DNA of 64,000 bases, from the NCBI GenBank assembly GCA_031763025.1, contig JASSKH010000040.1, forward strand, positions 1,377,001-1,441,000, read 5' to 3'. This document shows, one piece after another, positions 1-64,000 of the stretch (positions are counted from its first letter, which is position 1; the number at the start of each line of letters is the position of its first letter). Source of the DNA: Macrocystis pyrifera (lineage: Eukaryota > Sar > Phaeophyceae > Laminariales > Laminariaceae). Under the pieces are notes generated by a model. That model searched no databases and had not been told where the DNA came from. It saw only the letters and a list, made by a program, of their open reading frames with translations. The position numbers and the translations under genes are program-made.

Positions 1-640
1 AACACACCTACTCTTAGGAAACAGCCAGGGCCCCCCATATCCCCCCTTTGGCCAGCTATAACTAGTATCAGTACAGCAGATGGCATGTGCCATACGCCAT
101 ACCAGGTATGTACGTAGTATAGTTTCATATACCTAGGGTGACATGAGTCTCTTGCTGTTGCTTGTGCAATACCTAGCTAACAATACCTGGCACCTCGTGC
201 CTCGTACGGCGCGGAACTGGCTGTCGTCCTGGTTAGTGGTATCATGTACCAGGTATACCCTGACTGAGTTTCGTTTCGTTTTGTTTTGTTTTGTTTTGTT
301 TTCCTCGCACATAGTATCAAATACCTGGTTTAAATAACAGCTCCTGTCTCATCTGACACCTCTTTCGTATCCGCGGGCTAGACTATGGCAGTGAGATCAG
401 TCTAGGCTACCAGGTTTGTACGAGTATACCATGTACTGGTACTGCTGTACAGTACAGCATGATGAATAGAGAACACCGCCGCCACCATTACCACCCGTAC
501 GAAAATCAGATTAATGTGTGTAGGGTGGTAAGGGTGTGTGCTCGTACGTTGGGATCTGGTGATCAGTGCTGGCGATCGAAAAACAAATATACTGCTGTGG
601 TTGGCTTTGCGTAGGCGGCTGATGATTTGCTTCATTCATG
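1..640. other. intergenic or upstream intronic DNA, no gene seen
   Basis: Only short open frames without recognisable motifs occur here. The stretch has a short TTTTG repeat near 276-300 and several copies of the near-palindromic word TACCAGGTA or TACCTGGTA (for example near 101 and 410), a word that recurs throughout the window. Nothing supports a coding or RNA gene. Confidence 0.5.
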
Positions 641-1512
641 AAAATAACCAGGGCTTTTCGCGGGTCATGACCCGACCCGCGGGTCGGGTCACACGGGTGT
701 TCAACATGTCACGGGTCGGGTCGGGTCGGGTCATGAAGTGTTCAAAATCTCACGGGTCGGGTCGGGTCGGGTCAAGAGGTTTTAAAATCTCACGGGTCGG
801 GTCAGGTCGGGTCAAGAGTTTTTCAAATCTCACAGGTCGGGTCGGGTCAAGAGGTGATGAAAAGCTCACGGGTCGGGTCAGGTCATGACCCGCGAGAAAC
901 GAGTCACTCGCGGGTCGGGCCAGCGTGACCGGCGAGTCCTTTTCTGCTGACCCGCGTGTCGGACCCGCGCATCCGGCCTGCGGATCCGACACTCAAAACT
1001 CTTCCCACTCTCTTACCCAAAAGCTTTTCTCGTACAAATACTCAATAATACTTACTCCTTTGGTATATTATTCAAACACTAAAACACTTCCAAATCCATA
1101 TACGCATGCCCGCATCCATTTATTCCCACTACAGCCAGGCCACATGTCGCTTGTGGGCACAAAAATGAATAATAAAATGTTTTTGAAGTGTCGACCCACG
1201 GGCCGGATCCGCAGGTCAGACCTGCGGGTCAAGATAAATAGTCTCGCGGGTCAAGGTGACCCGACCCGCATGAAACCCGTGTCTCACGGGTCAATCCGAA
1301 GGTGGCGGGTCGGGTCGGGTCGAGTCAGGAGGTTTTAAAATCTCGCGGATCGGGTCGGGTCGGGTCAACAACTTTTTAAATCTCGCGGGTCGGGTCGGGT
1401 CGGGTCAAGAGGCTTTCAAAATTTCGCGGGTCGGGTCGGGTCAGACTGACCCGACCCGACCCGACCCGACCCGTGAGATTTGACCTGACCCACGAAAAGC
1501 CCTGAAAATAAC
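641..1512. mobile_element. hAT-like non-autonomous DNA transposon (MITE) with 8-bp target duplication
   Basis: The element runs from 649 to 1504. It starts CAGGGCTTTTCGCGGGTCA and ends with the inverted counterpart (TGACCCACGAAAAGCCCTG, with one or two mismatches). It is flanked by a perfect 8-bp direct repeat AAAATAAC at 641-648 and 1505-1512, the target-duplication length typical of hAT transposons. Both subterminal zones are arrays of CGGGT units (about 664-920 and 1195-1480), alternating with short AT-rich spacers such as TTTTAAAATCTCA. A unique core lies between about 985 and 1190. No transposase frame is present; the open frames across it are by-products of the CGGGT array. Confidence 0.85.
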
Positions 1513-1933
1513 AAAATAACTTTGTTGCGTACGTATGACATGCATGATACGTACCTGGTACGAATCATATTTGTACGTACCTGGCTAATCCCTTTGGGAC
1601 CTCGACATAGCGACCAAAAAAATGATAGCTTTAGTGCTATCAACCGTGTAGGAGCTATAGAGCGGAGCCAGCTTTCACACGTACGGGCAGGATCATGTTG
1701 CCCCCATGCCGTACGACTCCTGGCATTGTAACTCGAACGTATTTTTTTTAACACCGCCCAATCACGCAGTTGCCGTCGCTGAAATTGTACATATTTATCG
1801 TCATTTTCCCCCGCTGAAGCCTCCAGAGGGTTCATGCGTCTTCCGGGGGAACATACATATTTTGGGTTCGACATGATTCCCCCGAAAAGCTTATGTTTTC
1901 GCGCTACCACCTTCTGTTTTCGCTCAACCGCAG

Positions 1934-4900
1934 GAATCATCTTCAAAGTCTGGGACAGCGGCAGTCGGGACAGCAGCAGTCGGAGCGACTGTTGAGCGGT
2001 GCCCGGCGGAGAATCTCGGCAATGAAGATTTGAACGAAGCCTGGCTTTGCCCCATCTGCTGCAGCTGGTTCGACATGCCAGTAGCGCCTCCCTGTCGGCA
2101 CTCGTTCTGCGCTGAGGTATATACATACATACATAGATATACTTACTTAGATCTCGATCTCTGAGCGTGCTCGGTTGGTACATCCCTGGCCTCTCAGAGC
2201 TCCCACTTGGGAATCGCCTCCGTTTATTACTTGCCGGACCGTTCCAGCGAGTCTTTGTTTTCTCCATTTCTCGTCGTACTTTCAGTCCTTCTTCCCTTTT
2301 TTCTTCTTTCGTTTCGTGTGCGTGCGTGTACTCCGAGCACGGTTGCGCGGGCGAACCCGGCACCGTCGCGGGTGTCAGCGGATGCTGGCGAGTAGAGGGG
2401 GAGTTGCAATGAGCGCGGTCGCCGCTTTCGTGCCTAGGCGTCGCGTGTGCCTCGAGACACGAAGGATGCATCAATAGGCTCTGTCTGGACCCCATTTATG
2501 ATTTTGGATAGAGTACGTACGAGTATTTAAGGGTTGTTCGAGATTGTAAGATAATACCCAAGCGGTGCTTATTTTCGCGACCGGGCTGAGAGTCACAAGA
2601 GGGAGGTACCCCGAATGAGCACCAACACTGTCGAGCTTGCGTCGAGGTCCACGGTGAGCACCGGGCTTCACGCGAGGCGGGCGACGGGGCTCACTGTGGA
2701 AGAGAGGGAGGGAAGCTTTACCCGGACTGAATCGGTGGCGAGATGGTCGCGAGAGGGGCGGGCGGCGTACGAGGCTGAGAGAGAAGCTCTGCTGTAAGAT
2801 TTTTTCTTTTTTTCTTTTTCTTTTTTTGACTGGTGTAAGGTGTTCCACTCAGGTAATAAATTATTACACGAAAGGGGACGGGGGGTTTTTTTCTTTTAGA
2901 AATTTTCGGTTTCATTTTCGTTGTTTTTGCTGTGTTTTGCTGTGCCGTTCTGTCCTTTATCGTTCATACCTACGAGTACACAGACACAGAGCATATCAAA
3001 AGAAGAAAATAAGTACCCTACCTGGGGTATGTACGTATGTACGACGTGTGAGCGAGCGTAGCGGAAAACCGCCCGCGACGCGAAGCATATGTGGCGTCCG
3101 AGCTGTTTTCTCCTGAAGCATGGCGGCGGGACTCTTGGCCATATCAAGTCGCCAGTTTGCAGCTAACTACAGGGGCCATAAAAAAACAATATTCAATCAT
3201 GGACCTCTGTCCGCTTCGCATAATTTGATGTTTCCTTCCTGAGCGAGCGTAGCGGGTGGCGTAGGCCGCCCGCGGAGCGAAGCGCCTTGTACATACATAC
3301 ATACATACATACATACATACATACATACATACATACATACATACATACATACATACATACATACATACATACATACATACATACATACATACATACAGAG
3401 TAAGTAAGTAAAAACGATAGTCTACGATGGAGCTCTGTTATTGTTGCGAGCGAATGTGAGTTTCGAATCGTGATAGCGCCTTTTTCGTGAGGGGCCCATT
3501 TTGAACTTTTGAAACGCCCGCCGCCTGACGGGTCTCAAAACTATTGTAGGGCGTTTACCAATCCCAGAATTGGTTTCTTGTGCCCCCGGTTTTTTCAAGA
3601 CTGGCCGTCAAGAAAGCAGCACAACAGGAGAGCAGCCACCCCACGCAACCAGCGTCGGCCGAAGCAGGATGGAAGAGGGGTCGACTACGGACCAAGGCTA
3701 CACGCGAAACCTTGTGGTGGTAATGGTGATAGTGTTGACGGCGCTTTTTTTTTTTCAGAGACCCGTTGTGAGCTTTTCGTATCACCCGCCGCGGTCGTAA
3801 CGGATCTCAAAACTACGGCAAGGCGTTTACCAATTCCAAAAAATGGGTTCTTATGTTCCCGTTTTTTTTCCAGACTTAACAGTCAAGAAAGCAGCACAAC
3901 GGCAGCACACCCACGCCACGCACCCAGCGTCGGCCATACTAAGATAGGGCAGGGGTCGACTACGGAGCGAAGCTTGACGCGAAGCCTGGTGGTGGTGGTG
4001 GTGGTCGCGGTGGTGTGATCGTGTGGTACGCCTCTTTTGGCCTTTTCTGTTCCTATGCTGTGCACAGAAGCAGCACAACAGCGCTGACTGGCCGAGGGGA
4101 GTGATAGCACCAGCCAGCGACAAGACGAAAGAGGAAGGGAGAGGTTTCGACTGCGGAGCGGGGCTAGGCGCGAAGCCTGTGGTGGTGGTGATGACGGTGG
4201 TGGTCGTCGTCCTCGTGCCTCACGCCACGTACCCACGCGTACTTGTATGATACGATGATGGTTTTTCCCTGGATCCTGACTTTTGATGTTTTGCTTCCGT
4301 ATGTCGAGTATCTGCTTCTTGATGTTGGACAAGAGACAACCAACAACAATTATTATGTGCTGTCTGCTGTCCACCATCCAGCAACGCGCACAAGTTGACA
4401 ACAGTTACAAAGATCATGCCTCGCGAGTTCCTAGCGACAGCTGCACGATCCTACACTCCGAATATCACTTACTGCTATACCAGATAGTCTACGATCGAGC
4501 TCTATCATACCCATGGATACAACAGCACTCCGCTAACAGCAGTATCGCTTACTGGTACCGGTAGTCAAGAGTATGAATGCAGCGCGCGTACAGATAATTC
4601 TCATATAGTATTACAAATACATAGAGCTGTATCAGTATAGTATTCTGCTCGGAGACCGTTGCAATGATCGATAGACTGCTGGACTTTTCATGTACTTCTG
4701 CTGTCCTGTGTGCAGGGCTTGTACTTGTGTCATACAGCAGTATACCTGGTAGTCTGTAGATGCAAGTCACGGCAGTTCCTTTTGTCGGTCTGTATCCTGG
4801 ATATCTTATGCCTTAGTCGTGGGACTACTACTAATACTAATATTTATAGTACATGCAGTACGAGGTACAGGATGATAAGCTGTGCCGCTGCTGGAGGCTG

Positions 4901-7900
4901 CATACTTGACCGCCTCATCAACCTCTTCCGCCCGTTACACCTAATATTCAAGGGATTTGAGCACGCAGGATTGTGTAAGAGTGCCTTTCGATGACTTCCA
5001 CTATTACTGCGTGCTCGCATACAGTATACGTACACACTACTACCTTGTTATTAGGCACTCATTGGTTGTGTCTTGTTTGTATGCGCCAATCGAAAGTACC
5101 AGTATTCTGCAATATGCATTAGACTAAGTATGTTCTCATCGGAACCATCGCCGTCAAACGTACCGCACATTTTCCGTCTGCCCACCTGAACGTGCTCGCC
5201 TCTTGGCAGTGCTTGAAGTCGGTCGTACGGGCTGCTGCCAACCAACAACCCAGGAATGGGACGCGACCTGGGCCCGTGCGACCTGCCTGTCCCCTGTGTA
5301 GGTGAGTTTGAGTTGTGTACCGGGATTTGCTGTAGACAGAGTACGGTAGCTTCTCGAAGACCAATTCATGTTTCGTCGACAGCGACCGCGGTAGAGAGGG
5401 ATCTTGCGGCTGTGTTCACATCAGGGCAATCTACGCCTTGTGCGAGACGGGACATTCTCACCAACCGCTCCCGTTTCGTTACCTGCCACCGTTTGCTGAT
5501 GGTTTACGCACCCACATCCCTGGCCTGCACGGAGGGGCGTGTATGATGTAATACGCGTTCGTGATGTACTTCCCGCACACCGGACCGTCCTTTTACCGCC
5601 CGCTCCTTGTCCAGGGAACCCTTCAGCCCTGAAACAGTGTCACCCAACTCACGGATTTTTCAAGAAATGATGGGAGCTACGGTGAGTTTTGCTCGCTGAT
5701 ATACGGGCCAGGCATGCTCTTCTGGCTGAATTGTGTGAAAAATTCGACACGACCTGCAGTCGATACTACTGTACATGCATCCGTATGCAGTCGATGTTCG
5801 TCTTTTCGCGGCGAAGCTGGTAGCGTCTTGCCACTCGCGTCCTTGTGCCTTCTGAAATCGTTTTCATATGCTATCACGAGTGGATGGTGACATGATTGCC
5901 GGTACATTCCACGGGTGACGGGTTCCTCTCCTCGACTACCCCTTTTTGCTAACTATCGATGCTGCCATTGTTGTGGTGCCAATGCGTTGCTTTTAGGTGG
6001 CATGTGGGAACGGAGATTGCACCGCGCAGTTCTGCCCTCTCCGTTGGAAGCACCACCAGGTGTGTTTTGCGTTTGTATGGCACTGTCGTCTTGCTGCTTG
6101 CGACTGGAAGGCCGATAGTCAACGGCGTTGCCTCCAAATAAACCAGTGCCAGCTACTGCTGTTCATACTCCCAAATAGCGACGTCTTAACTTTATTGTCC
6201 TAGGGCTGTGAATCGGAGCCGACTCGTCCGATTCAATACTTCGATGTAACCCACATTGGAATGGAAAAGTCATACGATTATTTTGCGATTTATTCGTAAC
6301 GTGTTTTACGGGCTGTATTGGCCCCCTCACGAGCCCGGGCGGGGTGAGTGAGGCTCGCTTTGCTCGTTCGTTTTCCCTCGAAGTTCAGGCGAGCATTTTT
6401 TTTTTTTTTTCGATTCGTTGGCTTCGCCGAAAACGTTTTTTTTTTTCCGTTGAACTTTCGCTCCGATTGGCAGCCCTACAGTAGGCAGTAGCTCTTCTCG
6501 CTGTTGGGAGTGACTCTTCGATTTCTCCTCGATTAGGCTTTATTCTCATTGTGCCCTCTTGTGGCCACTAGTTCTACGTAGTAGAAGTGTAGGGGTTCGA
6601 CGAGACGTGACTGATACGAAGATCAACACACACTACTGTTCGTTCTTGGGTGAAAGTAGTTCGCACGATCACGCTCCTCAAGGCTCGACCCTCAACCGCG
6701 TCGCTGCTGCGACCTCATTTTGAGCATTTCCGCCAGTTGTTGCGGTGCGTCTGTTAGGCCGTGAACCGCTCGCTTTTGCGCAAAGTAGGCTTTCCACACG
6801 CCGGCAGCGTTCTTGAGAACCCACACAGACACACCTACCCACCCAACTACAATACCATCGTGTTGTTCGTGCCTTCCAGGAGGAGTGTCCTGCTGCAATA
6901 GTGCCATGCGTACACCAGACGGCGGGGTGCACATGGAAATGTGCTCGACGAGATCTACCGGATCATCTGGAAGGCTGCCCATACGAGAAAATCAAAGGGT
7001 TGATTCCTCGTGTATCAGCCTCTCTCAAGCAAATACACACGCAGGTGCCCAAGGCCAGGCCAGCCGTTTGCATGCATGTGGTCGGTTTTGTGCCGATGCT
7101 CTGCTGTCTACTCGCTAGCAAAAGGCCATTACCCTACTATGCTCGCAGCGATGGGTGTGTTGGTTTGCAGCGAAACCGAAGTTCTTGTCGGGCGCTCACT
7201 GCTCCGTATATACCACATGGCTAGGTAGTGTCTTCGACCCGACTGGAAGGTTGTCTGCGGTCGGAGTGATCTCGTTGTGCGGCGTTCCCCGATCAACGTT
7301 TTTATTTCTTGTTTATAGGTGCACCAGCTAGAGGCCCGTGTGATGGCGCAAAACGCCGCCATGGCAAACACTAGAGCGTTCGTCATGAGTATGCACCAAC
7401 GAGAGACGCCCGGAGCCTTATTCCCGGCGATGTACGCCTTACTGTGGAGACCGCGAGACTGGCGGCGCTATTCCTGCCCGAATCCGGTACGAGGGGAGGG
7501 CGAGGGGGGTCTGCTTTCCGTGTTGAGAAGGCACTTGGGAGGAAATTTTAGAACACCCAATCGTTGATGTTGTATGTTTTTCGAGCGCATTCATGCAACT
7601 CCAGGACTTGTGGGCGCAGCCCCGCGTGCCCCGCGAAACGCACCTGGTACTGCTGTAGGTCGCTTACACAGTCGTTCAAAGTATATGTTGGAACATGACC
7701 GCTGTGCACTCCACCTGGTGCCTGCTGCGCTTGTTTCTGTGCCCGTTTGAAAATAGGGCGATGTTTTGTCGAAGTCGACGCTCATCTGCCTCGCGCCCAT
7801 CGCGTTCCTCGCCCTGTGGGGGTCGGGAATGTTCGGTGGCGGAAGCGGCCTGTCAGAGAACCAGCGGGTGGTGTGTCTCATGGCCGTCGCGACGCTGGCG

Positions 7901-9629
7901 TTCTTGACGTTCCTGGAGTACGACAACAGCTCGCCATGGCACGAGCTGCAGCATCCTCGCCTACTGAAAGGCTTGCGGGTAGGCCCGATCCTAGCGGAGG
8001 GTTCAGCGATGTTGGTGGTGTACTGCGCCATCAGCGGTTTACCGGCGAGGGATCAATTTCCTGCTCTTGCGTTACTTCTTGCCCCTCTTGCGTACCCGAC
8101 GGTCATGCAAGGTTTTCACCGTTTCCAGGTGCGAGCAAAGGGCGTCACTCAATTCCGGTCTTGGGTATGCGTAGCCTCTCGTCCTTTGTGTGTTTTGTTG
8201 TGTGTGTTTGCGGGTCCCAAGAGACAGCGGGAAGACTGGGCTCAACTTCGTAGGAGGGTGATGATTGCTTTGTTTTCTATGTATCACCCTCCGGCACAAC
8301 GAGCATGACGCCTCAGCGTTGTTTTGGCACAGGCCACTGCCGCAACATCAACGAGAGCTTCGCGACGTCCTTGCCTGCCAATTGCAGATCAAGCTCAAGA
8401 ACGCTCAGATTCAGGGGCAGATAGCACAAGCACGGCACCCCGTGCCCCAGAGAGAACAACGCAAGCCTTCGCCTGTCAAGATGCGCGGCGCTGTGGTGAA
8501 CGGAGTTATCCAAGCGGCAGCGATGCTCGTCTTGGGCCACCAAGCTGTGCTTGCGAGCCTGGCCTTGGCCATGCTTAGTGTCTGTATCGCCTCCGCTGTG
8601 CTGGGTGCGGGGGGGCCGTAAACGCGTCATTCGAGCGCATATGGTGAGAATTCGGTCGTTGAGCCCCCTCTACGTCGGCTGTCTCGCTTGTACACATCCC
8701 TGCGTTGTGCGCTGTTGCTCTAATCGTTTTTACCCTGGCTGACTTTGCTGTTAGTTCTATAATAGCTCTCTTGTGTATTGTCTTGTTGCCGGCTCGTGAT
8801 CCAAGGGTGATGATAAGCGCCGGCCTCTGTGTGGAAGACAAGGAGCACCTGCATCAGCTACACCAGAGAAAATTTCGGACGATGAAGGCGCCATTTCGAA
8901 ACGTGACCGACCGACGGGCTAGGGGCGCCATCGCAGCGGCGTGCTTGGCCCTGTTCTGCATCATCGCGTCGGCTTTTCGGTAAGCATCAGTGTTTCTCGT
9001 TTGTAGGAATTATCGTCGTGACCGATGCTGCATTGAATAATATATCCGAAATCCGGATAATTGCGTTGCAAGAAAGCGCCTTCGGTGTGAGCGTGCAAGC
9101 CTGCTCCAAAAATGTACAGAAAACAATTGCATAATTCAATATTTTGACTTGCCGAAATCCGGAACGTGCGAGGGAAACGACGCTCGTTGGAAATCACCTT
9201 TTCCGCCTCCTAAAGTGTGGTACAGCTCCGCTCGGGATGATGCTGTGCTTGCACAATGCACTCCTGTTTTTTAATGGGGTTGAGTTCGCGAACAGGAATC
9301 TGGCCAGATTACAAATTATACCACGGTGTGAACCCATCAACACCCGCAACGTCCATGCCGTTGACATCGTGCCGCGTTGACGCAGAGATAGCGTGGACAC
9401 GATTGTTTGCGGCTTGATCCTCACTTCGGTTTTGGACAGCGCTCACATTTTCTGGGAGGTGCAAGTGGGTCGGTGGGTGATGACTTCTCTCGTGCAAACG
9501 AGCAACCTGCTCAACAATGGCCCTGCCCGCGCAAGGTACCCGGGCCTCGACCTCCTCCGATCACGCTCGTTGCTTCTATGGGTGTTGATTGGGTCCGTGC
9601 ATTTCGTTTTGATCGTTGTGAGGTCGTGA
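1934..9629 (+). CDS. RING finger / TRAF-type zinc finger protein with C-terminal membrane segments (multi-exon; first exon and end not fixed)
   Basis: Exons recognised: 1934-2116, 5210-5301, 5997-6059, 6880-7044, 7319-7486, probably 7605-7646, then 7757-8128; later membrane exons are listed separately. The first two encode a C3HC4 RING split by a 3-kb intron: CPIC, then CRHSFC at the end of the first exon, and C...CPLC in the second. The 5997 and 6880 exons give a TRAF-type zinc finger (CGNGDC, then VPC, GCTWKC, HLEGCPYE). The 7319 exon is helical and coiled-coil-like, and 7757-8128 carries about four hydrophobic segments. Most joins are phase 0 and compatible; the 5301/5997 join is not (phase 2 to 0), so a small exon is probably missed. 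RING plus TRAF zinc fingers usually mark E3 ubiquitin ligases; the membrane tail would place it on a membrane. I saw no start codon upstream of 1934. Treating everything as one gene is inference. Confidence 0.65.
2141..3290. repeat. 1.1-kb dispersed repeat, copy 1 (in intron 1 of the RING/TRAF gene)
   Basis: This segment is strongly similar, in the same orientation, to 12060-13090. Shared landmarks include GTGCTCGGTTGGTACATCCC near the left end, GCGCGTACGAGGCTGAGAGAGAAG-type sequence near 2765, and a right end made of a palindromic GC hairpin (GCGAGCGTAGCGGG...CCCGCGGAGCGAAGCG). A shorter related hairpin lies near 3048. No inverted terminal repeats or protein domain were found, so the class is unknown; a non-autonomous element is likely. 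Confidence 0.75.
3291..3396. repeat. (CATA)n microsatellite
   Basis: An uninterrupted ACATACAT array of about 26 units immediately follows the GC hairpin of the dispersed repeat. The long open frames encoding Met-Tyr-Val-Cys on the other strand come from the array and are not genes. Confidence 0.97.
3525..4240. repeat. degenerate tandem repeat, three units of roughly 200-270 bp
   Basis: Unit 1 (about 3530-3795) and unit 2 (about 3796-4015) share in the same order GGATCTCAAAACTA, GGCGTTTACCAATTCC, GTCAAGAAAGCAGCACAAC, CCAGCGTCGGCC, GGGTCGACTACGGA and a GTGGTGGTGG tail. A third partial unit (about 4060-4235) keeps the AGCAGCACAAC, TCGACTGCGGAGCG and GTGGTGGTGGT parts. The units contain no conserved reading frame. 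Confidence 0.8.
4241..5209. other. intron of the RING/TRAF gene, no other gene seen
   Basis: No homologous frame is present. The stretch contains short copies of the TACTGCTGTA and TACCTGGTA words seen across the window, and ends with a pyrimidine-rich acceptor (CTCTTGGCAG) at 5201-5209. Confidence 0.5.
8333..8622 (+). CDS. probable membrane-protein exon continuing the RING/TRAF gene
   Basis: After an acceptor CAG at 8330-8332, the frame beginning with codon 8334 gives a charged, Gln-rich helix (QIKLKNAQIQGQIAQA) followed by two hydrophobic segments near the end (VIQAAAMLVLGHQAVLASLA and LAMLSVCIASAVLG), then stops at 8622. This frame needs a phase-2 donor, whereas the preceding exon most naturally ends in phase 0 at 8128, so the exact upstream donor is unresolved. 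The exon may instead splice out near 8604. Confidence 0.4.
8705..8983 (+). CDS. hydrophobic exon(s), probably part of the same multi-pass protein
   Basis: The open frame starts with a strongly hydrophobic stretch (ALIVFTLADFAVSSIIALLC), continues with a His/Arg/Lys-rich loop (KEHLHQLHQRKF) and ends in a second hydrophobic segment (AAACLALFCIIASAF). A good donor, CG|GTAAGC, lies at the end (8979 region) in phase 2. It matches the phase of an acceptor at about 9380 that opens another hydrophobic frame (9384-9629: IVCGLILTSVL, LLLWVLIGSVHFVLIVV). I infer a membrane-embedded C-terminal half; no family was recognised. Confidence 0.4.
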   Translation: MCAVALIVFTLADFAVSSIIALLCIVLLPARDPRVMISAGLCVEDKEHLHQLHQRKFRTMKAPFRNVTDRRARGAIAAACLALFCIIASAFR

Positions 9630-11095
9630 TCCCTTCGCACGCTTGGTCGATCGGGTTCCCTCCGTTCGAAATCGAACTGGGTAGAACGAATGACAACGCT
9701 AGGACTATGTGGGCTTCGTTTCCCCAGAAGACAAGTGTTTCCTATATGTATGATTAGCGTCCTTTGGTTGATCTAGGGGGGTCCTCGGCCGCAGATAGTG
9801 TTTGTTGTGGTGCACCTCACTATAGGTGAAGCGAGCAGTATGCCCCGGTTGCGTAGATTACGAGTCGGTGTGTGTGGGTGAGCGTGTGGGTAGAGACATG
9901 CCGCTAAGCTTTATATTGACTTCGTTTTAATGTTGCAGTTACCACCTGGTATGTAGTAAACAACGTTATGCTTCTGTGCGTGCTGCACCTCGCGCCTTTA
10001 CTGCGGTCATGCTTTCAGACAAGAGCGGCAGTAGATTCTCCAGAGGAGGGATGCTCAATGCCAGGTGGCTTGTTCTTTGTGGTCGTGCGAAGTTGTATGT
10101 GTGATGCTTGATGTACGCAGTACTCCTGGCAGCTGCAACTTTACTTGCTGTATTGAATGTTTGTCATCAGCCTCGGGTGATTTTCCTCATGCTATTATGG
10201 TATACTACTGTGCTGTAACAGGAGGTTGCTCTCACAGCGGACTTACCCTCATTTTGCGTCGCTGGAGTCGTGATGTATGATGTGGCGTATTATTTTCGCC
10301 ACAGCGTTCGGTGTACCACGGTGGTGATGTCATGTGGTGACGTGTGCTCGTTCGCAACAATATGCGCATGCTCCATGTTGTACACTCCATCGTCCAATCG
10401 TGAATGCTGCTGCTATCGACACCCTTGCAGAGTCTGCACTGCTGTAAAAATAACGAAATATTGAGTAACGTTTGCCGTCGCCATCGCACGAATGCAGGGG
10501 CCGCATCTCCCTCTCAAATGTGTTGATGGAAAAATAGAATTGACATCCTGCGCGTGAAGTGTATATACCAGGTATCAAATAAGTATCGATCACCTGTTTT
10601 TACATCCACGAGTATCCATCCTCCCTTCGGAAATTTCGAAGTTTCGAATTGTCAAGGGTTTTTTAGATGGTAAAGACGATAGGTACGTAAGAAGTGCAAT
10701 GTGTTTTGACGGTAAATGGTAACAAAAGTTGCTCACGGTAAACGCATTGGTGGTGAATGATAAAAACACAAGTAAGCGGTAGTTTTTCGGCGGTAAAATT
10801 GTCGAGGAGTACCCTGGAAATTTCGTCCTGAATCTTCGGGAAAGTATTTGTTAGAGCAATGAGACCCCAGCCGTTGCTGGGGACTCTCATCGTGGATTAT
10901 GATCCTCCTGCGAGCATCGTGCTGTTATAGATCCCCGTGGGAGGGTACCTGGGTGCAAAAGGCTCAAGTACATGGGATTTCTGGGAATGGCAATGGTCTT
11001 TGTTTGTTGTTCTCTGAGACCCTTTTCTCGCCGATACTGTATGCCTGCGTATCCTGGGTTATAGTCTCCCTGGTGGTATTCATAGGACCCCATTA
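9630..11095. other. intergenic DNA, no gene seen
   Basis: The open frames are short and show no domain. The stretch around 10665-10890 is relatively AT-rich, with repeated CGGTAAA-like words, and 10865-10895 holds a small inverted repeat around GGACTCTCATCG. No RNA gene was recognised. Confidence 0.5.
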
Positions 11096-11321
11096 GTCCC
11101 TCTAGGCAGATTCTTTGTCGCATGTCATATTTTTTTCCCCTCTAGGCAGATGCTTTGGCGCATGTAATACTTTTTGCATTTCTTTTTTTCGTGCTCTTAC
11201 GTTGGATGCTCTCTTCGGCTTGCTGCCTTTCTTCAGCATTGTTATCGTCTCCTTTTTGGTTCTCATAATCTGCTTTCTGTTGGCTGCTGGTTTTTAACCG
11301 GCTTTTGCCTTATAAGTTATA

Positions 11322-11480
11322 AGAGGTGTGGGAGTGGGTTGTGAAGCGCCGCATCTTCAATCCAATTTGCGGATGGATTTGTACCTTCCTGATTCTCTGT
11401 GAATCTGCACATACAGCCCTTCAAGGTGGGCTTGTATCATGGTATCCCGGTTTCCCCCCTATTGGTGTGGAGGCGGTACT
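11322..11480. repeat. repeat related to the sequence 3' of the gypsy element (possible LTR fragment)
   Basis: The start AGAGGTGTGGGAGTGGGTT is shared with 35334-35352. It is followed in both places by a GCCGCATCTTC word and, about 75 bp later, by TCTGCA(C/T)ATAC and GTGGGCT words. At 35.3 kb it lies just downstream of the gypsy coding region, so a shared 3' end or LTR piece is plausible. No matching 5' LTR was found, so this is inference. Confidence 0.45.
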
Positions 11481-12059
11481 ATTTATCATTCCTCTTGCAA
11501 GACGAATACTTGCCCTCTCGCTCAGAAGCTCTGGAGAAGCAAGAAACCGCTATTAATAAGATGAACCCAACACGTGTGTGGTCGAGAGTAACCAGAGCGA
11601 ACCCGCACAGTAGTCGGGCTTGCCCCATACTGCCTAATATAGTGTCGATGCAGTATATAGTATAATTAAGCTGGCAGGGTGGGATGGTCCACTTTGTTTG
11701 TCCCTTTTTCATTTTCCGAGGCTTTGCTCGCCGTGGCGTCGCTGAAGCTCTGTGGACACTGGAACATTGACGTGATACCAGAACTGTCTGTGGAACTTGT
11801 AAGACCATTTGTTTTTTTTCCATTTCGTCGTGTCGACTCTGTGACCCGATAAACGCTGAAATGAAAATTTCGGAGATCGTTTCATAAACGAGAGATACTC
11901 GGCATCTGAAACCTCCATCTTCTTTCGCTGGCGAACCACACTATTAGACTAGGTATATTACTGCTGTGCTTGGAATCAGAGTTGTTTTTTTTTGTGTGTG
12001 GGAAAAACCACACATACGCCGTACGGGTAAAAAATAAAACCCCTACTCGTGTATTAGAA
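11481..12059. other. intergenic DNA, no gene seen
   Basis: There are several short frames but no recognisable motif. An AT-rich stretch and a T/G run occur around 11985-12005. Confidence 0.4.
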
Positions 12060-13090
12060 CTACTTACAGATATCTCACTCTCTGAGAGTGCTCGGTTGGT
12101 ACATCCCTGACCTCTCAGAGCTCCTACCTGGGAATCGCCTCCTTTTATTACTTGACGTTCCAGCGGTTCTGTGTTTTCTCCATTATTTCTCTAGGCACTT
12201 TCAGTCCTTTTTTTCTTTCGTTTCGTGCGCTGTCGTGGGTGTCAGCGGGTGCTGGCGGGTAGAGGGGGGGTTGTAAGGAGCGCAGTCGCCGTTTTCGTGG
12301 CTAGGCGTTGCGTGTGCCTCGAGACACGAGGGAAGCATGAGTGGGGTCTGTCTGGCCTCTATTTTGTGATTTTGGACAGAGTATGTATTAGGTTATAAGG
12401 GTCGTTCGGGAGAGCAAGATAAGACTCAGAGCAGTGTATATTTTTGCCACCGGGCTGAAGTTCAAAGAGAGAGAGCTACGCAGTCTGAGCACCAACATTG
12501 TCGAGCTGGCGAACGACGGCCACGGTGAGCACCGGGCTTCACTCAAAGCGGGCGACGGGGCTCACTGTGGCTTTACCCGGACCGAAACGGTGCCGAGGTG
12601 GTCGCGAGAGGGGCGGGCGGCGTACGAGGCTGAGAGAGAAGCTCTGCTTTTCGGTTTTTTTTTCCTTCTTGACCGGTGCAAGGTGTTCCAAGCAGGCAGA
12701 AAATTATTACATGAGGGGACGGGGATTTTTTTTTCTTTCCAATTTTTCGGTTTCATTTCCCTTGTTTTTTTGGTGCTGCTGTGCCGTGCTGTTCTTTCTC
12801 TTTCGTACATACTGCAAGCATATCAAGAGAAGAAAAGGATTACACCCTACCTGGAGCATGTACGTACGTACCGCCCGCGACGCGAAGCGTATGTGGCGTC
12901 CGAGCTGTTTTTTCCTGAAGCATGGCGGCGGGACTCTTGGCATTATCAAGTCGCCAGTTTGCAACTACAATCATGAAAAAAAAACAAACACAATCATGGA
13001 CCTCTGCCCGCTTCGCACAATTTGATGCACTTTTCCTCCCTGAGCGAGCGTAGCGGGCGGCGTAGGCCGCCCGCGGAGTGAAGCGCCTTG
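12060..13090. repeat. 1.1-kb dispersed repeat, copy 2
   Basis: This is a direct-orientation copy of 2141-3290, with the same order of blocks from GTGCTCGGTTGGTACATCCC to the palindromic GC hairpin at about 13042-13083. It lacks the (CATA)n tract. The two copies differ by many substitutions and small indels, indicating age. Confidence 0.75.
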
Positions 13091-13355
13091 TATGTAAATA
13101 CTACTGTGTAGACGGTTGTAGTTCTCAGTTTGTAAAACTGAGTCTCTGTTTTGGTAATTGCAAATGTGTCTGTCTATCCGCCTGTCCGCATGCCTTTGCA
13201 CTTTTCCTCCCTGAGCGAGCGTAGCGGGCGGCGTAGGCCGCCCGCCCCATGAAGCGCCTTGTGCGTACATACTACTGTGTAGACGGTTGTTGTTCCCAGT
13301 TTGTAAAGCTGAGTCTCTGTTCGGTAATCGCTAATGTGTCTGTCCGTCTGTCCGC
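13025..13355. repeat. 171-bp tandem duplication of the repeat's right end
   Basis: The sequence TTTTCCTCCCTGAGCGAGCG starts at 13031 and again at 13202, giving a period of 171 bp. Each unit carries the GC hairpin, the word ACTACTGTGTAGACGGTTGT and CTGAGTCTCTGTT, followed by GTGTCTGTC. The second hairpin copy is less perfect (CCGCCCGCCCCATGAAGCG). Confidence 0.8.
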
Positions 13356-13434
13356 ATGCCTTATATTTTCGAACACGTTCCAATGATCAATATATAAGGT
13401 CGTTCCAGATGACATTCGTACGACGTTTTCGATT

Positions 13435-13640
13435 CTTACGGATCTTATATACTGAACCGTATCATACCACCAACATACCGTATCACATACCGTGTTTTTT
13501 CCAAATAGTATATCAAACCGTACCATCATACCATACCAACATACGATATCACATACCGTGCCGCACCGCACACCATGCCACACTGTACCACACCATACCC
13601 ATACTGTACCAACACCACCCGAGGGACTCAACCATACGAG
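13435..13640. repeat. (ATACC)n-like simple-sequence region
   Basis: This is a low-complexity stretch of CATACC, CGTATCACATACC and CACACC units. The long open frames on both strands across it are artefacts of the composition. Confidence 0.7.
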
Positions 13641-13929
13641 GACTCAACGAGTATAGATTACCATCATACTGCTGTTCCAACAAACACCACAAGTGCACAA
13701 GAGGATGCCTTGAGGGCAACAGAGCAGGGGCGAGTATAGATATCATACCGCTGTACCAACACCACAAGAGCATGTGAGTATAGATATCATACTGCTGCAC
13801 TAGCAGGAGCAAGCGCGCGACGAGCGATAGCAGAGCGTCGTCAGCTCTCGGACCGCAGAGCCATACGAGGACACAAGAAGAGCATGCCCCGCGCCGAGCA
13901 CTCGAGCACGAAGTATCAACTTCAAGACG

Positions 13930-14430
13930 AACTTTGTCGATTACTTTGTGATCGTCGTATTTTTCGGCATTCTTATATCCCCGCTATTGACAATAGACAG
14001 AACAGAAAGAGATCTTTGTACCGTGAAATATAGAGATCCTCAACAAGCAGTTCCGCAACAACTGTTACAGCATTTGCTTCCTATGTATTTTCAACAGCGG
14101 GGCTGTAAGAGTATATAATGAAAAAAACGACGGTCACAAAGCAATGGACAAACGAATAGACAGAAGATGTCTGCACCACACAAAGAATCGCAAAGTGAAA
14201 GCGAATTCAAAAGTAACGCTGCTGTTGTTGCGGAACAGTTACTGCTTGTTGGGGATCACGACCCCAACCGGCACCGCAGCCGCAGTATCAACAAATAGAA
14301 AATACGTGGGAAATGCTGTTGTTATTGCGGAACTGCTTGTTGGGGATCATGACCCCCTGCTGGTGGACTCTTATATTTCGCGGTACATAGATCTCTTGTC
14401 AATCTGTCGTTTACTTTGTAACTAGCGTCG
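13930..14430. repeat. inverted repeat / foldback-type element
   Basis: The left arm (about 13935-14115) and right arm (about 14215-14425) are imperfect inverted copies. The left reads GTACCGTGAAATATAGAGATC followed by CAACAAGCAGTTCCGCAACAAC; the right reads TTGCGGAACTGCTTGTTGGGG followed by ATATTTCGCGGTACATAGATC. The right arm is internally duplicated (GGAAC..TTACTGCTTGTTGGGGATC at 14232 and 14328). Related words recur at 35.8-35.9 and 36.44-36.87 kb, so this is a small dispersed family. Confidence 0.6.
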
Positions 14431-15106
14431 TGCGTGTTAACCGACATGTTTTTCATTGTGCAACCAACATACAACCGACGGCTAGCAGGTGCATGCCAAT
14501 TCCGTCGAACATCCTTCCTTCCCCCCTTCCCCTACTTGTTTGTGTGCCTCCTCTCTGTGTGTCCACGACGTTTTCTTGTTCCAGAGGGTTAGCTAGCAAA
14601 CTCGATGAGAATCGACGAGTCGGGAATGCTGAACCGTCTGGGCCATAAAAATACAGCGGAGAAATGACGACATCACATGCGACCACGGCTTAAAGCAGGA
14701 AAGTAGAAGGGGGTTAAAACGTCAACCCCCCCCAAACAAGCACGAGATTGGGCCCTTGTAAAATTAAGTATCACACTCAAGACTCGCACCTGACACAATC
14801 TTCCCTCGTCGACTCGTATCGAATAGTAGTATTGATTCAAAAACGTTCTCCGTGCAGGGATCCTTACTTGCCGGCTAAGAGGTGGCTCGGTACCAACCCT
14901 TGGTGGTACTCCACCTCGTACCCACTCGTGGCCTTCGTGCGCCCATTCTTCGCTTGCGCTCACCAGAACTCGCAACTATACGGAACTGGTCTGACCTGCG
15001 GCCATGTTGGCCCCCACATGTTAGTTGTAGTATTGTTGGTCCATGCTAGCTTCTGTGCTCATCTCCGATTCTGGACAGGCCAGATGTTGAGGACGTAAGG
15101 TAGGTC
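14431..15106. other. no gene seen; possible 3' flank of the minus-strand gypsy remnant
   Basis: No domain was found on either strand. The stretch lies downstream, on the minus strand, of the gypsy remnant at 15.1-17.5 kb and may contain its decayed 3' end, but no LTR pair could be matched. Confidence 0.35.
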
Positions 15107-17520
15107 TCAGAGTGTTTGGATTGCTCTTGGCCAGGGAAAAACTTGTGTGTCCATCTGCGTTCCATTCCGTCTGAGGTTTGACTTCATGGAGGCATGTTTC
15201 CCTGGGTAATTCTCATCATCGTCCCCTATTTTTAGGTCGACTGACAGCTCGGCAGGGATCCTGTCTTTTCTCCGCATGTCAGCCTCCCTGGCAATCTTTT
15301 TCAAGGCAACCCCCTCGTTCGACTTCGATCCAGTGTCTATCGGGCCTCTCGGCGCCAGCAATGCCCTGTTGCACCGAACCGCTATAACATCCCCCCCAGC
15401 TTGGTGGCAGGAAGGCCAGCAACGCGGTAAGACGGGCGGTGCGTACGCTAAAGCTTCATACAGGGAAAACCTTGGTCCGTAAATGCTCCATCAGATACCA
15501 ACCAGGGCCTCATGTACTCCGCTTTCTGACCGAAACTGATTTTCTGCTCTGTCTGTATGGTTCGTATAAAGGCTACTGCCGCGTCAACGGGGCGTTATTC
15601 TTCTGACTTGTTCAACCTGTCTGCCTCAACCTTTCCTTTTATCCCCTTCCTCATTTCCGAGACCGTCAGCTCTTCCCCGTCGTTGTCCGGGAACCTAACC
15701 CGCCAGTAGGGCGAGCAAAAGTCGTAAACCTGTCCTACCCGGTCTATCCGTTTATCGCCTACCGCGTGGGACCTGGTCACGGTCGTTCCTATCGGACATA
15801 GGGTTAGAGCTTCGTTTCTACTCAGGAGCGTACGTTTCTTCGGGCGGGCGGTCGTCTGAGTTCTCTCCGCGTCAGGGGATTCAAGTTCCACAGGGCGTGG
15901 AAGGTGTCTAGCTGCAAAGGGGTAAAACTGTATAGGAATTCTGCCTCCGTGACCTAGTCCGAGAAGACCCCGTCCAGGTATCTTCCCCGATATTCCCAAC
16001 GGGCTGTCCCTGTTTTACTCACCACTTCCCTGCGATCTATTAGCGTATACATCGGGGCCACTGCGACCGAATCACCTTCGAGCCCCAGGTCAGCACCCCA
16101 TGCTGTTTGTGCGAATTCGTTCCCTATTGGGTGTCTCAGGTCTGATGAGCGCCCACAGAAGGGTTTGAGTGATGCTACAGACACCATACGGGATCGTTTT
16201 TTTCTCCCCTTCATTTCTATGACAGCGCTCAGGTCCTTAAACACGGCCTTAGTCACGGTCCACGGGCCTGTCCATTTTTCGTGTACTAACATCGGTCTCA
16301 TACCTTGTCTGAAGAGCAAGCTGTCGCTCTCCCTTGCCAGGACGAGGTCTCCTTCCGCTACATTTACACTTGGGGATGACCGTGATATCCTGGCAATACG
16401 ACGCTGACGGGATGCTTCCTTGTCTTCGTGGATCTTTCTCAGTGCTTCCGCTACCTCTCGCATGTTATGCCTGCGGTTCTCGATAAAGTTACTGAGGCCG
16501 CCTGTGGCCTCTGTGTCATCCATCTGTGGGATCAGCGTATCGAGGGTTGTGCGAGGGCTACGACCGAACAGAAGCTGGAAGGGAGTCATGGCGGAGGTAG
16601 CGCCGGGTCTGACGTAGTGCGTTTGATCCAACAAACAGCGGCAACGTACTCGTCCCATCTCGTTGGCCAGGTCGTACACAGTCGGATAGCACGTCTTGCA
16701 TCCATGCTCCTATTCTTTCTACACTTCTCTGCGCCCTGGGATGGTCTGCTGGTCCGAACTTTATTGGGACTTTTAACCATCGACGTAGGTGTCCCACTAC
16801 AGCCGCTGTGAATTCCCCCCCACCGTCAGCGCGAATAAATGAGGGCACCCCAAATGTCAGGCAAAGGTCTAAGAGCAAACGGGTTACTCCATGTGCTTCT
16901 TTTGACGGTAATGGGTAAGCGAAGGAGAATCTAGATGCTCTATGTACAGGGAGCAGTAGGTACTCGTTTCCCGCGTCTGACGTGTTGGGGAATTTCTGCA
17001 GGCCTACTTCTAGCACTTCCCATGGCTTTAGGAATCTGGCGGGAAGCATCGCTACCTGTTGGCTACGTGACCTCTTCCTGCGTCTACACCCACACGATAG
17101 GACGTACTCTCGTGTGTCTCTGTACATGCCTGGCCAGTGAAATCGGTCTCTTAACAACGAGGGGGTTCTTGCGATCCCGGGGTGGCCGTGTTGGCAATGT
17201 ACTAAAGCAAGTATGTCCGCTACCAGGCAGCTCGGTATGGCTAGTACAGCTGTTTATCTTACCAGTGCTCTGCTCTGCTCAAACTCAAGCCGCAGGAGGC
17301 TCTGGTCGTCTGTAAGGTATGAGTTAATATCTGTATCCGTCAAATCGTTCTGCCCGGAGACTTCTCCTTGACCACATAGTGCTCGTCTGACCTTGCTCAA
17401 GAAATGGTCCGCTGTCTGGATGCTGACCAAGTGAGGCACGTCTTGTAGCGCCTGGAGGGCACGCTCTATCACCGTCGTCGCCAGTGGTTCCTTTCGGCGT
17501 GCCCAACCCTCCCCCCCCGC
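15107..17520 (-). pseudogene. Ty3/gypsy retrotransposon remnant: integrase and downstream region
   Basis: The minus strand reads from about 17472 down. A pre-integrase segment comes first, then a zinc-binding-like start and the integrase core (17157-16558), whose second Asp is in IRADGGGEFTA and Glu in RSVERIGAW. The position expected for the first Asp reads VGLQKF, so the catalytic triad looks broken. The core continues in another frame at 16679-15954 (RTTLDTLIPQMDD, NFIENRRHNMREVAEALRK, DLVLARESDS, HEKWTGPWTV), typical of the post-integrase part of gypsy Pol. A further charged segment at 15999-15595 contains YWRVRFPDNDGEE, resembling a chromo/Tudor-like tail. At least two frame changes mark it as dead. 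No reverse transcriptase was found upstream, so it is truncated. It is a different lineage from the element at 27-35 kb. Confidence 0.8.
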
Positions 17521-17749
17521 TGAAAGACCGGCCTCGACGGGGTCAGGTGTCAGAAGGCTTCCCTTCGCCGGCGGTGGCGGGTTCTTCGGAACCTGTAAGA
17601 GACGGGCTCTGACCTATGCACGGCCGTCTCGTCTCCTGTCAGTGTTCGAAGTTTGGACGAGTGCAATTAATTAAGTGCGTTTATTTCACACGGTGAACAA
17701 AAAAAAACAAAAGAAATTTCACACAGTAAACGAAACAAAAACAAAAGAG

Positions 17750-18000
17750 CCGTGTACGACGAATATCCCATATCCCCGCCCAGTACGAGCACGATTAGTA
17801 TCGATAGCAGGCACGCAGACGCTCAGTATGAGCCAAACCCCGCCCACTGGGGTGCCGTCTGTGCCGGTGTCGACTGGTCTGTCTCGTCATTCTCACCAAC
17901 TCCAACTGCGACTTCACGAAAAAAAACACAAGCAAGCTGAGAACAGCGCTCGAATGCGTTTCTTCGAGGGCAATAATAAGAATTATTACTACATTATTAA
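17750..18000. repeat. dispersed repeat, copy A
   Basis: This segment matches 37001-37240 in direct orientation. Shared words include GAATATCCCATATCC, CACGCAGACGCTCAGT, GAGCCAAACCCCGCC, GGTCTGTCTCGTCA, TCTCACCAACTCC, GAGAACAGCGCTCGAATGC and AGGGCAATAATAA-like ends. The frames are not conserved as protein. Confidence 0.75.
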
Positions 18001-19385
18001 CTCTCAAATCAAGGAGTCCGTGATCACACAATGAAGGTGCTGGAGCCCTAGGAAAATCCGAAAAAAAAAGAAAAATGCTCACCTAGAAATTCACGACGAG
18101 ACGAACAAGGCGTACACATGAAATAAAATCAATGTGGAAGCTGAACTACACTGTTTACATGGCCGCGGGTATCCACTCAACTACAGCATACTGTTAGAGT
18201 TCCCCCCGTCCCCACATCCAACCAACTCGTGGCTACTTAGGGTCGTTATCAACTGGATTTTTTTTTTCTCATTTCGCGAAAAATTCAAGGAAACGCGAAA
18301 AAAAATGAGGCGGGTCCTATTATCGCCTGGTGTCATGTTTCATGAGGTTGCAACGCTCTCTCGTCCAACTGATCGAATCGTCGAAACCAGCGGCGCACGC
18401 GCAGGCCGCCCGCTGGACCGTGCGGCTAGGGGTGCCCCGGCTCTTAGAGAGGCGACCGTGCCTCGCCGTACCTCGCGAGCGTGGCTTAAAACAACTTCTG
18501 GCGCGACAAAGCCCTCCATGAATGACATGAAATTGCTGGAGATTTAATCTTGATCTTGCCTATATCGGTGAGTCGGCGTATGATACTGCCGCGTTTTTGT
18601 TCTGCAGAGTTCTTCACTTTCTGTTAGTCTTTTTTCGAACAACACTACACATAATGTCATTGTCGGATGGCAAGAATAATAATATCGGTGAGTCGCGGCT
18701 CTGTCGCCTGGACGAATAGAGCTCTCCTCGTTGTGCACAGCGCTTTCTGCGACCAGCCATGGCCTGGGAATGACCCTGGGGATGACCCTGGTCTATCCTG
18801 TACAGTACCGAGTGGCGATACGGCGCACACAGCTCACACGATGCGACTGCCCGATGATCTGCGACGATGCGGGACTTTTCCGCGATACGGGAAATTCATT
18901 TTTAGGCATTTTGCCGGAGCTGAAATATTTCCGCCAAACGCGAAGAAAAAAGCTGAAATCCGGGATTTTTAGCTGAAATCCGGGATTTTTCCCCGAAACG
19001 CGACAAAAATGTCCGGTTAATAACGCCCCTCACTGCCTTAAGCGGTTGTTGTCTGGAGTGCTGCCTGCACCGTACGAAACACACGGTAGTCGTGAACACA
19101 GAGAGGGACACGCCTCCTCCTGCTGTCTGGGGTGCTGTCAAAGTGGCAATTCGCGGACATGCAGTGAAAAAAGAGCAATCGGACAAAAAACCACCATGCA
19201 AATATAGTATCAACGATCGCCATGTCTTCCCGGACTGTCGGACGAAAGGTACATACTACTGCAAAATAGGGAAAAAAAACTATCACTGCTGCTCTCATGA
19301 TAGTGTGCGCGCCGGTTGTGCGTCTCCGTGTGCTGTTCTGCTGCCGTTTTCTCCATGGCCGCCTCATCGCCTTGGCCCCATCGCA
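18001..19385. other. no supportable gene
   Basis: The open frames lack motifs. One 20-bp unit (AGCTGAAATCCGGGATTTTT) is directly repeated at about 18950-18990, within an AT-rich stretch of related GGGA.TTTTTCC.CGAAACGCGA words (18865-19010). Confidence 0.45.
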
Positions 19386-19645
19386 GGGTTCTACACTACC
19401 AGGTATTTGATTTTTTCGTGGCATGCCATGGCATTGCCATGGTACCACCCATGGCATACCATGGCATCCCCATGGCATCCCATGGCATTGTATGCCATGG
19501 GTGGTACCATGGCAACCCCCACGGCAACCGCCACAGCATTCCCCACGGCACTCCATGGCAACCCCACGGCATGTCATCATGGCAACCCCCACGGCACCCC
19601 AATGTCCACGGCACCTAGCGTTTGGGTTAGTTGGGGTTAGGTCCC
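19386..19645. mobile_element. CCATGGCA-array element, copy 1 (non-autonomous, class unknown)
   Basis: The left edge CAGGGTTCTACACTA (19384) matches, in inverted orientation, the right edge of the 27-kb copy. Inside is a dense array of CCATGGCA and GCATGCCATGG palindromes, then CCCCACGGCA units. The sequence CCCCAATGTCCACGGCACCTAG is followed by a decayed TTAGGG-like stretch (TTGGGTTAGTTGGGGTTAGG at about 19620-19640). The latter block is the reverse complement of the centre of the 27-kb copy. Confidence 0.7.
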
Positions 19646-21559
19646 ACAACAAAAAAAAATGTTCCTCGCACTTGCGGTTTTGATCTGAAAAAAGAAAGAA
19701 AAAAAAAAATCTCGCGCAGGGCGAGTTCAATCCGTCTCTTCCCCGCTCATTGACGCTCTGTCTCCCTCCTCCTTCGTCGTCGAACCCAGCCTCCTGCTGG
19801 CGCAGTTAGACTGTGCCATAGTTTGGTCTGTGGTGGCACCGGCCTCCGCGCACGGACATCCCGCTTGATTTTGCTGCTCTGCTGCTGCTGCCTAACAAAG
19901 ACCCGTGAATCGTAGGTGCCCGTACCTGACGCACCACGTACGACCCAACTCTACCGCCACGACTAAGTCTCGCGGCCGCACGCAGCACCAAGAAGTTATC
20001 ACTCCTTGAGGGTGAGTCCAGCCTTAGAGATTCTACAGCAAGAACTATCCCACTCTATACAAGCCTGGTAGGGCATGGCATGCCTCACAGCATGCCTTGC
20101 CGAGGCAGCGAGGGGAACGGTACAAAAATGTATTTCCAATAGCCCTCCCCTCGTTACTCGTTACCCACAACTTTAGTTAGCTGATTCCCTCTGATACCAA
20201 GCTGGGTTGGCAGTGCGTGGTCTTTTACTCCCTAGATTTTGGAAGCCGGTGGCGGGTAGAAACAAAAAAGATCCGATACGATCGGAAAAAAAAAAAGATC
20301 CGATAGATCCTCCTTGTTCCCATTTCAACAACGCCTCTTGCTCATATGTGAACTCCTTGGTTGTCAACTTTCAACAACTTTCGCAAATCAACTCAGCACC
20401 AAGGCGAGGAACGCTGAGCTAAGGTAAGCTTTAGTCCGTTATTCCGTGAAAGCAGTTGAAGCACGTGGCAAGTTTTGGTCCGTGCAGTGCTTTCAGTCAT
20501 TGTGATCGATGCTCACGGCTCGGACGATGGCTTTGATCAGACTGGACAAGTCCCACAAGCGCCGAAATACATATCCTGTGAACGACAGCAGTACTATTAT
20601 ACTGTATGATGTACGGGTAGACTGCTCGTACGTAGACCCATTCAGTGATAGAGCCTCGACCAGAATCAAGTTGTTGCCGTCGAATGCAAACTTCAGTACC
20701 AGTGCTTCGCCTTTGATGCACACTGCTCTGGAGAAGGCGGGGCACGAGCAATAGTGAAAATACTCCACCAACCTAATACCAGGTATACGTATATACCCAT
20801 ACCTAAACCGGACTAAAAAAAAAAAAAAAGGTTGAAAGTACCTACCAGGTACGTAACACCTAAACACATGTTATCAAGTACCTACCGGTGAGTACATGGT
20901 GCACGATTTGGCAGTGCGCAAGAGTACTCAAGCACGAGCGTACGAAGGTATGATAGATCAGTAGCACCTCGTACGGTATCGGATCTCGACTCCGAAGTGT
21001 CAGGTATCGCTCACTCCGTGCGTGGGGCCTATTTCTTACCAGGTACCGGTACGCCCTCTTTGTAGCGACCAATTGCTAGGGCTGGACTCCAGCCAGTACA
21101 CTGGACCCGAAAGGTACACCCCCACGGCTGGTGAGGCGCCCTGCCGGAGGCATGATGGTTACACGCTTTTAGGCTTCTCGATTTGAGGAGCAAAAACGAC
21201 GCTGATTTTTGGGCATTTCTCAAAAGCAATTGGGTGGTAGATTGACCGAGGAAAAAATAGAATCAGCGGATACAGCAGTGTATGGTGATACATACAGGAG
21301 GGATCAACAGAGCCCAAGCCACCAAGTTGAGGTGGCTACGTACGTCAATCGTGCTGACGGGTTTCTCCCTCTCTCCCATCTCTCTTCTGCTTCGTAGCGT
21401 GCCCTCTCTCGGCGCCGCGCATTTTCACAGGCTTCTGTTGTGTTATGAGGCGTTATTGTGGGACGTACGTTAATATTCGACCCACTCGCAACCCTGGCAG
21501 CAGCAGTACTAGAAGTGTGTTAGGCAGTACATACTGGACCAGGGCCCAGTGCTATTGTT
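19646..21559. other. intergenic DNA, no gene seen
   Basis: There is a CTG-rich patch near 19880 and a duplicated AAAAAGATCCGATA word at 20267-20310. Several TACCAGGTA words lie near 20779, 20842 and 21037. The open frames (for example 20493-20867 on the minus strand) show no domain. Confidence 0.45.
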
Positions 21560-22115
21560 GATTGTATAGCATTACTTGCTAGACCACTCAGTCAGCGGCG
21601 ATTGAGTGGCCTAGCAGGTGGTGCTATATAATCAACAAAATGTATGTTTTAAAGTTGGTGGAAAATCGTCGACTTACAGTAAGTAGTAACGGTGATCTCC
21701 GGGGCCCTTCCCTCGCCAAACGCTACTGGTGCCTAGAGGCACACTACCATAATAATTCGTATTGTCTCCAGCGCGCACGCCCGAACAGAATAAATTACGA
21801 AATCGCTCGGTGGTGTAGCAGGTATAAATAGTGCTATATAATCCCCAAGGGTGGGTCGGGAGTTCGAATCTCGCCGAGTTTGTAATTTGATATTTTCGAG
21901 CATGCGCGCTGGAGACAATACAAATGATTGTGATGGTGTGCCTCTAGACACCTGTACGCTTGACGAGGGGAGGAGCCCCCGGAGATCACTGTTACTAAGT
22001 CGACGAGATTCCGCAAACTCTAGAACATATGTTTTGTCGATTGCATAGCCCTACCTGCTAGACCGCTTAACCAGCCCTGACTGAGTGGTCTAGTAGGTTT
22101 TGTTACTGCCATATT
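21560..22115. mobile_element. foldback element with tRNA-like centre
   Basis: Two imperfect inverted arms of about 210 bp (21560-21777 and 21903-22115) flank a centre of about 125 bp. The outermost part of each arm is itself a hairpin: TTGCTAGACCACTCAGTC with GATTGAGTGGCCTAGCAGG on the left, and CTGCTAGACCGCTTAACC with GACTGAGTGGTCTAGTAGG on the right. Inner arm blocks pair clearly: GGTGATCTCCGGGG with CCCCCGGAGATCAC, GTGCCTAGAGGCACAC with GTGTGCCTCTAGACAC, and GTCTCCAGCGCGCA with TGCGCGCTGGAGAC. A transcript would fold into one long hairpin capped by the tRNA-like sequence. Confidence 0.8.
21806..21878 (+). tRNA. tRNA-like sequence (pol III A- and B-box-like), probably not a functional tRNA
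   Basis: The segment starts CTCGGTG and ends CGCCGAG (complementary ends with one G-U pair). It has an A-box-like TGGTGTAGCAGG and a T-arm-like GAGTTCGAATCTC. The anticodon arm does not form a good stem-loop and no 3' intron pattern is evident. Flanking AAATTAC and GTAATTT extend the terminal stem. It most likely represents a tRNA-derived SINE-type core inside the foldback element. Confidence 0.5.
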
Positions 22116-22366
22116 ACCAACAGCTAGCTACCAATTGTCAAGGACTACCCGATGCCCGATCAACTGCATGCCGTTAGTGCTGGGTGATTTGCGATAGGAT
22201 CAGGCCGCTCGTCCGCAATAATCTCGCTTCTAGCTTTGCGCGGGCCCTCTGGCGATCGATCCCGCATAGTCGCTGCTTCCTTGGTGAACGCTCCGATGCT
22301 CCGTCCCCAAAATCGCCACTGGCTCTTTCCCCCAGGACTCCGTCAGTCGCCGTTTGAACCAGAACC

Positions 22367-24412
22367 ATGAGTGGGCGTTTGATTATATTGCCAAAAAAGA
22401 GTTGGCATCCCGGCAAGAGGGAGAACATAGAGAAGGTCCTTCGCGATGAGAGGCTCGCTGCGGAGGAGGCAGCGGCGGCCCGGGAACGCGCGAGAGAAAT
22501 CGCCCAGGAAGGGATTGTAGAAACGCTGTCAAAGAAAAGGTAAGACGTCCTTGCCGCTTTAGACTACAGCACTACTGCTGCTTTCCAGTCTCCCACAACA
22601 TAGCCGGAACGCCCCTCTCTCTCCCAAAGATAATAATTGGTGCTTGTTGGAATTCGCCTCGTACTCCATGTGCGTTTTCGTTGCATTAAACAGTCATTTC
22701 TACCCATCGACACCCGGCACACCCAGTGTCTATGTACAGCAGTACGAGTAGGCATAATGTACTATACGAAATACTCGTACTTTTTGGACCCAGGTAAAAC
22801 AGCCCAAACGATGAAGGGTGCGGTTTGATCAGCCGCCTAATTCTTGCTACGCATACGTTGTATTATCTCTTGCATCTTGCTTGGGACGCACGCATTACGA
22901 AAACCTGCTGCCCGATCTGCTTCGTTTGGGCGATGCTGAAATGGTGTAGTTGTATTTTAAATTCGTCCCTCTTTCCCTCTCAAGTCCCTACATGCTTAAC
23001 GTAATTACCTGGGAGCTACGAGTAATACGAAAAGGGGAGTTGCCGCCAAACTGATCAGTATGCAAATTTGGTATGGGAACTGCGAGTTATAACGAATAAC
23101 CCAGGCCAGCTTTCTCACAGTAGCCGCGTACTTCACTATCAAATCTCCGGGTTGATGGCGAGCTTCTTCCACTACGGCAACTAATGGCGCTCGCAATGCT
23201 GTCTGTTCCCTTGCTGTTGCTAGGTCTTCTGCGAAGAAAGTTAGCACAGCAACGGTCCCAGAGAAACCGAAGGGCCGGAAGCGAAGCCGTCAAGGTGAAG
23301 ATGAAGGCGCACAACCTCTTGGCGGGGAGGGGCAAGGCTGGGGGGCAACACTTCAGCATGTCAACCTCTTCAGCGAGGCCGAGCGGGAGGCGGGAAAGGT
23401 CCTGGGACAGAACGCAGATCACCAGCGCGAAAAGCGAGAACAGGACCTGCAAAAACAGCAGCGTTCGGGACTGGCACCTACTGCTCTTGGCGAAGGCTCC
23501 GCCGAGCTAAGGGACAAAGACTCACAGCCGTGGTATACTCAAGCGAGTGAATCGTCGAGGGTGCAGGAGGTTACTGCACGCACGATGAGGTTGGGGAGAG
23601 AAGTGACGGGCGAAGAGGCCGTGGCAGCACTGAAGAGAGATCAGGGGCGTAAGGGCCAGGCGGATCCCATGGGCTTCTTATTTCGATCAGGAGCGCAAGC
23701 TACCCCGGGGAGTTTGACGATAGATATAGTCGGAGCGAATTTGGCGTCGAAAACAGGTGTTTCCGTTACTGCTGCTCCTGAGGAGTCAGATAGGGCCACA
23801 ACACGCAGCAACGACAAGAAGCGACACAAGAAGTCTAAGAAGAGCAAAAAACACAGAAAGAAAGACACCAACGGGAAACGGAGAAACGCTGGCAAAGATG
23901 GCAGCAGCAGCCGAGGTCGCCGTGCCGGTGCAACTGCCGATCCTCCAGGCGACGAACGTGAAAAAGCGGATGATTCCCGTCGAATAGCTCTGGTGAGACT
24001 CGATGTTAACACCGCTCGCACATGAGACCAGGTGCTGGCGGTGAAAGGTTGAGCACACCCTTGGACGATTTTAATGTAAAGCAGCCGCGTCTGCACCCTC
24101 CCGTGTTCCGTGCGCCTTGCGGATTTAACGCCCAAATTCCAAGCTTGTTTCGCTGTCGATGTCTGCGGTGCTCCAGCCGCGTGACTTTAACGCCTCTACT
24201 ACAACGTCGCATCCGTGTCAACCGTCTCCTTTGCCGCGCTCCAGGAGGACCTTCGCCGGCGCCGACTAGCGCGCGAAGGCGGCGAACGAGAGCGCCAAAT
24301 ACGCCTACTGGCTGAACGAGAGATGGCTGGGAAACCGCTCCCTGACGACCGGAGCAGGTCATACAACGACCAGTACAACGCTCAAGCTGCCAGGCAAAAC
24401 AGAGGACGCTGA
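22367..24412 (+). CDS. LENG1-like protein (Cir_N domain), three exons
   Basis: Exons 22367-22539, 23224-23992 and 24245-24412 join in phases 2 and 0 with GT-AG borders and give about 369 residues. The ATG at 22367 opens a frame with the Cir_N signature near the N-terminus (ILPKKSWHPGKRENIEKV, then RDERLAAEEAAAARERAREI), as in LENG1 and related splicing-associated or CIR-type proteins. The middle exon carries HVNLFSEAEREAGK and QPWYTQ, followed by a Lys-rich KKRHKKSKKSKKHRKK stretch that looks like a nuclear localisation signal. The last exon gives LRRRRLAREGGERERQ and a C-terminal YNDQYNAQAARQNR, resembling the YNSQFNP-type end of the family. Human LENG1 is shorter, so the family's linker is expanded here. 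A nuclear, splicing-linked role is inferred from the family. It is the most compact gene in the window. Confidence 0.85.
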
Positions 24413-26795
24413 GGACACCTCATCCTTCGCATCCAACTGATGGGTGATGGTAGTTGAGTACAAGTTGTGGATTTTGTACGTATTGTGGAAAAGCTACACG
24501 CAGTATTGGCGTTGCGGTTATAGGCCCTTTCGGCCTCCGATGGATGGTATGATAATGTTTGTGGGAGGTGATGATGTACTCCCTACAATTATGAGGGGTA
24601 TGGCATGGTATCGGCGAAGAGTATGCTTGGGTGTTCCAATGGTCAGCCTTCACGGTATTTCAGAGCTGTTCTCAAGTTGGAACCATGTTGTTTTCCCCAC
24701 CAAACGACCGCGCGAACCTTCAAAATCCTAGTCGACCGCGCCCGATGTCATCGGACGGCGACTCGACAGTTGGTGCGATGATGTCGACGAACGGAGAGAG
24801 GAGTAACCTCACGCTGTGATAAATACGCCAAGCACGGGCTGTAGGCAGGCAGTAGACCGCAATGACCGGGGGGGTGGGGGAAGACGACTTTCGCTCGCTC
24901 TTTCCACTAAGACTCATAACTTGACACCTTTGCGGAGTGTCACATTCTTGATAGTGGTCTTATCGAGGTATATGTAAGAGGTGCAGACTGCCTATCTCTG
25001 TAAGGTGTATCAGGTATACTCAGCTGGTCAATTCGTGATCAAGATATATATTTGCGTGTTTTATCAGCTATCCAGGTGTTTGCTACAACGCAAATTCCAC
25101 GTAGGCACAGCATGCGAAGGGTGGATGAAGACGTGGAAGAGCAGTGCACGTTGGACGACACGTAGCTGTGCATGGGCACGGCAAAATGAAAAATAGAGAA
25201 ACGGGCGATTCGGTTCGATCTAAGAGTCATCCACTCGTATACTACAGCAGTTGTCTACTCGTTCATGCGCCGTTCCTCAAACGTGACTTTACCCCGGCAG
25301 GGTATCACAGTGTCGCCAGTCTGCTTGCTCGTCAAGACTATTTTCTCGTTGTATTCCCTGGCAGTGGATTACCGTGGAGACGCCCTCTTCCCATTGTCTC
25401 AGGAAACACAACATTGCAAGTCAAGACCATGGATCCGAAAGATGGTGATCCGCCCCTTTCAACAGTATTTTTAGGTCCTGTTTCGGTTCGATTTGTAGGA
25501 TAGGAGTCCGCTCGGCCGTTGTTGGCTGGGCTGCCAATTGACGGATCCCAAAGCGGCAGTCCTCCTCCAGCTATCTTGACATCATCCCTGGGGTTTGTCA
25601 CCTGGTCCAACAATGTTTCGGGGAGGATTACTTTAAAGTAATTTTTCTGCAGTAGAACGAGGTCGAAACATAATCAACTTCCCGCAGTTTTTGTCAGTAC
25701 CCTGCTAACGAGGAGTAGAAGCGGCCGATCGTAACACGTGAAACACGGTAATATCGAGCGTATTCGTAACGTGCGAGACGAAGTTTTGCTATAATAAAGT
25801 GCAGTACAGTTCGTGGAATCAAAATCACTCCGCAGGTAACCGATCAGACCACCACCTAACCGCCAAAAGAATACTCGGATATTTTTTCCATCATGTTTCA
25901 TGTCACACTGCGATACAATTATTCTTTGTACGCGTAGGAAACAACGGAATACCCCAATTACTTGCGTCAAAATCTCTCTACACTCGTACACTCCACAACC
26001 CACTCGACACTTACACACCTCCAGGAGCTCGTCTCCTCGTCCTCTCGCGAATGTTTCTTCATACCAGGTTTACAGTAGTTCGATTGAGCGATGTAGACAA
26101 CTTGCGTTTTGGGGCGAGATTGCCACTGAACGTTTATCGTCTGCAGAGCGTACGGTATCCGCGCCGAACCAGTCAGCGCCAAGGACTACATACTTGCACT
26201 ATTAATACTACTGCTGTCCAAGTGTATCTGTAAGAATTTGCGCTATGCGTTGTTGGTGGGGGCAGTTTCGAATACATTATCGCGCAAAAACTGATTGATC
26301 AGGTGTGATCTTGTTGTACAAATGAGATGTTTCCGTATGTTACGGGGACAGCAACTACGATACCGACGCTCATAGACGGTAGCACCACACAGAAACCTGA
26401 GGCTATGCGCTCTCGAACAAGCGAGGTTTTGCCCCTGGGCAGGGTTTGGACGTGCATGCGATCGGGAACGAGTGCTTCAAGAAAGAAACAGGAAATATCT
26501 TGGATCTTGGTCGTGAAACGGCTGTGCAACAACCCCGTTACAATCACGCAATTGACATGGAACCCTTGACGCAAGATCTCTCATCATAAGACAAGAAGCA
26601 GATTCAAAATCCACGCTGTACCAAGGGTAGGCAAAAAAAAAATCCTGGACCCACACTCCATCTTTTTCATTTTCGGCCCGCCAGAGCGGGGGGAGGGGGC
26701 AATTCTCCTGGTATACTAAATCTATACATTACAAGTCACTTGATGATACACTACGCAATCCGGCAGTCTAGGCCACGTGAATAGCGCAGACTAGC
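24413..26795. other. intergenic DNA, no gene seen
   Basis: The longest frames (25144-25503 plus, 25338-25613 minus) have no recognised motif. The stretch contains one A10 run at 26635 and several TACCAGGT words. The 5' LTR of the gypsy element should lie here or just downstream, but no copy of the 3'-flanking repeat was found. Confidence 0.4.
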
Positions 26796-27175
26796 CCATG
26801 ACGCTTCTCCCACCACCGTCTCATGGCCGAGACCGGCCGCGTACCAGCTCCGCTGCAAACGGCGGTCACGCGCCGCCCTCCAGGAGCCCCCCCTTCCCTT
26901 ACTCGGGACCGGATGCTGGACACCACCCCACCTCCTCCAGCGGACACCGGGGAGCTGGCGACAGCTCTGTGGCCGGAGACCGCTCTCGCTGCCGCGCTGG
27001 CGACCAGGCCCGCCAGCGCCCGAGGGTTGGAGGGGATTCGGCCGGTCCGGACGGCAGGTTCCGCCGGGACTCGGGCGGGGAAACGGGTGGCAGTTCGTCT
27101 CGGCGCAACGGGGCTGGACGGCGAAGAAACCGGGGGGAAGGGGAAGGAGCGATCGGGTGACGGCCGGTACGTATG

Positions 27176-27597
27176 TACATTATTGTCATTTTTCGCAACA
27201 TGCCGGGGCATGCCGTGGCACCACCTGCGGCGAAACCTTCCACGGCATCTTCCACGGCATACCACGGAACCTTCCACGGACCTCCACGGCATACCATGGG
27301 ACCCTAACCCTAACCCTAACCCTATCCCTAACCCTAACCCTAACCCCAACCCCAACCTAGGTGTCGTGGACATTGGGGTGCCGTGGGGGTTGCCATGATA
27401 TGCCGTGGGATTGCCATGGAGTGCCGTGGCGGTAGCCGCGGGGGTTGCCATGGTACTACCCATGGCATGTCATGGCAACCCCCACGGCGTGCCATGGAAT
27501 CTTATGCCACACCATGGGATGCCGTGGTGATGCCATGGTATGCCATGGGCGGTACCATGGCAATGCCACGACATGCCCATGACAAGGTCAAATAGTG
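27176..27597. mobile_element. CCATGGCA-array element, copy 2, with telomere-like core, inserted in gag
   Basis: The left half is C-rich (CCACGGCA units) and the right half is its approximate inverse (TGCCGTGGGG units). Between them lies a CCCTAA array (27303-27358). The right end reads TAGTGTAGAACCCTG, the inverse of the left end of the 19-kb copy; the left end (TACATTATTGTCATTTTTCGC) resembles the left end of the 41.7-kb copy. Gag-like sequence resumes directly after it. No target duplication was identified. Confidence 0.7.
27303..27358. repeat. interstitial telomere-like (CCCTAA)n
   Basis: There are about nine tandem CCCTAA units with variants CCCTAT and CCCCAA at the edges. The TTAGGG type is widespread among eukaryotes, including brown algae. 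Its place in the exact centre of a foldback element argues that it is part of that element and not a chromosome end. Confidence 0.9.
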
Positions 27598-27599
27598 TA

Positions 27600-28617
27600 G
27601 AACCCTGGATGGCAGCCATGAAGGCCTTAGTTCTACTAATTGGATCCCCGGTTGGCAGTACCCTCTCAAGAAATCCTTCGCGCGCGCCATCACGCCTGAC
27701 AAGCCTACGACCGCCCCTCTCACTACCTTGATGGATGATTTTTTTGGACAGGTGTCGCGCGCCCTCGCAGCAGGATCGACGGGACCGGAGGTGTTCACGC
27801 TCCTCCTGAGGTTGCTGAGCAACCACTTCGACCGCACCAACACGGGGGCCAGCCACACCAAGTTGCATAATTTTGGCGTGGCTAACGGGACCCCATTTTG
27901 CGATTTTAGTCGTGCATTGCGAGGGGTGGTGTCCGCAGCGACGGGGACTGAGCGTGTTTTGGCACCGTGGGTGAGGTTGTTTTGGAGGTAGTTCGGATAG
28001 CACTGAACGAGCAGTACCCTAGCTTGATGCCGACGCTGTACCCGGGAGTTTTGGCTACGGTATCGATGCCGTTCGGCACTTTGGACGCCATGTGGTTAGC
28101 TTTCGAGAGTCTTGCGAATAATAAGACACCTGCCGTCAACGGCGAAAAATATTTTTCTGTGCCTGCTTCTTCGACGGGTGCGCGGTCATCAGCCCCGTCG
28201 GGGCCCCGGCCCGCCAATATTGGTCGCGGCCAGGGCCGGACGTTTCCCCAGTCGCCTTCTTGGCAGACGGGATCGCGCAATAATCCGCTTGTGATCAATG
28301 TCCACAAATCCATCCCTGACTGCCTCGACCCGTGGCTTGACACCTCTTCCAACCACTGGCCCCTTGAAGAACACCACTATGCCGAAGTTCACGCCGTTTG
28401 CATGTCCATCCAGACCGAGGACCCTCCCCTTTGGAGCGGCCTACTTTCATCGTCCGCTCGCGCAGCCGCCCTCAGCGAAAACCGAGGACGCTGTTTAAAC
28501 TGTCACGAAGACACACACTCTCTTCGACAGTGTAGACACCCCTTTCTAAACCTTAGTGGTATCTTAAACCCCGACCTCGGAACGCTCGGCGACGACGGCG
28601 AGGCGTTCCGTCGATAG
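27600..28617 (+). pseudogene. gag-like polyprotein segment with CCHC zinc knuckle
   Basis: A capsid-like region reads in one frame from about 27655 (SFARAITPDKPTTAPLTTL, MMDDFFGQVSRALAAGSTG, FSRALRGVVSAATGTERVL) and after a frameshift near 27965 in another (VVLEVVRIALNEQYPSLMP, NNKTPAVNGEKYFSVP). It ends in a retroviral-type knuckle CLNCHEDTHSLRQC (C-x2-C-x4-H-x4-C) about 40 residues before the stop at 28617. The N-terminal part is separated by the inserted CCATGGCA element. Function inferred from the family: RNA-binding structural protein of the element. Confidence 0.75.
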
Positions 28618-29940
28618 CAAGAACGCATGATCAGACACCGCCGCGAGCACAATTCACGACCGAACAAACACAACCAGAAGAAACACACGCGTCGTCCCGG
28701 CCACTCGCGTGGGCAACATCACGGCCAGGGTCAGCAAAACAGACAAGGTGACGGCTACAACACACACGGCACGAGGACACCCGCAGTTTCACTCCGGTCA
28801 TCATGGTGGTGGTTCGACCGCCCCTACCTCTTCCGTCCCGGTTCCCATCTCGGGGGTTCGCTACGGTGCCTCGCATACCTCGGGCGGAAACCCGAATGGA
28901 CGCCAGCCAGGCACCTTCCGCGCCGGTAACTGACAGGTCGACGGCGGTTCGGCTCCTCCTGCCCGCCCGCCGCCAGCATTGTCGGGAGAAAAAACATTGA
29001 TTTCACAAGATGCTCGCGTCCCAGGCTCGCTCAGTACTCCGCTCCCGCCCCGCGCGTTACTCCGTACTTCGGACCGACGCAGCGACTCAGCTCCACTGCT
29101 TTCTCCGGGGAGCCCCAGGGCGCCTTCCCCGAAGTCGGGAGCCCGCGCCTCAAACGCCGCTCCCCTCAACCTGCGCACGGGAGCAGGCGCGATAAACGCC
29201 TCTCTCCCAAACCACGCACCGCGCAACGTGACGGGTGTCGCGCCGTCGCGTCGTTTTTTTTCAGCGAGGGTGCCCCCCTCCTACACCTCCTGGCCATGCG
29301 GTAGCGGTCGGTTTGAGGTGCGGGAAGGCAAACACCGAAACCCCGAGATCTCGAGTGAAGCTCGACTCGGCGTTTCCTCGCAATAACGGTGGCCGCTCCA
29401 CCCTTTTTCCTATTAAGGAGGAGTCGACAAGATTAGCTACCTCGTCCCCCTTCCCCACCAGGTCTACAGGACGGAAGCCCTCTCCGGTGGACCCTTTGTT
29501 GCCCCCCACCCGAGCACCGTTCTTGAAGACGTCTACAGGGTCTGCAGGCCCTCTTCCGTCTTCGCGCACGCCACTCCACGTGCGCAGCGCTCCTTCGGCT
29601 CCAGTGGAACAGGAAAAGCCTGGCACTGTCCGTCGAGCCAGTGGTGACTCCACGGCCTCCGGTCAGATCAACCGGACAGCATCCCCGTTGAATTCGGAAG
29701 AATCGCAGCTCTCGTCAAGCAGAACGGGCTCAGAGCCCCCTGCCCCCTTTGGTCCAGAACAGAGATCATCGGGCGCAGCAAGAGAACCCTCTGGCGATTT
29801 TTTGCCCACGGGCAATGGTGACACAGAGCCAGTATACGTGGAACCGGACTCGTCTCGTACACCAGGGGCTCAGTGTTCTCAGAGAAGCACACTCCCCCCC
29901 CGACCCGCCGCAACTGCGGCCACCGACGACTCGGCACCGT
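28618..29940 (+). other. retrotransposon low-complexity region between gag and the NADAR domain
   Basis: The sequence is GC-rich with Ser/Pro/Arg/Thr-rich frames (one open frame from 29235 reaches the NADAR domain). No protease motif was found. A first part (28620-28900) is His/Arg-rich. I cannot say whether it encodes an extra gag segment or a protease that has decayed beyond recognition. Confidence 0.5.
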
Positions 29941-29954
29941 CGGTCTTTGACCCT

Positions 29955-30475
29955 ACTCTCGAGTATACAACGGAGCGGGTGGTACTGTTCTGGCAGCCCC
30001 CCTCTTATTTTTCGCAGTGGTCCCCCTCGTGTTTTGTCATCGACGACGTGTCATATTCCTGCGCGGAGCAGTATATGATGGCTGAAAAGGCTCGCCTTTT
30101 TCAGGACCACGGCACAGCGGAGCGGATTATGGCCTCACCAGTCCCATGCGAGCACAAACGCCTCGGTCGAGGCGTGCATAACTTCGACTGCGCTATCTGG
30201 GACCGTGTTCGGGAAGACGAGCGCCGTCCTTGCTGGTAATTTTGCCAAATTCTCGCAGAACCCGGTCATGAAGCAGCACCTATTGAGCACTGGCACCAAA
30301 AATTTGGCTGAAGCCAGCCCTTTTGATGCCGTGTAGGGCATCGGTCTGCGGGCAGACGACCCCGAAGCGCACGACCTCTCTCGGTGGCATGGAAAAAAAT
30401 TGCTCGGTAAAGTTCTTTCCGCCGTTCGCGACACCCTCCGATCAAGTGAGGCCGGGTTGGCACACCCCGCCTCCT
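29955..30475 (+). pseudogene. NADAR (YbiA/DUF1768-type) domain inside a gypsy polyprotein
   Basis: The C-terminal part of the frame 29235-30239 reads VVLFWQPPSYFSQWSPSCF, then YSCAEQYMMAEKARLFQDHG, then KRLGRGVHNFDCAIWDRVRE. After a frameshift at about 30220 the next frame continues with GNFAKFSQNPVMKQHLLSTG, LAEASPFDAV, a stop where the family has Trp (TAG), then GIGLRADDPEA, WHGKKLLGKVLSAVRD. These match in order the NADAR hallmarks: S-x-x-(F/W)-x-P, the (A/V)E-(H/Q)-Y-x-x-x-K-A helix, the K-x-x-G-R-x-V segment, E-A-S-P-x-D-x-x-W-G-I-G-L and W-x-G-x-N-x-L-G-x-x-L-x-x-V-R. The Asn of the last motif is Lys here. NADAR proteins act on N-glycosidic bonds (riboflavin intermediates) and remove ADP-ribose from guanine; any role in a retroelement is inference. 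It sits directly before the reverse transcriptase. Confidence 0.85.
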
Positions 30476-30479
30476 CTCA

Positions 30480-31690
30480 TCAATTCTGCACCTTAACCAG
30501 ACCTCCCCGTACTCGAGCCCGCTGGTGGTCATCCCGAAGAAATCTGGAGGCGTTCGGATCACCGTGAACTACAAAAACTCAACCAGATCAGCAAACTCAG
30601 CCAGCTGCCTATTCCTCGCGTGGACCAAGTCCTCGACTCCCTGGGGAATGGACGGGTGTTTTCCCTCTTCGATTTGGTCTCCTCGTTCCACCAGATTACC
30701 GCGCACAAGGACACCGTCCCTCTTACGGCGTTCTGCACTCCCACGGGCTTTTACGAGTGGCTCGTCATGCCCCAAGGCAGCAGTGCTTCGCCCGGCTGGT
30801 TCGTCAAAGTGATTATGGAAGTCGTTAAAGGCCTGGCACAAGTGGCGGCCTACCTTGATGATGTGATCGTTTTCGACTCTGACCCGACGGCCCACGCGAG
30901 GGCGATACGAGCCCTCTTCGAACGCCTGCGTAAACACAACCTCAAGCTCTCCCTATCGAAGGCTCGCTTCGGCGCCACGGACGCCAATTTTCTGGGTCAC
31001 TCCATTTCGCCCGCGGGTATAAGCCCTAATGCGGAAAAAGTTTCGGCTTTGCTGAAAATGCCCATGCCCAAGAACCTCAAGCAGGTCCGCGCCCTAATGG
31101 GCGGCGTAGGATATTATCGCAAATTCCTGCCCTTCCTGTCTAAACGGATACGTCCTTGCACCGCCCTTCTCCGGAAGGGGGTCAAGTATGTCTTCACGCC
31201 GGCTATGGAAGTTATCGTCCGCCAGATCCTCGCCGAGCTCGCGGCCCCACCGATTTTGGTTTTCCCTGACTGGGATGCCGTAGCCGACGGCTCCCGCCCC
31301 TTCCACGTGTACTGCGACGCCTGCATCGACGGTTTCGATGCCGCGCTCGAACAAGAACAACCGGACGGCTCGGTACGGCCCATTGCTTATATCAGCCGCG
31401 CTACCCTCGATTCCGAAAGGCACTGGACACCGTTGGACCTGGAAGCTGGCAGCATTGTCTGGGCCATCAAACGACTCCGAGGTTACCTGTGGGGCACGAA
31501 GTTTCGAATATTTTCGGACCACAAAGCACTTGAGAGTATTGGCAAAGTAGGAGACCACAACGCACGCGTCCAGCGGTGGCTCGAGGTACTCACCGCGTTC
31601 GGCTACACCCTCGAGTACCGCCAGGGCAGCGCCAACGAAAATGTTGACTTTCTCTCCCGTTTGCCAGAGCCCGCCACAGAACACGACCGC
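30480..31690 (+). pseudogene. gypsy reverse transcriptase and RNase H
   Basis: The reverse transcriptase begins with SSPLVVIPKKSGGVRITVNY, then a one-base shift near 30573 leads into LSQLPIPRVDQVLDSLGNGR, FSLFDLVSSFHQI, PQGSSASPGWF (the usual PxGLxNAP position is altered), the catalytic AAYLDDVIVF, and NFLGHSISPAGI. The RNase H part follows with YCDACIDGFDAAL, LDLEAGSIVWAIKRLRGY, FSDHKALE and NVDFLSRLPEP. The frame stays open to a stop at 32182. All steps of cDNA synthesis would be encoded here in an intact copy. The shift and the altered PxG motif indicate decay. Confidence 0.9.
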
Positions 31691-32797
31691 AGTGGGTCTA
31701 GCTGCCTCAACCCCGTCGAGGACGGTGGTGTCTTCCTCATCCGAGCCTGCGGGCTTCGCACTCGCTCTTCGCCGACCCCTGGTGTCGGTTTGGGTGGGCT
31801 GGTGTCCCGCAGTGAAAATGCCGTCTTGGGTGGGCTACCTCTCGCCTCTTCGGATTTTCGCGATTTTCGCACACACGGGCCACGTATGAGAATTGACGAC
31901 CTCTCTGCTCCTTCGGGGAGATTCGTCGTTCGTGTATCTGCTTCCGTCGCCACCGTCGACCGCCGTCCTAGCTTGGGGTATTTTTCACCCCCCGCCAACG
32001 CCGCTTTCGCTTCTGTTTTTGTCGTACCCTCCGGGGGCGACCCGGGCTCTGCAGAAGCACCCGCTGCAGCGACGATTGTCGCCCAGCGCGCTCCTCCCGC
32101 GGCGAGCACTTTACAGGTCGAAGATTCTGTCGTGAGCATTGCTCCGGCCGCGTCTTCCCTTTCATGCCAGGGCTCTGCATAAGCCCCCGCTGCAGCGACG
32201 ATTGTCGCCCAGCGCGCTCCTCCCCCGACGAGCATTTTACAGGGAAAAGATTCCGCCGTGATCACTGATCCGGCCGCGTCTACCCCATCGCCGCCTGGCA
32301 ACCCGGCGCCTCGGAGCGTTTTGCTGTCTTCAGGCCGCATCTCATCTCGGACGCGCCGACGAACAGCCGCCGCCGCTGGCGCCGTGCCGCCTGCTGTTGA
32401 TTATGGCTTCGGGCCCGGCGGGACCCCTAGACCATCAGCCCGGCGTGCTATCACCCCGCTGCGAGCCCCACGGCCGCGATCGCCCGCACCCGTCGTTTTG
32501 GCCCCGACTCCTGCCGCCTCGTCCGTCCCGACGGTACCCATCCCGTCCGGCCGCGACCGCACCGAGCCCGTGGGAACTCCTCTTTTACGACTTCCGCCGC
32601 CAACTGACGCACCTCCCGTCACCTCGACCGACTTGGATGCCCTCGGCGCAGCTGCCGAGTTTCAGTTCAGTGATTCCGCAGCGCGCTATTCGCACGCCGA
32701 CTGGGCTCGGGAACAACAGACTGAGCCCGCGTGCAACGCCGCCATGCGCTACATAACCCTTGGCCGACCGGAAGTTTTGCCAGACGACTTTTTATAA
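31691..32797 (+). pseudogene. Pro/Ala/Ser-rich linker between RNase H and integrase, with a 42-residue repeat
   Basis: The same frame as the reverse transcriptase continues with one in-frame stop at 32180-32182 and another at 32795-32797. A 126-bp direct repeat (unit starts 32061 and 32187) encodes the segment around PAAATIVAQRAPP. The composition suggests a disordered spacer. No enzyme domain was recognised. Confidence 0.6.
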
Positions 32798-32799
32798 GG

Positions 32800-33745
32800 T
32801 TTCCCTTCCCACCAGCGCCCTCCATTTTTGGAGGTTCAAGAGCTGGCCAACAAAGGCCGCTTGCACACCACCGACGCGGGCATCGTTCTACGTGTCCGAC
32901 AGCCGTCTCCCCCCCCTGCGTTGGATACGCCACGCCCGGTGGGTCGTACGGCCTGCTTATTGAACAACGAACCTATTCGCATTTATGTTCCGCTGCTCAT
33001 GCGCCCCTGTGTCATGCAGGCTTGCCCTTCCACGGCTTCCTGCCACCTAGGAACCGCGCGCACCCTACGTATGCTCGAACGTTTCTACTGGTGGATCGGC
33101 ATGAGCATCTGCACCCGGTGGTGGCTACGCAACTGCTTAAAGTGCCAAGCACGGAAAACGTCGCGGCAGACGGTCCGGTGGCCCTCCATCACGTTGCCCT
33201 TGCCAGAAGGGCCCGGCATCGCCGTCAGCATCGACTATTTCGGCCCCCTCCCGGTGACGCCTCGAGGTAATGCCTACATCTTGCTTTTCACTGATCGTTT
33301 CAGCCGCCGAGCTGACATGTACGCCGTCACAGCGGCCGAGTTCACCGCTGAGGGCACGGCTATCATTCTCATCAACCGGTATATCCCTCTTTGGGGGTGC
33401 CCGCGCAGCGTCCTCTCGGACATCGGCCTCCAGTTCTGCTCCAAGCTTTCGCACGCCGTATACCAGCTTCTCGGGGTTCGAAAAATTGCCACCAGCTCCT
33501 ACCACCCAAACGGCAACGGTGGGGTGGAACGTGTGAACCACACGATGGCCCAGATGTTGGCAATGGTCGTCAACGAGCTCCAAAACAACTGGGATGAATA
33601 GCTCCCTCACGTCGAATTTGCGTACAACAATTCCGTCAGTGCCGCCACGGGTCTGGCTCCCAACGAGGTACATATGGGTCGGCTCCCACGCCTCCCACTG
33701 ACGATTTTCGAACGTGCTGGAGTCGCCGGCCACCAGAGCTTGGCC
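32800..33745 (+). pseudogene. gypsy integrase
   Basis: In the same frame after the stop at 32797: a zinc-binding region ends in LRNCLKCQARKTSR. The DDE core has AVSIDYFGPLPV (first Asp), SVLSDIGLQFCSKL (second Asp) and GGVERVNHTMAQM (Glu). An in-frame TAG at 33599-33601 interrupts WDE-LPHVEFAYNNS, after which the frame continues to about 33740 (ATGLAPNEVHMGRLPRLPL). The catalytic residues are all present, so the stops are the visible damage. Confidence 0.88.
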
Positions 33746-34888
33746 TGCGCGACCACCTCGCCTACTGCGACTTGGCGACGGACCGCCAGCAGCGCGCGTA
33801 CGATATCGTTCGAGAACACCACGCCCTCACTGTCACTCGCGTGAACCGCCGCAACTCCGCCCTCTCCGACGCTCTGCGTCCGGTCCCCAAATTTAACGTT
33901 GGTGGTCGGGTGTGGGTGTACAATACGGCGGCCACCATCCGCCAGGGCGCGAAACCAGACACGGACGCCAAAGTCCTCAAGGCCAAACTCTCCCTCAACT
34001 GGACGGGCCCCTACAAAGTTCTCGCAGTTGGCCCCTGCCCCTCAGCGGACACCCCGGATGGATCTCCTCTCGGAGCAAAGCTCCTGTATTTGGATCTTCC
34101 TTCCGATATGCCCGGCGCTGAGGCTTGCCGGCGCGTATCTGTTCAACGCTGCAAGCCCTGTGCCAACCCCCACGACCGTGGCGACATGCCGAAGTATTTG
34201 CCGGCGGGATTCACACAGTACGTGCTCAACAATTTCTCCAAGAAATCCCCTCCGTACCACGTCACCGAGGACGACGTTTCGACCCCTCTTGAACGACCCG
34301 AAGTGGAAAATATTACTGGACATCAATCGGTTAGAGGTCGAGGTGGCGTCATCGCGGTGATGTCCGAGACGCACTGGAAGGGACTATCCCGGCCATCTTG
34401 GGAACGGGAAATGGACCTTCAGCTTTCTCGCCACGCAATTTTGCGCTGCTGGACCGGCACCCCGAACCAACACCGCCAAACCAACCGCCTGTACCGCCGA
34501 ATGAGAATTGGCGCGGCACAACGGGAGCTTTCTCGGAGTAACGGCGAGCGGCCTGGCACCCGGCTATGGTTGCGTATCGCACGCCGATTGGCTCCGGCGA
34601 TACAGCAACGCTGTACTTCCCAACGGGACCCACTTTTGGTACAAGGGCGACGACGGTCTGTGGTGGCTCGGGAAAATCAGCGCAACTACACCGATGGATG
34701 GAGTATATTTGGTTCGATTTCTGAACGACCCGGGACCAATCAAGCTCCCTCTTTCTCCGGCGCGCTACACGACTTCGACGAGAGCTCTACGAGGTTCTTG
34801 TTGTCTGAAAATTCACTTGGCTAGCGCGTTTACACGGGGGGTCCAGCGTAACGTAGACGAATCTCGAGGTGCCGCCGTGGATAGCTGA
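33746..34888 (+). pseudogene. post-integrase region: chromodomain-like and SH3/Tudor-like segments
   Basis: After a frameshift near 33745 the frame 33772-34500 reads DLATDRQQRAYDIVREHHAL, FNVGGRVWVYN, LNWTGPYKVLAVGP (the usual integrase C-terminal SH3-type fold), then a chromodomain-like stretch VRGRGGVIAV, ETHWKGLSRPSWEREMDL, ILRCW (W-x-G-x-x-x-x-x-W-E-x-E core). The other frame from 34508 then gives DWLRRYSNAVLPNGTHFWYK, DGLWWLGKIS, DGVYLVRFLNDPGPIKL and a stop at 34888. The last part resembles a small SH3/Tudor-like barrel that could read chromatin; this identification is by pattern only. Chromodomains in gypsy elements (chromoviruses) direct integration to marked chromatin. Confidence 0.65.
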
Positions 34889-35333
34889 TTTTCGCTTCTT
34901 GACTGCACTCGATATTTATTTATTTTTTGTCGTCTTCCTGGACCTTGGGGGATGAATTTTTGTCTGCCCGATATGTTTCTGGTGTGTTTTCCTTTTTTGG
35001 GGGCTGGGTTGGGCATGTGTTTTTGCGTATTCTGTCCTGCCTACCCCCCCCGCCCAGTGTCGGGACTGGTCTGGGCACTCGGCCGCTCAATTGCGGCCCA
35101 GGGCGCGCTTTCAGAGTTGTGGACTGGGTTTAGGTGGTTCTTGCCGTCTTCCGTGTATTTTTTTCTTTTCGTTCCCGTACTCACTTTTCGCTTTTCCGGG
35201 CACTTCCTCGCCTCCCCCCCCCGTGCGGGCGGCATGGCGATGGCTTTCATCGACGATTTCTTCCTGCCCCTTAAGGTTAGGTCTTCCCTTTAATTTTTCA
35301 CGTAGTTTGCCGGTTTCGTTGCCTCGCCGTTCA

Positions 35334-35470
35334 GAGGTGTGGGAGTGGGTTTTGATGAGCCGCATCTTCGACTCATGTTCTAGTTCGTGGAATCGGGGTT
35401 TCCACGAATTTCCCATAATTCTGCATATACGGCTCATCAGAGTGGGCTAGTGGAATGATACTGCTTTGTA
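35334..35470. repeat. terminal repeat of the gypsy element or LTR fragment (see 11322)
   Basis: GTGTGGGAGTGGGTTTTGAT begins a block that contains a hairpin (GATGAGCCGCAT with ATACGGCTCATC) and is shared in part with 11322-11480. It follows about 450 bp of non-coding, pyrimidine-rich sequence after the last frame of the element. Confidence 0.45.
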
Positions 35471-35789
35471 TGAAATTGAAAACCCGGTAACTACCTGGGT
35501 TCAGTCACTGGGAACGTATTTGTAGTACTTCGAAGGCGTATCTTAGATGGAAAACCAGGGGTTTTCCAGAGGCGCACGAGCTTGTTCTCAGTCTCCGCGT
35601 GCACGAAAGGAATAAAACTGCTCTTCTTCTATAGCTAAGCAAGCAACACACGTGAGCACCCGACTTGAAAGGCAGACCTGTCCAGGGATACAAAGTGTCC
35701 CGCATGCTTGATCTTAACAGATACCATACTTTTGTACCTAACACCACACGAGCGAGTGTAGATACCATACTGCTGTTCCACCAACACCA

Positions 35790-36870
35790 CACAAATAAAC
35801 CCCGCTGTAAAAAATAGTTGGAAATGCTGTTGTTGCGGAACTATCAAGAAACCCGCTGTAGAAAATACGTCGGAAATGCTGTTGTTGCAAGACACCATAC
35901 TGCTGTTGTACCAACACCACACGAGAACGAGTATAAATACTCGTACCACATTGAGTACTAAGCTTTGCCTTTCGTATGATAGTGTATGATATATGGTTTA
36001 GGACTTGCCGTCGCCATCGACGCGGGTTTCGCGCAAGGTTAGGAGAGACATCAATAAAACATTAACATCACCGAGGGGTTCAAGACCTTTTCTTCTGGGG
36101 ATAATTTATGCACCGCTCGCTTAGTGATTAGTTCGCTGTTATGCTCGTATCCCCGTCAGGTAATACTGCGACTGAAACTATTGCTGTCACAGGGTCCTCT
36201 AGTCAGGGGTGGAACTACCTGGTACTGCTCTTTTTTTTACTTTTCGTGTGTGAGCTGAAACCTTCTTGTTTTTTTTTTTTGTGTTGGAACATACGTCAAT
36301 CTAGGTCATATTTAGTTATTTTTTCTGTGTCAGTTGAAGCCAAATAGCGTGATTTTCGCCTCTGGCGGCACCTTCAACGGGATCCTCCGGAGGCGCTCGT
36401 CTGGCTTTCGTGGGCTAGTCATTAGCCATGAAATGCTACTGACTCACAGCCCTAATTGTTGCGGACTCAGCTGCTTGTTGGATCCCCCTCCTCATGGACT
36501 CTTATATTTCGCGGTCCAGAGGTCACTTGTCAGTTTTTCGCTTACTTTGTAGTAAGCCAGGCAGTCAGAATGAACAGTAGCACAGCAGGGGTGACCCTCT
36601 ACCACACACCGTGTTTCGCATGTTTTTCATTGCACAACAGATGCCGCAGCCGCTGTATCAACTTCAAGACAAGAAGTACTTCGCTTCTAAGCTGCGATGC
36701 TCTGTGTGGTACAGACATCTTCTGTCTATTCGTGTGTCGATTACTTACTTTATAACCATCGTGCGTACAACAAGCCCAATATCGAGAAACCCCGCTGTAG
36801 AAATAGTCGGAGATGCTGTTGTTGCGGAACTATCAAGAAACCCCGCTGTAGAAAATACTCATCTGGGTTA
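35790..36870. repeat. short dispersed units (CCCCGCTGTAGAAAATA family)
   Basis: Unit CCCGCTGTA(G/A)AAAATA..TCGGAAATGCTGTTGTTGCGGAACTATCAAG occurs twice in tandem at about 35802-35892 and, with a second tandem pair, at about 36786-36867. Related sequence (GAAAATACGTGGGAAATGCTG and GACTCTTATATTTCGCGGT) occurs at 14.3 kb and at 36.49-36.55 kb. It is probably a miniature element family; ends and target duplications were not determined. Confidence 0.6.
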
Positions 36871-37000
36871 ATGTCAATTACATGTCGACTTCGTCCAACT
36901 CATCCGCCCACGATACGCCCCCCCCCATGAAACCCTCGACCTCAAAACTGATCATGAAGCAGAAATGTTGCAGGATGTTAAATGCCCTTTACGAACCAAG

Positions 37001-37240
37001 ATGAATATCCCATATCCTCGCACGGTACGACCACAAGTACTACCGATAGCCAGCACGCAGACGCTCAGTCTGAGCCAAACCCCGCCTGCCTGCCTGCTGG
37101 GGTGCCGTCTATGCCGGTGCCGACCGGTCTGTCTCGTCACTCTCACCAACTCCGACTTCACAAAATTAAAAGACAAGGGAACTGAGAACAGCGCTCGAAT
37201 GCATTTCATCGAGAGCAATAACAATAATAGTAGTGTACTT
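37001..37240. repeat. dispersed repeat, copy B
   Basis: This is a direct copy of 17750-18000 with small indels; the CCTGCCTGCCTGCTGGGG stretch is expanded relative to copy A. Confidence 0.75.
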
Positions 37241-37795
37241 CAAGTAGACCGATCTCTGACGTTTCCTCAAGCGATGGTCAAACCGATAGGAACCGTATTC
37301 AGCACGGTTGTACGGTACTACTTCTGTTCTAAAAAATGAAATATACAAAATGGCAACGTTTCTGCTGCTGCGTGCTCACTGCCTTTTCAAAACGGTGCCC
37401 TACTTCCGATCCCATTTCGGCGCGCGGGCACACATCCTTTCTCGGCGCCGCAAAAGGATCCTACTGCAAACTATGGATTGTTCGTGTATTCCAAACATTG
37501 TCTGGCGACACATGTCAACCAACGATTTTCCACCAAGAAAAGATTCTATCCTGAAAAATTGACCAACAATAAGAACACTGCGGGTACGAAATGTCTTTCT
37601 CTCAGTACCAGCTAGGACAGGGGCAACTACCTCCAGCTGAAAGAGGCGAATGTCATGAATATGTGTGACCTCTCAAATGCACTATCCCGGGAAATACATT
37701 GGCTCAGTCGTTCGACTTAACATCGTTGTAGGTTAAAACCATCACGAGCGCAAACGGGGTATGGTTGGTTGATTGACTAAAAAGTACCTCCTCAC

Positions 37796-40700
37796 CCCTG
37801 TCTTAGTTAACGAGATCGTGCTCCCATTTAACAGATGAATGTCTCGAGTGAAGCCCGACAGCGCCTCGATCACCGATATATTCAATTCAGCCCGCAGATC
37901 AGCGCCATCCCGAACGAAGTGCTCGTGGGGGTTCACCTTAGCCACAACCTGCGAATAGGGCGTTGCCATGTTGTCCTAGTCGGGTGTGTGTACAGAATGT
38001 GCAGTACCGGGTACTACGCGGTTGACGTACGCAATGGTCCGCAGCAGGGAAAACACGCTTTGCAGTCAATAAAAACCCTCCCCTCGCCCGAGTGAAAATG
38101 CCGTAGAATTTACATTAGCATGATATCACGTGGCCGTAAAGCCCGTGACTGGTAATCACTATATTGTATATGGTACGTACCTTGTACATGCTTTGAATAT
38201 CTACCTTATATTAGCGCAGAGTCCGAAATCTTGCCGGACAGTCAGGCCTTTAGCGTCAACAGAGTCCTTCTGCAGATGTACTGTAACCATGTACCCTTGT
38301 ATATACCTGGCACCTACTCAACGGGCTCGAAAATTGTGGACACGGTCGGAGAGATTTATTCCTCTACGATTTCTATTGAAAACTAATCGCGCGCGTTTCC
38401 AATCTATCATGATCGTCAACGAGCGGGATAACTTCCGTGCTCTGCAGGGGCACCTTAGTCCATCTACCACCTTTGCCGAGGACTTACCTCCACGTTTCCT
38501 GTCGTTTTGCCGGGAAACTGCGATCCGGTTCCCGAAAAATGTAGCGTGTGTGAATCAGGCGCGCCTCGTGGAATATGTATCTCAAGTGAAGCGCGCTCGT
38601 GAACGACGCGATCGCCTTTGCACCTATCGGGACGGCACGAATTTCCAGCATTCGTGCGCACGTTTACATTGCAGAGCTGTACGTAAGAAAATGAGTCACA
38701 ATGTGATAGGCGCGGGCGAGGGGGCACGAAGGAAGAAAAAATCATACTACGTAGAGCTTCGATTTCTGTTTTGAACTGACGAGGATCAATCCTGGGGCGG
38801 ATTCGGGTGTACCCGGACGGGTTCATGATGGCTTGTTTACAACGGGTAGTTCGCAGCTTGATTCGATTCGCTGCTTTGACGACGGCACGGCTCCGCCTAG
38901 GCGTATATCGGTGGAGACAACCGCCCGATACTACCACCATGGAAACGAATCCGGTAATCCCCTGTAGCTCGAACCTACCCCAGCTTAGTCAACCCATTGT
39001 CTTGCCTGGGACACTCGCTTCCTTTCTTCGGTACCTCTCCAAACCCATGGCAGCGAGAGCAAGTCGTCCTCAGAGTCTGCTTCACCTCGTGGCTGTGGTC
39101 ATGGCTAACTGTTGAGGTACCTGGCTCCGCCGACGCGCTGTATCCAAAGAATGGGGCGTGTGTAGACATTCGTACGATCATTATTTTGAGTGTTTCGTTC
39201 GCTTGAACTTAATTTATCTCGACTGACACTGCGCCCAACACCAACACACAAACACAAAGGAATAGGAGCGTAATTTGACGTTCAGCACAACACACAACGG
39301 ATCGAGGCGAAGTTTGTGACACCTATGATAGGCCAGGGCGGGTAGAATCACCATGTAATCACGGCCGCGACAAGCAAGCTCAAAAATGGTCTTAACATCC
39401 CCCCGCCTCATTCATACCTGCAAGTTTTACACGGACGCATCTCGCTTTCAGGGGCACCCTTGCCGTTGCAAAGCGTACAGCGCACCCCCCTCTCGAAAAA
39501 TATCGTCTCCGTCAGACCTGAAGGACAGCCGCACATAAGTTCCAGAATTGGTACAGGATGGTGCTGAGTTTTCCCTTTTTGTCCGGTATATATATTTTCC
39601 CAGCCCAGTGAAAGACTCAAGGGAGGGGTGTTGGTAGCTCTGTCGCGCAGCCTTGCCACCAAGCTTACCTGTCAAAACGTGCGAGAGCTCGTAGGTCACT
39701 TGCAGATGTATCGTCGGTACCTCACCCCCTGGTAGGCCTGGCGTCCCGAAAGCCACATCAATTTCCCCATCCCGGAAAGCGCAAGTCAGGTCAAACGCAT
39801 CCCTAGCTGGGTGGAGACTCTCTGCTTCAGTCAGCGGCAGCTGGTTTCGAGGTCTGGCATTGAACCTGAACGGCGACCATTCAGCAATACCGTGTTGTGC
39901 AGTTAGTGTCATACGAAGTATGTACGTCACGAGCAACTCTGAATGTAATGAAGCGCGGGTACAACGCGCTGGAGAACGTATATTCGAAGGGAGTACCGGA
40001 ACAGGGATACCCCTGAAAGAGTCACAATACGAGTTTCGGAATGTAGTCACCCTGATATAAACCAAGGGGCTGGCAGGTCAACGTGAGCGTTTGCGCGAGC
40101 GGCCGTTCCCGGCACGTCCTTGGCTGGTAGCTTCAAACCTTACTAGACTATTATACTACACCGTAATATGAATATCATGCAGTAACATTGCATGTGCCAT
40201 AATATGAATAATATGCGGTACCTTTATGCGTAGGTGTTTCCTGTGCACAGTAGTGGCAGCCGCCGCTAAACCAACCTGTTGGGACGTCCGCCGGCGTGTG
40301 AAAACATCACAATTTCCTGCTGCTTTTCCAGGATCTCCTCCAACATCCTGTGCCCTGTTTCGTTGCGGATGACTAGAACCGGAATGTCGACCTTTTGGAT
40401 CGACGGGAGAGAAAATACTGGCGATAGCGAGAATCGCTTACCGACGGCCCTTGGCAACGGAGGAAACGGTGGGAGCTGAGAGCCGGAAACGAGCAGACGA
40501 CGGCCGGGGATGGGCGCTAGGCGCGTTACAATAAAAACTAAACGTATGAGGTGTGCGACTCGTCGTGATCAGTGAAACTACTATCATAGAGGTCCGTCGC
40601 CAAGCTCTTTGTACAGGGCGTATTGAAGGAAGCTTTCTTGATGTATCTCTTGAGTCCACCGGGTGCACACCTGCAGCTGCCACAGCGATCGCAAGCTTTA

Positions 40701-43525
40701 TTCACTTTTCAGTGCTTTGTAAGTATGTTAATGTAAGGAAGGCGAGCGTTTGTCAAACCCTTCGATATCGCCGATCGTACGTACAGTAGTGGGGTGAGTT
40801 ACCGTGCCCTGGTCGGCTGCTATATGCCGGCACCTCCCGCGTGAACCGAATATGTCAGGGGTGGGTATGACACCTCGGTGGCAACCACGCTTTGCGCAAA
40901 CACAGTACGAGTACGTACACAATTCCTGTGTACAGAGAAGCATCTCACCTGACCGTCTAGTATGTACAACACCTTCGCGCCCCGTTTAGCCGCGTTTCGG
41001 GCTTTAACGTGCGGCAGACATCCCCCCCTGAAAAGGATAGGTACGAAAAGTCGTGTTGGAGTCATACATGATGCCTTACATGTTTAGGAGATCGTTGGCA
41101 TGATTCTGACTATCAACACTGCAGCTCTACTTTTTTAAGCCCAGCCACTTGCATTGATCGATAGTCAGCAATCGCGAGGGTAGGCGTCTCGACCTTTGGG
41201 CACAGACGCGTACCTGGAGACAAGTAGTGCGTGTCCGCTGGCGTTGAGCGATGGTTCGTCCGCGCAGTGCTCCAGTGGCTGGGCAACCATCAAGGGAAAA
41301 GCAAAGTCGACGCCAGCTGTGGCGAAAGTAGGAAGGTCACTCCCTAATGCTGCCTGTGTGCATTCGAGAGCATGCACTTCTTCGGTGTCTCCCTCTATCG
41401 TGGCGTAGCAGGATACTGCCTTTGGTTGCGAGCCAGCTCCTTCCACTCGCAACACGTCACTGTCGTAGAGTTGAGGTTCGGGCGTTGCCTCGGCCCGTCG
41501 CCGTACCTTGATATTAACCCGACCTTGTGTCTCCAGCAAACGCTGTATTTTTTCTAGGGACCACTGACGAATTTCGACGCCTGCCACGGCCGTGACGACA
41601 TCTCCCGCCCGCAGCAACAGGGAAGCAGCGCTCTCGGGTACCACCCTGAGTTGACACGACGAAGGCCAAATACACCCGGGATGCACATTATTGGCAGTGT
41701 TTTTGTGGCAGTGCCGCGGCATGCGGCAACCCACGTTCATGTCCACGGCATGCCACGACATGCTGCAGCATGTCGCTGCAGTCCACGACATTTTCTATGG
41801 CATACCGCCGAACGACTGCCGCGGCAGCCCCTACGGCAAGCGCCACGAACCCTCATGCCAAGTCACGGCAAGCAAGCCTCACGGTAAAGAGTAAGACCTA
41901 CGGCAAGGCCGACGGCGGGAATGTTCACGGAAAGACTCGCGGCAATACTCATGGCAAGGCCCACGGCAAGGCTCGTGACAAAGCCTTCGGCAAGGACCGT
42001 GACACGGCCCGCGGCAATGTCCACGGCAAGCGCTACGGTAACACCCGCTGCAAGCGCAACGGCAACACCCGCAGCAAGTCCCACGGCAATTCCCACGGCA
42101 ATTCCCACGGCAAGCCCTACGGCAAGCCCCACGGCAAGCCCCACGGCAACCCCGACGTCAACACCCGCAGCAGGCCCCACGGCAACACCCACGGCAACAC
42201 TCGCGGCAAGGCCGGCGGCAATATCCACGGTAAGGCCCACCGAAATCTACACGGAGGTCTCAACACCTGAAACTACGCTGTGGGGGAGTGGAGTCAGTCC
42301 CGGGTGGGACCAGCGCTAGGTGGGATCAGGGGACCGGGTGGGCTTCTTGTGGGGGAGTGGGATCAGTCCCGGGTGGAATCAGCGCTGGGTGGGATCTGCG
42401 GAGGGCTATTCATATGTCTGCACCTTGTGGGCGGGGACAGGTCCGGGTGGGATCAGAAGGCCAAGGGTCTTGCCGTGGGTGGGCCTTGTCGCAGGCATTA
42501 CCGCGGGCTTCCCGCAGATATTGCCGCGGGCATTGCCGTGGACATTGCCACGGGATTTGCCGCGGGCTTTGCCGTGGGCTTTGCCGCGGACCTTGCCACA
42601 GGCCTTGCCGTGGGGCTTGCCGTGGGGCTTGCCGCTGGGCTTACCGTGGGGCTTGCCGTGGGATTCGCCGTGGGCCTTGCCGCGGGTTTTCGCGTAGCAT
42701 TCCCGCCGCAGGCCTTGCCGTGGGTCTTGTTATGGGTCTTGCCGTGGGGTTTTGCCGTGGACATGGCCACGAGGCTTGCTGTGGGATGCCATAGCAAGTA
42801 CCACGGCAATATCCGCGGGCACACAACGGTGGCGCGTGCCACGGCAGCTCCAATACCGGTGGTATTCCATGGGCCTTGCCGTGGCATGCCGGGGCATGCC
42901 ACCAAAAACTCAAATGCCGTGCATCCGTGAAGGTGTAAAACGCAGTGCGTATTACAATGCTATGTGTGTGATGGCAAAATCCTGTCAATTCCGGCGACAT
43001 GACAGCGCCCGTATCCGTATGTGAGCCTACCTTTCGACAACAGCACCCCGCCCTCTTGTCTCGCTGACAAGATGGACTCCGAGACCGGTAGTGCCCCTGC
43101 TGACAGAGGAAAGCGTATGCAAACAGCCGTGCGAGGTCGTACATGGCGCAGTCGAGACGACACACAATATACGTACGTACAGTAGTGCTGCTGTAGGTAC
43201 GCACAGGGTATTTTGAACACGTGGGTTGAATCGTGCACGCTCCGTTCACTGCAATGACATTTCAGGCTACTGTAGTACCGTACATCGTACGTCTGTAGTA
43301 TGATTACCTACATAGATTCTACCCCGATACCAGAGGGACGAGAGACGGTATTATAAATCAGTCTGGGTACCAGTTCGTGGTCTGTTCCACAAAAGACATC
43401 TACAGTCAATATACAAAACAGTACTAGTACCTGGTCAATGCGATATCCACCTCGGAATCCTGAATGTTTTTGTCGTGGGCAGCGCAAAGGTAAGCCAGGG
43501 AAACAGCTGCGAAGAAGCGCCACAT
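37796..43525 (-). CDS. secretory PDZ-PA-DnaJ-type (J-less) protein, ten exons
   Basis: Exons on the minus strand: 43525-43431, 43096-43031, 41645-41214, 41027-40949, 40391-40276, 39865-39669, 39517-39418, 39137-39006, 38623-38488, 37948-37796. All nine joins agree in phase; borders are GT-AG except one GC donor after 39006. The model has 502 residues so far; the last exon may read on to a stop at 37742. Residues 1-15 are a signal peptide (MWRFFAAVSLAYLCA). Residues about 34-105 form a PDZ domain (TGLGVHLV, VVPESAASLLLRAGDVVTAV). Residues about 165-255 form a PA domain (FAFPLMVAQPLEHC, RGGCLPHVKARNAAKRGAKV, VDIPVLVIRNETG). From about 310 a DnaJ substrate-binding part follows: four CxxC motifs (CTLCNGKG, CKTC, CSRCHGFG, CPRCKGD), then LEIHIPRGAPDS, HFVRDGADLRAELNIS, EALSGF. 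No J domain or HPD motif was found. An ER or secretory-lumen substrate-binding role is inferred. The intron from 43030 to 41646 is filled by a giant inverted repeat. Confidence 0.85.
38130..38460. other. intron of the PDZ-PA-DnaJ gene, no other gene seen
   Basis: The plus-strand open frame 38130-38774 overlaps exon 9 of the minus-strand gene and has no motif of its own, so it is not annotated. Confidence 0.6.
41655..42935. mobile_element. CCACGGCA-array foldback element, copy 3 (1.27 kb)
   Basis: The left arm (41660-42265) is an array of CACGGCAA.CC units; the right arm (42480-42925) is the inverse (TTGCCGTGGG units). A spacer of about 210 bp (42275-42480) contains two GGGTGGGATCAG-type repeats (GGGGGAGTGG.GTCAGTCCCGGGTGG.A.CAGCGCT twice). 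The ends match as inverted repeats: left GGGATGCACATTATTGGCAG then TTTTTGTGGCA, right TGCCACCAAAAACTC then GCCGTGCATCC. It lies entirely within an intron of the minus-strand PDZ-PA-DnaJ gene. Long open frames across the arms are composition artefacts. Confidence 0.8.
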
Positions 43526-44156
43526 GTACGCCAAGGGCCAAGGAACGTGTTCGGGTCACTTAGAATATTGTGATTCGTCCCCAACCCCTGCACGCACGGC
43601 CATCAAACTGAGTTACCAATCTACCGGGTGGTCGCGATAAGATCGCACGGATCCGCCCGTTATTTTGTTGTGGTCTGATATCCTATTTTTATTTCCAAAA
43701 AAGTACGGCCACAAATAATTTTTATTTCAACCATTTACGGTTAAATAATAACCTGATTGGTACCAGGTACATGACTTTAAGCTGAGTGGTACCTACCGTA
43801 GATCGAACGCTAAGCACTGCCACTGTGCTTGTGTTGCAGGGTGTCTTCCATCTACAGTTGTAGTACTGTTGTTGCTGTACTGCTATACTGTACTCTGCTG
43901 TACTATGTCTTGGTATTTGGTACTCGTCTCTCGTCTCTCATCTCGCATCTCGTACTACAGATCTATCTACGTACAGATGGTATGGTCCGCTTCTGCCTTA
44001 TTCCGGTTCAATTTTCCGTTTCGTAAATTTGACAGTCCCGCCGTCCCGTCCGCTCACCGACTCGCCGGATGTCTCATGACTACTGCTGTAGATTGTCACG
44101 CACCACACACTCCTCATACCAAAACTTTTGGACGGAATTCCTCGCGGGTCGGCTCT
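43526..44156. promoter_or_regulatory. divergent intergenic region, likely shared promoter
   Basis: The start codons of the PDZ-PA-DnaJ gene (43525, minus) and the EGF/PDI-like gene (44157, plus) are only 631 bp apart and diverge. The interval has no competing gene, an AT-rich stretch near 43680-43760 and a run of TACTG/TACTCT words. Co-regulation of two secretory-pathway fold-assisting proteins is plausible but not shown. Exact transcription starts cannot be seen. Confidence 0.45.
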
Positions 44157-47100
44157 ATGGTTGCGATATCAAGATGCCTCGTCTTGCTCACCCTCGTCAA
44201 TCTACAGCGTGAGACTGCCGCCGCGCGCACTTTTTGTTTTTGGATCGCGGAATATCTGCCCTGCTCGACTAAAATCCCCCCGCTGCACACACACCGTTGA
44301 AGTTATAAAAATCATACAACCCGAAAAGAGGCACATGCGCGACCACTCATACATATTTTCAAACCTTGATCCATCTGCAGGTAGCCTGGAAGGAACGGTG
44401 TCTCCGGAAGAGGTAAATAACACGCAGTCGGTATGCTTCAACAACTGTTCAGGACGCGGGCGATGCGTGGATTACGCTTGCGAATGCGACGTGGGCTACG
44501 ACGGCGACGACTGCAGCTTCTGTGAGTTATACTGCAGTAATACTTCTACAGTAAGTACTCTGTCAGTCGTGTTCCGTGGGTTGCGCGCTGTGCGGAAACA
44601 ACTCAGCAGCCATATCCTGTTGCCTGTTGTCTGCGCTGTGTTTTTTCTGCCGCATGCTGTACACGGATACAGTATCATAAATCGCGATAATATTAACAGT
44701 GTGCCATTGGATTTTACTTTAAGTTAATCTTGCTCGGCTTGTACGAAATGCTGCACAGGCTATATCGAGGGAGCGGGCGTCCTGCCCATTCTCGGCGCAG
44801 GCGATGTAAACCTGACATCGAACAATTTTCACGACACTCTACACGCCGCCAGAACCATGGTTGCGATTGCTACCCCACGGTCTTGCCACCGTTGTATCCA
44901 CCTGGAGACAGAGTATCAGGCAGCTCATTCTGATTTGAGGGATAAGAAGGTACGCTCCAGAGTTCTGTACATATTCCAAATGGAGTGCTATTTTTGTACG
45001 TAGACTAGATTCATAGCATGTTAGTGGCCGCAGACTTGCCTCAAGGTTCGGAGGGTAGTTTCTGAATCCTGCAGCGCACTCGCGGAACTGTTTTCGGGCA
45101 GGTCGTCATTGGGCGGATCGACGCCGATGCTGAGCGTAAATTTCTAGGTGACGTTCTGGGAGAATTCGAAGCGGCCAAACAGCAGCTGCCATTAATTGCT
45201 CTGTGGATACCTACAAGAACGGGGGAGTCACAGAAGGCGAAGAAGGCCATCCTCTATAGCGGTCCGCACGGACGGGATGCCATCGTCGAGTTCGTCCACA
45301 AACAATTGGGATCACCTTTGAGGCTACTTCAGACTGTCGCCGAAGTAAACAACTTCGTCAAGAGTCCCCATTTTCAGGCCAGCAATGCGCTCTCCTCCGA
45401 GGTTACGACGGTAAGTGTCTATAGCGGGGCACTGCTGTAGAGAAAGGCATTTCGTGCCCGCAGTTTGAGAGAAAAAGAAATCGTGTCCGCAGTTTTCCTG
45501 TTGGTCAGAGTTGTTGGCTGGCACGAAGTGTCCCTGCCATCAGACCATATCATACCAGGTACAGCGATAACGGGTTGCGTCGACTACTGGTACAACCGTT
45601 TCGTCCCGAGAAGAATCATAACCCAGGAGGTGGCGCGGGGGGTGTCGTCCTCTTGCGTACGAGAAACCGCGCAATTGGCACGATACAGCTGTTCGAGGAA
45701 GAATACGAATTGGTATCATTCTTGTGAGTGCTGTAGAGACACAACAAAAAGCATGCGTTCCAAGGTCAGGCGTCTTAGGTATAGTCGTTGACTACTCCGC
45801 GATTGCAAATCTAAGATCGAATACTACTGAATGAAGTGTATGATACTGAGTATACCGTTACCATGTGGCTCTCCGGCATATTTGCGCAAGGTCGTTGGCT
45901 TTTTCTCGGATGCAGGCGACATGGAGGAGGATGAGATGGAAGATTTCATGGAGGCGGCGGTCGAGTTGAAGCCCAGGGTAAGTTTGACGTGCGTTGACTC
46001 GGCTCAGATTCATCCCTGCTACCTGGTAGACCCTAACCTTAGTACCCCATATCCGCGACCCCAAAGACGCAGCTTTCCCTCAAAATGTCGACGTCACCAT
46101 CAACGGCCAATTTGGGAATTTTCAATTTTTCCGGAAAATAACGCTACGACCCTGGATGACGTCACCAGTCGTCCAGGGATTTTCCACCGATCAGAGCTTT
46201 CCATTCAAAAAATTGTGTGACGAATAGAAAAACTACGGGCACCCGATACCTCCCGCACATGGTTCGAATCATAACGCTGCTCATACCAATAGTGGACCTC
46301 CCTGTTTTTCTCAGCGCGATATTTACTTTGGTGTGGTGGACGACGCGTCAATTTGTCACCACTTTAAGAAGCTCGGGTGGATCCTGAGGACATCTGAGGC
46401 AGTTGTCACAAGGTAAGACAGCGTACGGACAACTTTGTTCCATGTTCTCGCGGCTGAGATAACGCCTATTTTTGATGCGTCGCGCGCCCACGGCTGTAAA
46501 GGAATGCTCGGTGTGCAGAAAATTGAGGCGCAAGTGTTGTCAGGAGAAATACACACAAGGTCGCGCCTGCAGCACTACAAGGTGTTACTGTAGTCATATA
46601 CCTGATAGCTGCCAACATTATGAGTATGCTTCCAACATCCATCGCGTCAGGCCAGGACTACTTCGAGTTCCGAGTTTGAGCTTGTGGGAGCTGCTCGAAG
46701 ACAACGTATCTGTCACGGACTGGATAATCAAGGTACGAATTCGGGGAAGGGGGGGGGGGGGGGGTGAACCTTACTGCGTCGCACTGTCGATATGCACCCG
46801 CATTGTTGTGAATCTGAAAAGTTGTTGTTTTTACCACTGTATGCCACTGAAACTTAAAGGCGGATCGGGCCTCCTGGTTGAATAAATATTTTTTTTCTTT
46901 GCTCCGTCACCCCCTTGTCCTAACAGGAGAGTGTGCCTATCGTTGGACAATTATCGAACGCCAACTTCGCGCAGTACGAAAGGACCAATTTACCGATGCT
47001 CATCATGTTCCTTGACCTTCCAGGTGGGTGCCCTTCAGCTGTGACGCACATTGAGATTTCCTATATTTCCAACCACAACTTCGGCCGGTCCCACCCGAGA

Positions 47101-50100
47101 AAGCCCAGAGTAAGTCTCTCGTTATAGGTCCCTCGTAAAGTAGTTGTACGGACTGTTCAGGTACGCTTTTCTATCTCAGACACCGTGCCGTTGGCGATTT
47201 ATGCTCCGCCGTTGGGTTACACGTGCAATATCGAAATGTACTGTCAGGTTACTCTGAGCCAGGTGTGGCATCTCGCGTTCGCGGCGAATCAGGAGGGATA
47301 TCCAATAACGAGCTTATCACAGAGCTCAGGGAGGTCGCGTTAGAGCATGTGAGGGACTTTTTCTACGTTTGCCTCTGTACCTCCCAGTCAGCATAATGCA
47401 CCGTGTCGCATCCGTTTCCAGCTGCCTTAGAAATGCTTTCGACACGATGCAGATGTTGAAAACTAAACTCAGAAGTACGCCAAAATCCGGTAACGAAGTG
47501 CTATTTTGCCGCTGTGCACGCGCTCGCAGAGGGGCCGTATAAGCTGCGTTTATGCCGATGGGAAAACTTTCTCCGACGGCATGAAGACCTTAGGCTTATT
47601 TGGTGAGTGCATCACGCATGCAGCATGCAAGGGAGCGTAAGGTACAGCAGGTTATATGCGTCGACTCGGTATTTCTTACCGGTATCATAGAAGTGTGACG
47701 CACACCACAATTGCTTTTGTGCCGTTAACGTCGACCCAGGTGGTCATGAGCGCCTTCCACAAGTGGGATTCAACGTCATGAATGGTGGCCTTCAACTACC
47801 CTTTCCCGAGGACCTCCCCATCAATCGCGAGACTCTCTTGCACTTCGCTGCCGCGTTCTTGAATGGACGTCTGCAGTCATCTCTAGACGTCCGAAAGGCA
47901 ATGGTAGCATCTCGACCATTTAGCACGCACAACACCGCACGGCGAAACGAGAAACGTCCCCCCGAAGCGGAGATCCGTGGGATATCGGAGCAGTTCAAGC
48001 CAGTGGATGCCGTAGTACAGGCAAGATGTGCCAGTTCCGTTCATGCTACTGAACGCGTAGGCTGGAATTTCTGTTTGGAAATGAGACGTATCGGTGAGCA
48101 TTAGGGACCAAGTCGTGACAGGGCGCGCAGACCGGCGAGTATTTATAGCTGCTACAGCAAATAACACAAACATAACAACGCAACGAATGACCACTCTATC
48201 GTTATCTTGCTCTCCTACATCAGGTGACCAGGGATAACTTCGTGCAGCTGGTTTTCGAAAACGAGAAGGACGTACTGATTATGTTTCACTCGGAGGTATG
48301 TTCGACCGTGCCGCTCTTAGATCTCTTAATGTCTAATAGTATTTTTCAGATTTGCAATGCCCCTGGCGACGACAAAATGGTTTTGCCCCATGGCGCTCGA
48401 GCCGGAAATTACCGCCGAAATCTCTACACTAACGCACTAAACTTACCGACGATGAGGCATACCTGCAGTAGTTCGTGTGCGAGCATGATATCATGTTCAA
48501 GAACAGTAACAACTAGCAGCGGTGCATTCCTGGTGCATTCATGGTATACCTCATATCCCCCCCCTGAACTTATTATAAGGCTGACCCGGGGAACTATAGA
48601 GGGATAACGCTACTAAGCACAGTAGGCAAAAGATTTTGAAAGATTTTGAACGATAGAATGGGAACGATGTTGGAGAAGGAAGACAAAATAAGCGAAGGGC
48701 AAGCAGGGTTTAGGCCAAACCGTAGCCGCGTAGACCATGTGTACACCTTAGGTAAGATTATTCAAGGTAGGAAAGACGCGGGACTAACAACGTACTGTTT
48801 CTTTCTAGATGTGCAGAAAGCCTACGACACGATATGGAGAAATGGATTGTGAAAAAAACTGTGGGAAATAGAAATCAGAGGAATGTGGAGAATGATGAAA
48901 AAGATGACGGAATGTGCGAGAAGTGCTGTGATGCTGGACGGGGAAATATGGAACCATGTTGATATTTTACAAGGAGTTGCACAGGGATGTACGTTATCAC
49001 TTAACTTATTCAAGATATCTATTAACGACCTGATACTAGTAGTCGAGGCAGCAAGGCAGGGAGTCACGGTAGGGGAAGATACGGTGTCGGGATTGATGTT
49101 TGCGGATGACTTCGTGGGGATATCAGAAACACCGGAAGGATTGCAGAAACAAATAGAGAAGGCGCTAGAATACACCAGGAAATGGAGGGTGACGGCGAAC
49201 GTCAAGAAATGCGCAGTAGTTGTTTGCAACGAAGATAAGGTAAACCCGGTAAATTTCAGTTGGAAGTGGGGACAAGATGAATTGCCGATCTTAGACCAGT
49301 ATACATACCTTGGCGTAGAGATCTCAAAAGACTGCTCTTGGGATACACATACAGCAAAAGTAATAGGAAAGGGTAAGGCACAAGTAGGCAATATGGATGC
49401 GATCCTAACAGACCCGAACCTTGACACTAGGATTAAGAGATGTATCTTGATGAATGTGAGAGTACCAAAGCTAGAATATGCAGGAGAAGTATGGGAAGGG
49501 AACGCGAAACTCGTAAAACAGTTCGAAACAGTACAAATGACAGCGGCTAAAAAAATCCTAAGATGCTCAAGTACGACTAGTAATACAGTATTAAGAGCAG
49601 AACTGGGAATGCGCCCACTCAAGAACAATAGAGACATGAGAAAGTTGAACTGGCAATATAAAGTAAGGAACATGCCAAAAAAGAGGTTGCCAGCCATAGT
49701 TGATAGAGCTGTATGGGAGAAAGTAACAAAAGGGCGAGCTGGAATAAGGTGGGATGGCGTAGTTGAGAAATTATGGAAGGATATAGGGGAAACCGAGAAG
49801 AGATTATGTCCGCCGGGAAGTTTGGGAGGTACAAGGCAGAAGTAGAAGAAAGGATAGAAAGACGGGAAAGGCTAGCGCTAAGAAACAAGGTGGAATCGGA
49901 AAAACACTTAGAGTTATACCGGGATTGAGGGAAGGAATAGGAATGAAAACGTACTTGCATGGCCCAATGGACTTCGCCAAAACGCTGAAACTGCGCTTTC
50001 GTGTAGGGGACCTGGACCTGCCAGAAAGAAGAAAGAGGTACACCAGTAGCCGGGAGGAGGAGGAAGTAGACGCACAGATGTGCCCGTGTGGCAAAGCAAT

Positions 50101-51574
50101 AGAGAGTAGAACTCACATAGTAGGAGAATGTGAAATATACAAGGAGGAACGGGATGTGTTAGAAGAGGAGATGAGGAAAATAGACGAATGTGACATGGAG
50201 GAGTTTGATACAATGAATAGCAGCGAGAAAACGATCGCTATCCTAGGAGATAGATGGTGGCCACAGGAGGCCAAACAGGAAGGGGATAAGATTAGCAAAA
50301 AGTTTCTATGTAATTTATGGAAACAACGTAATGAGCGCCCAATTGTTGGAGGTGTCTCTATTAGGAGTAGGAACGGTGCTCCGTCTCGAAAGGGATGCGT
50401 GGTCAATAGTCAAATGACTAAGGCAAGCAACAAATGAGTACGCCCCCCCCCCCCCCCCCTGTATTGGTGTGCGGCAAATAACCGGTGCTCATGTGTACGC
50501 GATGACAGCATCACTCTAATCGCTCCGGTCTTGTCATTCTCTAACATTAATCACTTCCGTGATCGCGGACTTGTGCATTAAAAAATACAGGATTGTGAGA
50601 GATGCAGCAACATGGTCCCATACTACAAGGTGAAGCACGGTCAGGATCCACACATCCTGCTCATGATACTGTGCTCTCGTCGTCCGCGCGGGCGAGGCCG
50701 TATTTGATTGAAGTATACACGGTCCATAGCAGTATATGCGGCTGAAATTTATATATACGGCGGAGGTGTACACCGCAAGCGTTGCTAGCCTCGTCTGCAA
50801 GGTGGCTGAAAGCCCATGCTCGCCGAAATACATATATAGCCATAATGAGAAGCCGTTAAAACCCTTGCCGACGCGAAATACGAAAATACTATGTACATCG
50901 GTATATAGTATGCTATTAATATATAGCTGGTGCAATTCGAGCAGGTATCCAGACAACCCGGCGTGTCTCCGCGCTAAGCAGGAGATGCTCGTGTCCGTCT
51001 TCGTGTTCGTGATTTTCTTGGTCTTGAAGCGCCTAGGTGAGCGATTTATAGACTTGGGCATACCTTCTGTCCTCGTCACCGCAATGGACGTATCAAACGA
51101 GAGCCCACCCCCGGAGCTACCGATCACTTTCTCCACGCTGCCAACCATTGTTCTGCTCACGGGTGACGACAAAGGACCGCCATACAGGTAAGGGAGTATC
51201 GGCCACGTTTACCAGGGTAAGCAACAATGGCGTTCGAGAAACAATCCAATTGTAAATTATCGCCTATGGTCCCCCTCGCAAGTACTATTTGCGGCTCGAA
51301 GTGTTTTTAACATGACGACCCTGGTGACACGGACAGTAGTATATACTGGTATACTGGTTCGCGACTTATTTTGCCGATGATCATTTGTCGATAAACCAGG
51401 TTATTCTCCGGCGTGGGAAAGGTGGGGCCAATGATGAGGTGGATTCAGGAGCACGCTTCAACGAGGTTCGAACTGCCTGTGCTCCCGCATCTTTCGGAAG
51501 CAGATAAACCGCTCTTTCGTCAACAGGTCCGGGAGAGAGAAAATCAGCTCGCCGCCAGATCAGCAAACAGTTGA
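44157..51574 (+). CDS. secretory EGF and thioredoxin-fold (PDI-like) protein, at least 14 exons
   Basis: Exons: 44157-44208, 44381-44521, 44759-44949, 45102-45410, 45891-45977, 46315-46412, 46651-46732, 46927-47023, 47248-47348, 47530-47602, 47740-48020, 48224-48295, then 51030-51187 and 51400-51574 (stop TGA at 51572). The first twelve join in phase; one donor is GC (48021). The protein starts with a signal peptide (MVAISRCLVLLTLV) and has an EGF-like module with spacing C-x3-C-x5-C-x4-C-x-C-x8-C. A thioredoxin fold with CHRC at about residue 107 follows, then further PDI-type domains (VVGFFSDAGDMEEDEMEDFM, ESVPIVGQLSNANFAQYE, ELITELREVALEH, DNFVQLVFENEKDVLIMFHS, LPTIVLLTGDDKGPPY, GPMMRWIQEHASTRFELPVL). 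Oxidative folding in the ER is the likely role. A LINE sits between 48295 and 51030, exactly where the C-terminal redox-site exon should be; that exon was not found. Confidence 0.85.
48579..50460 (+). mobile_element. 5'-truncated LINE (non-LTR retrotransposon) inside the PDI-like gene
   Basis: The reverse transcriptase begins abruptly with GNYRGITLLSTVGK and continues with KISEGQAGFRPNRSRVDHVY, FFLDVQKAYDTIWRNGL, a stop codon (48850-48852), LQGVAQGCTLSLNLFKISIN, the catalytic LMFADDFVGI, and VTANVKKCAVVV. The same frame runs to 49845. A frame change then leads to 49925-50437 with a C-terminal zinc motif CPCGKAIESRTHIVGEC typical of LINE ORF2 ends. An 18-base C run follows at about 50442-50459. 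Codon use is A-rich, unlike the host exons. One stop and one frameshift suggest a fairly young, dead copy. Confidence 0.9.
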
Positions 51575-53200
51575 CCAGCGTTTGGTTCGTTTCGATGCTG
51601 TTGCCTTTTTGGAGTGAACCGCTTCCCTACAGTAGTTTCGTTGCATTCAGGCCGCGAACCTGGTAATAGAGCTGTACAATGGGGTCACGAATGACGACGG
51701 CAAATCGGACTTGGCAGACGGGCAACATTTAAATAAGCATCGGGATTATCGAAAATGTAATTGTTCTCGTGGACGCAAAATGGGTAAAATGTGTCAAATG
51801 TGTAAAATGTGTAAAATGTGTAAAATGCACCAAGAGCGGTTAAAAGGAGTCACCCAAGTCAGCCGAGAAATATTTTCGACTGCCCTACTATCCTTCATAT
51901 ATTCATATTAATAGTGGACGCCACGAACCTGCACAAGTGGGCTAGCCCCAGAGATCGACGGAGCTGACATTTGGCATGGGTGCTTGGATACTCTGTTTAC
52001 CAACCTCAATGGCTCGTCCAAGTGGGGCACCAAGCCCATGCGTACGTGAATCTTGTCTAGTATACCCTTGACCACTGTCGGAACCAGTTACCCCGCTTCG
52101 CCTCGACTTCTCGGCATCACATCGTTTGCGCGTGATGTGCTCTGAATTGCTTAAAAATTGTTGGTCTAAGTACAACGTGGGACGTGTAGAGAACACCACC
52201 ACGCCACATAGCACGTATGCCACATAGCACGCATGCCACATAGCACGCATGCCACAAACCGGTAAGAGACCACGAGGGTGGAAGGCCCTACTATTAATGC
52301 TAAAATGTTACTATTAATACACTCACGTCCTCCTCGAAAGAGTGAACAAGTACGCGTATTATATGCACACTTCTACAGCGACTACGCACTAGGGATCTTG
52401 ACGCATATAATTGATATTGATATTGGTAGAAGAAGGCTCCGCGGCAACCCCATTTGTGATTGATGTGAGTGTCTTCCAACATTCAAAGTATGTATACATT
52501 ATTTGTGGGGATAAAAGGTCGTGTTCATGTATTCAAACGACTCTTTTTGTTACGATAGCTCGTGCTGTGTATTCCAACAAGCCTTTTTGTTGTGACAGCT
52601 TATGTTGTTATTGCTTCCCTAGTACCAGGTGATAGCTCATGTATGCCAAAAGCATTCGAACCACTGGCTTTATGAAGTGCTATGTAGACGACACATTTTT
52701 TCTCGAAAATGAAATTCATTTCGTTCTCCAGGCCTCGCATAGCAGTGAATTTGGGATTTAGGGTATTGCACTTCAAAACATCTCGTAACTTAAGTTCGAC
52801 GAGATATGTCGGGGAGGGATGTAGAATAGATTAGAACGGGTGGCCATGACATCATTGCCTGATCAGACCCTGAGGGGGGATCGAGGCAATCACAAATAAT
52901 AAAGAGAAAGGTCCTCAGAACGAAGGACAGAGACTTGTGACCTTCCTGCACCCGAATGACCACCTTCACATTCACCGTCAATGCTCCCAGGTTAAAAATC
53001 TCTCGTACGTTCTCATTTTCGCCGGCTTATTAAGAAATCTACCGACCGCACAGTACTGTTATGGTTATATATATTCCTCTTCGCCTACCGCTTCAACGGC
53101 CGTGTCCACATATCTTCGAGGCACCCCACTTTTGTTATCGTGTGAAAATGGACTGCCGCTCTGCGCAAGATTTTCTGCTTCATCGGGGCTCAAGCTTTGA
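51575..53200. other. intergenic DNA with two small tandem repeats, no gene seen
   Basis: AAATGTGTA-type units repeat at about 51778-51828, and ATGCCACATAGCACGC units (three to four copies) at about 52200-52258. Otherwise no coding or RNA feature was recognised. Confidence 0.5.
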
Positions 53201-54300
53201 CGTCAATCCACAGCCCTTACCACCCCCAACACCAAAGGCGGGCATCGATCGTGTCGACCACACGATAGCTCAGGCTCAGGTGCTCGGAATGTTGGAAAAC
53301 TAAAACCAGGCCGAATGGGATGTACAACTTCCCCACACCGAGTCTGCCTACATGGTCGTCGATACTCTCCCCCCTCTCCTACGTTCCCTCTCTATATTCC
53401 TATCCCCCTCCGCTTATTGGTTGTATGTTCACTTGACCATGGCCATTGTGTTGTTTTCTTGTGCCCCCCCAACTCCCACGAACCCCACAATCCGCCACCC
53501 CCCCATTCCCCCTACCAACCCCACCCCTCACTATTTTTTGAGTTTGAGCGCATCTATCACAACCACACCACATCTCCTGATTGGGTCACTACACTTCATC
53601 CATCCAAGGACGCCGTACTCCTGTTCGCCCCTACGGTTGTAAGCGATTGAAAGTGGCTCTACAGTGTACAGTAACCCCCTGTCGAGGTCAAGGTCCTCGG
53701 AAAGGCGTCGATGCACCTAGGCTCAAACCAAAGTTCTCATACAGGTAACTTCTTTGTCGATACGGCTCTCATGATGATATCAAGCCAAGATCTTGACCTG
53801 TCACCCGAAATGTCGACGAAAGAGTCAAATCGGCGTGTCTCAGTCGGTCAATGGTATAGCTCTGGCTCTGACGAAGTCCGGACGACAGACACACAGACGG
53901 CATCCTCAATACGCACCGGCGGACCTCACTAACACGCTCGCACGTTCTTCGTCATCACGTCACCCCCCTACTCGCGTTCCACCCGGCGACAGCGTATTAC
54001 CCCCCGATCGCCTCGGGGTTGACTTATCACGAGCTACCAACCTGTGTCGCGGCGATACTGGTGTTATCGGCACCACCTGTAAGAAATCGAGTACGTCGGA
54101 CCACTCAGCCTTCCAACAGTACTCGTATGAGCTCGAAGATCGATTTGCAACACTTCCGGCAATAATTTCAATTTTTTTGCTTGGCACACCGACGCAACAC
54201 CACTAAACCAGCCTTATTTGCCGCCAAATACCCATTTGCGTTGCTCAAAGCGACTTATCGCGTTTCGAAAAGGAAGTTTCTCGCCCCGTCTACACTTCGT
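53200..54300 (+). pseudogene. gypsy integrase fragment and decayed downstream sequence
   Basis: At 53205-53360 the frame reads PTPKAGIDRVDHTIAQAQVL, then a stop, then AEWDVQLPHTESAY. It aligns to the integrase stretch GGVERVNHTMAQM to LPHVEFAYNN of the element at 33.5 kb and has the same order of the surrounding Tyr/His-Pro residues (LPPPTPKAGIDRV). The sequence from 53360 to about 54300 is C-rich and shows only faint resemblance to the post-integrase region. No intact frame remains. The Glu of the triad reads Asp here. Confidence 0.6.
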
Positions 54301-55400
54301 TTATCATCACGTCTACTGTTGCTCGGATGCTTGCATTGTACGTTGCCGCCCCTTTAATGCCTCGACCGTTTATGACGCAAGGCTCACGCCATCACACAGT
54401 AGTCTTCGTCCGGATGCTTCTACATGTAGTGTACCTCGGTTTTCCCCGAATCGATCAATCAAGATGATCAAGGTGGACCTTCAAAACTGACTGTGGTAGA
54501 GTGGTGTCCTTGATAGCCGCAAGGCAGGGCCCCCAATACGCGGCATTGTGCGAAATTACGACCTGTATCGCTGGGCACCAAACGCGAAATTCCGTTGTGG
54601 CCAGAAGAGATTTGTCCGTTTGGCATTTAGTTTGTTCTTGCCCTTGTATTGTGTTCATTTATTCAGGATAAGCCGCTGAGATAAGCACTCAGTGCTGACT
54701 GTTAGCTCAGTGGCCTATCTTTTATAAACGAACATATTGCGCGAGCGTGTTTTCCTTCAGCCCCCCCCCCCGTCTACTTCCTTTGGCAATTTTAAGGTGT
54801 TTCCTTAGCAGCCTGCACACAGCACAACGGTCGTGGCGTTTTGACTGCCTTGTACCGTAATTGTTTGCGATGTATTGCACTCCCCACACGAAGTATTTCT
54901 CTTGCATGTACGACTCAGTTGTAGGTGCTAGTGGTTGTTTAGTCTTATTATCCTCCTCCTTTTTTGCTTCGGACGTGCGTGTCTGCACACATATGATAGC
55001 TATTTTAGTTTTCGCATGTTCCAATACGTTGTTATTAAGAGCTGTTTGGGTCTACTCGTGCTGGTGGACGCTGTGCCGCATTTCGAGTGAGTGGCACCAT
55101 ATTTCATGGTTCTTGCATCACATTTCACCAATTCCTCCGAGGTTCGCTGCGGGCCTTCGTTCGGATTGCTTGCTTGCTGCATGCTTTATTCCTCTCCCCC
55201 TTTTTTTGCTTCGTTGCGTTTCGCTTTCTTGACATTATTGATAGAATGTTGATACCATACCATGGTGAAGATATATCTACAGTACCCAGCCATGTATGTA
55301 CAACCCCGGTATCTGCTGTATCGTGTCGTTACAGTCAATATCTACAACCGCGGGGAACAAGGGGCGCACTGACTCACGTGTTTTCGCATCTTCTCCTTTG
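54301..55400. other. intergenic DNA, no gene seen
   Basis: The open frames have no motif. A C10 tract lies near 54761-54771. Confidence 0.45.
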
Positions 55401-55860
55401 ATTCTCCTTCGCGAAATATTAATAGCACGTACCGTATGTGGGGCATGTTGTACGCCGATGACGCAGGAATTATCTCGGAGTCGGCTGAAGGACTCGCGAA
55501 AATGATGACAGGCATGACGACTGTCTTCGAAGCAGCAGGCCTCACGGTATTTATTGGAAAAGAAGACGGAGACAATGCTTCCCGAACACCAGACCAGACA
55601 GCCTTCGCCTCACCGCTCGTCACCGAAGCAGCAGGCCAGAGGTATAAACAGACGGCCCGGTCCTTCTTATACCTACCTGGTAGGTGTGAAGGTATTAGCT
55701 ACCAGTGCTGAGCTATAGGGGTAAAAGATCGATCGATTACCCATCCCGGGGTAATCCTTATGTATATGGCGGCATTATCCACGAATACGCCGACCTCTCG
55801 CTCGAAATCGACCAACGGATCCGTCTCATGCGAATACCTGTCTGTTTAAGACTTGGCATA
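55400..55860 (+). pseudogene. LINE-type reverse transcriptase fragment
   Basis: The frame reads MWGMLYADDAGIISESAEGL, then VFEAAGLTVFIGKED, then a decayed stretch (AAGQRYKQTARSFLYLPGR) and, in a further frame, HEYADLSLEIDQRIRLM. This is the usual order of the palm (YADD), the SxxKTE-like motif and the following FLYLGG and R-I segments of non-LTR reverse transcriptases. It is a separate lineage from the LINE at 48.6 kb, which has FADD. Confidence 0.75.
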
Positions 55861-56770
55861 GATGCATACTAGTCGAAGACCTTAGGGAGTTCCAACCCAC
55901 CGAGGGGTCAACCGAACACTCCCCCTTGGTGTTTGGAGTTGATACCGCGCTGTGGTCCACTGCAGCAAAAAATGCCGGGAAGTGGTGCCGGGGGGTCCTT
56001 GAAGCAGCCGAACGGTTCATGGTGAGGTGGCACGAGGATGAGGCACAGCTGAGTAGACAGCGCCGGGAATCCGCCGTAGGTGGTGCCCAAGGGAATGGGG
56101 GGAGGGGGGGCATCAAGAGGAGTGGAAGGAAACCCGACCAAGGGAATGCGGGGAGGGGGCATAGGAGGAGAAGGAGGGAAACCGCGGTGGACGAAAATAG
56201 GAAGGGGATGGCAGACAGGGTAGCAAGGCACCAGGCCGACTAGTAAGTAGAATGTGTCTGTACTACTCGTGCCGCCAACTACTGCAGCTGGTTCGAACGT
56301 GATCTTCCTTTTTCTTCTTTTTATTTTAGGGCTTGATCCTCCGTGATTTTCATTTTCTTACTTTATCTTGCTACTCGTCGTTACGAAAGGAGTCGTGCAG
56401 CGTGGATGGATGACGAGCCTGCTTTGCTTGTTTCGTCATCTGACGCATCCTCTCCGGGGGTGGGGCATAGTTGACGAACGCAGGACGGAGATGGTAGACA
56501 GGGTAGCAAGGTACCAGACCGCCTAGTAGGGAGAGCCTGCAGTGGCTATGCTACTCTTCGTACCATAAACTGCTGCGGCTACCTGGAGGGTGTGTTGTTT
56601 TTCGGTTTGGTTGTTATTTCCTCGCTCTTTTTTCCAGTGTCTGCCACATCTCCCGAGGGAGGCACGTCATATTTCTCTTTTATCTTTCCTTTTCCTTTTT
56701 TTTCTCTTTGGTTTTTTTCTTTGCTTTCTGTTGTTGTTATAATAATTGTTGTTGTTTCCTTTTGTTATCT
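55861..56770. other. 3' flank of the LINE fragment, partly duplicated, no gene seen
   Basis: The words GGACG.AGATGG.AGACAGGGTAGCAAGG.ACCAG appear at about 56190-56235 and again at about 56480-56520, each followed by a GCCG(A/C)CTAGTA word. The 55926-56243 frame is Arg/Gly-rich and may be the C-terminal remnant of a LINE protein. Confidence 0.45.
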
Positions 56771-56780
56771 CTAGTTCGTC

Positions 56781-56852
56781 CCCGGTGGCTTGGTAGGTGG
56801 TCCGCTTGCCTACGAATCAAGATCAATTTCGTGGGTTCGAGTCTCACCGAGT
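56781..56852 (+). tRNA. tRNA-like sequence, probably SINE head or tRNA pseudogene
   Basis: It has an A-box-like TGGCTTGGTAGG, then a B-box-like GGGTTCGAGTCTCAC with a good T-arm (GTGGG, loop TTCGAGT, CTCAC), and ends CACCGAG after a CCCGGTG start. The anticodon arm has only a four-pair stem (CTTG/CAAG) around a nine-base loop. The head and tail resemble the tRNA-like centre at 21806-21878. A (TGTA)n run follows at 56901-56925, as SINE tails often have. Confidence 0.5.
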
Positions 56853-57139
56853 GCATGCTCGTAGAAACTTTTTCTTTTAGAAGAAAATGATATATTTAGA
56901 ATGTGTATGTATGTATGTATGTATGTCGTGCCTAGACTCTCGTATCCAGCATGATAAACATGGCATTGCATTGTCCACTGCTGTGTTACTACATAAAAAT
57001 GTAGTATACTTGGTACCACAGGTATATTTCTTGGCTTAACGACCAGCACGTAACCTATTTCTAGGCGTGCTGGACGGTGCTGGGCAGAAAGTAGACCAGG
57101 AAAGGCCACACACACACAACACAACAACCAAAACTTTTA

Positions 57140-57245
57140 AATTTTCAACTGCTTTTTAGAACTCAAGTCCCATTTTGGGGACAATCCAGTCAATTTATAA
57201 GTAGTTTGTCCCCAAAACGGGACTGCCGTCCTAAACTGCTTTTCA
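57140..57245. repeat. short inverted repeat (hairpin)
   Basis: CTGCTTTTTAGAACTCAAGTCCCATTTTGGGGACAA on the left pairs with TTTGTCCCCAAAACGGGACT...CTAAACTGCTTTT on the right around a loop of about 25 bp. It may be a miniature element. A GGCTTGGATGCTGTG unit is repeated about three times just downstream (57270-57370). Confidence 0.6.
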
Positions 57246-57479
57246 TCATAACGCTATGGAGTGACCAGTGCTTGGATGCTGTGGCTTGGTTGATACTCGG
57301 CCGGCTTGGATGCTGTGCTCGGAAAGGCTCTCTAGGCTGATTTGGCCGGCTCGGGATGCTGTGGCTTGGGAAAACTCTAGGTTTATTGGGCCACTTACTA
57401 AACACCCCTTGGCTAATCAGAGTGCGTAAATAGCCTACCTTGGGAAGATTCACTATCTGGGGGGGCTCAGCGACCATGG

Positions 57480-58430
57480 GTAGGGGTCGAGTAATATATA
57501 TAGATTGTTGGCGCGAAGCGCGAAAAAAAATATATAGGCGTTTTTCTTGGGCGAACTAAAATACAAAACACATAATAATAGTGAAGAAAAATAAGAAACA
57601 GGAATGCTGGTCTCGCCCGAATTTCTTATTCGGGAAAGGTACGTTCTATACTGACTTCAGTACAACCGCTGTCAAACTTCTTATTTTCCTGCCATTTACT
57701 TTTACAGTGGGCTCCTTTACCTGTGTTCTGGTATAGGGCAAGATCCTGTTGTTTAATGTTAAAAGTCGACTTCAAGTAATAGTGCATATCTGCTCGAGAT
57801 AAAATTCGATTGCAAAACGGTTTTTCACGTTGGATTACCTGGTACTTTCCGCATAGACTGGCAAACAGGCAACGAAAAACTAGAAAAGACATTACGTAAG
57901 ACTGCAGCTAGCTGCTCTAGAATTTTATCTCGGACGACACAGAACGATCACACGTACATGAGATACTCACCGCAACGTGTCCGAAGGAAGTGGTATCTCG
58001 TAAAATATACCTATATGTTAAACACGGATACATGGAGAGTTGTCTGGTGATATAATGACGAAGTTCACTGCATTTCAGACAACACACACAACGCAGATCT
58101 ACGTCGCCCTCGGCCTTCTCCAAGGAAACATATTGCTATACATGGAAAACGCCGAGACGTTCCTTAAGAAGTAGACGATTTCAATCGAAAAACGTGTTTT
58201 CAGCAGCAGCCAGGGCTACACTAAATCCTGCACGTCAGTCCATGTTTAACGTCAGTGGCAACTAAAGACAATCGCCTCTGCGACCACGACAGCCATATTT
58301 AGATTCCACGTACGACCCACGGACCAATGGGAACTTGCAAGGAGGAAACTTAATTTTCCTCTGCGTTCGTTTTCCGTCCCTGGGCGAGGACCAGCAGGCA
58401 CGATACGTCTTTGCTCGGCCAAATATGGGT
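57480..58430. other. AT-rich intergenic DNA, no gene seen
   Basis: A small inverted pair (CGAGATAAAATTC at 57794 and GAATTTTATCTCG at 57920) is visible. The open frames lack motifs. Confidence 0.45.
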
Positions 58431-59990
58431 CCAGGGTCGATCTGAGACCATCCACCCCTACGTTGTGCGCACTCCTGGCAACTTCCGGAATTCTCCATCG
58501 GTGTACGACCGTCATTCCCTCCGCCCACCCCCCCCTGGCGATATCCACCCGCAATGCGAGGATTCACGTATCTACCCCTGCCCCCACCGTCCCGGCCGCG
58601 ATGATGGGTGCCGCCAACGAATCCCGCATTGAGGGGTTGGGAGAATACATTCCAGGCGTGGCCACGGCAGTGCTTAAACTCTTGGGCGGTGCTTGCTGCA
58701 TCATCCCCCTGACGACCCCGCGGCGATTTTCATGATCGGGAGTCATGCGCGTTTCGCAGACAGCGAAGCATAGCTTTGTAGTTGGCTGGCAATCTTCCTG
58801 TTGATGGAAAAGACGAAGAGGGTGCAAAGATACCGGCGGTAGCCAACAATATGAGGGACGCAACAAGAAGGCAAGAATAGTGTTGCCGCGACAGCGGTGA
58901 TTAGTTGTGGCCCGAAAACGACTTCGAAGCGTTTCCGCCGATTTAAGTGAGCAGCCAATCTTGTACATCCGAAAGGTACGCACACTTGACCCAGTTTACA
59001 TATCACATTATAGAAGTTATATTACTACATTAGTACCGCTATCTATTTGTTCAAGAAGACTAGCTAGCCATCTCCCTGCCAACAAGAGTACTCCCCTTGC
59101 CTTAGCACGATTCGAAACCGCGAGCAGGCTGCCAACACACGCACCGAAGTGAACAAGCCTCTACATGTCGTTTCGATAGTTATACAAGCATCTACACCCC
59201 CCGCTCACTTGTATATCCCTGTCGCCTGGTCGCATAGACCCGCGACTCTGTCGTCCGGACCAAGGGCGAGACCGATCCACTCGGTGCCTGCTCTGGCTCC
59301 ACCTGCAGCGTCGCCACCTCCGACATTAGAATTATCTGGCAATTGATTAAAAAATTATGCGGCCCACGCTAGATGAGCGTATAGGACAGTGAAACCAAAG
59401 TCTCAATCACACGCAAGGGCTACACAATATCGTTCGCTAGCATCAGAAGTGTCAGACTCCACCATATGCAAAAAAAGTAGAATGTTTACACGCATGCCAG
59501 CCTCACGTTAGAGCCCCAGTAAACGACCAATGACTCACCTGCTCCTTTCGCGGTGTTCCCGGTAGGAAGGTCCTCGTTGGTGAAGTCGCCATTGCCTCCG
59601 CACCATCGTCCAGCGGTGGCTTGTAAGATTCCGCCTGCGGATGATATATACGCCCCGCAACGCTAAATCATCGAAAGAGGCAGGTTGAGCAGACTCTGGC
59701 CGTGTTTTGTCTTGGCGTACACCCCCCCCCCTCCCTCAACAAACCCTCCTCCTTCCTGGGCAGCACGCTCGCCTCTACGGCTGCATCAAACCCCTCGTCA
59801 CCGTCTGCTGCGATTTCCTGCAGGTGGGAGGTTGGGCGCCGGTTCGGGGCGCTGCGCCCTGGCCTGCGGCAGTGGAGACTACATGTCGTTCCGTGCAACG
59901 CTTGCTCGTCGCTTGCCCGGCCTTTCATCACACAGGTATTGGCGGCGACCTGGCGTAACGGACGAAAGCACCTAGTAAAATTTCCCTCGT
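58431..59990. other. possible exons of an unrecognised gene, weak support
   Basis: On the plus strand, 58435-58735 has an open frame ending in IEGLGEYIPGVATAVLKLLG, and 59768-59824 is bounded by CAG and CAG|GTGGGA (HARLYGCIKPLVTVCCDFLQ). Neither joins convincingly to a neighbour, and other frames on both strands are equally open in this GC-rich stretch. Confidence 0.25.
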
Positions 59991-60303
59991 GATCGTGACC
60001 GCTCCCCACAGCCCGACCAGCTGCGTCCGAGCTTCCCCGTGACAGAGAGCTTCACTCGCGGAGAGTAGCTGATGCTGTACAGACACACCTGTTTCGCCGA
60101 TAGGGCGTAGACGAGATCTGTTTCGCGGAGAGGGGCGTGGACGAGGGCGGGAAGGACGAGGGTACTTCTGTGTGCAGCTCTTGAGGGGCGCTGGGCGTTG
60201 CGGTTACGTATTGCAGTACCGACGTATTCGATGATAGAGCTTTGACCGGCCACAGTATTTTCCTCGATACATTTCAAACCAGGCGCCAGGTCCTCAGGTT
60301 CAG

Positions 60304-61240
60304 GGAACGCAGAGGCGAGGAGATGGCACACTTCGAGTTGACCATCACTTTGTATAGAACGATCGAGGTGAAGGTATCATATAGCCTTAGTCCTGGTGTG
60401 TGTCGTTGAGACGAGCGCTCGTGCAGCTGGAGAACGGAATGGCGCTGTTCGGCAACTGCTTCCCCAGCAAGCATGCCGTCATAGCGGCGTGTTATCGAGA
60501 CGAGTATGCTACCAATTTCAACATCGCGAGCGGGTGCAAGTACAAGGTATTCGCCCCTTCTACGCCGCAGTTGTTGAAAACCTGCACAGCATCCGCTTTG
60601 ATGGCGGTACTAGTCAGCGCAGGGGGTCCATCGAGCAGAAAGGCGGTCGCCGTGCAAGTTGGTGCAAAGACTAAAAAAGAGTACAGGTACTTCTGCCACA
60701 AAAAAAGGGACACAGGAAAGAACGTACCCAGATGTTATTTGTTATGGCACTCGTGGTTGGCTACGCTCACCTTGGTCGACCCTCGAGAGCAGTAGGGAAC
60801 GTCTCCTTTGTGAATCCAGAAGGGACCCTCTGCAAGTGGAAGAGGAAGGGCGTGCCGTGCTGGGGGGGTGCATTGATGGCCGCCCCTTTCTACTCCCCGA
60901 ATCGACCGTCTCCCACCCGCGTCTACACCAAGAACCTCCTTCTTTTCCACCCGGCTGGTCGCTCTTACGAAGGGCATGGACAGCATCGGCGGGGCGGGGG
61001 GGGGGGGTGAACACGATACTCGGCAGGGACTCCATCTCAGGCTTTTGGAGAAGACGGGCCGGCTGGATCACGACGATCAGCTCGTTCTCCATTTACTAGC
61101 TGATCCCCGTTGCCTCTGTTGCCTCCTGAAGCATTGGGCGGTCAGTACAGGAGTCATCTGGGGATGGGTTCAACAAGCGAGACGGACGACGGACGACCGG
61201 TACAGGCGATGTCGAGTTTTGTAGAAAGACAAACTGCGTC
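60304..61240 (+). CDS. unrecognised gene, two phase-matched exons plus possible later exons
   Basis: Exon 60304-60373 (after TTCAG; MAHFELTITLYRTIEVK at its end) joins in phase 0 to exon 60427-60546 (after GTGCAG; LENGMALFGNCFPSKHAVIA, then ATNFNIASGCKYK before GTATTC). A further open frame in phase 0 follows from 60687 (LFVMALVVGYAHLGRPSRAV, GTLCKWKRKGVPCWGGALMA, TRVYTKNLLLFHPAGRSYEG), and another piece around 61028-61140 reads LEKTGRLDHDDQLVLHLLAD. The first two exons have good borders and a host-like composition. I do not recognise a family. The upstream start is not located; the preceding exon must end in phase 2. Confidence 0.4.
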
Positions 61241-61479
61241 ACTGGTTCTGACGAAACAGGCAAGTCTGCTCTTGACCACCGTCACAACACTGCTAAGTTG
61301 GTAGTTGTTTTGCTGTGCTCTGGATCAAGCGTGTATCATAAGTACAGAGTAATACAAAGCGCAGTTCACCTGTGAATACAACAGAATGGGCGGCTTCAAG
61401 CCGTGGCCCCCGTAGATCCTGAGCCTGGTCTCGTAGGAGAGCTCGAGCTGTCTGATTGGTTGCTTCCTGCTGCTACTGC

Positions 61480-61501
61480 TGCCTGGTCTGCTGATGTGGT
61501 T

Positions 61502-61536
<35 letters not shown>

Positions 61537-61718
61537 CGCTGCTTGCTGTCGATGGTGCAGGCACTGGTGCTTCTCTCTACTGATGTAGTATGGCACGGCC
61601 TTCCCCTTGAAGTCGACTGCTCTGCGAGTGCTGCTGCTGGAGGCTGTTGGTACTCCTCCTGGCACTGCTTCCCCTCTATGGCGTCTGAAGCCTGACACGG
61701 AGCGCTCTGACTGCCTGG

Positions 61719-61750
<32 letters not shown>

Positions 61751-61790
61751 GTTGCTGCCGCTGCTGTGCTGCTGCTGATGATGTGCTGGC
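61480..61790. repeat. (CTG)n / (CAG)n tracts
   Basis: Two CTG-rich tracts (about 61500-61550 and 61722-61770) lie in a generally CTG-biased region. On the minus strand they give polyglutamine, on the plus strand polyalanine or polyleucine-cysteine. A third short CAG tract lies at 63216-63236. The open frame of the minus strand (62162-61473) has no other domain and is not called as a gene. Confidence 0.8.
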
Positions 61791-62567
61791 GCCGCCAGGA
61801 AGGTGCCGCTCGTACACGAAACTTGACAGTCCAGTGATTTCGGGGTGATTTCGGCCGCTTGGCCAATGACATGCGCCGACTTTAAAACCCGTACTTTTAT
61901 CTCGGTCGGTAAATCGTGTCAAATTATAGGGTTTGACCAATGAAAGTGCGCCGACTTTAAGATTCTCACTCGATCTGGGGCTACCGTTTGTGGTGTTGAT
62001 TCCTTTCCCCGGTGTCCACAGGCCATCCAAGTCTCCATGAGATTCTGACAGCCGGCACACACCTACAGGCAGAACCATCGACCATCCATCCTTGTATGTA
62101 CCCTTATCACAGCCAGCTGCTGTGCATAGCTCTGTTGTCACTGGCCATTGCTCACTGAGCATTAGTCATGGTTCTCCAAACAGCACGCATGATCGTATCC
62201 GAGTTCATGCATGTCGTGAACCCATGGAGGCACGCAGCAGCCGGAAGCCACCTGCTCGTTAATCCAGGAGGATGGGGCCTGGCCGGTCTTGGGTTGACAG
62301 GATCGGATAACCATGAACGAGAAGAGCTGTTTGGGCCGCTTTGGTTCGCCGTTCCGAAGAAAAGGGTGAGTCTGTACTTGGTCTGTACCATAGAAATCAC
62401 GCTCGTACTTGCTTGTGCATGTATGCTCTGCTCTTTTCCTTTCGTCTGGGTGTTGCTCACTTGGGAGAGTCCTTCGTATATTTTCCTGTGGTGGTTGGTA
62501 TCTGCCTTATGGGCCTGATTGAGACAGCAAGTGACGAAGGAAACAGAGAAACGATGAAACGACGATG

Positions 62568-62662
62568 CGAACGGTGTACGAGCATGCTGCAATACGAGCA
62601 TGCTGCAATACGAGCATGCTGCAATAGCATGCTGCAATAGCATGCTGCAATAGCATGCTGCA
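62568..62662. repeat. GCATGCTGCAATA tandem repeat
   Basis: There are six or more units of (CGA)GCATGCTGCAATA, changing from a 17-bp to a 13-bp period along the array. Confidence 0.85.
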
Positions 62663-62804
62663 CGCATCCGGCGCACAAGACCATAGAAGGCATAACAAAA
62701 AGCATACCTGGTACAAAACACAACAGACAAAAAACATTTTGAGTGTTTGCGATTTTTTTGTTTGTTTACTTTTTACTTCCATTGCTTCTCCAAAAATACT
62801 CCCG

Positions 62805-63560
62805 AGGCCGTTTCCTATGCGGTTCGATTTCGAGCTTCAGATTTGTATTTTTCGATCTCAAAATCGAATGACCCTACTTGTGCAGTCCGATTATGCAAAA
62901 TCCGACCGGAAATTTTCGATTTGAGAATCCGATGACCAAAATCCTACGACCTGGGTCATCAGATTTTCAAATCGAAAAATGGCATGTTCTCTAAATTCAA
63001 GATGTAATCCACGACAGCAAACAGCAGCAGAACGATCGATGAGTTGGATGGTGATACAGCTGCTGTACAGCGACGTTGCTTCGCGCCCGACGCGCGGACG
63101 GCGCGTCCCTCCGTGGCCAGACTAGAGTCGGCTGGCGCGGGCTCGGGCCTAGAGACCAAGAGAAGCGCACTCGGCACGCGCCTCTCCGTGGATACGTACT
63201 CGTAGACTACACTGCTGTGCAGCAGCAGCAGCAGCAGTCAAGTCACAAAATGAAACACAAAATACCAAGACAGGTTGACTCTAGCGCACTCGCCACGTCT
63301 CTTCGCCTCTAGACCAGAGGCAGTCAGCGTGGGCCCGGACGCTTGGGTCCTACGCGCAGGGCAGCGCACCCAGCGCGTCTCTTCGCGGCGCCAAACCACA
63401 ATAACAGCAGTTGGTCTCGGCGTTTGCTCGAATCTCTACAGGCACAATAAATATGATTTTTCCGCGTACGAAGACTCTTTCGATTTGCCAAGTTCATATC
63501 TGAAAATGCCATCGGGTCAAAATCTGAAGCTCAAAAATCGAACCGCATAGGACACGGCCT
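62805..63560. mobile_element. TIR-bounded non-autonomous DNA element (756 bp)
   Basis: The left end AGGCCGTTTCCTATGCGGTT then CGATTT.GAGCTTCAGATTT at 62805-62846 matches the inverse of 63519-63560 (AAATCTGAAGCTC then AATCGAACCGCATAGGACAC then GGCCT). The interior contains several TC.AAAATCG words near both ends and two related GC-rich blocks (around 63080-63200 and 63280-63400) with CGCGCCTCT and GACCAGAG words. No transposase frame and no clear target duplication were seen. Confidence 0.7.
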
Positions 63561-64000
63561 TTTAGAGGCGAATTTCTGAAAAAATGGCACAGCGCCTATA
63601 CCTGTGCAGTGGCTATTTTTGTTGGGATTTTATCTTGAAAATTCTGGAAACCACTGACAAGTAGCCCCAATCACAGACGAGTTTTGTAGTAGGGATTTTG
63701 TTGGGACAAACGTCGGTGATTGCCACCACGATCGCGCCGCCTTTGTCAGACGAGAAGAGAGGTGGTGCGCGTGAGGAAGAGAGAGACCTCTGTTGCAGGT
63801 CGTAAGCTCAGACAATCGACGCAGCAGAGGGCGGCCCCAACACCAACCATGCTGGTGTGTCGGTGTTTCCCCCTTATAGTATGTGCCTTGTTGTGTGTCT
63901 CGGAGTCTACGTTCTGTCTCTGTGAAAAGGTACAAAGTCGGGGCCTGCGCGGCCTGCTGTCCCTTTACGTACCCTCATCCGCCCAAAAACCACTTGCGCA
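63561..64000. other. end of window, no gene seen
   Basis: One open frame (63935-63630, minus) has no motif. Any gene here would be cut by the window end. Confidence 0.4.

What the first reader, a model, noticed from the sequence alone, without database searches (positions are those of the whole stretch)
37796..43525. Secretory protein combining PDZ, PA and a J-less type-I DnaJ zinc finger and substrate-binding domain
Seen: ten minus-strand exons join without a single phase conflict and spell a signal peptide, a PDZ core (GLGV, then VVPESAASLLLRAGDVV), a PA-domain core (RGGC..K..A...GA, then IPVLVI) and then four CxxC motifs with the DnaJ C-terminal signature (IPRGAPDS, HFVRDGADL). Known: type-I DnaJ proteins normally have an N-terminal J domain with HPD; PA domains occur in secretory and vacuolar proteases and receptors. 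I know of no characterised protein with this order. Inference: a lumenal chaperone-like adaptor that binds clients with the DnaJ part and partners with PDZ/PA, without Hsp70 activation of its own.
Basis: partly seen in the sequence, partly recalled or inferred. Interest (0 to 1): 0.9.

Follow-up and report, generated by a model that had tools for sequence, protein, structure and literature searches.

The report
J-less secretory Hsp40 with PDZ-PA
A brown alga carries an intact gene for a probably secreted chaperone-like protein that has the client-binding half of an Hsp40 co-chaperone but, in place of the part that normally switches on Hsp70, two protein-docking domains; the same arrangement is found in other brown algae and no function has been shown for it.

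The parts
43431..43525 (-). exon 1: ATG, hydrophobic leader (MWRFFAAVSLAYLCAAH...) and start of PDZ strand 1
   Evidence: ortholog start aligned; least certain exon (E 1.5)
43031..43096 (-). exon 2: PDZ, RGTTGLGVHL carboxylate-loop segment
41214..41645 (-). exon 3: rest of PDZ, linker with conserved Cys133 and Cys149, start of PA (Cys181)
   Evidence: E 2.8e-37
40949..41027 (-). exon 4: PA core RGGCLPHVKARNAAKRGAKV (Cys201)
   Evidence: weak (E 0.056)
40276..40475 (-). exon 5 (extended from 40391): PPFPPLP segment, IPVLVIRNETG with conserved N-x-T-G sequon
39669..39865 (-). exon 6: linker and first strand of Hsp40 CTD I
39418..39517 (-). exon 7: CTD I strand and zinc motifs 1 and 2 (CTLCNGKG, CKTC)
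39006..39137 (-). exon 8: zinc motif 3 (CSRCHGFG) and first Cys of motif 4; followed by a GC donor
38488..38623 (-). exon 9: second Cys of zinc motif 4, CTD I (IPRGAPDS)
37796..37948 (-). exon 10: CTD I/II (PHEHFVRDGADL, EALSGFTRDIHLLNGST)
FGSMVLTCNVVFPE) and TAG stop
25602..37795 (-). intron 10, 12,194 bp
30497..34824 (+). Ty3/gypsy-type retroelement ORFs in opposite orientation inside intron 10: RT/RNase H 30497-32182; integrase 32798-33601; 33598-34824 open without a Pfam match

Best explanation
This is a nuclear gene of a brown alga, with no second copy found in the assembly, for a J-less, type-A Hsp40-derived protein of the secretory pathway. SHOWN by sequence or model: the order leader - PDZ - PA - zinc finger/CTD I - CTD II in one open, 11-exon reading frame; the same order in the Ectocarpus and Scytosiphon orthologs and in two EukProt ones of unnamed species; no J domain and no HPD; all eight zinc-binding cysteines in the window protein; a substrate-binding half of the eukaryotic (DNAJA/Ydj1-like) form. 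INFERRED: it enters the ER (leader, conserved sequons, conserved extra cysteines); the CTD I groove binds exposed hydrophobic segments of secretory clients; PDZ and PA dock it to C-terminal tails or other partners, so that it works as a holdase or escort. Having no J domain, it should not itself stimulate Hsp70 ATPase; any hand-over to BiP would need a separate J-protein.
Against: No function, expression or location was measured. No signal-peptide predictor was available; the 19-residue hydropathy cut-off is passed by P0002 and P0003 but not by the window protein or P0001. The number of sequons per protein is not clearly above shuffles in all (shuffles reaching it: window 80, P0001 337, P0002 716, P0003 27, P0004 49 of 2000). 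No KDEL-like end. The second zinc motif lost its GxG. The groove position of Ydj1 I116 is I in the window but T in P0001, P0002 and P0004. In the window protein alone PA (19.3 bits) and DnaJ_CXXCXGXG (29.0) stay below Pfam's cut-offs (23.9, 32.7). The PA part of the model is poorly predicted (blocks 28-73 in 171-290). P0005 as deposited has only the N-terminal half.
Confidence: 0.55

Rival explanations
1. It is an ER co-chaperone subunit that does work with BiP, by pairing with a separate J-protein (mixed dimer) that lends the J domain.
For: The CTD half is a good type-A Hsp40, and the model's match to DNAJA2 runs to residue 602, near the C-terminal region that makes dimers in known Hsp40s (dimer role recalled); the genome has many J-domain exons.
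Against: No partner is identified; the tail after CTD II varies among the orthologs.
Confidence: 0.2
2. It is mainly a docking or sorting scaffold (PDZ/PA) of the secretory route or cell wall; the Hsp40 part serves as a structural or dimerising platform and no longer binds unfolded clients.
For: J lost; GxG of zinc motif 2 lost (CKTCSASA); the Ydj1 I116 position is T in three of the four proteins compared; one ortholog model (P0003) lacks two zinc motifs.
Against: Zinc cysteines and the other four groove positions are kept; CTD I/II predicted with high confidence.
Confidence: 0.15
3. It is carried into the complex plastid by a bipartite leader and acts as a J-less assembly chaperone, like ZnJ2/BSD2 or PSA2.
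For: Brown-algal plastid proteins also start with a signal peptide (recalled); J-less DnaJ zinc-finger chaperones are a plastid theme (PMC5818400, passages).
Against: The residues after the likely cleavage sites of P0002 and P0003 (VAVA|EDT, IAAA|EDT, judged by eye) lack the aromatic residue expected of the ASAFAP motif (recalled); conserved sequons; the tree puts the CTD apart from the prokaryote/organelle-type clade.
Confidence: 0.07
4. The gene is damaged by the retroelement in intron 10 and no longer makes the full protein in this strain.
For: The last intron is 12,194 bp and holds RT and integrase ORFs.
Against: All 11 exons are open with usable splice sites, exon 11 included; exon 11 still matches the orthologs.
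Confidence: 0.04

Closest known systems
Type-A Hsp40 / DNAJA (Ydj1, DNAJA2)
   Same: Four CxxC zinc motifs inserted in CTD I, then CTD II; best PDB matches by sequence and fold; groups with them in the tree.
   Different: No J domain, no HPD; PDZ-PA where the J and G/F parts would stand; N-terminal leader; LNGS/T sequon where DNAJA2 has LDGR.
J-less DnaJ-like zinc-finger chaperones (ZnJ2/BSD2, PSA2)
   Same: Zinc finger without a J domain; ZnJ2 acts as a holdase and does not work with DnaK (PMC5818400, abstract part and found passages).
   Different: Those share only the cysteine-rich centre and are described as plastid proteins (passages of PMC5818400; listing); here both CTDs are present plus PDZ and PA, with a leader.
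ER type-A-like J-proteins (Scj1, ERdj3; recalled)
   Same: Leader plus Hsp40 substrate-binding half in the secretory route (inferred here).
   Different: They have a J domain and recruit BiP (recalled).
PA-domain secretory proteins (vacuolar sorting receptors, RMR, subtilases; recalled)
   Same: PA core with RGGC...NA...GA and IPV, conserved cysteine pair.
   Different: No protease, EGF, RING or presenilin part was found in the Pfam scan; joined to PDZ and Hsp40.
'Heat shock protein 40 like protein' of Ectocarpus siliculosus (P0001)
   Same: Ortholog with the same domain order.
   Different: Deposited sequence; I found no paper on it in my searches.

Membership tests
J-domain protein / type-A Hsp40 (DNAJA) | J domain with HPD | tested here: not met
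   No J-domain match on contig C130 among 55 in the genome at E<=1; no HPD in window protein, P0001-P0004; no J family in Pfam scans at E<=0.1
J-domain protein / type-A Hsp40 (DNAJA) | Four CxxCxGxG zinc motifs | tested here: inconclusive
   8 of 8 cysteines present in the window, but motif 2 lost GxG and motif 4 reads CKGDR; PF00684 29.0 bits, cut-off 32.7
J-domain protein / type-A Hsp40 (DNAJA) | CTD I and CTD II (DnaJ_C) | tested here: met
J-domain protein / type-A Hsp40 (DNAJA) | Stimulates Hsp70 ATPase | not testable with these tools
   Needs purified proteins
PDZ domain | PDZ fold with GLGF-type loop | tested here: met
PA domain | Pfam PA profile above cut-off | tested here: inconclusive
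   Window protein 19.3, cut-off 23.9; of nine relatives P0001 30.9, P0005 33.9, P0008 31.6, P0009 33.2 are above and P0002, P0003, P0004, P0006, P0007 (17.1-20.2) below
ZnJ2/BSD2-type J-less zinc-finger chaperones | Zinc finger only, without Hsp40 CTDs | tested here: not met
   Both CTDs present
Secretory-pathway protein | Cleavable signal peptide | tested here: inconclusive
   Hydrophobic N-terminus in the window protein, P0001, P0002, P0003; no predictor run; hydropathy cut-off passed by 2 of these 4

The most novel reading that the evidence does not exclude
Brown algae have evolved an Hsp70-independent folding escort for the secretory route, in which a PDZ domain working in the lumen selects proteins by their C-terminal tails and passes or holds them on the Hsp40 client groove, with PA as a second dock: a tail-directed chaperone in which targeting domains have taken the place of the J domain.
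Probability: 0.25. Interest if true: 0.75.

Novelty: new variant of a known kind. Interest (0 to 1): 0.55.

Why it matters
The link from Hsp40 to Hsp70 through the J domain is treated as the defining trait of the family (established knowledge). Here a type-A client-binding half has been kept among diverged brown-algal proteins without the J domain and coupled to two docking domains, apparently inside the secretory route. It gives a natural test of what the Hsp40 client-binding half does alone, and a candidate lineage-specific factor for secretion or cell-wall building in brown algae.

Tried and rejected
Two separate genes: not favoured; P0001-P0004 join both halves and the exon phases fit. Against this, P0005 as deposited (307 aa) starts in mid-PDZ and ends just before the zinc finger; I take it for a cut-short model, unproven. 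Hidden J exon: no match on the contig (its 62 first-look candidates were all scored). Short product of 502 residues: rejected by exon 11. Exon 8 start at 39092 (my first model) was dropped for 39137 after the orthologs. Distant relatives outside brown algae: none seen. Full-length search: 554 proteins, best 120 listed, 9 of this family and the rest DnaJ-type. N-terminal profile: 23 proteins, all aligning with this family. P0001 residues 28-345: 4, all of this family. Each of these searches scored only the 7995 candidates sharing most words, so distant relatives may be missed. The bacterial DnaJ models of NCBIfam match the CTD half but far below their cut-offs (TIGR02349 114.4 bits, cut-off 377.2). 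First structure job (A5) was poor (mean pLDDT 40.6) and was not used; alignment A4 misplaced the DnaJ rows and was dropped; A3 was only checked. A6, with 36 DnaJ rows whose J domains align by chance to the N-terminal half, gave the model used. In the rows shown no PA-domain structure appeared (best 50 each), which says nothing either way as that part is poorly modelled. Own-genome family searches do not list this gene for DnaJ_C (0 of 9 matches on C130), DnaJ_CXXCXGXG (0 of 10) or PA (0 of 12), probably since its exons split the domains; the protein search does list it. The tree place of the C191 paralog beside the family (90/74) was flagged as a possible long-branch artefact and is not relied on. 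A first script on loci did not find them, as the files hold many records; it was redone.

Full report
WHAT IS THERE. The window lies in a 537,376,219-base assembly of 223 contigs, on contig C130. The size and the matches to brown algae suggest a brown alga, perhaps a kelp (inference). The best database match is the Ectocarpus siliculosus 'Heat shock protein 40 like protein' (P0001, 606 aa, E 2.7e-155), followed by two EukProt proteins of unnamed species (P0002, P0003), Scytosiphon promiscuus (P0004, partial), Pylaiella littoralis (P0005, 307 aa, mid-PDZ to just before the zinc finger) and four unnamed Logan fragments. P0001-P0004 carry PDZ, PA and DnaJ_C matches in the same order, though the PA scores of P0002-P0004 and the PDZ score of P0004 lie under the Pfam cut-offs.

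CORRECTED GENE MODEL. A tblastn of those tails finds them at 25601-25338 on the same strand (P0003 tail E 8.7e-13, P0004 tail 3.9e-10, P0001 tail 2.8e-07), with an AG acceptor, matching phase and a TAG stop. The result is 11 exons, 617 aa, and 317 of 596 aligned residues identical to P0001. The last intron of 12,194 bp holds plus-strand ORFs with reverse transcriptase, RNase H and integrase domains. P0002's own model ends just where exon 10 would be read through, perhaps because its last exon was also missed (inference).

COPY NUMBER AND J DOMAIN. Searching the whole genome with P0001 gave 13 matches at E<=10; 8 lie in the window and are its exons 3 to 10 (exon 4 only at E 0.056); of the other 5, only C191:7720145 is convincing (E 3.2e-6), and it belongs to another type-A-like DnaJ gene. 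J domain (PF00226): 55 matches at E<=1, none on C130. Matches of only 18-21 profile positions were picked up there, so a split J domain should have had a fair chance of being seen.

SIGNS OF THE LUMEN. The window protein, P0001, P0002 and P0003 begin with a short hydrophobic stretch, but no signal-peptide program was available and two of the four miss the hydropathy cut-off. Four cysteines outside the zinc finger (133, 149, 181, 201) are kept in 10 of 10 rows; N262-x-T264 in 10 of 10; N520-G-S/T in 5 of 5 rows covering it. At the last place N stands in only 3 of 36 other DnaJ rows and DNAJA2 has LDGR. On the other side, the number of sequons per protein is not clearly above shuffles in all, and there is no ER-retention end.

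HOW IT MAY WORK. Without a J domain it should not by itself trigger Hsp70. The kept zinc cysteines and mostly hydrophobic groove (the I116 position is T in three of the four proteins compared) argue for client binding. ZnJ2, a J-less DnaJ zinc-finger protein, prevents aggregation without working with DnaK (PMC5818400, part of abstract and passages), which shows that such a mode exists. PDZ and PA would add docking. So a holdase/escort or adaptor in the secretory route is the most likely role (0.55), ahead of a mixed-dimer BiP co-chaperone (0.2), a scaffold with a spent Hsp40 part (0.15), a plastid role (0.07) and a damaged gene (0.04).

HOW NEW. The sequence is deposited in Ectocarpus under an Hsp40-like name. 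In 5.39 million open-licence papers I found none on this architecture: 0 papers with 3 of the 4 terms DnaJ/PDZ domain/protease-associated domain/brown alga; 0 with J-domain/Ectocarpus/Hsp40; in the other searches I saw listings only, by title and start of abstract: 12 of 2,556, 12 of 67, 6 of 6, 12 of 23, 2 of 2, 8 of 9; no listed title concerns it, and only PMC5818400 was opened. Within the protein collection the order was seen only in this family, with the word-sharing limit of those searches. I therefore call it a new variant of a known kind.

Noticed in passing
window 30497-34824 (+ strand): Ty3/gypsy-type retroelement (RT, RNase H, integrase ORFs) lies inside the last intron of the gene in opposite orientation; no long terminal repeats of 60 bp or more were found between 25300 and 38000.
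   Followed up: partly
window 41953-42240 and 42481-42760: Minisatellite of 12-, 24- and 36-bp units (CACGGCAAG-like) in the 1,385-bp intron 2; a similar motif recurs within 27234-27548 in intron 10.
   Followed up: no
window 27301-27357: Short interstitial array of the hexamer ACCCTA (9.5 copies), telomere-repeat-like.
   Followed up: no
window 44092-44727 (+ strand): Open frame with an EGF-like module (Teneurin-type EGF profile E 1.4e-6 but under its cut-off; plain EGF 22.3 bits, cut-off 21.5) close upstream, on the opposite strand.
   Followed up: no
L029/L030/L031 (G000:C191 about 7720145-7723660, - strand): Another type-A-like DnaJ gene of this genome (zinc motifs and CTDs); no J domain found by tblastn over the fetched 29 kb, nor by the genome-wide J search nearby. 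It may be a second J-less Hsp40 or have a J exon further away.
   Followed up: partly
P0003 around residue 365-390: The ortholog model lacks zinc motifs 1 and 2, probably a missed exon in that annotation.
   Followed up: no
P0005 (Pylaiella littoralis, 307 aa): Deposited model runs only from mid-PDZ to just before the zinc finger; a cut-short model or a split gene.
   Followed up: no
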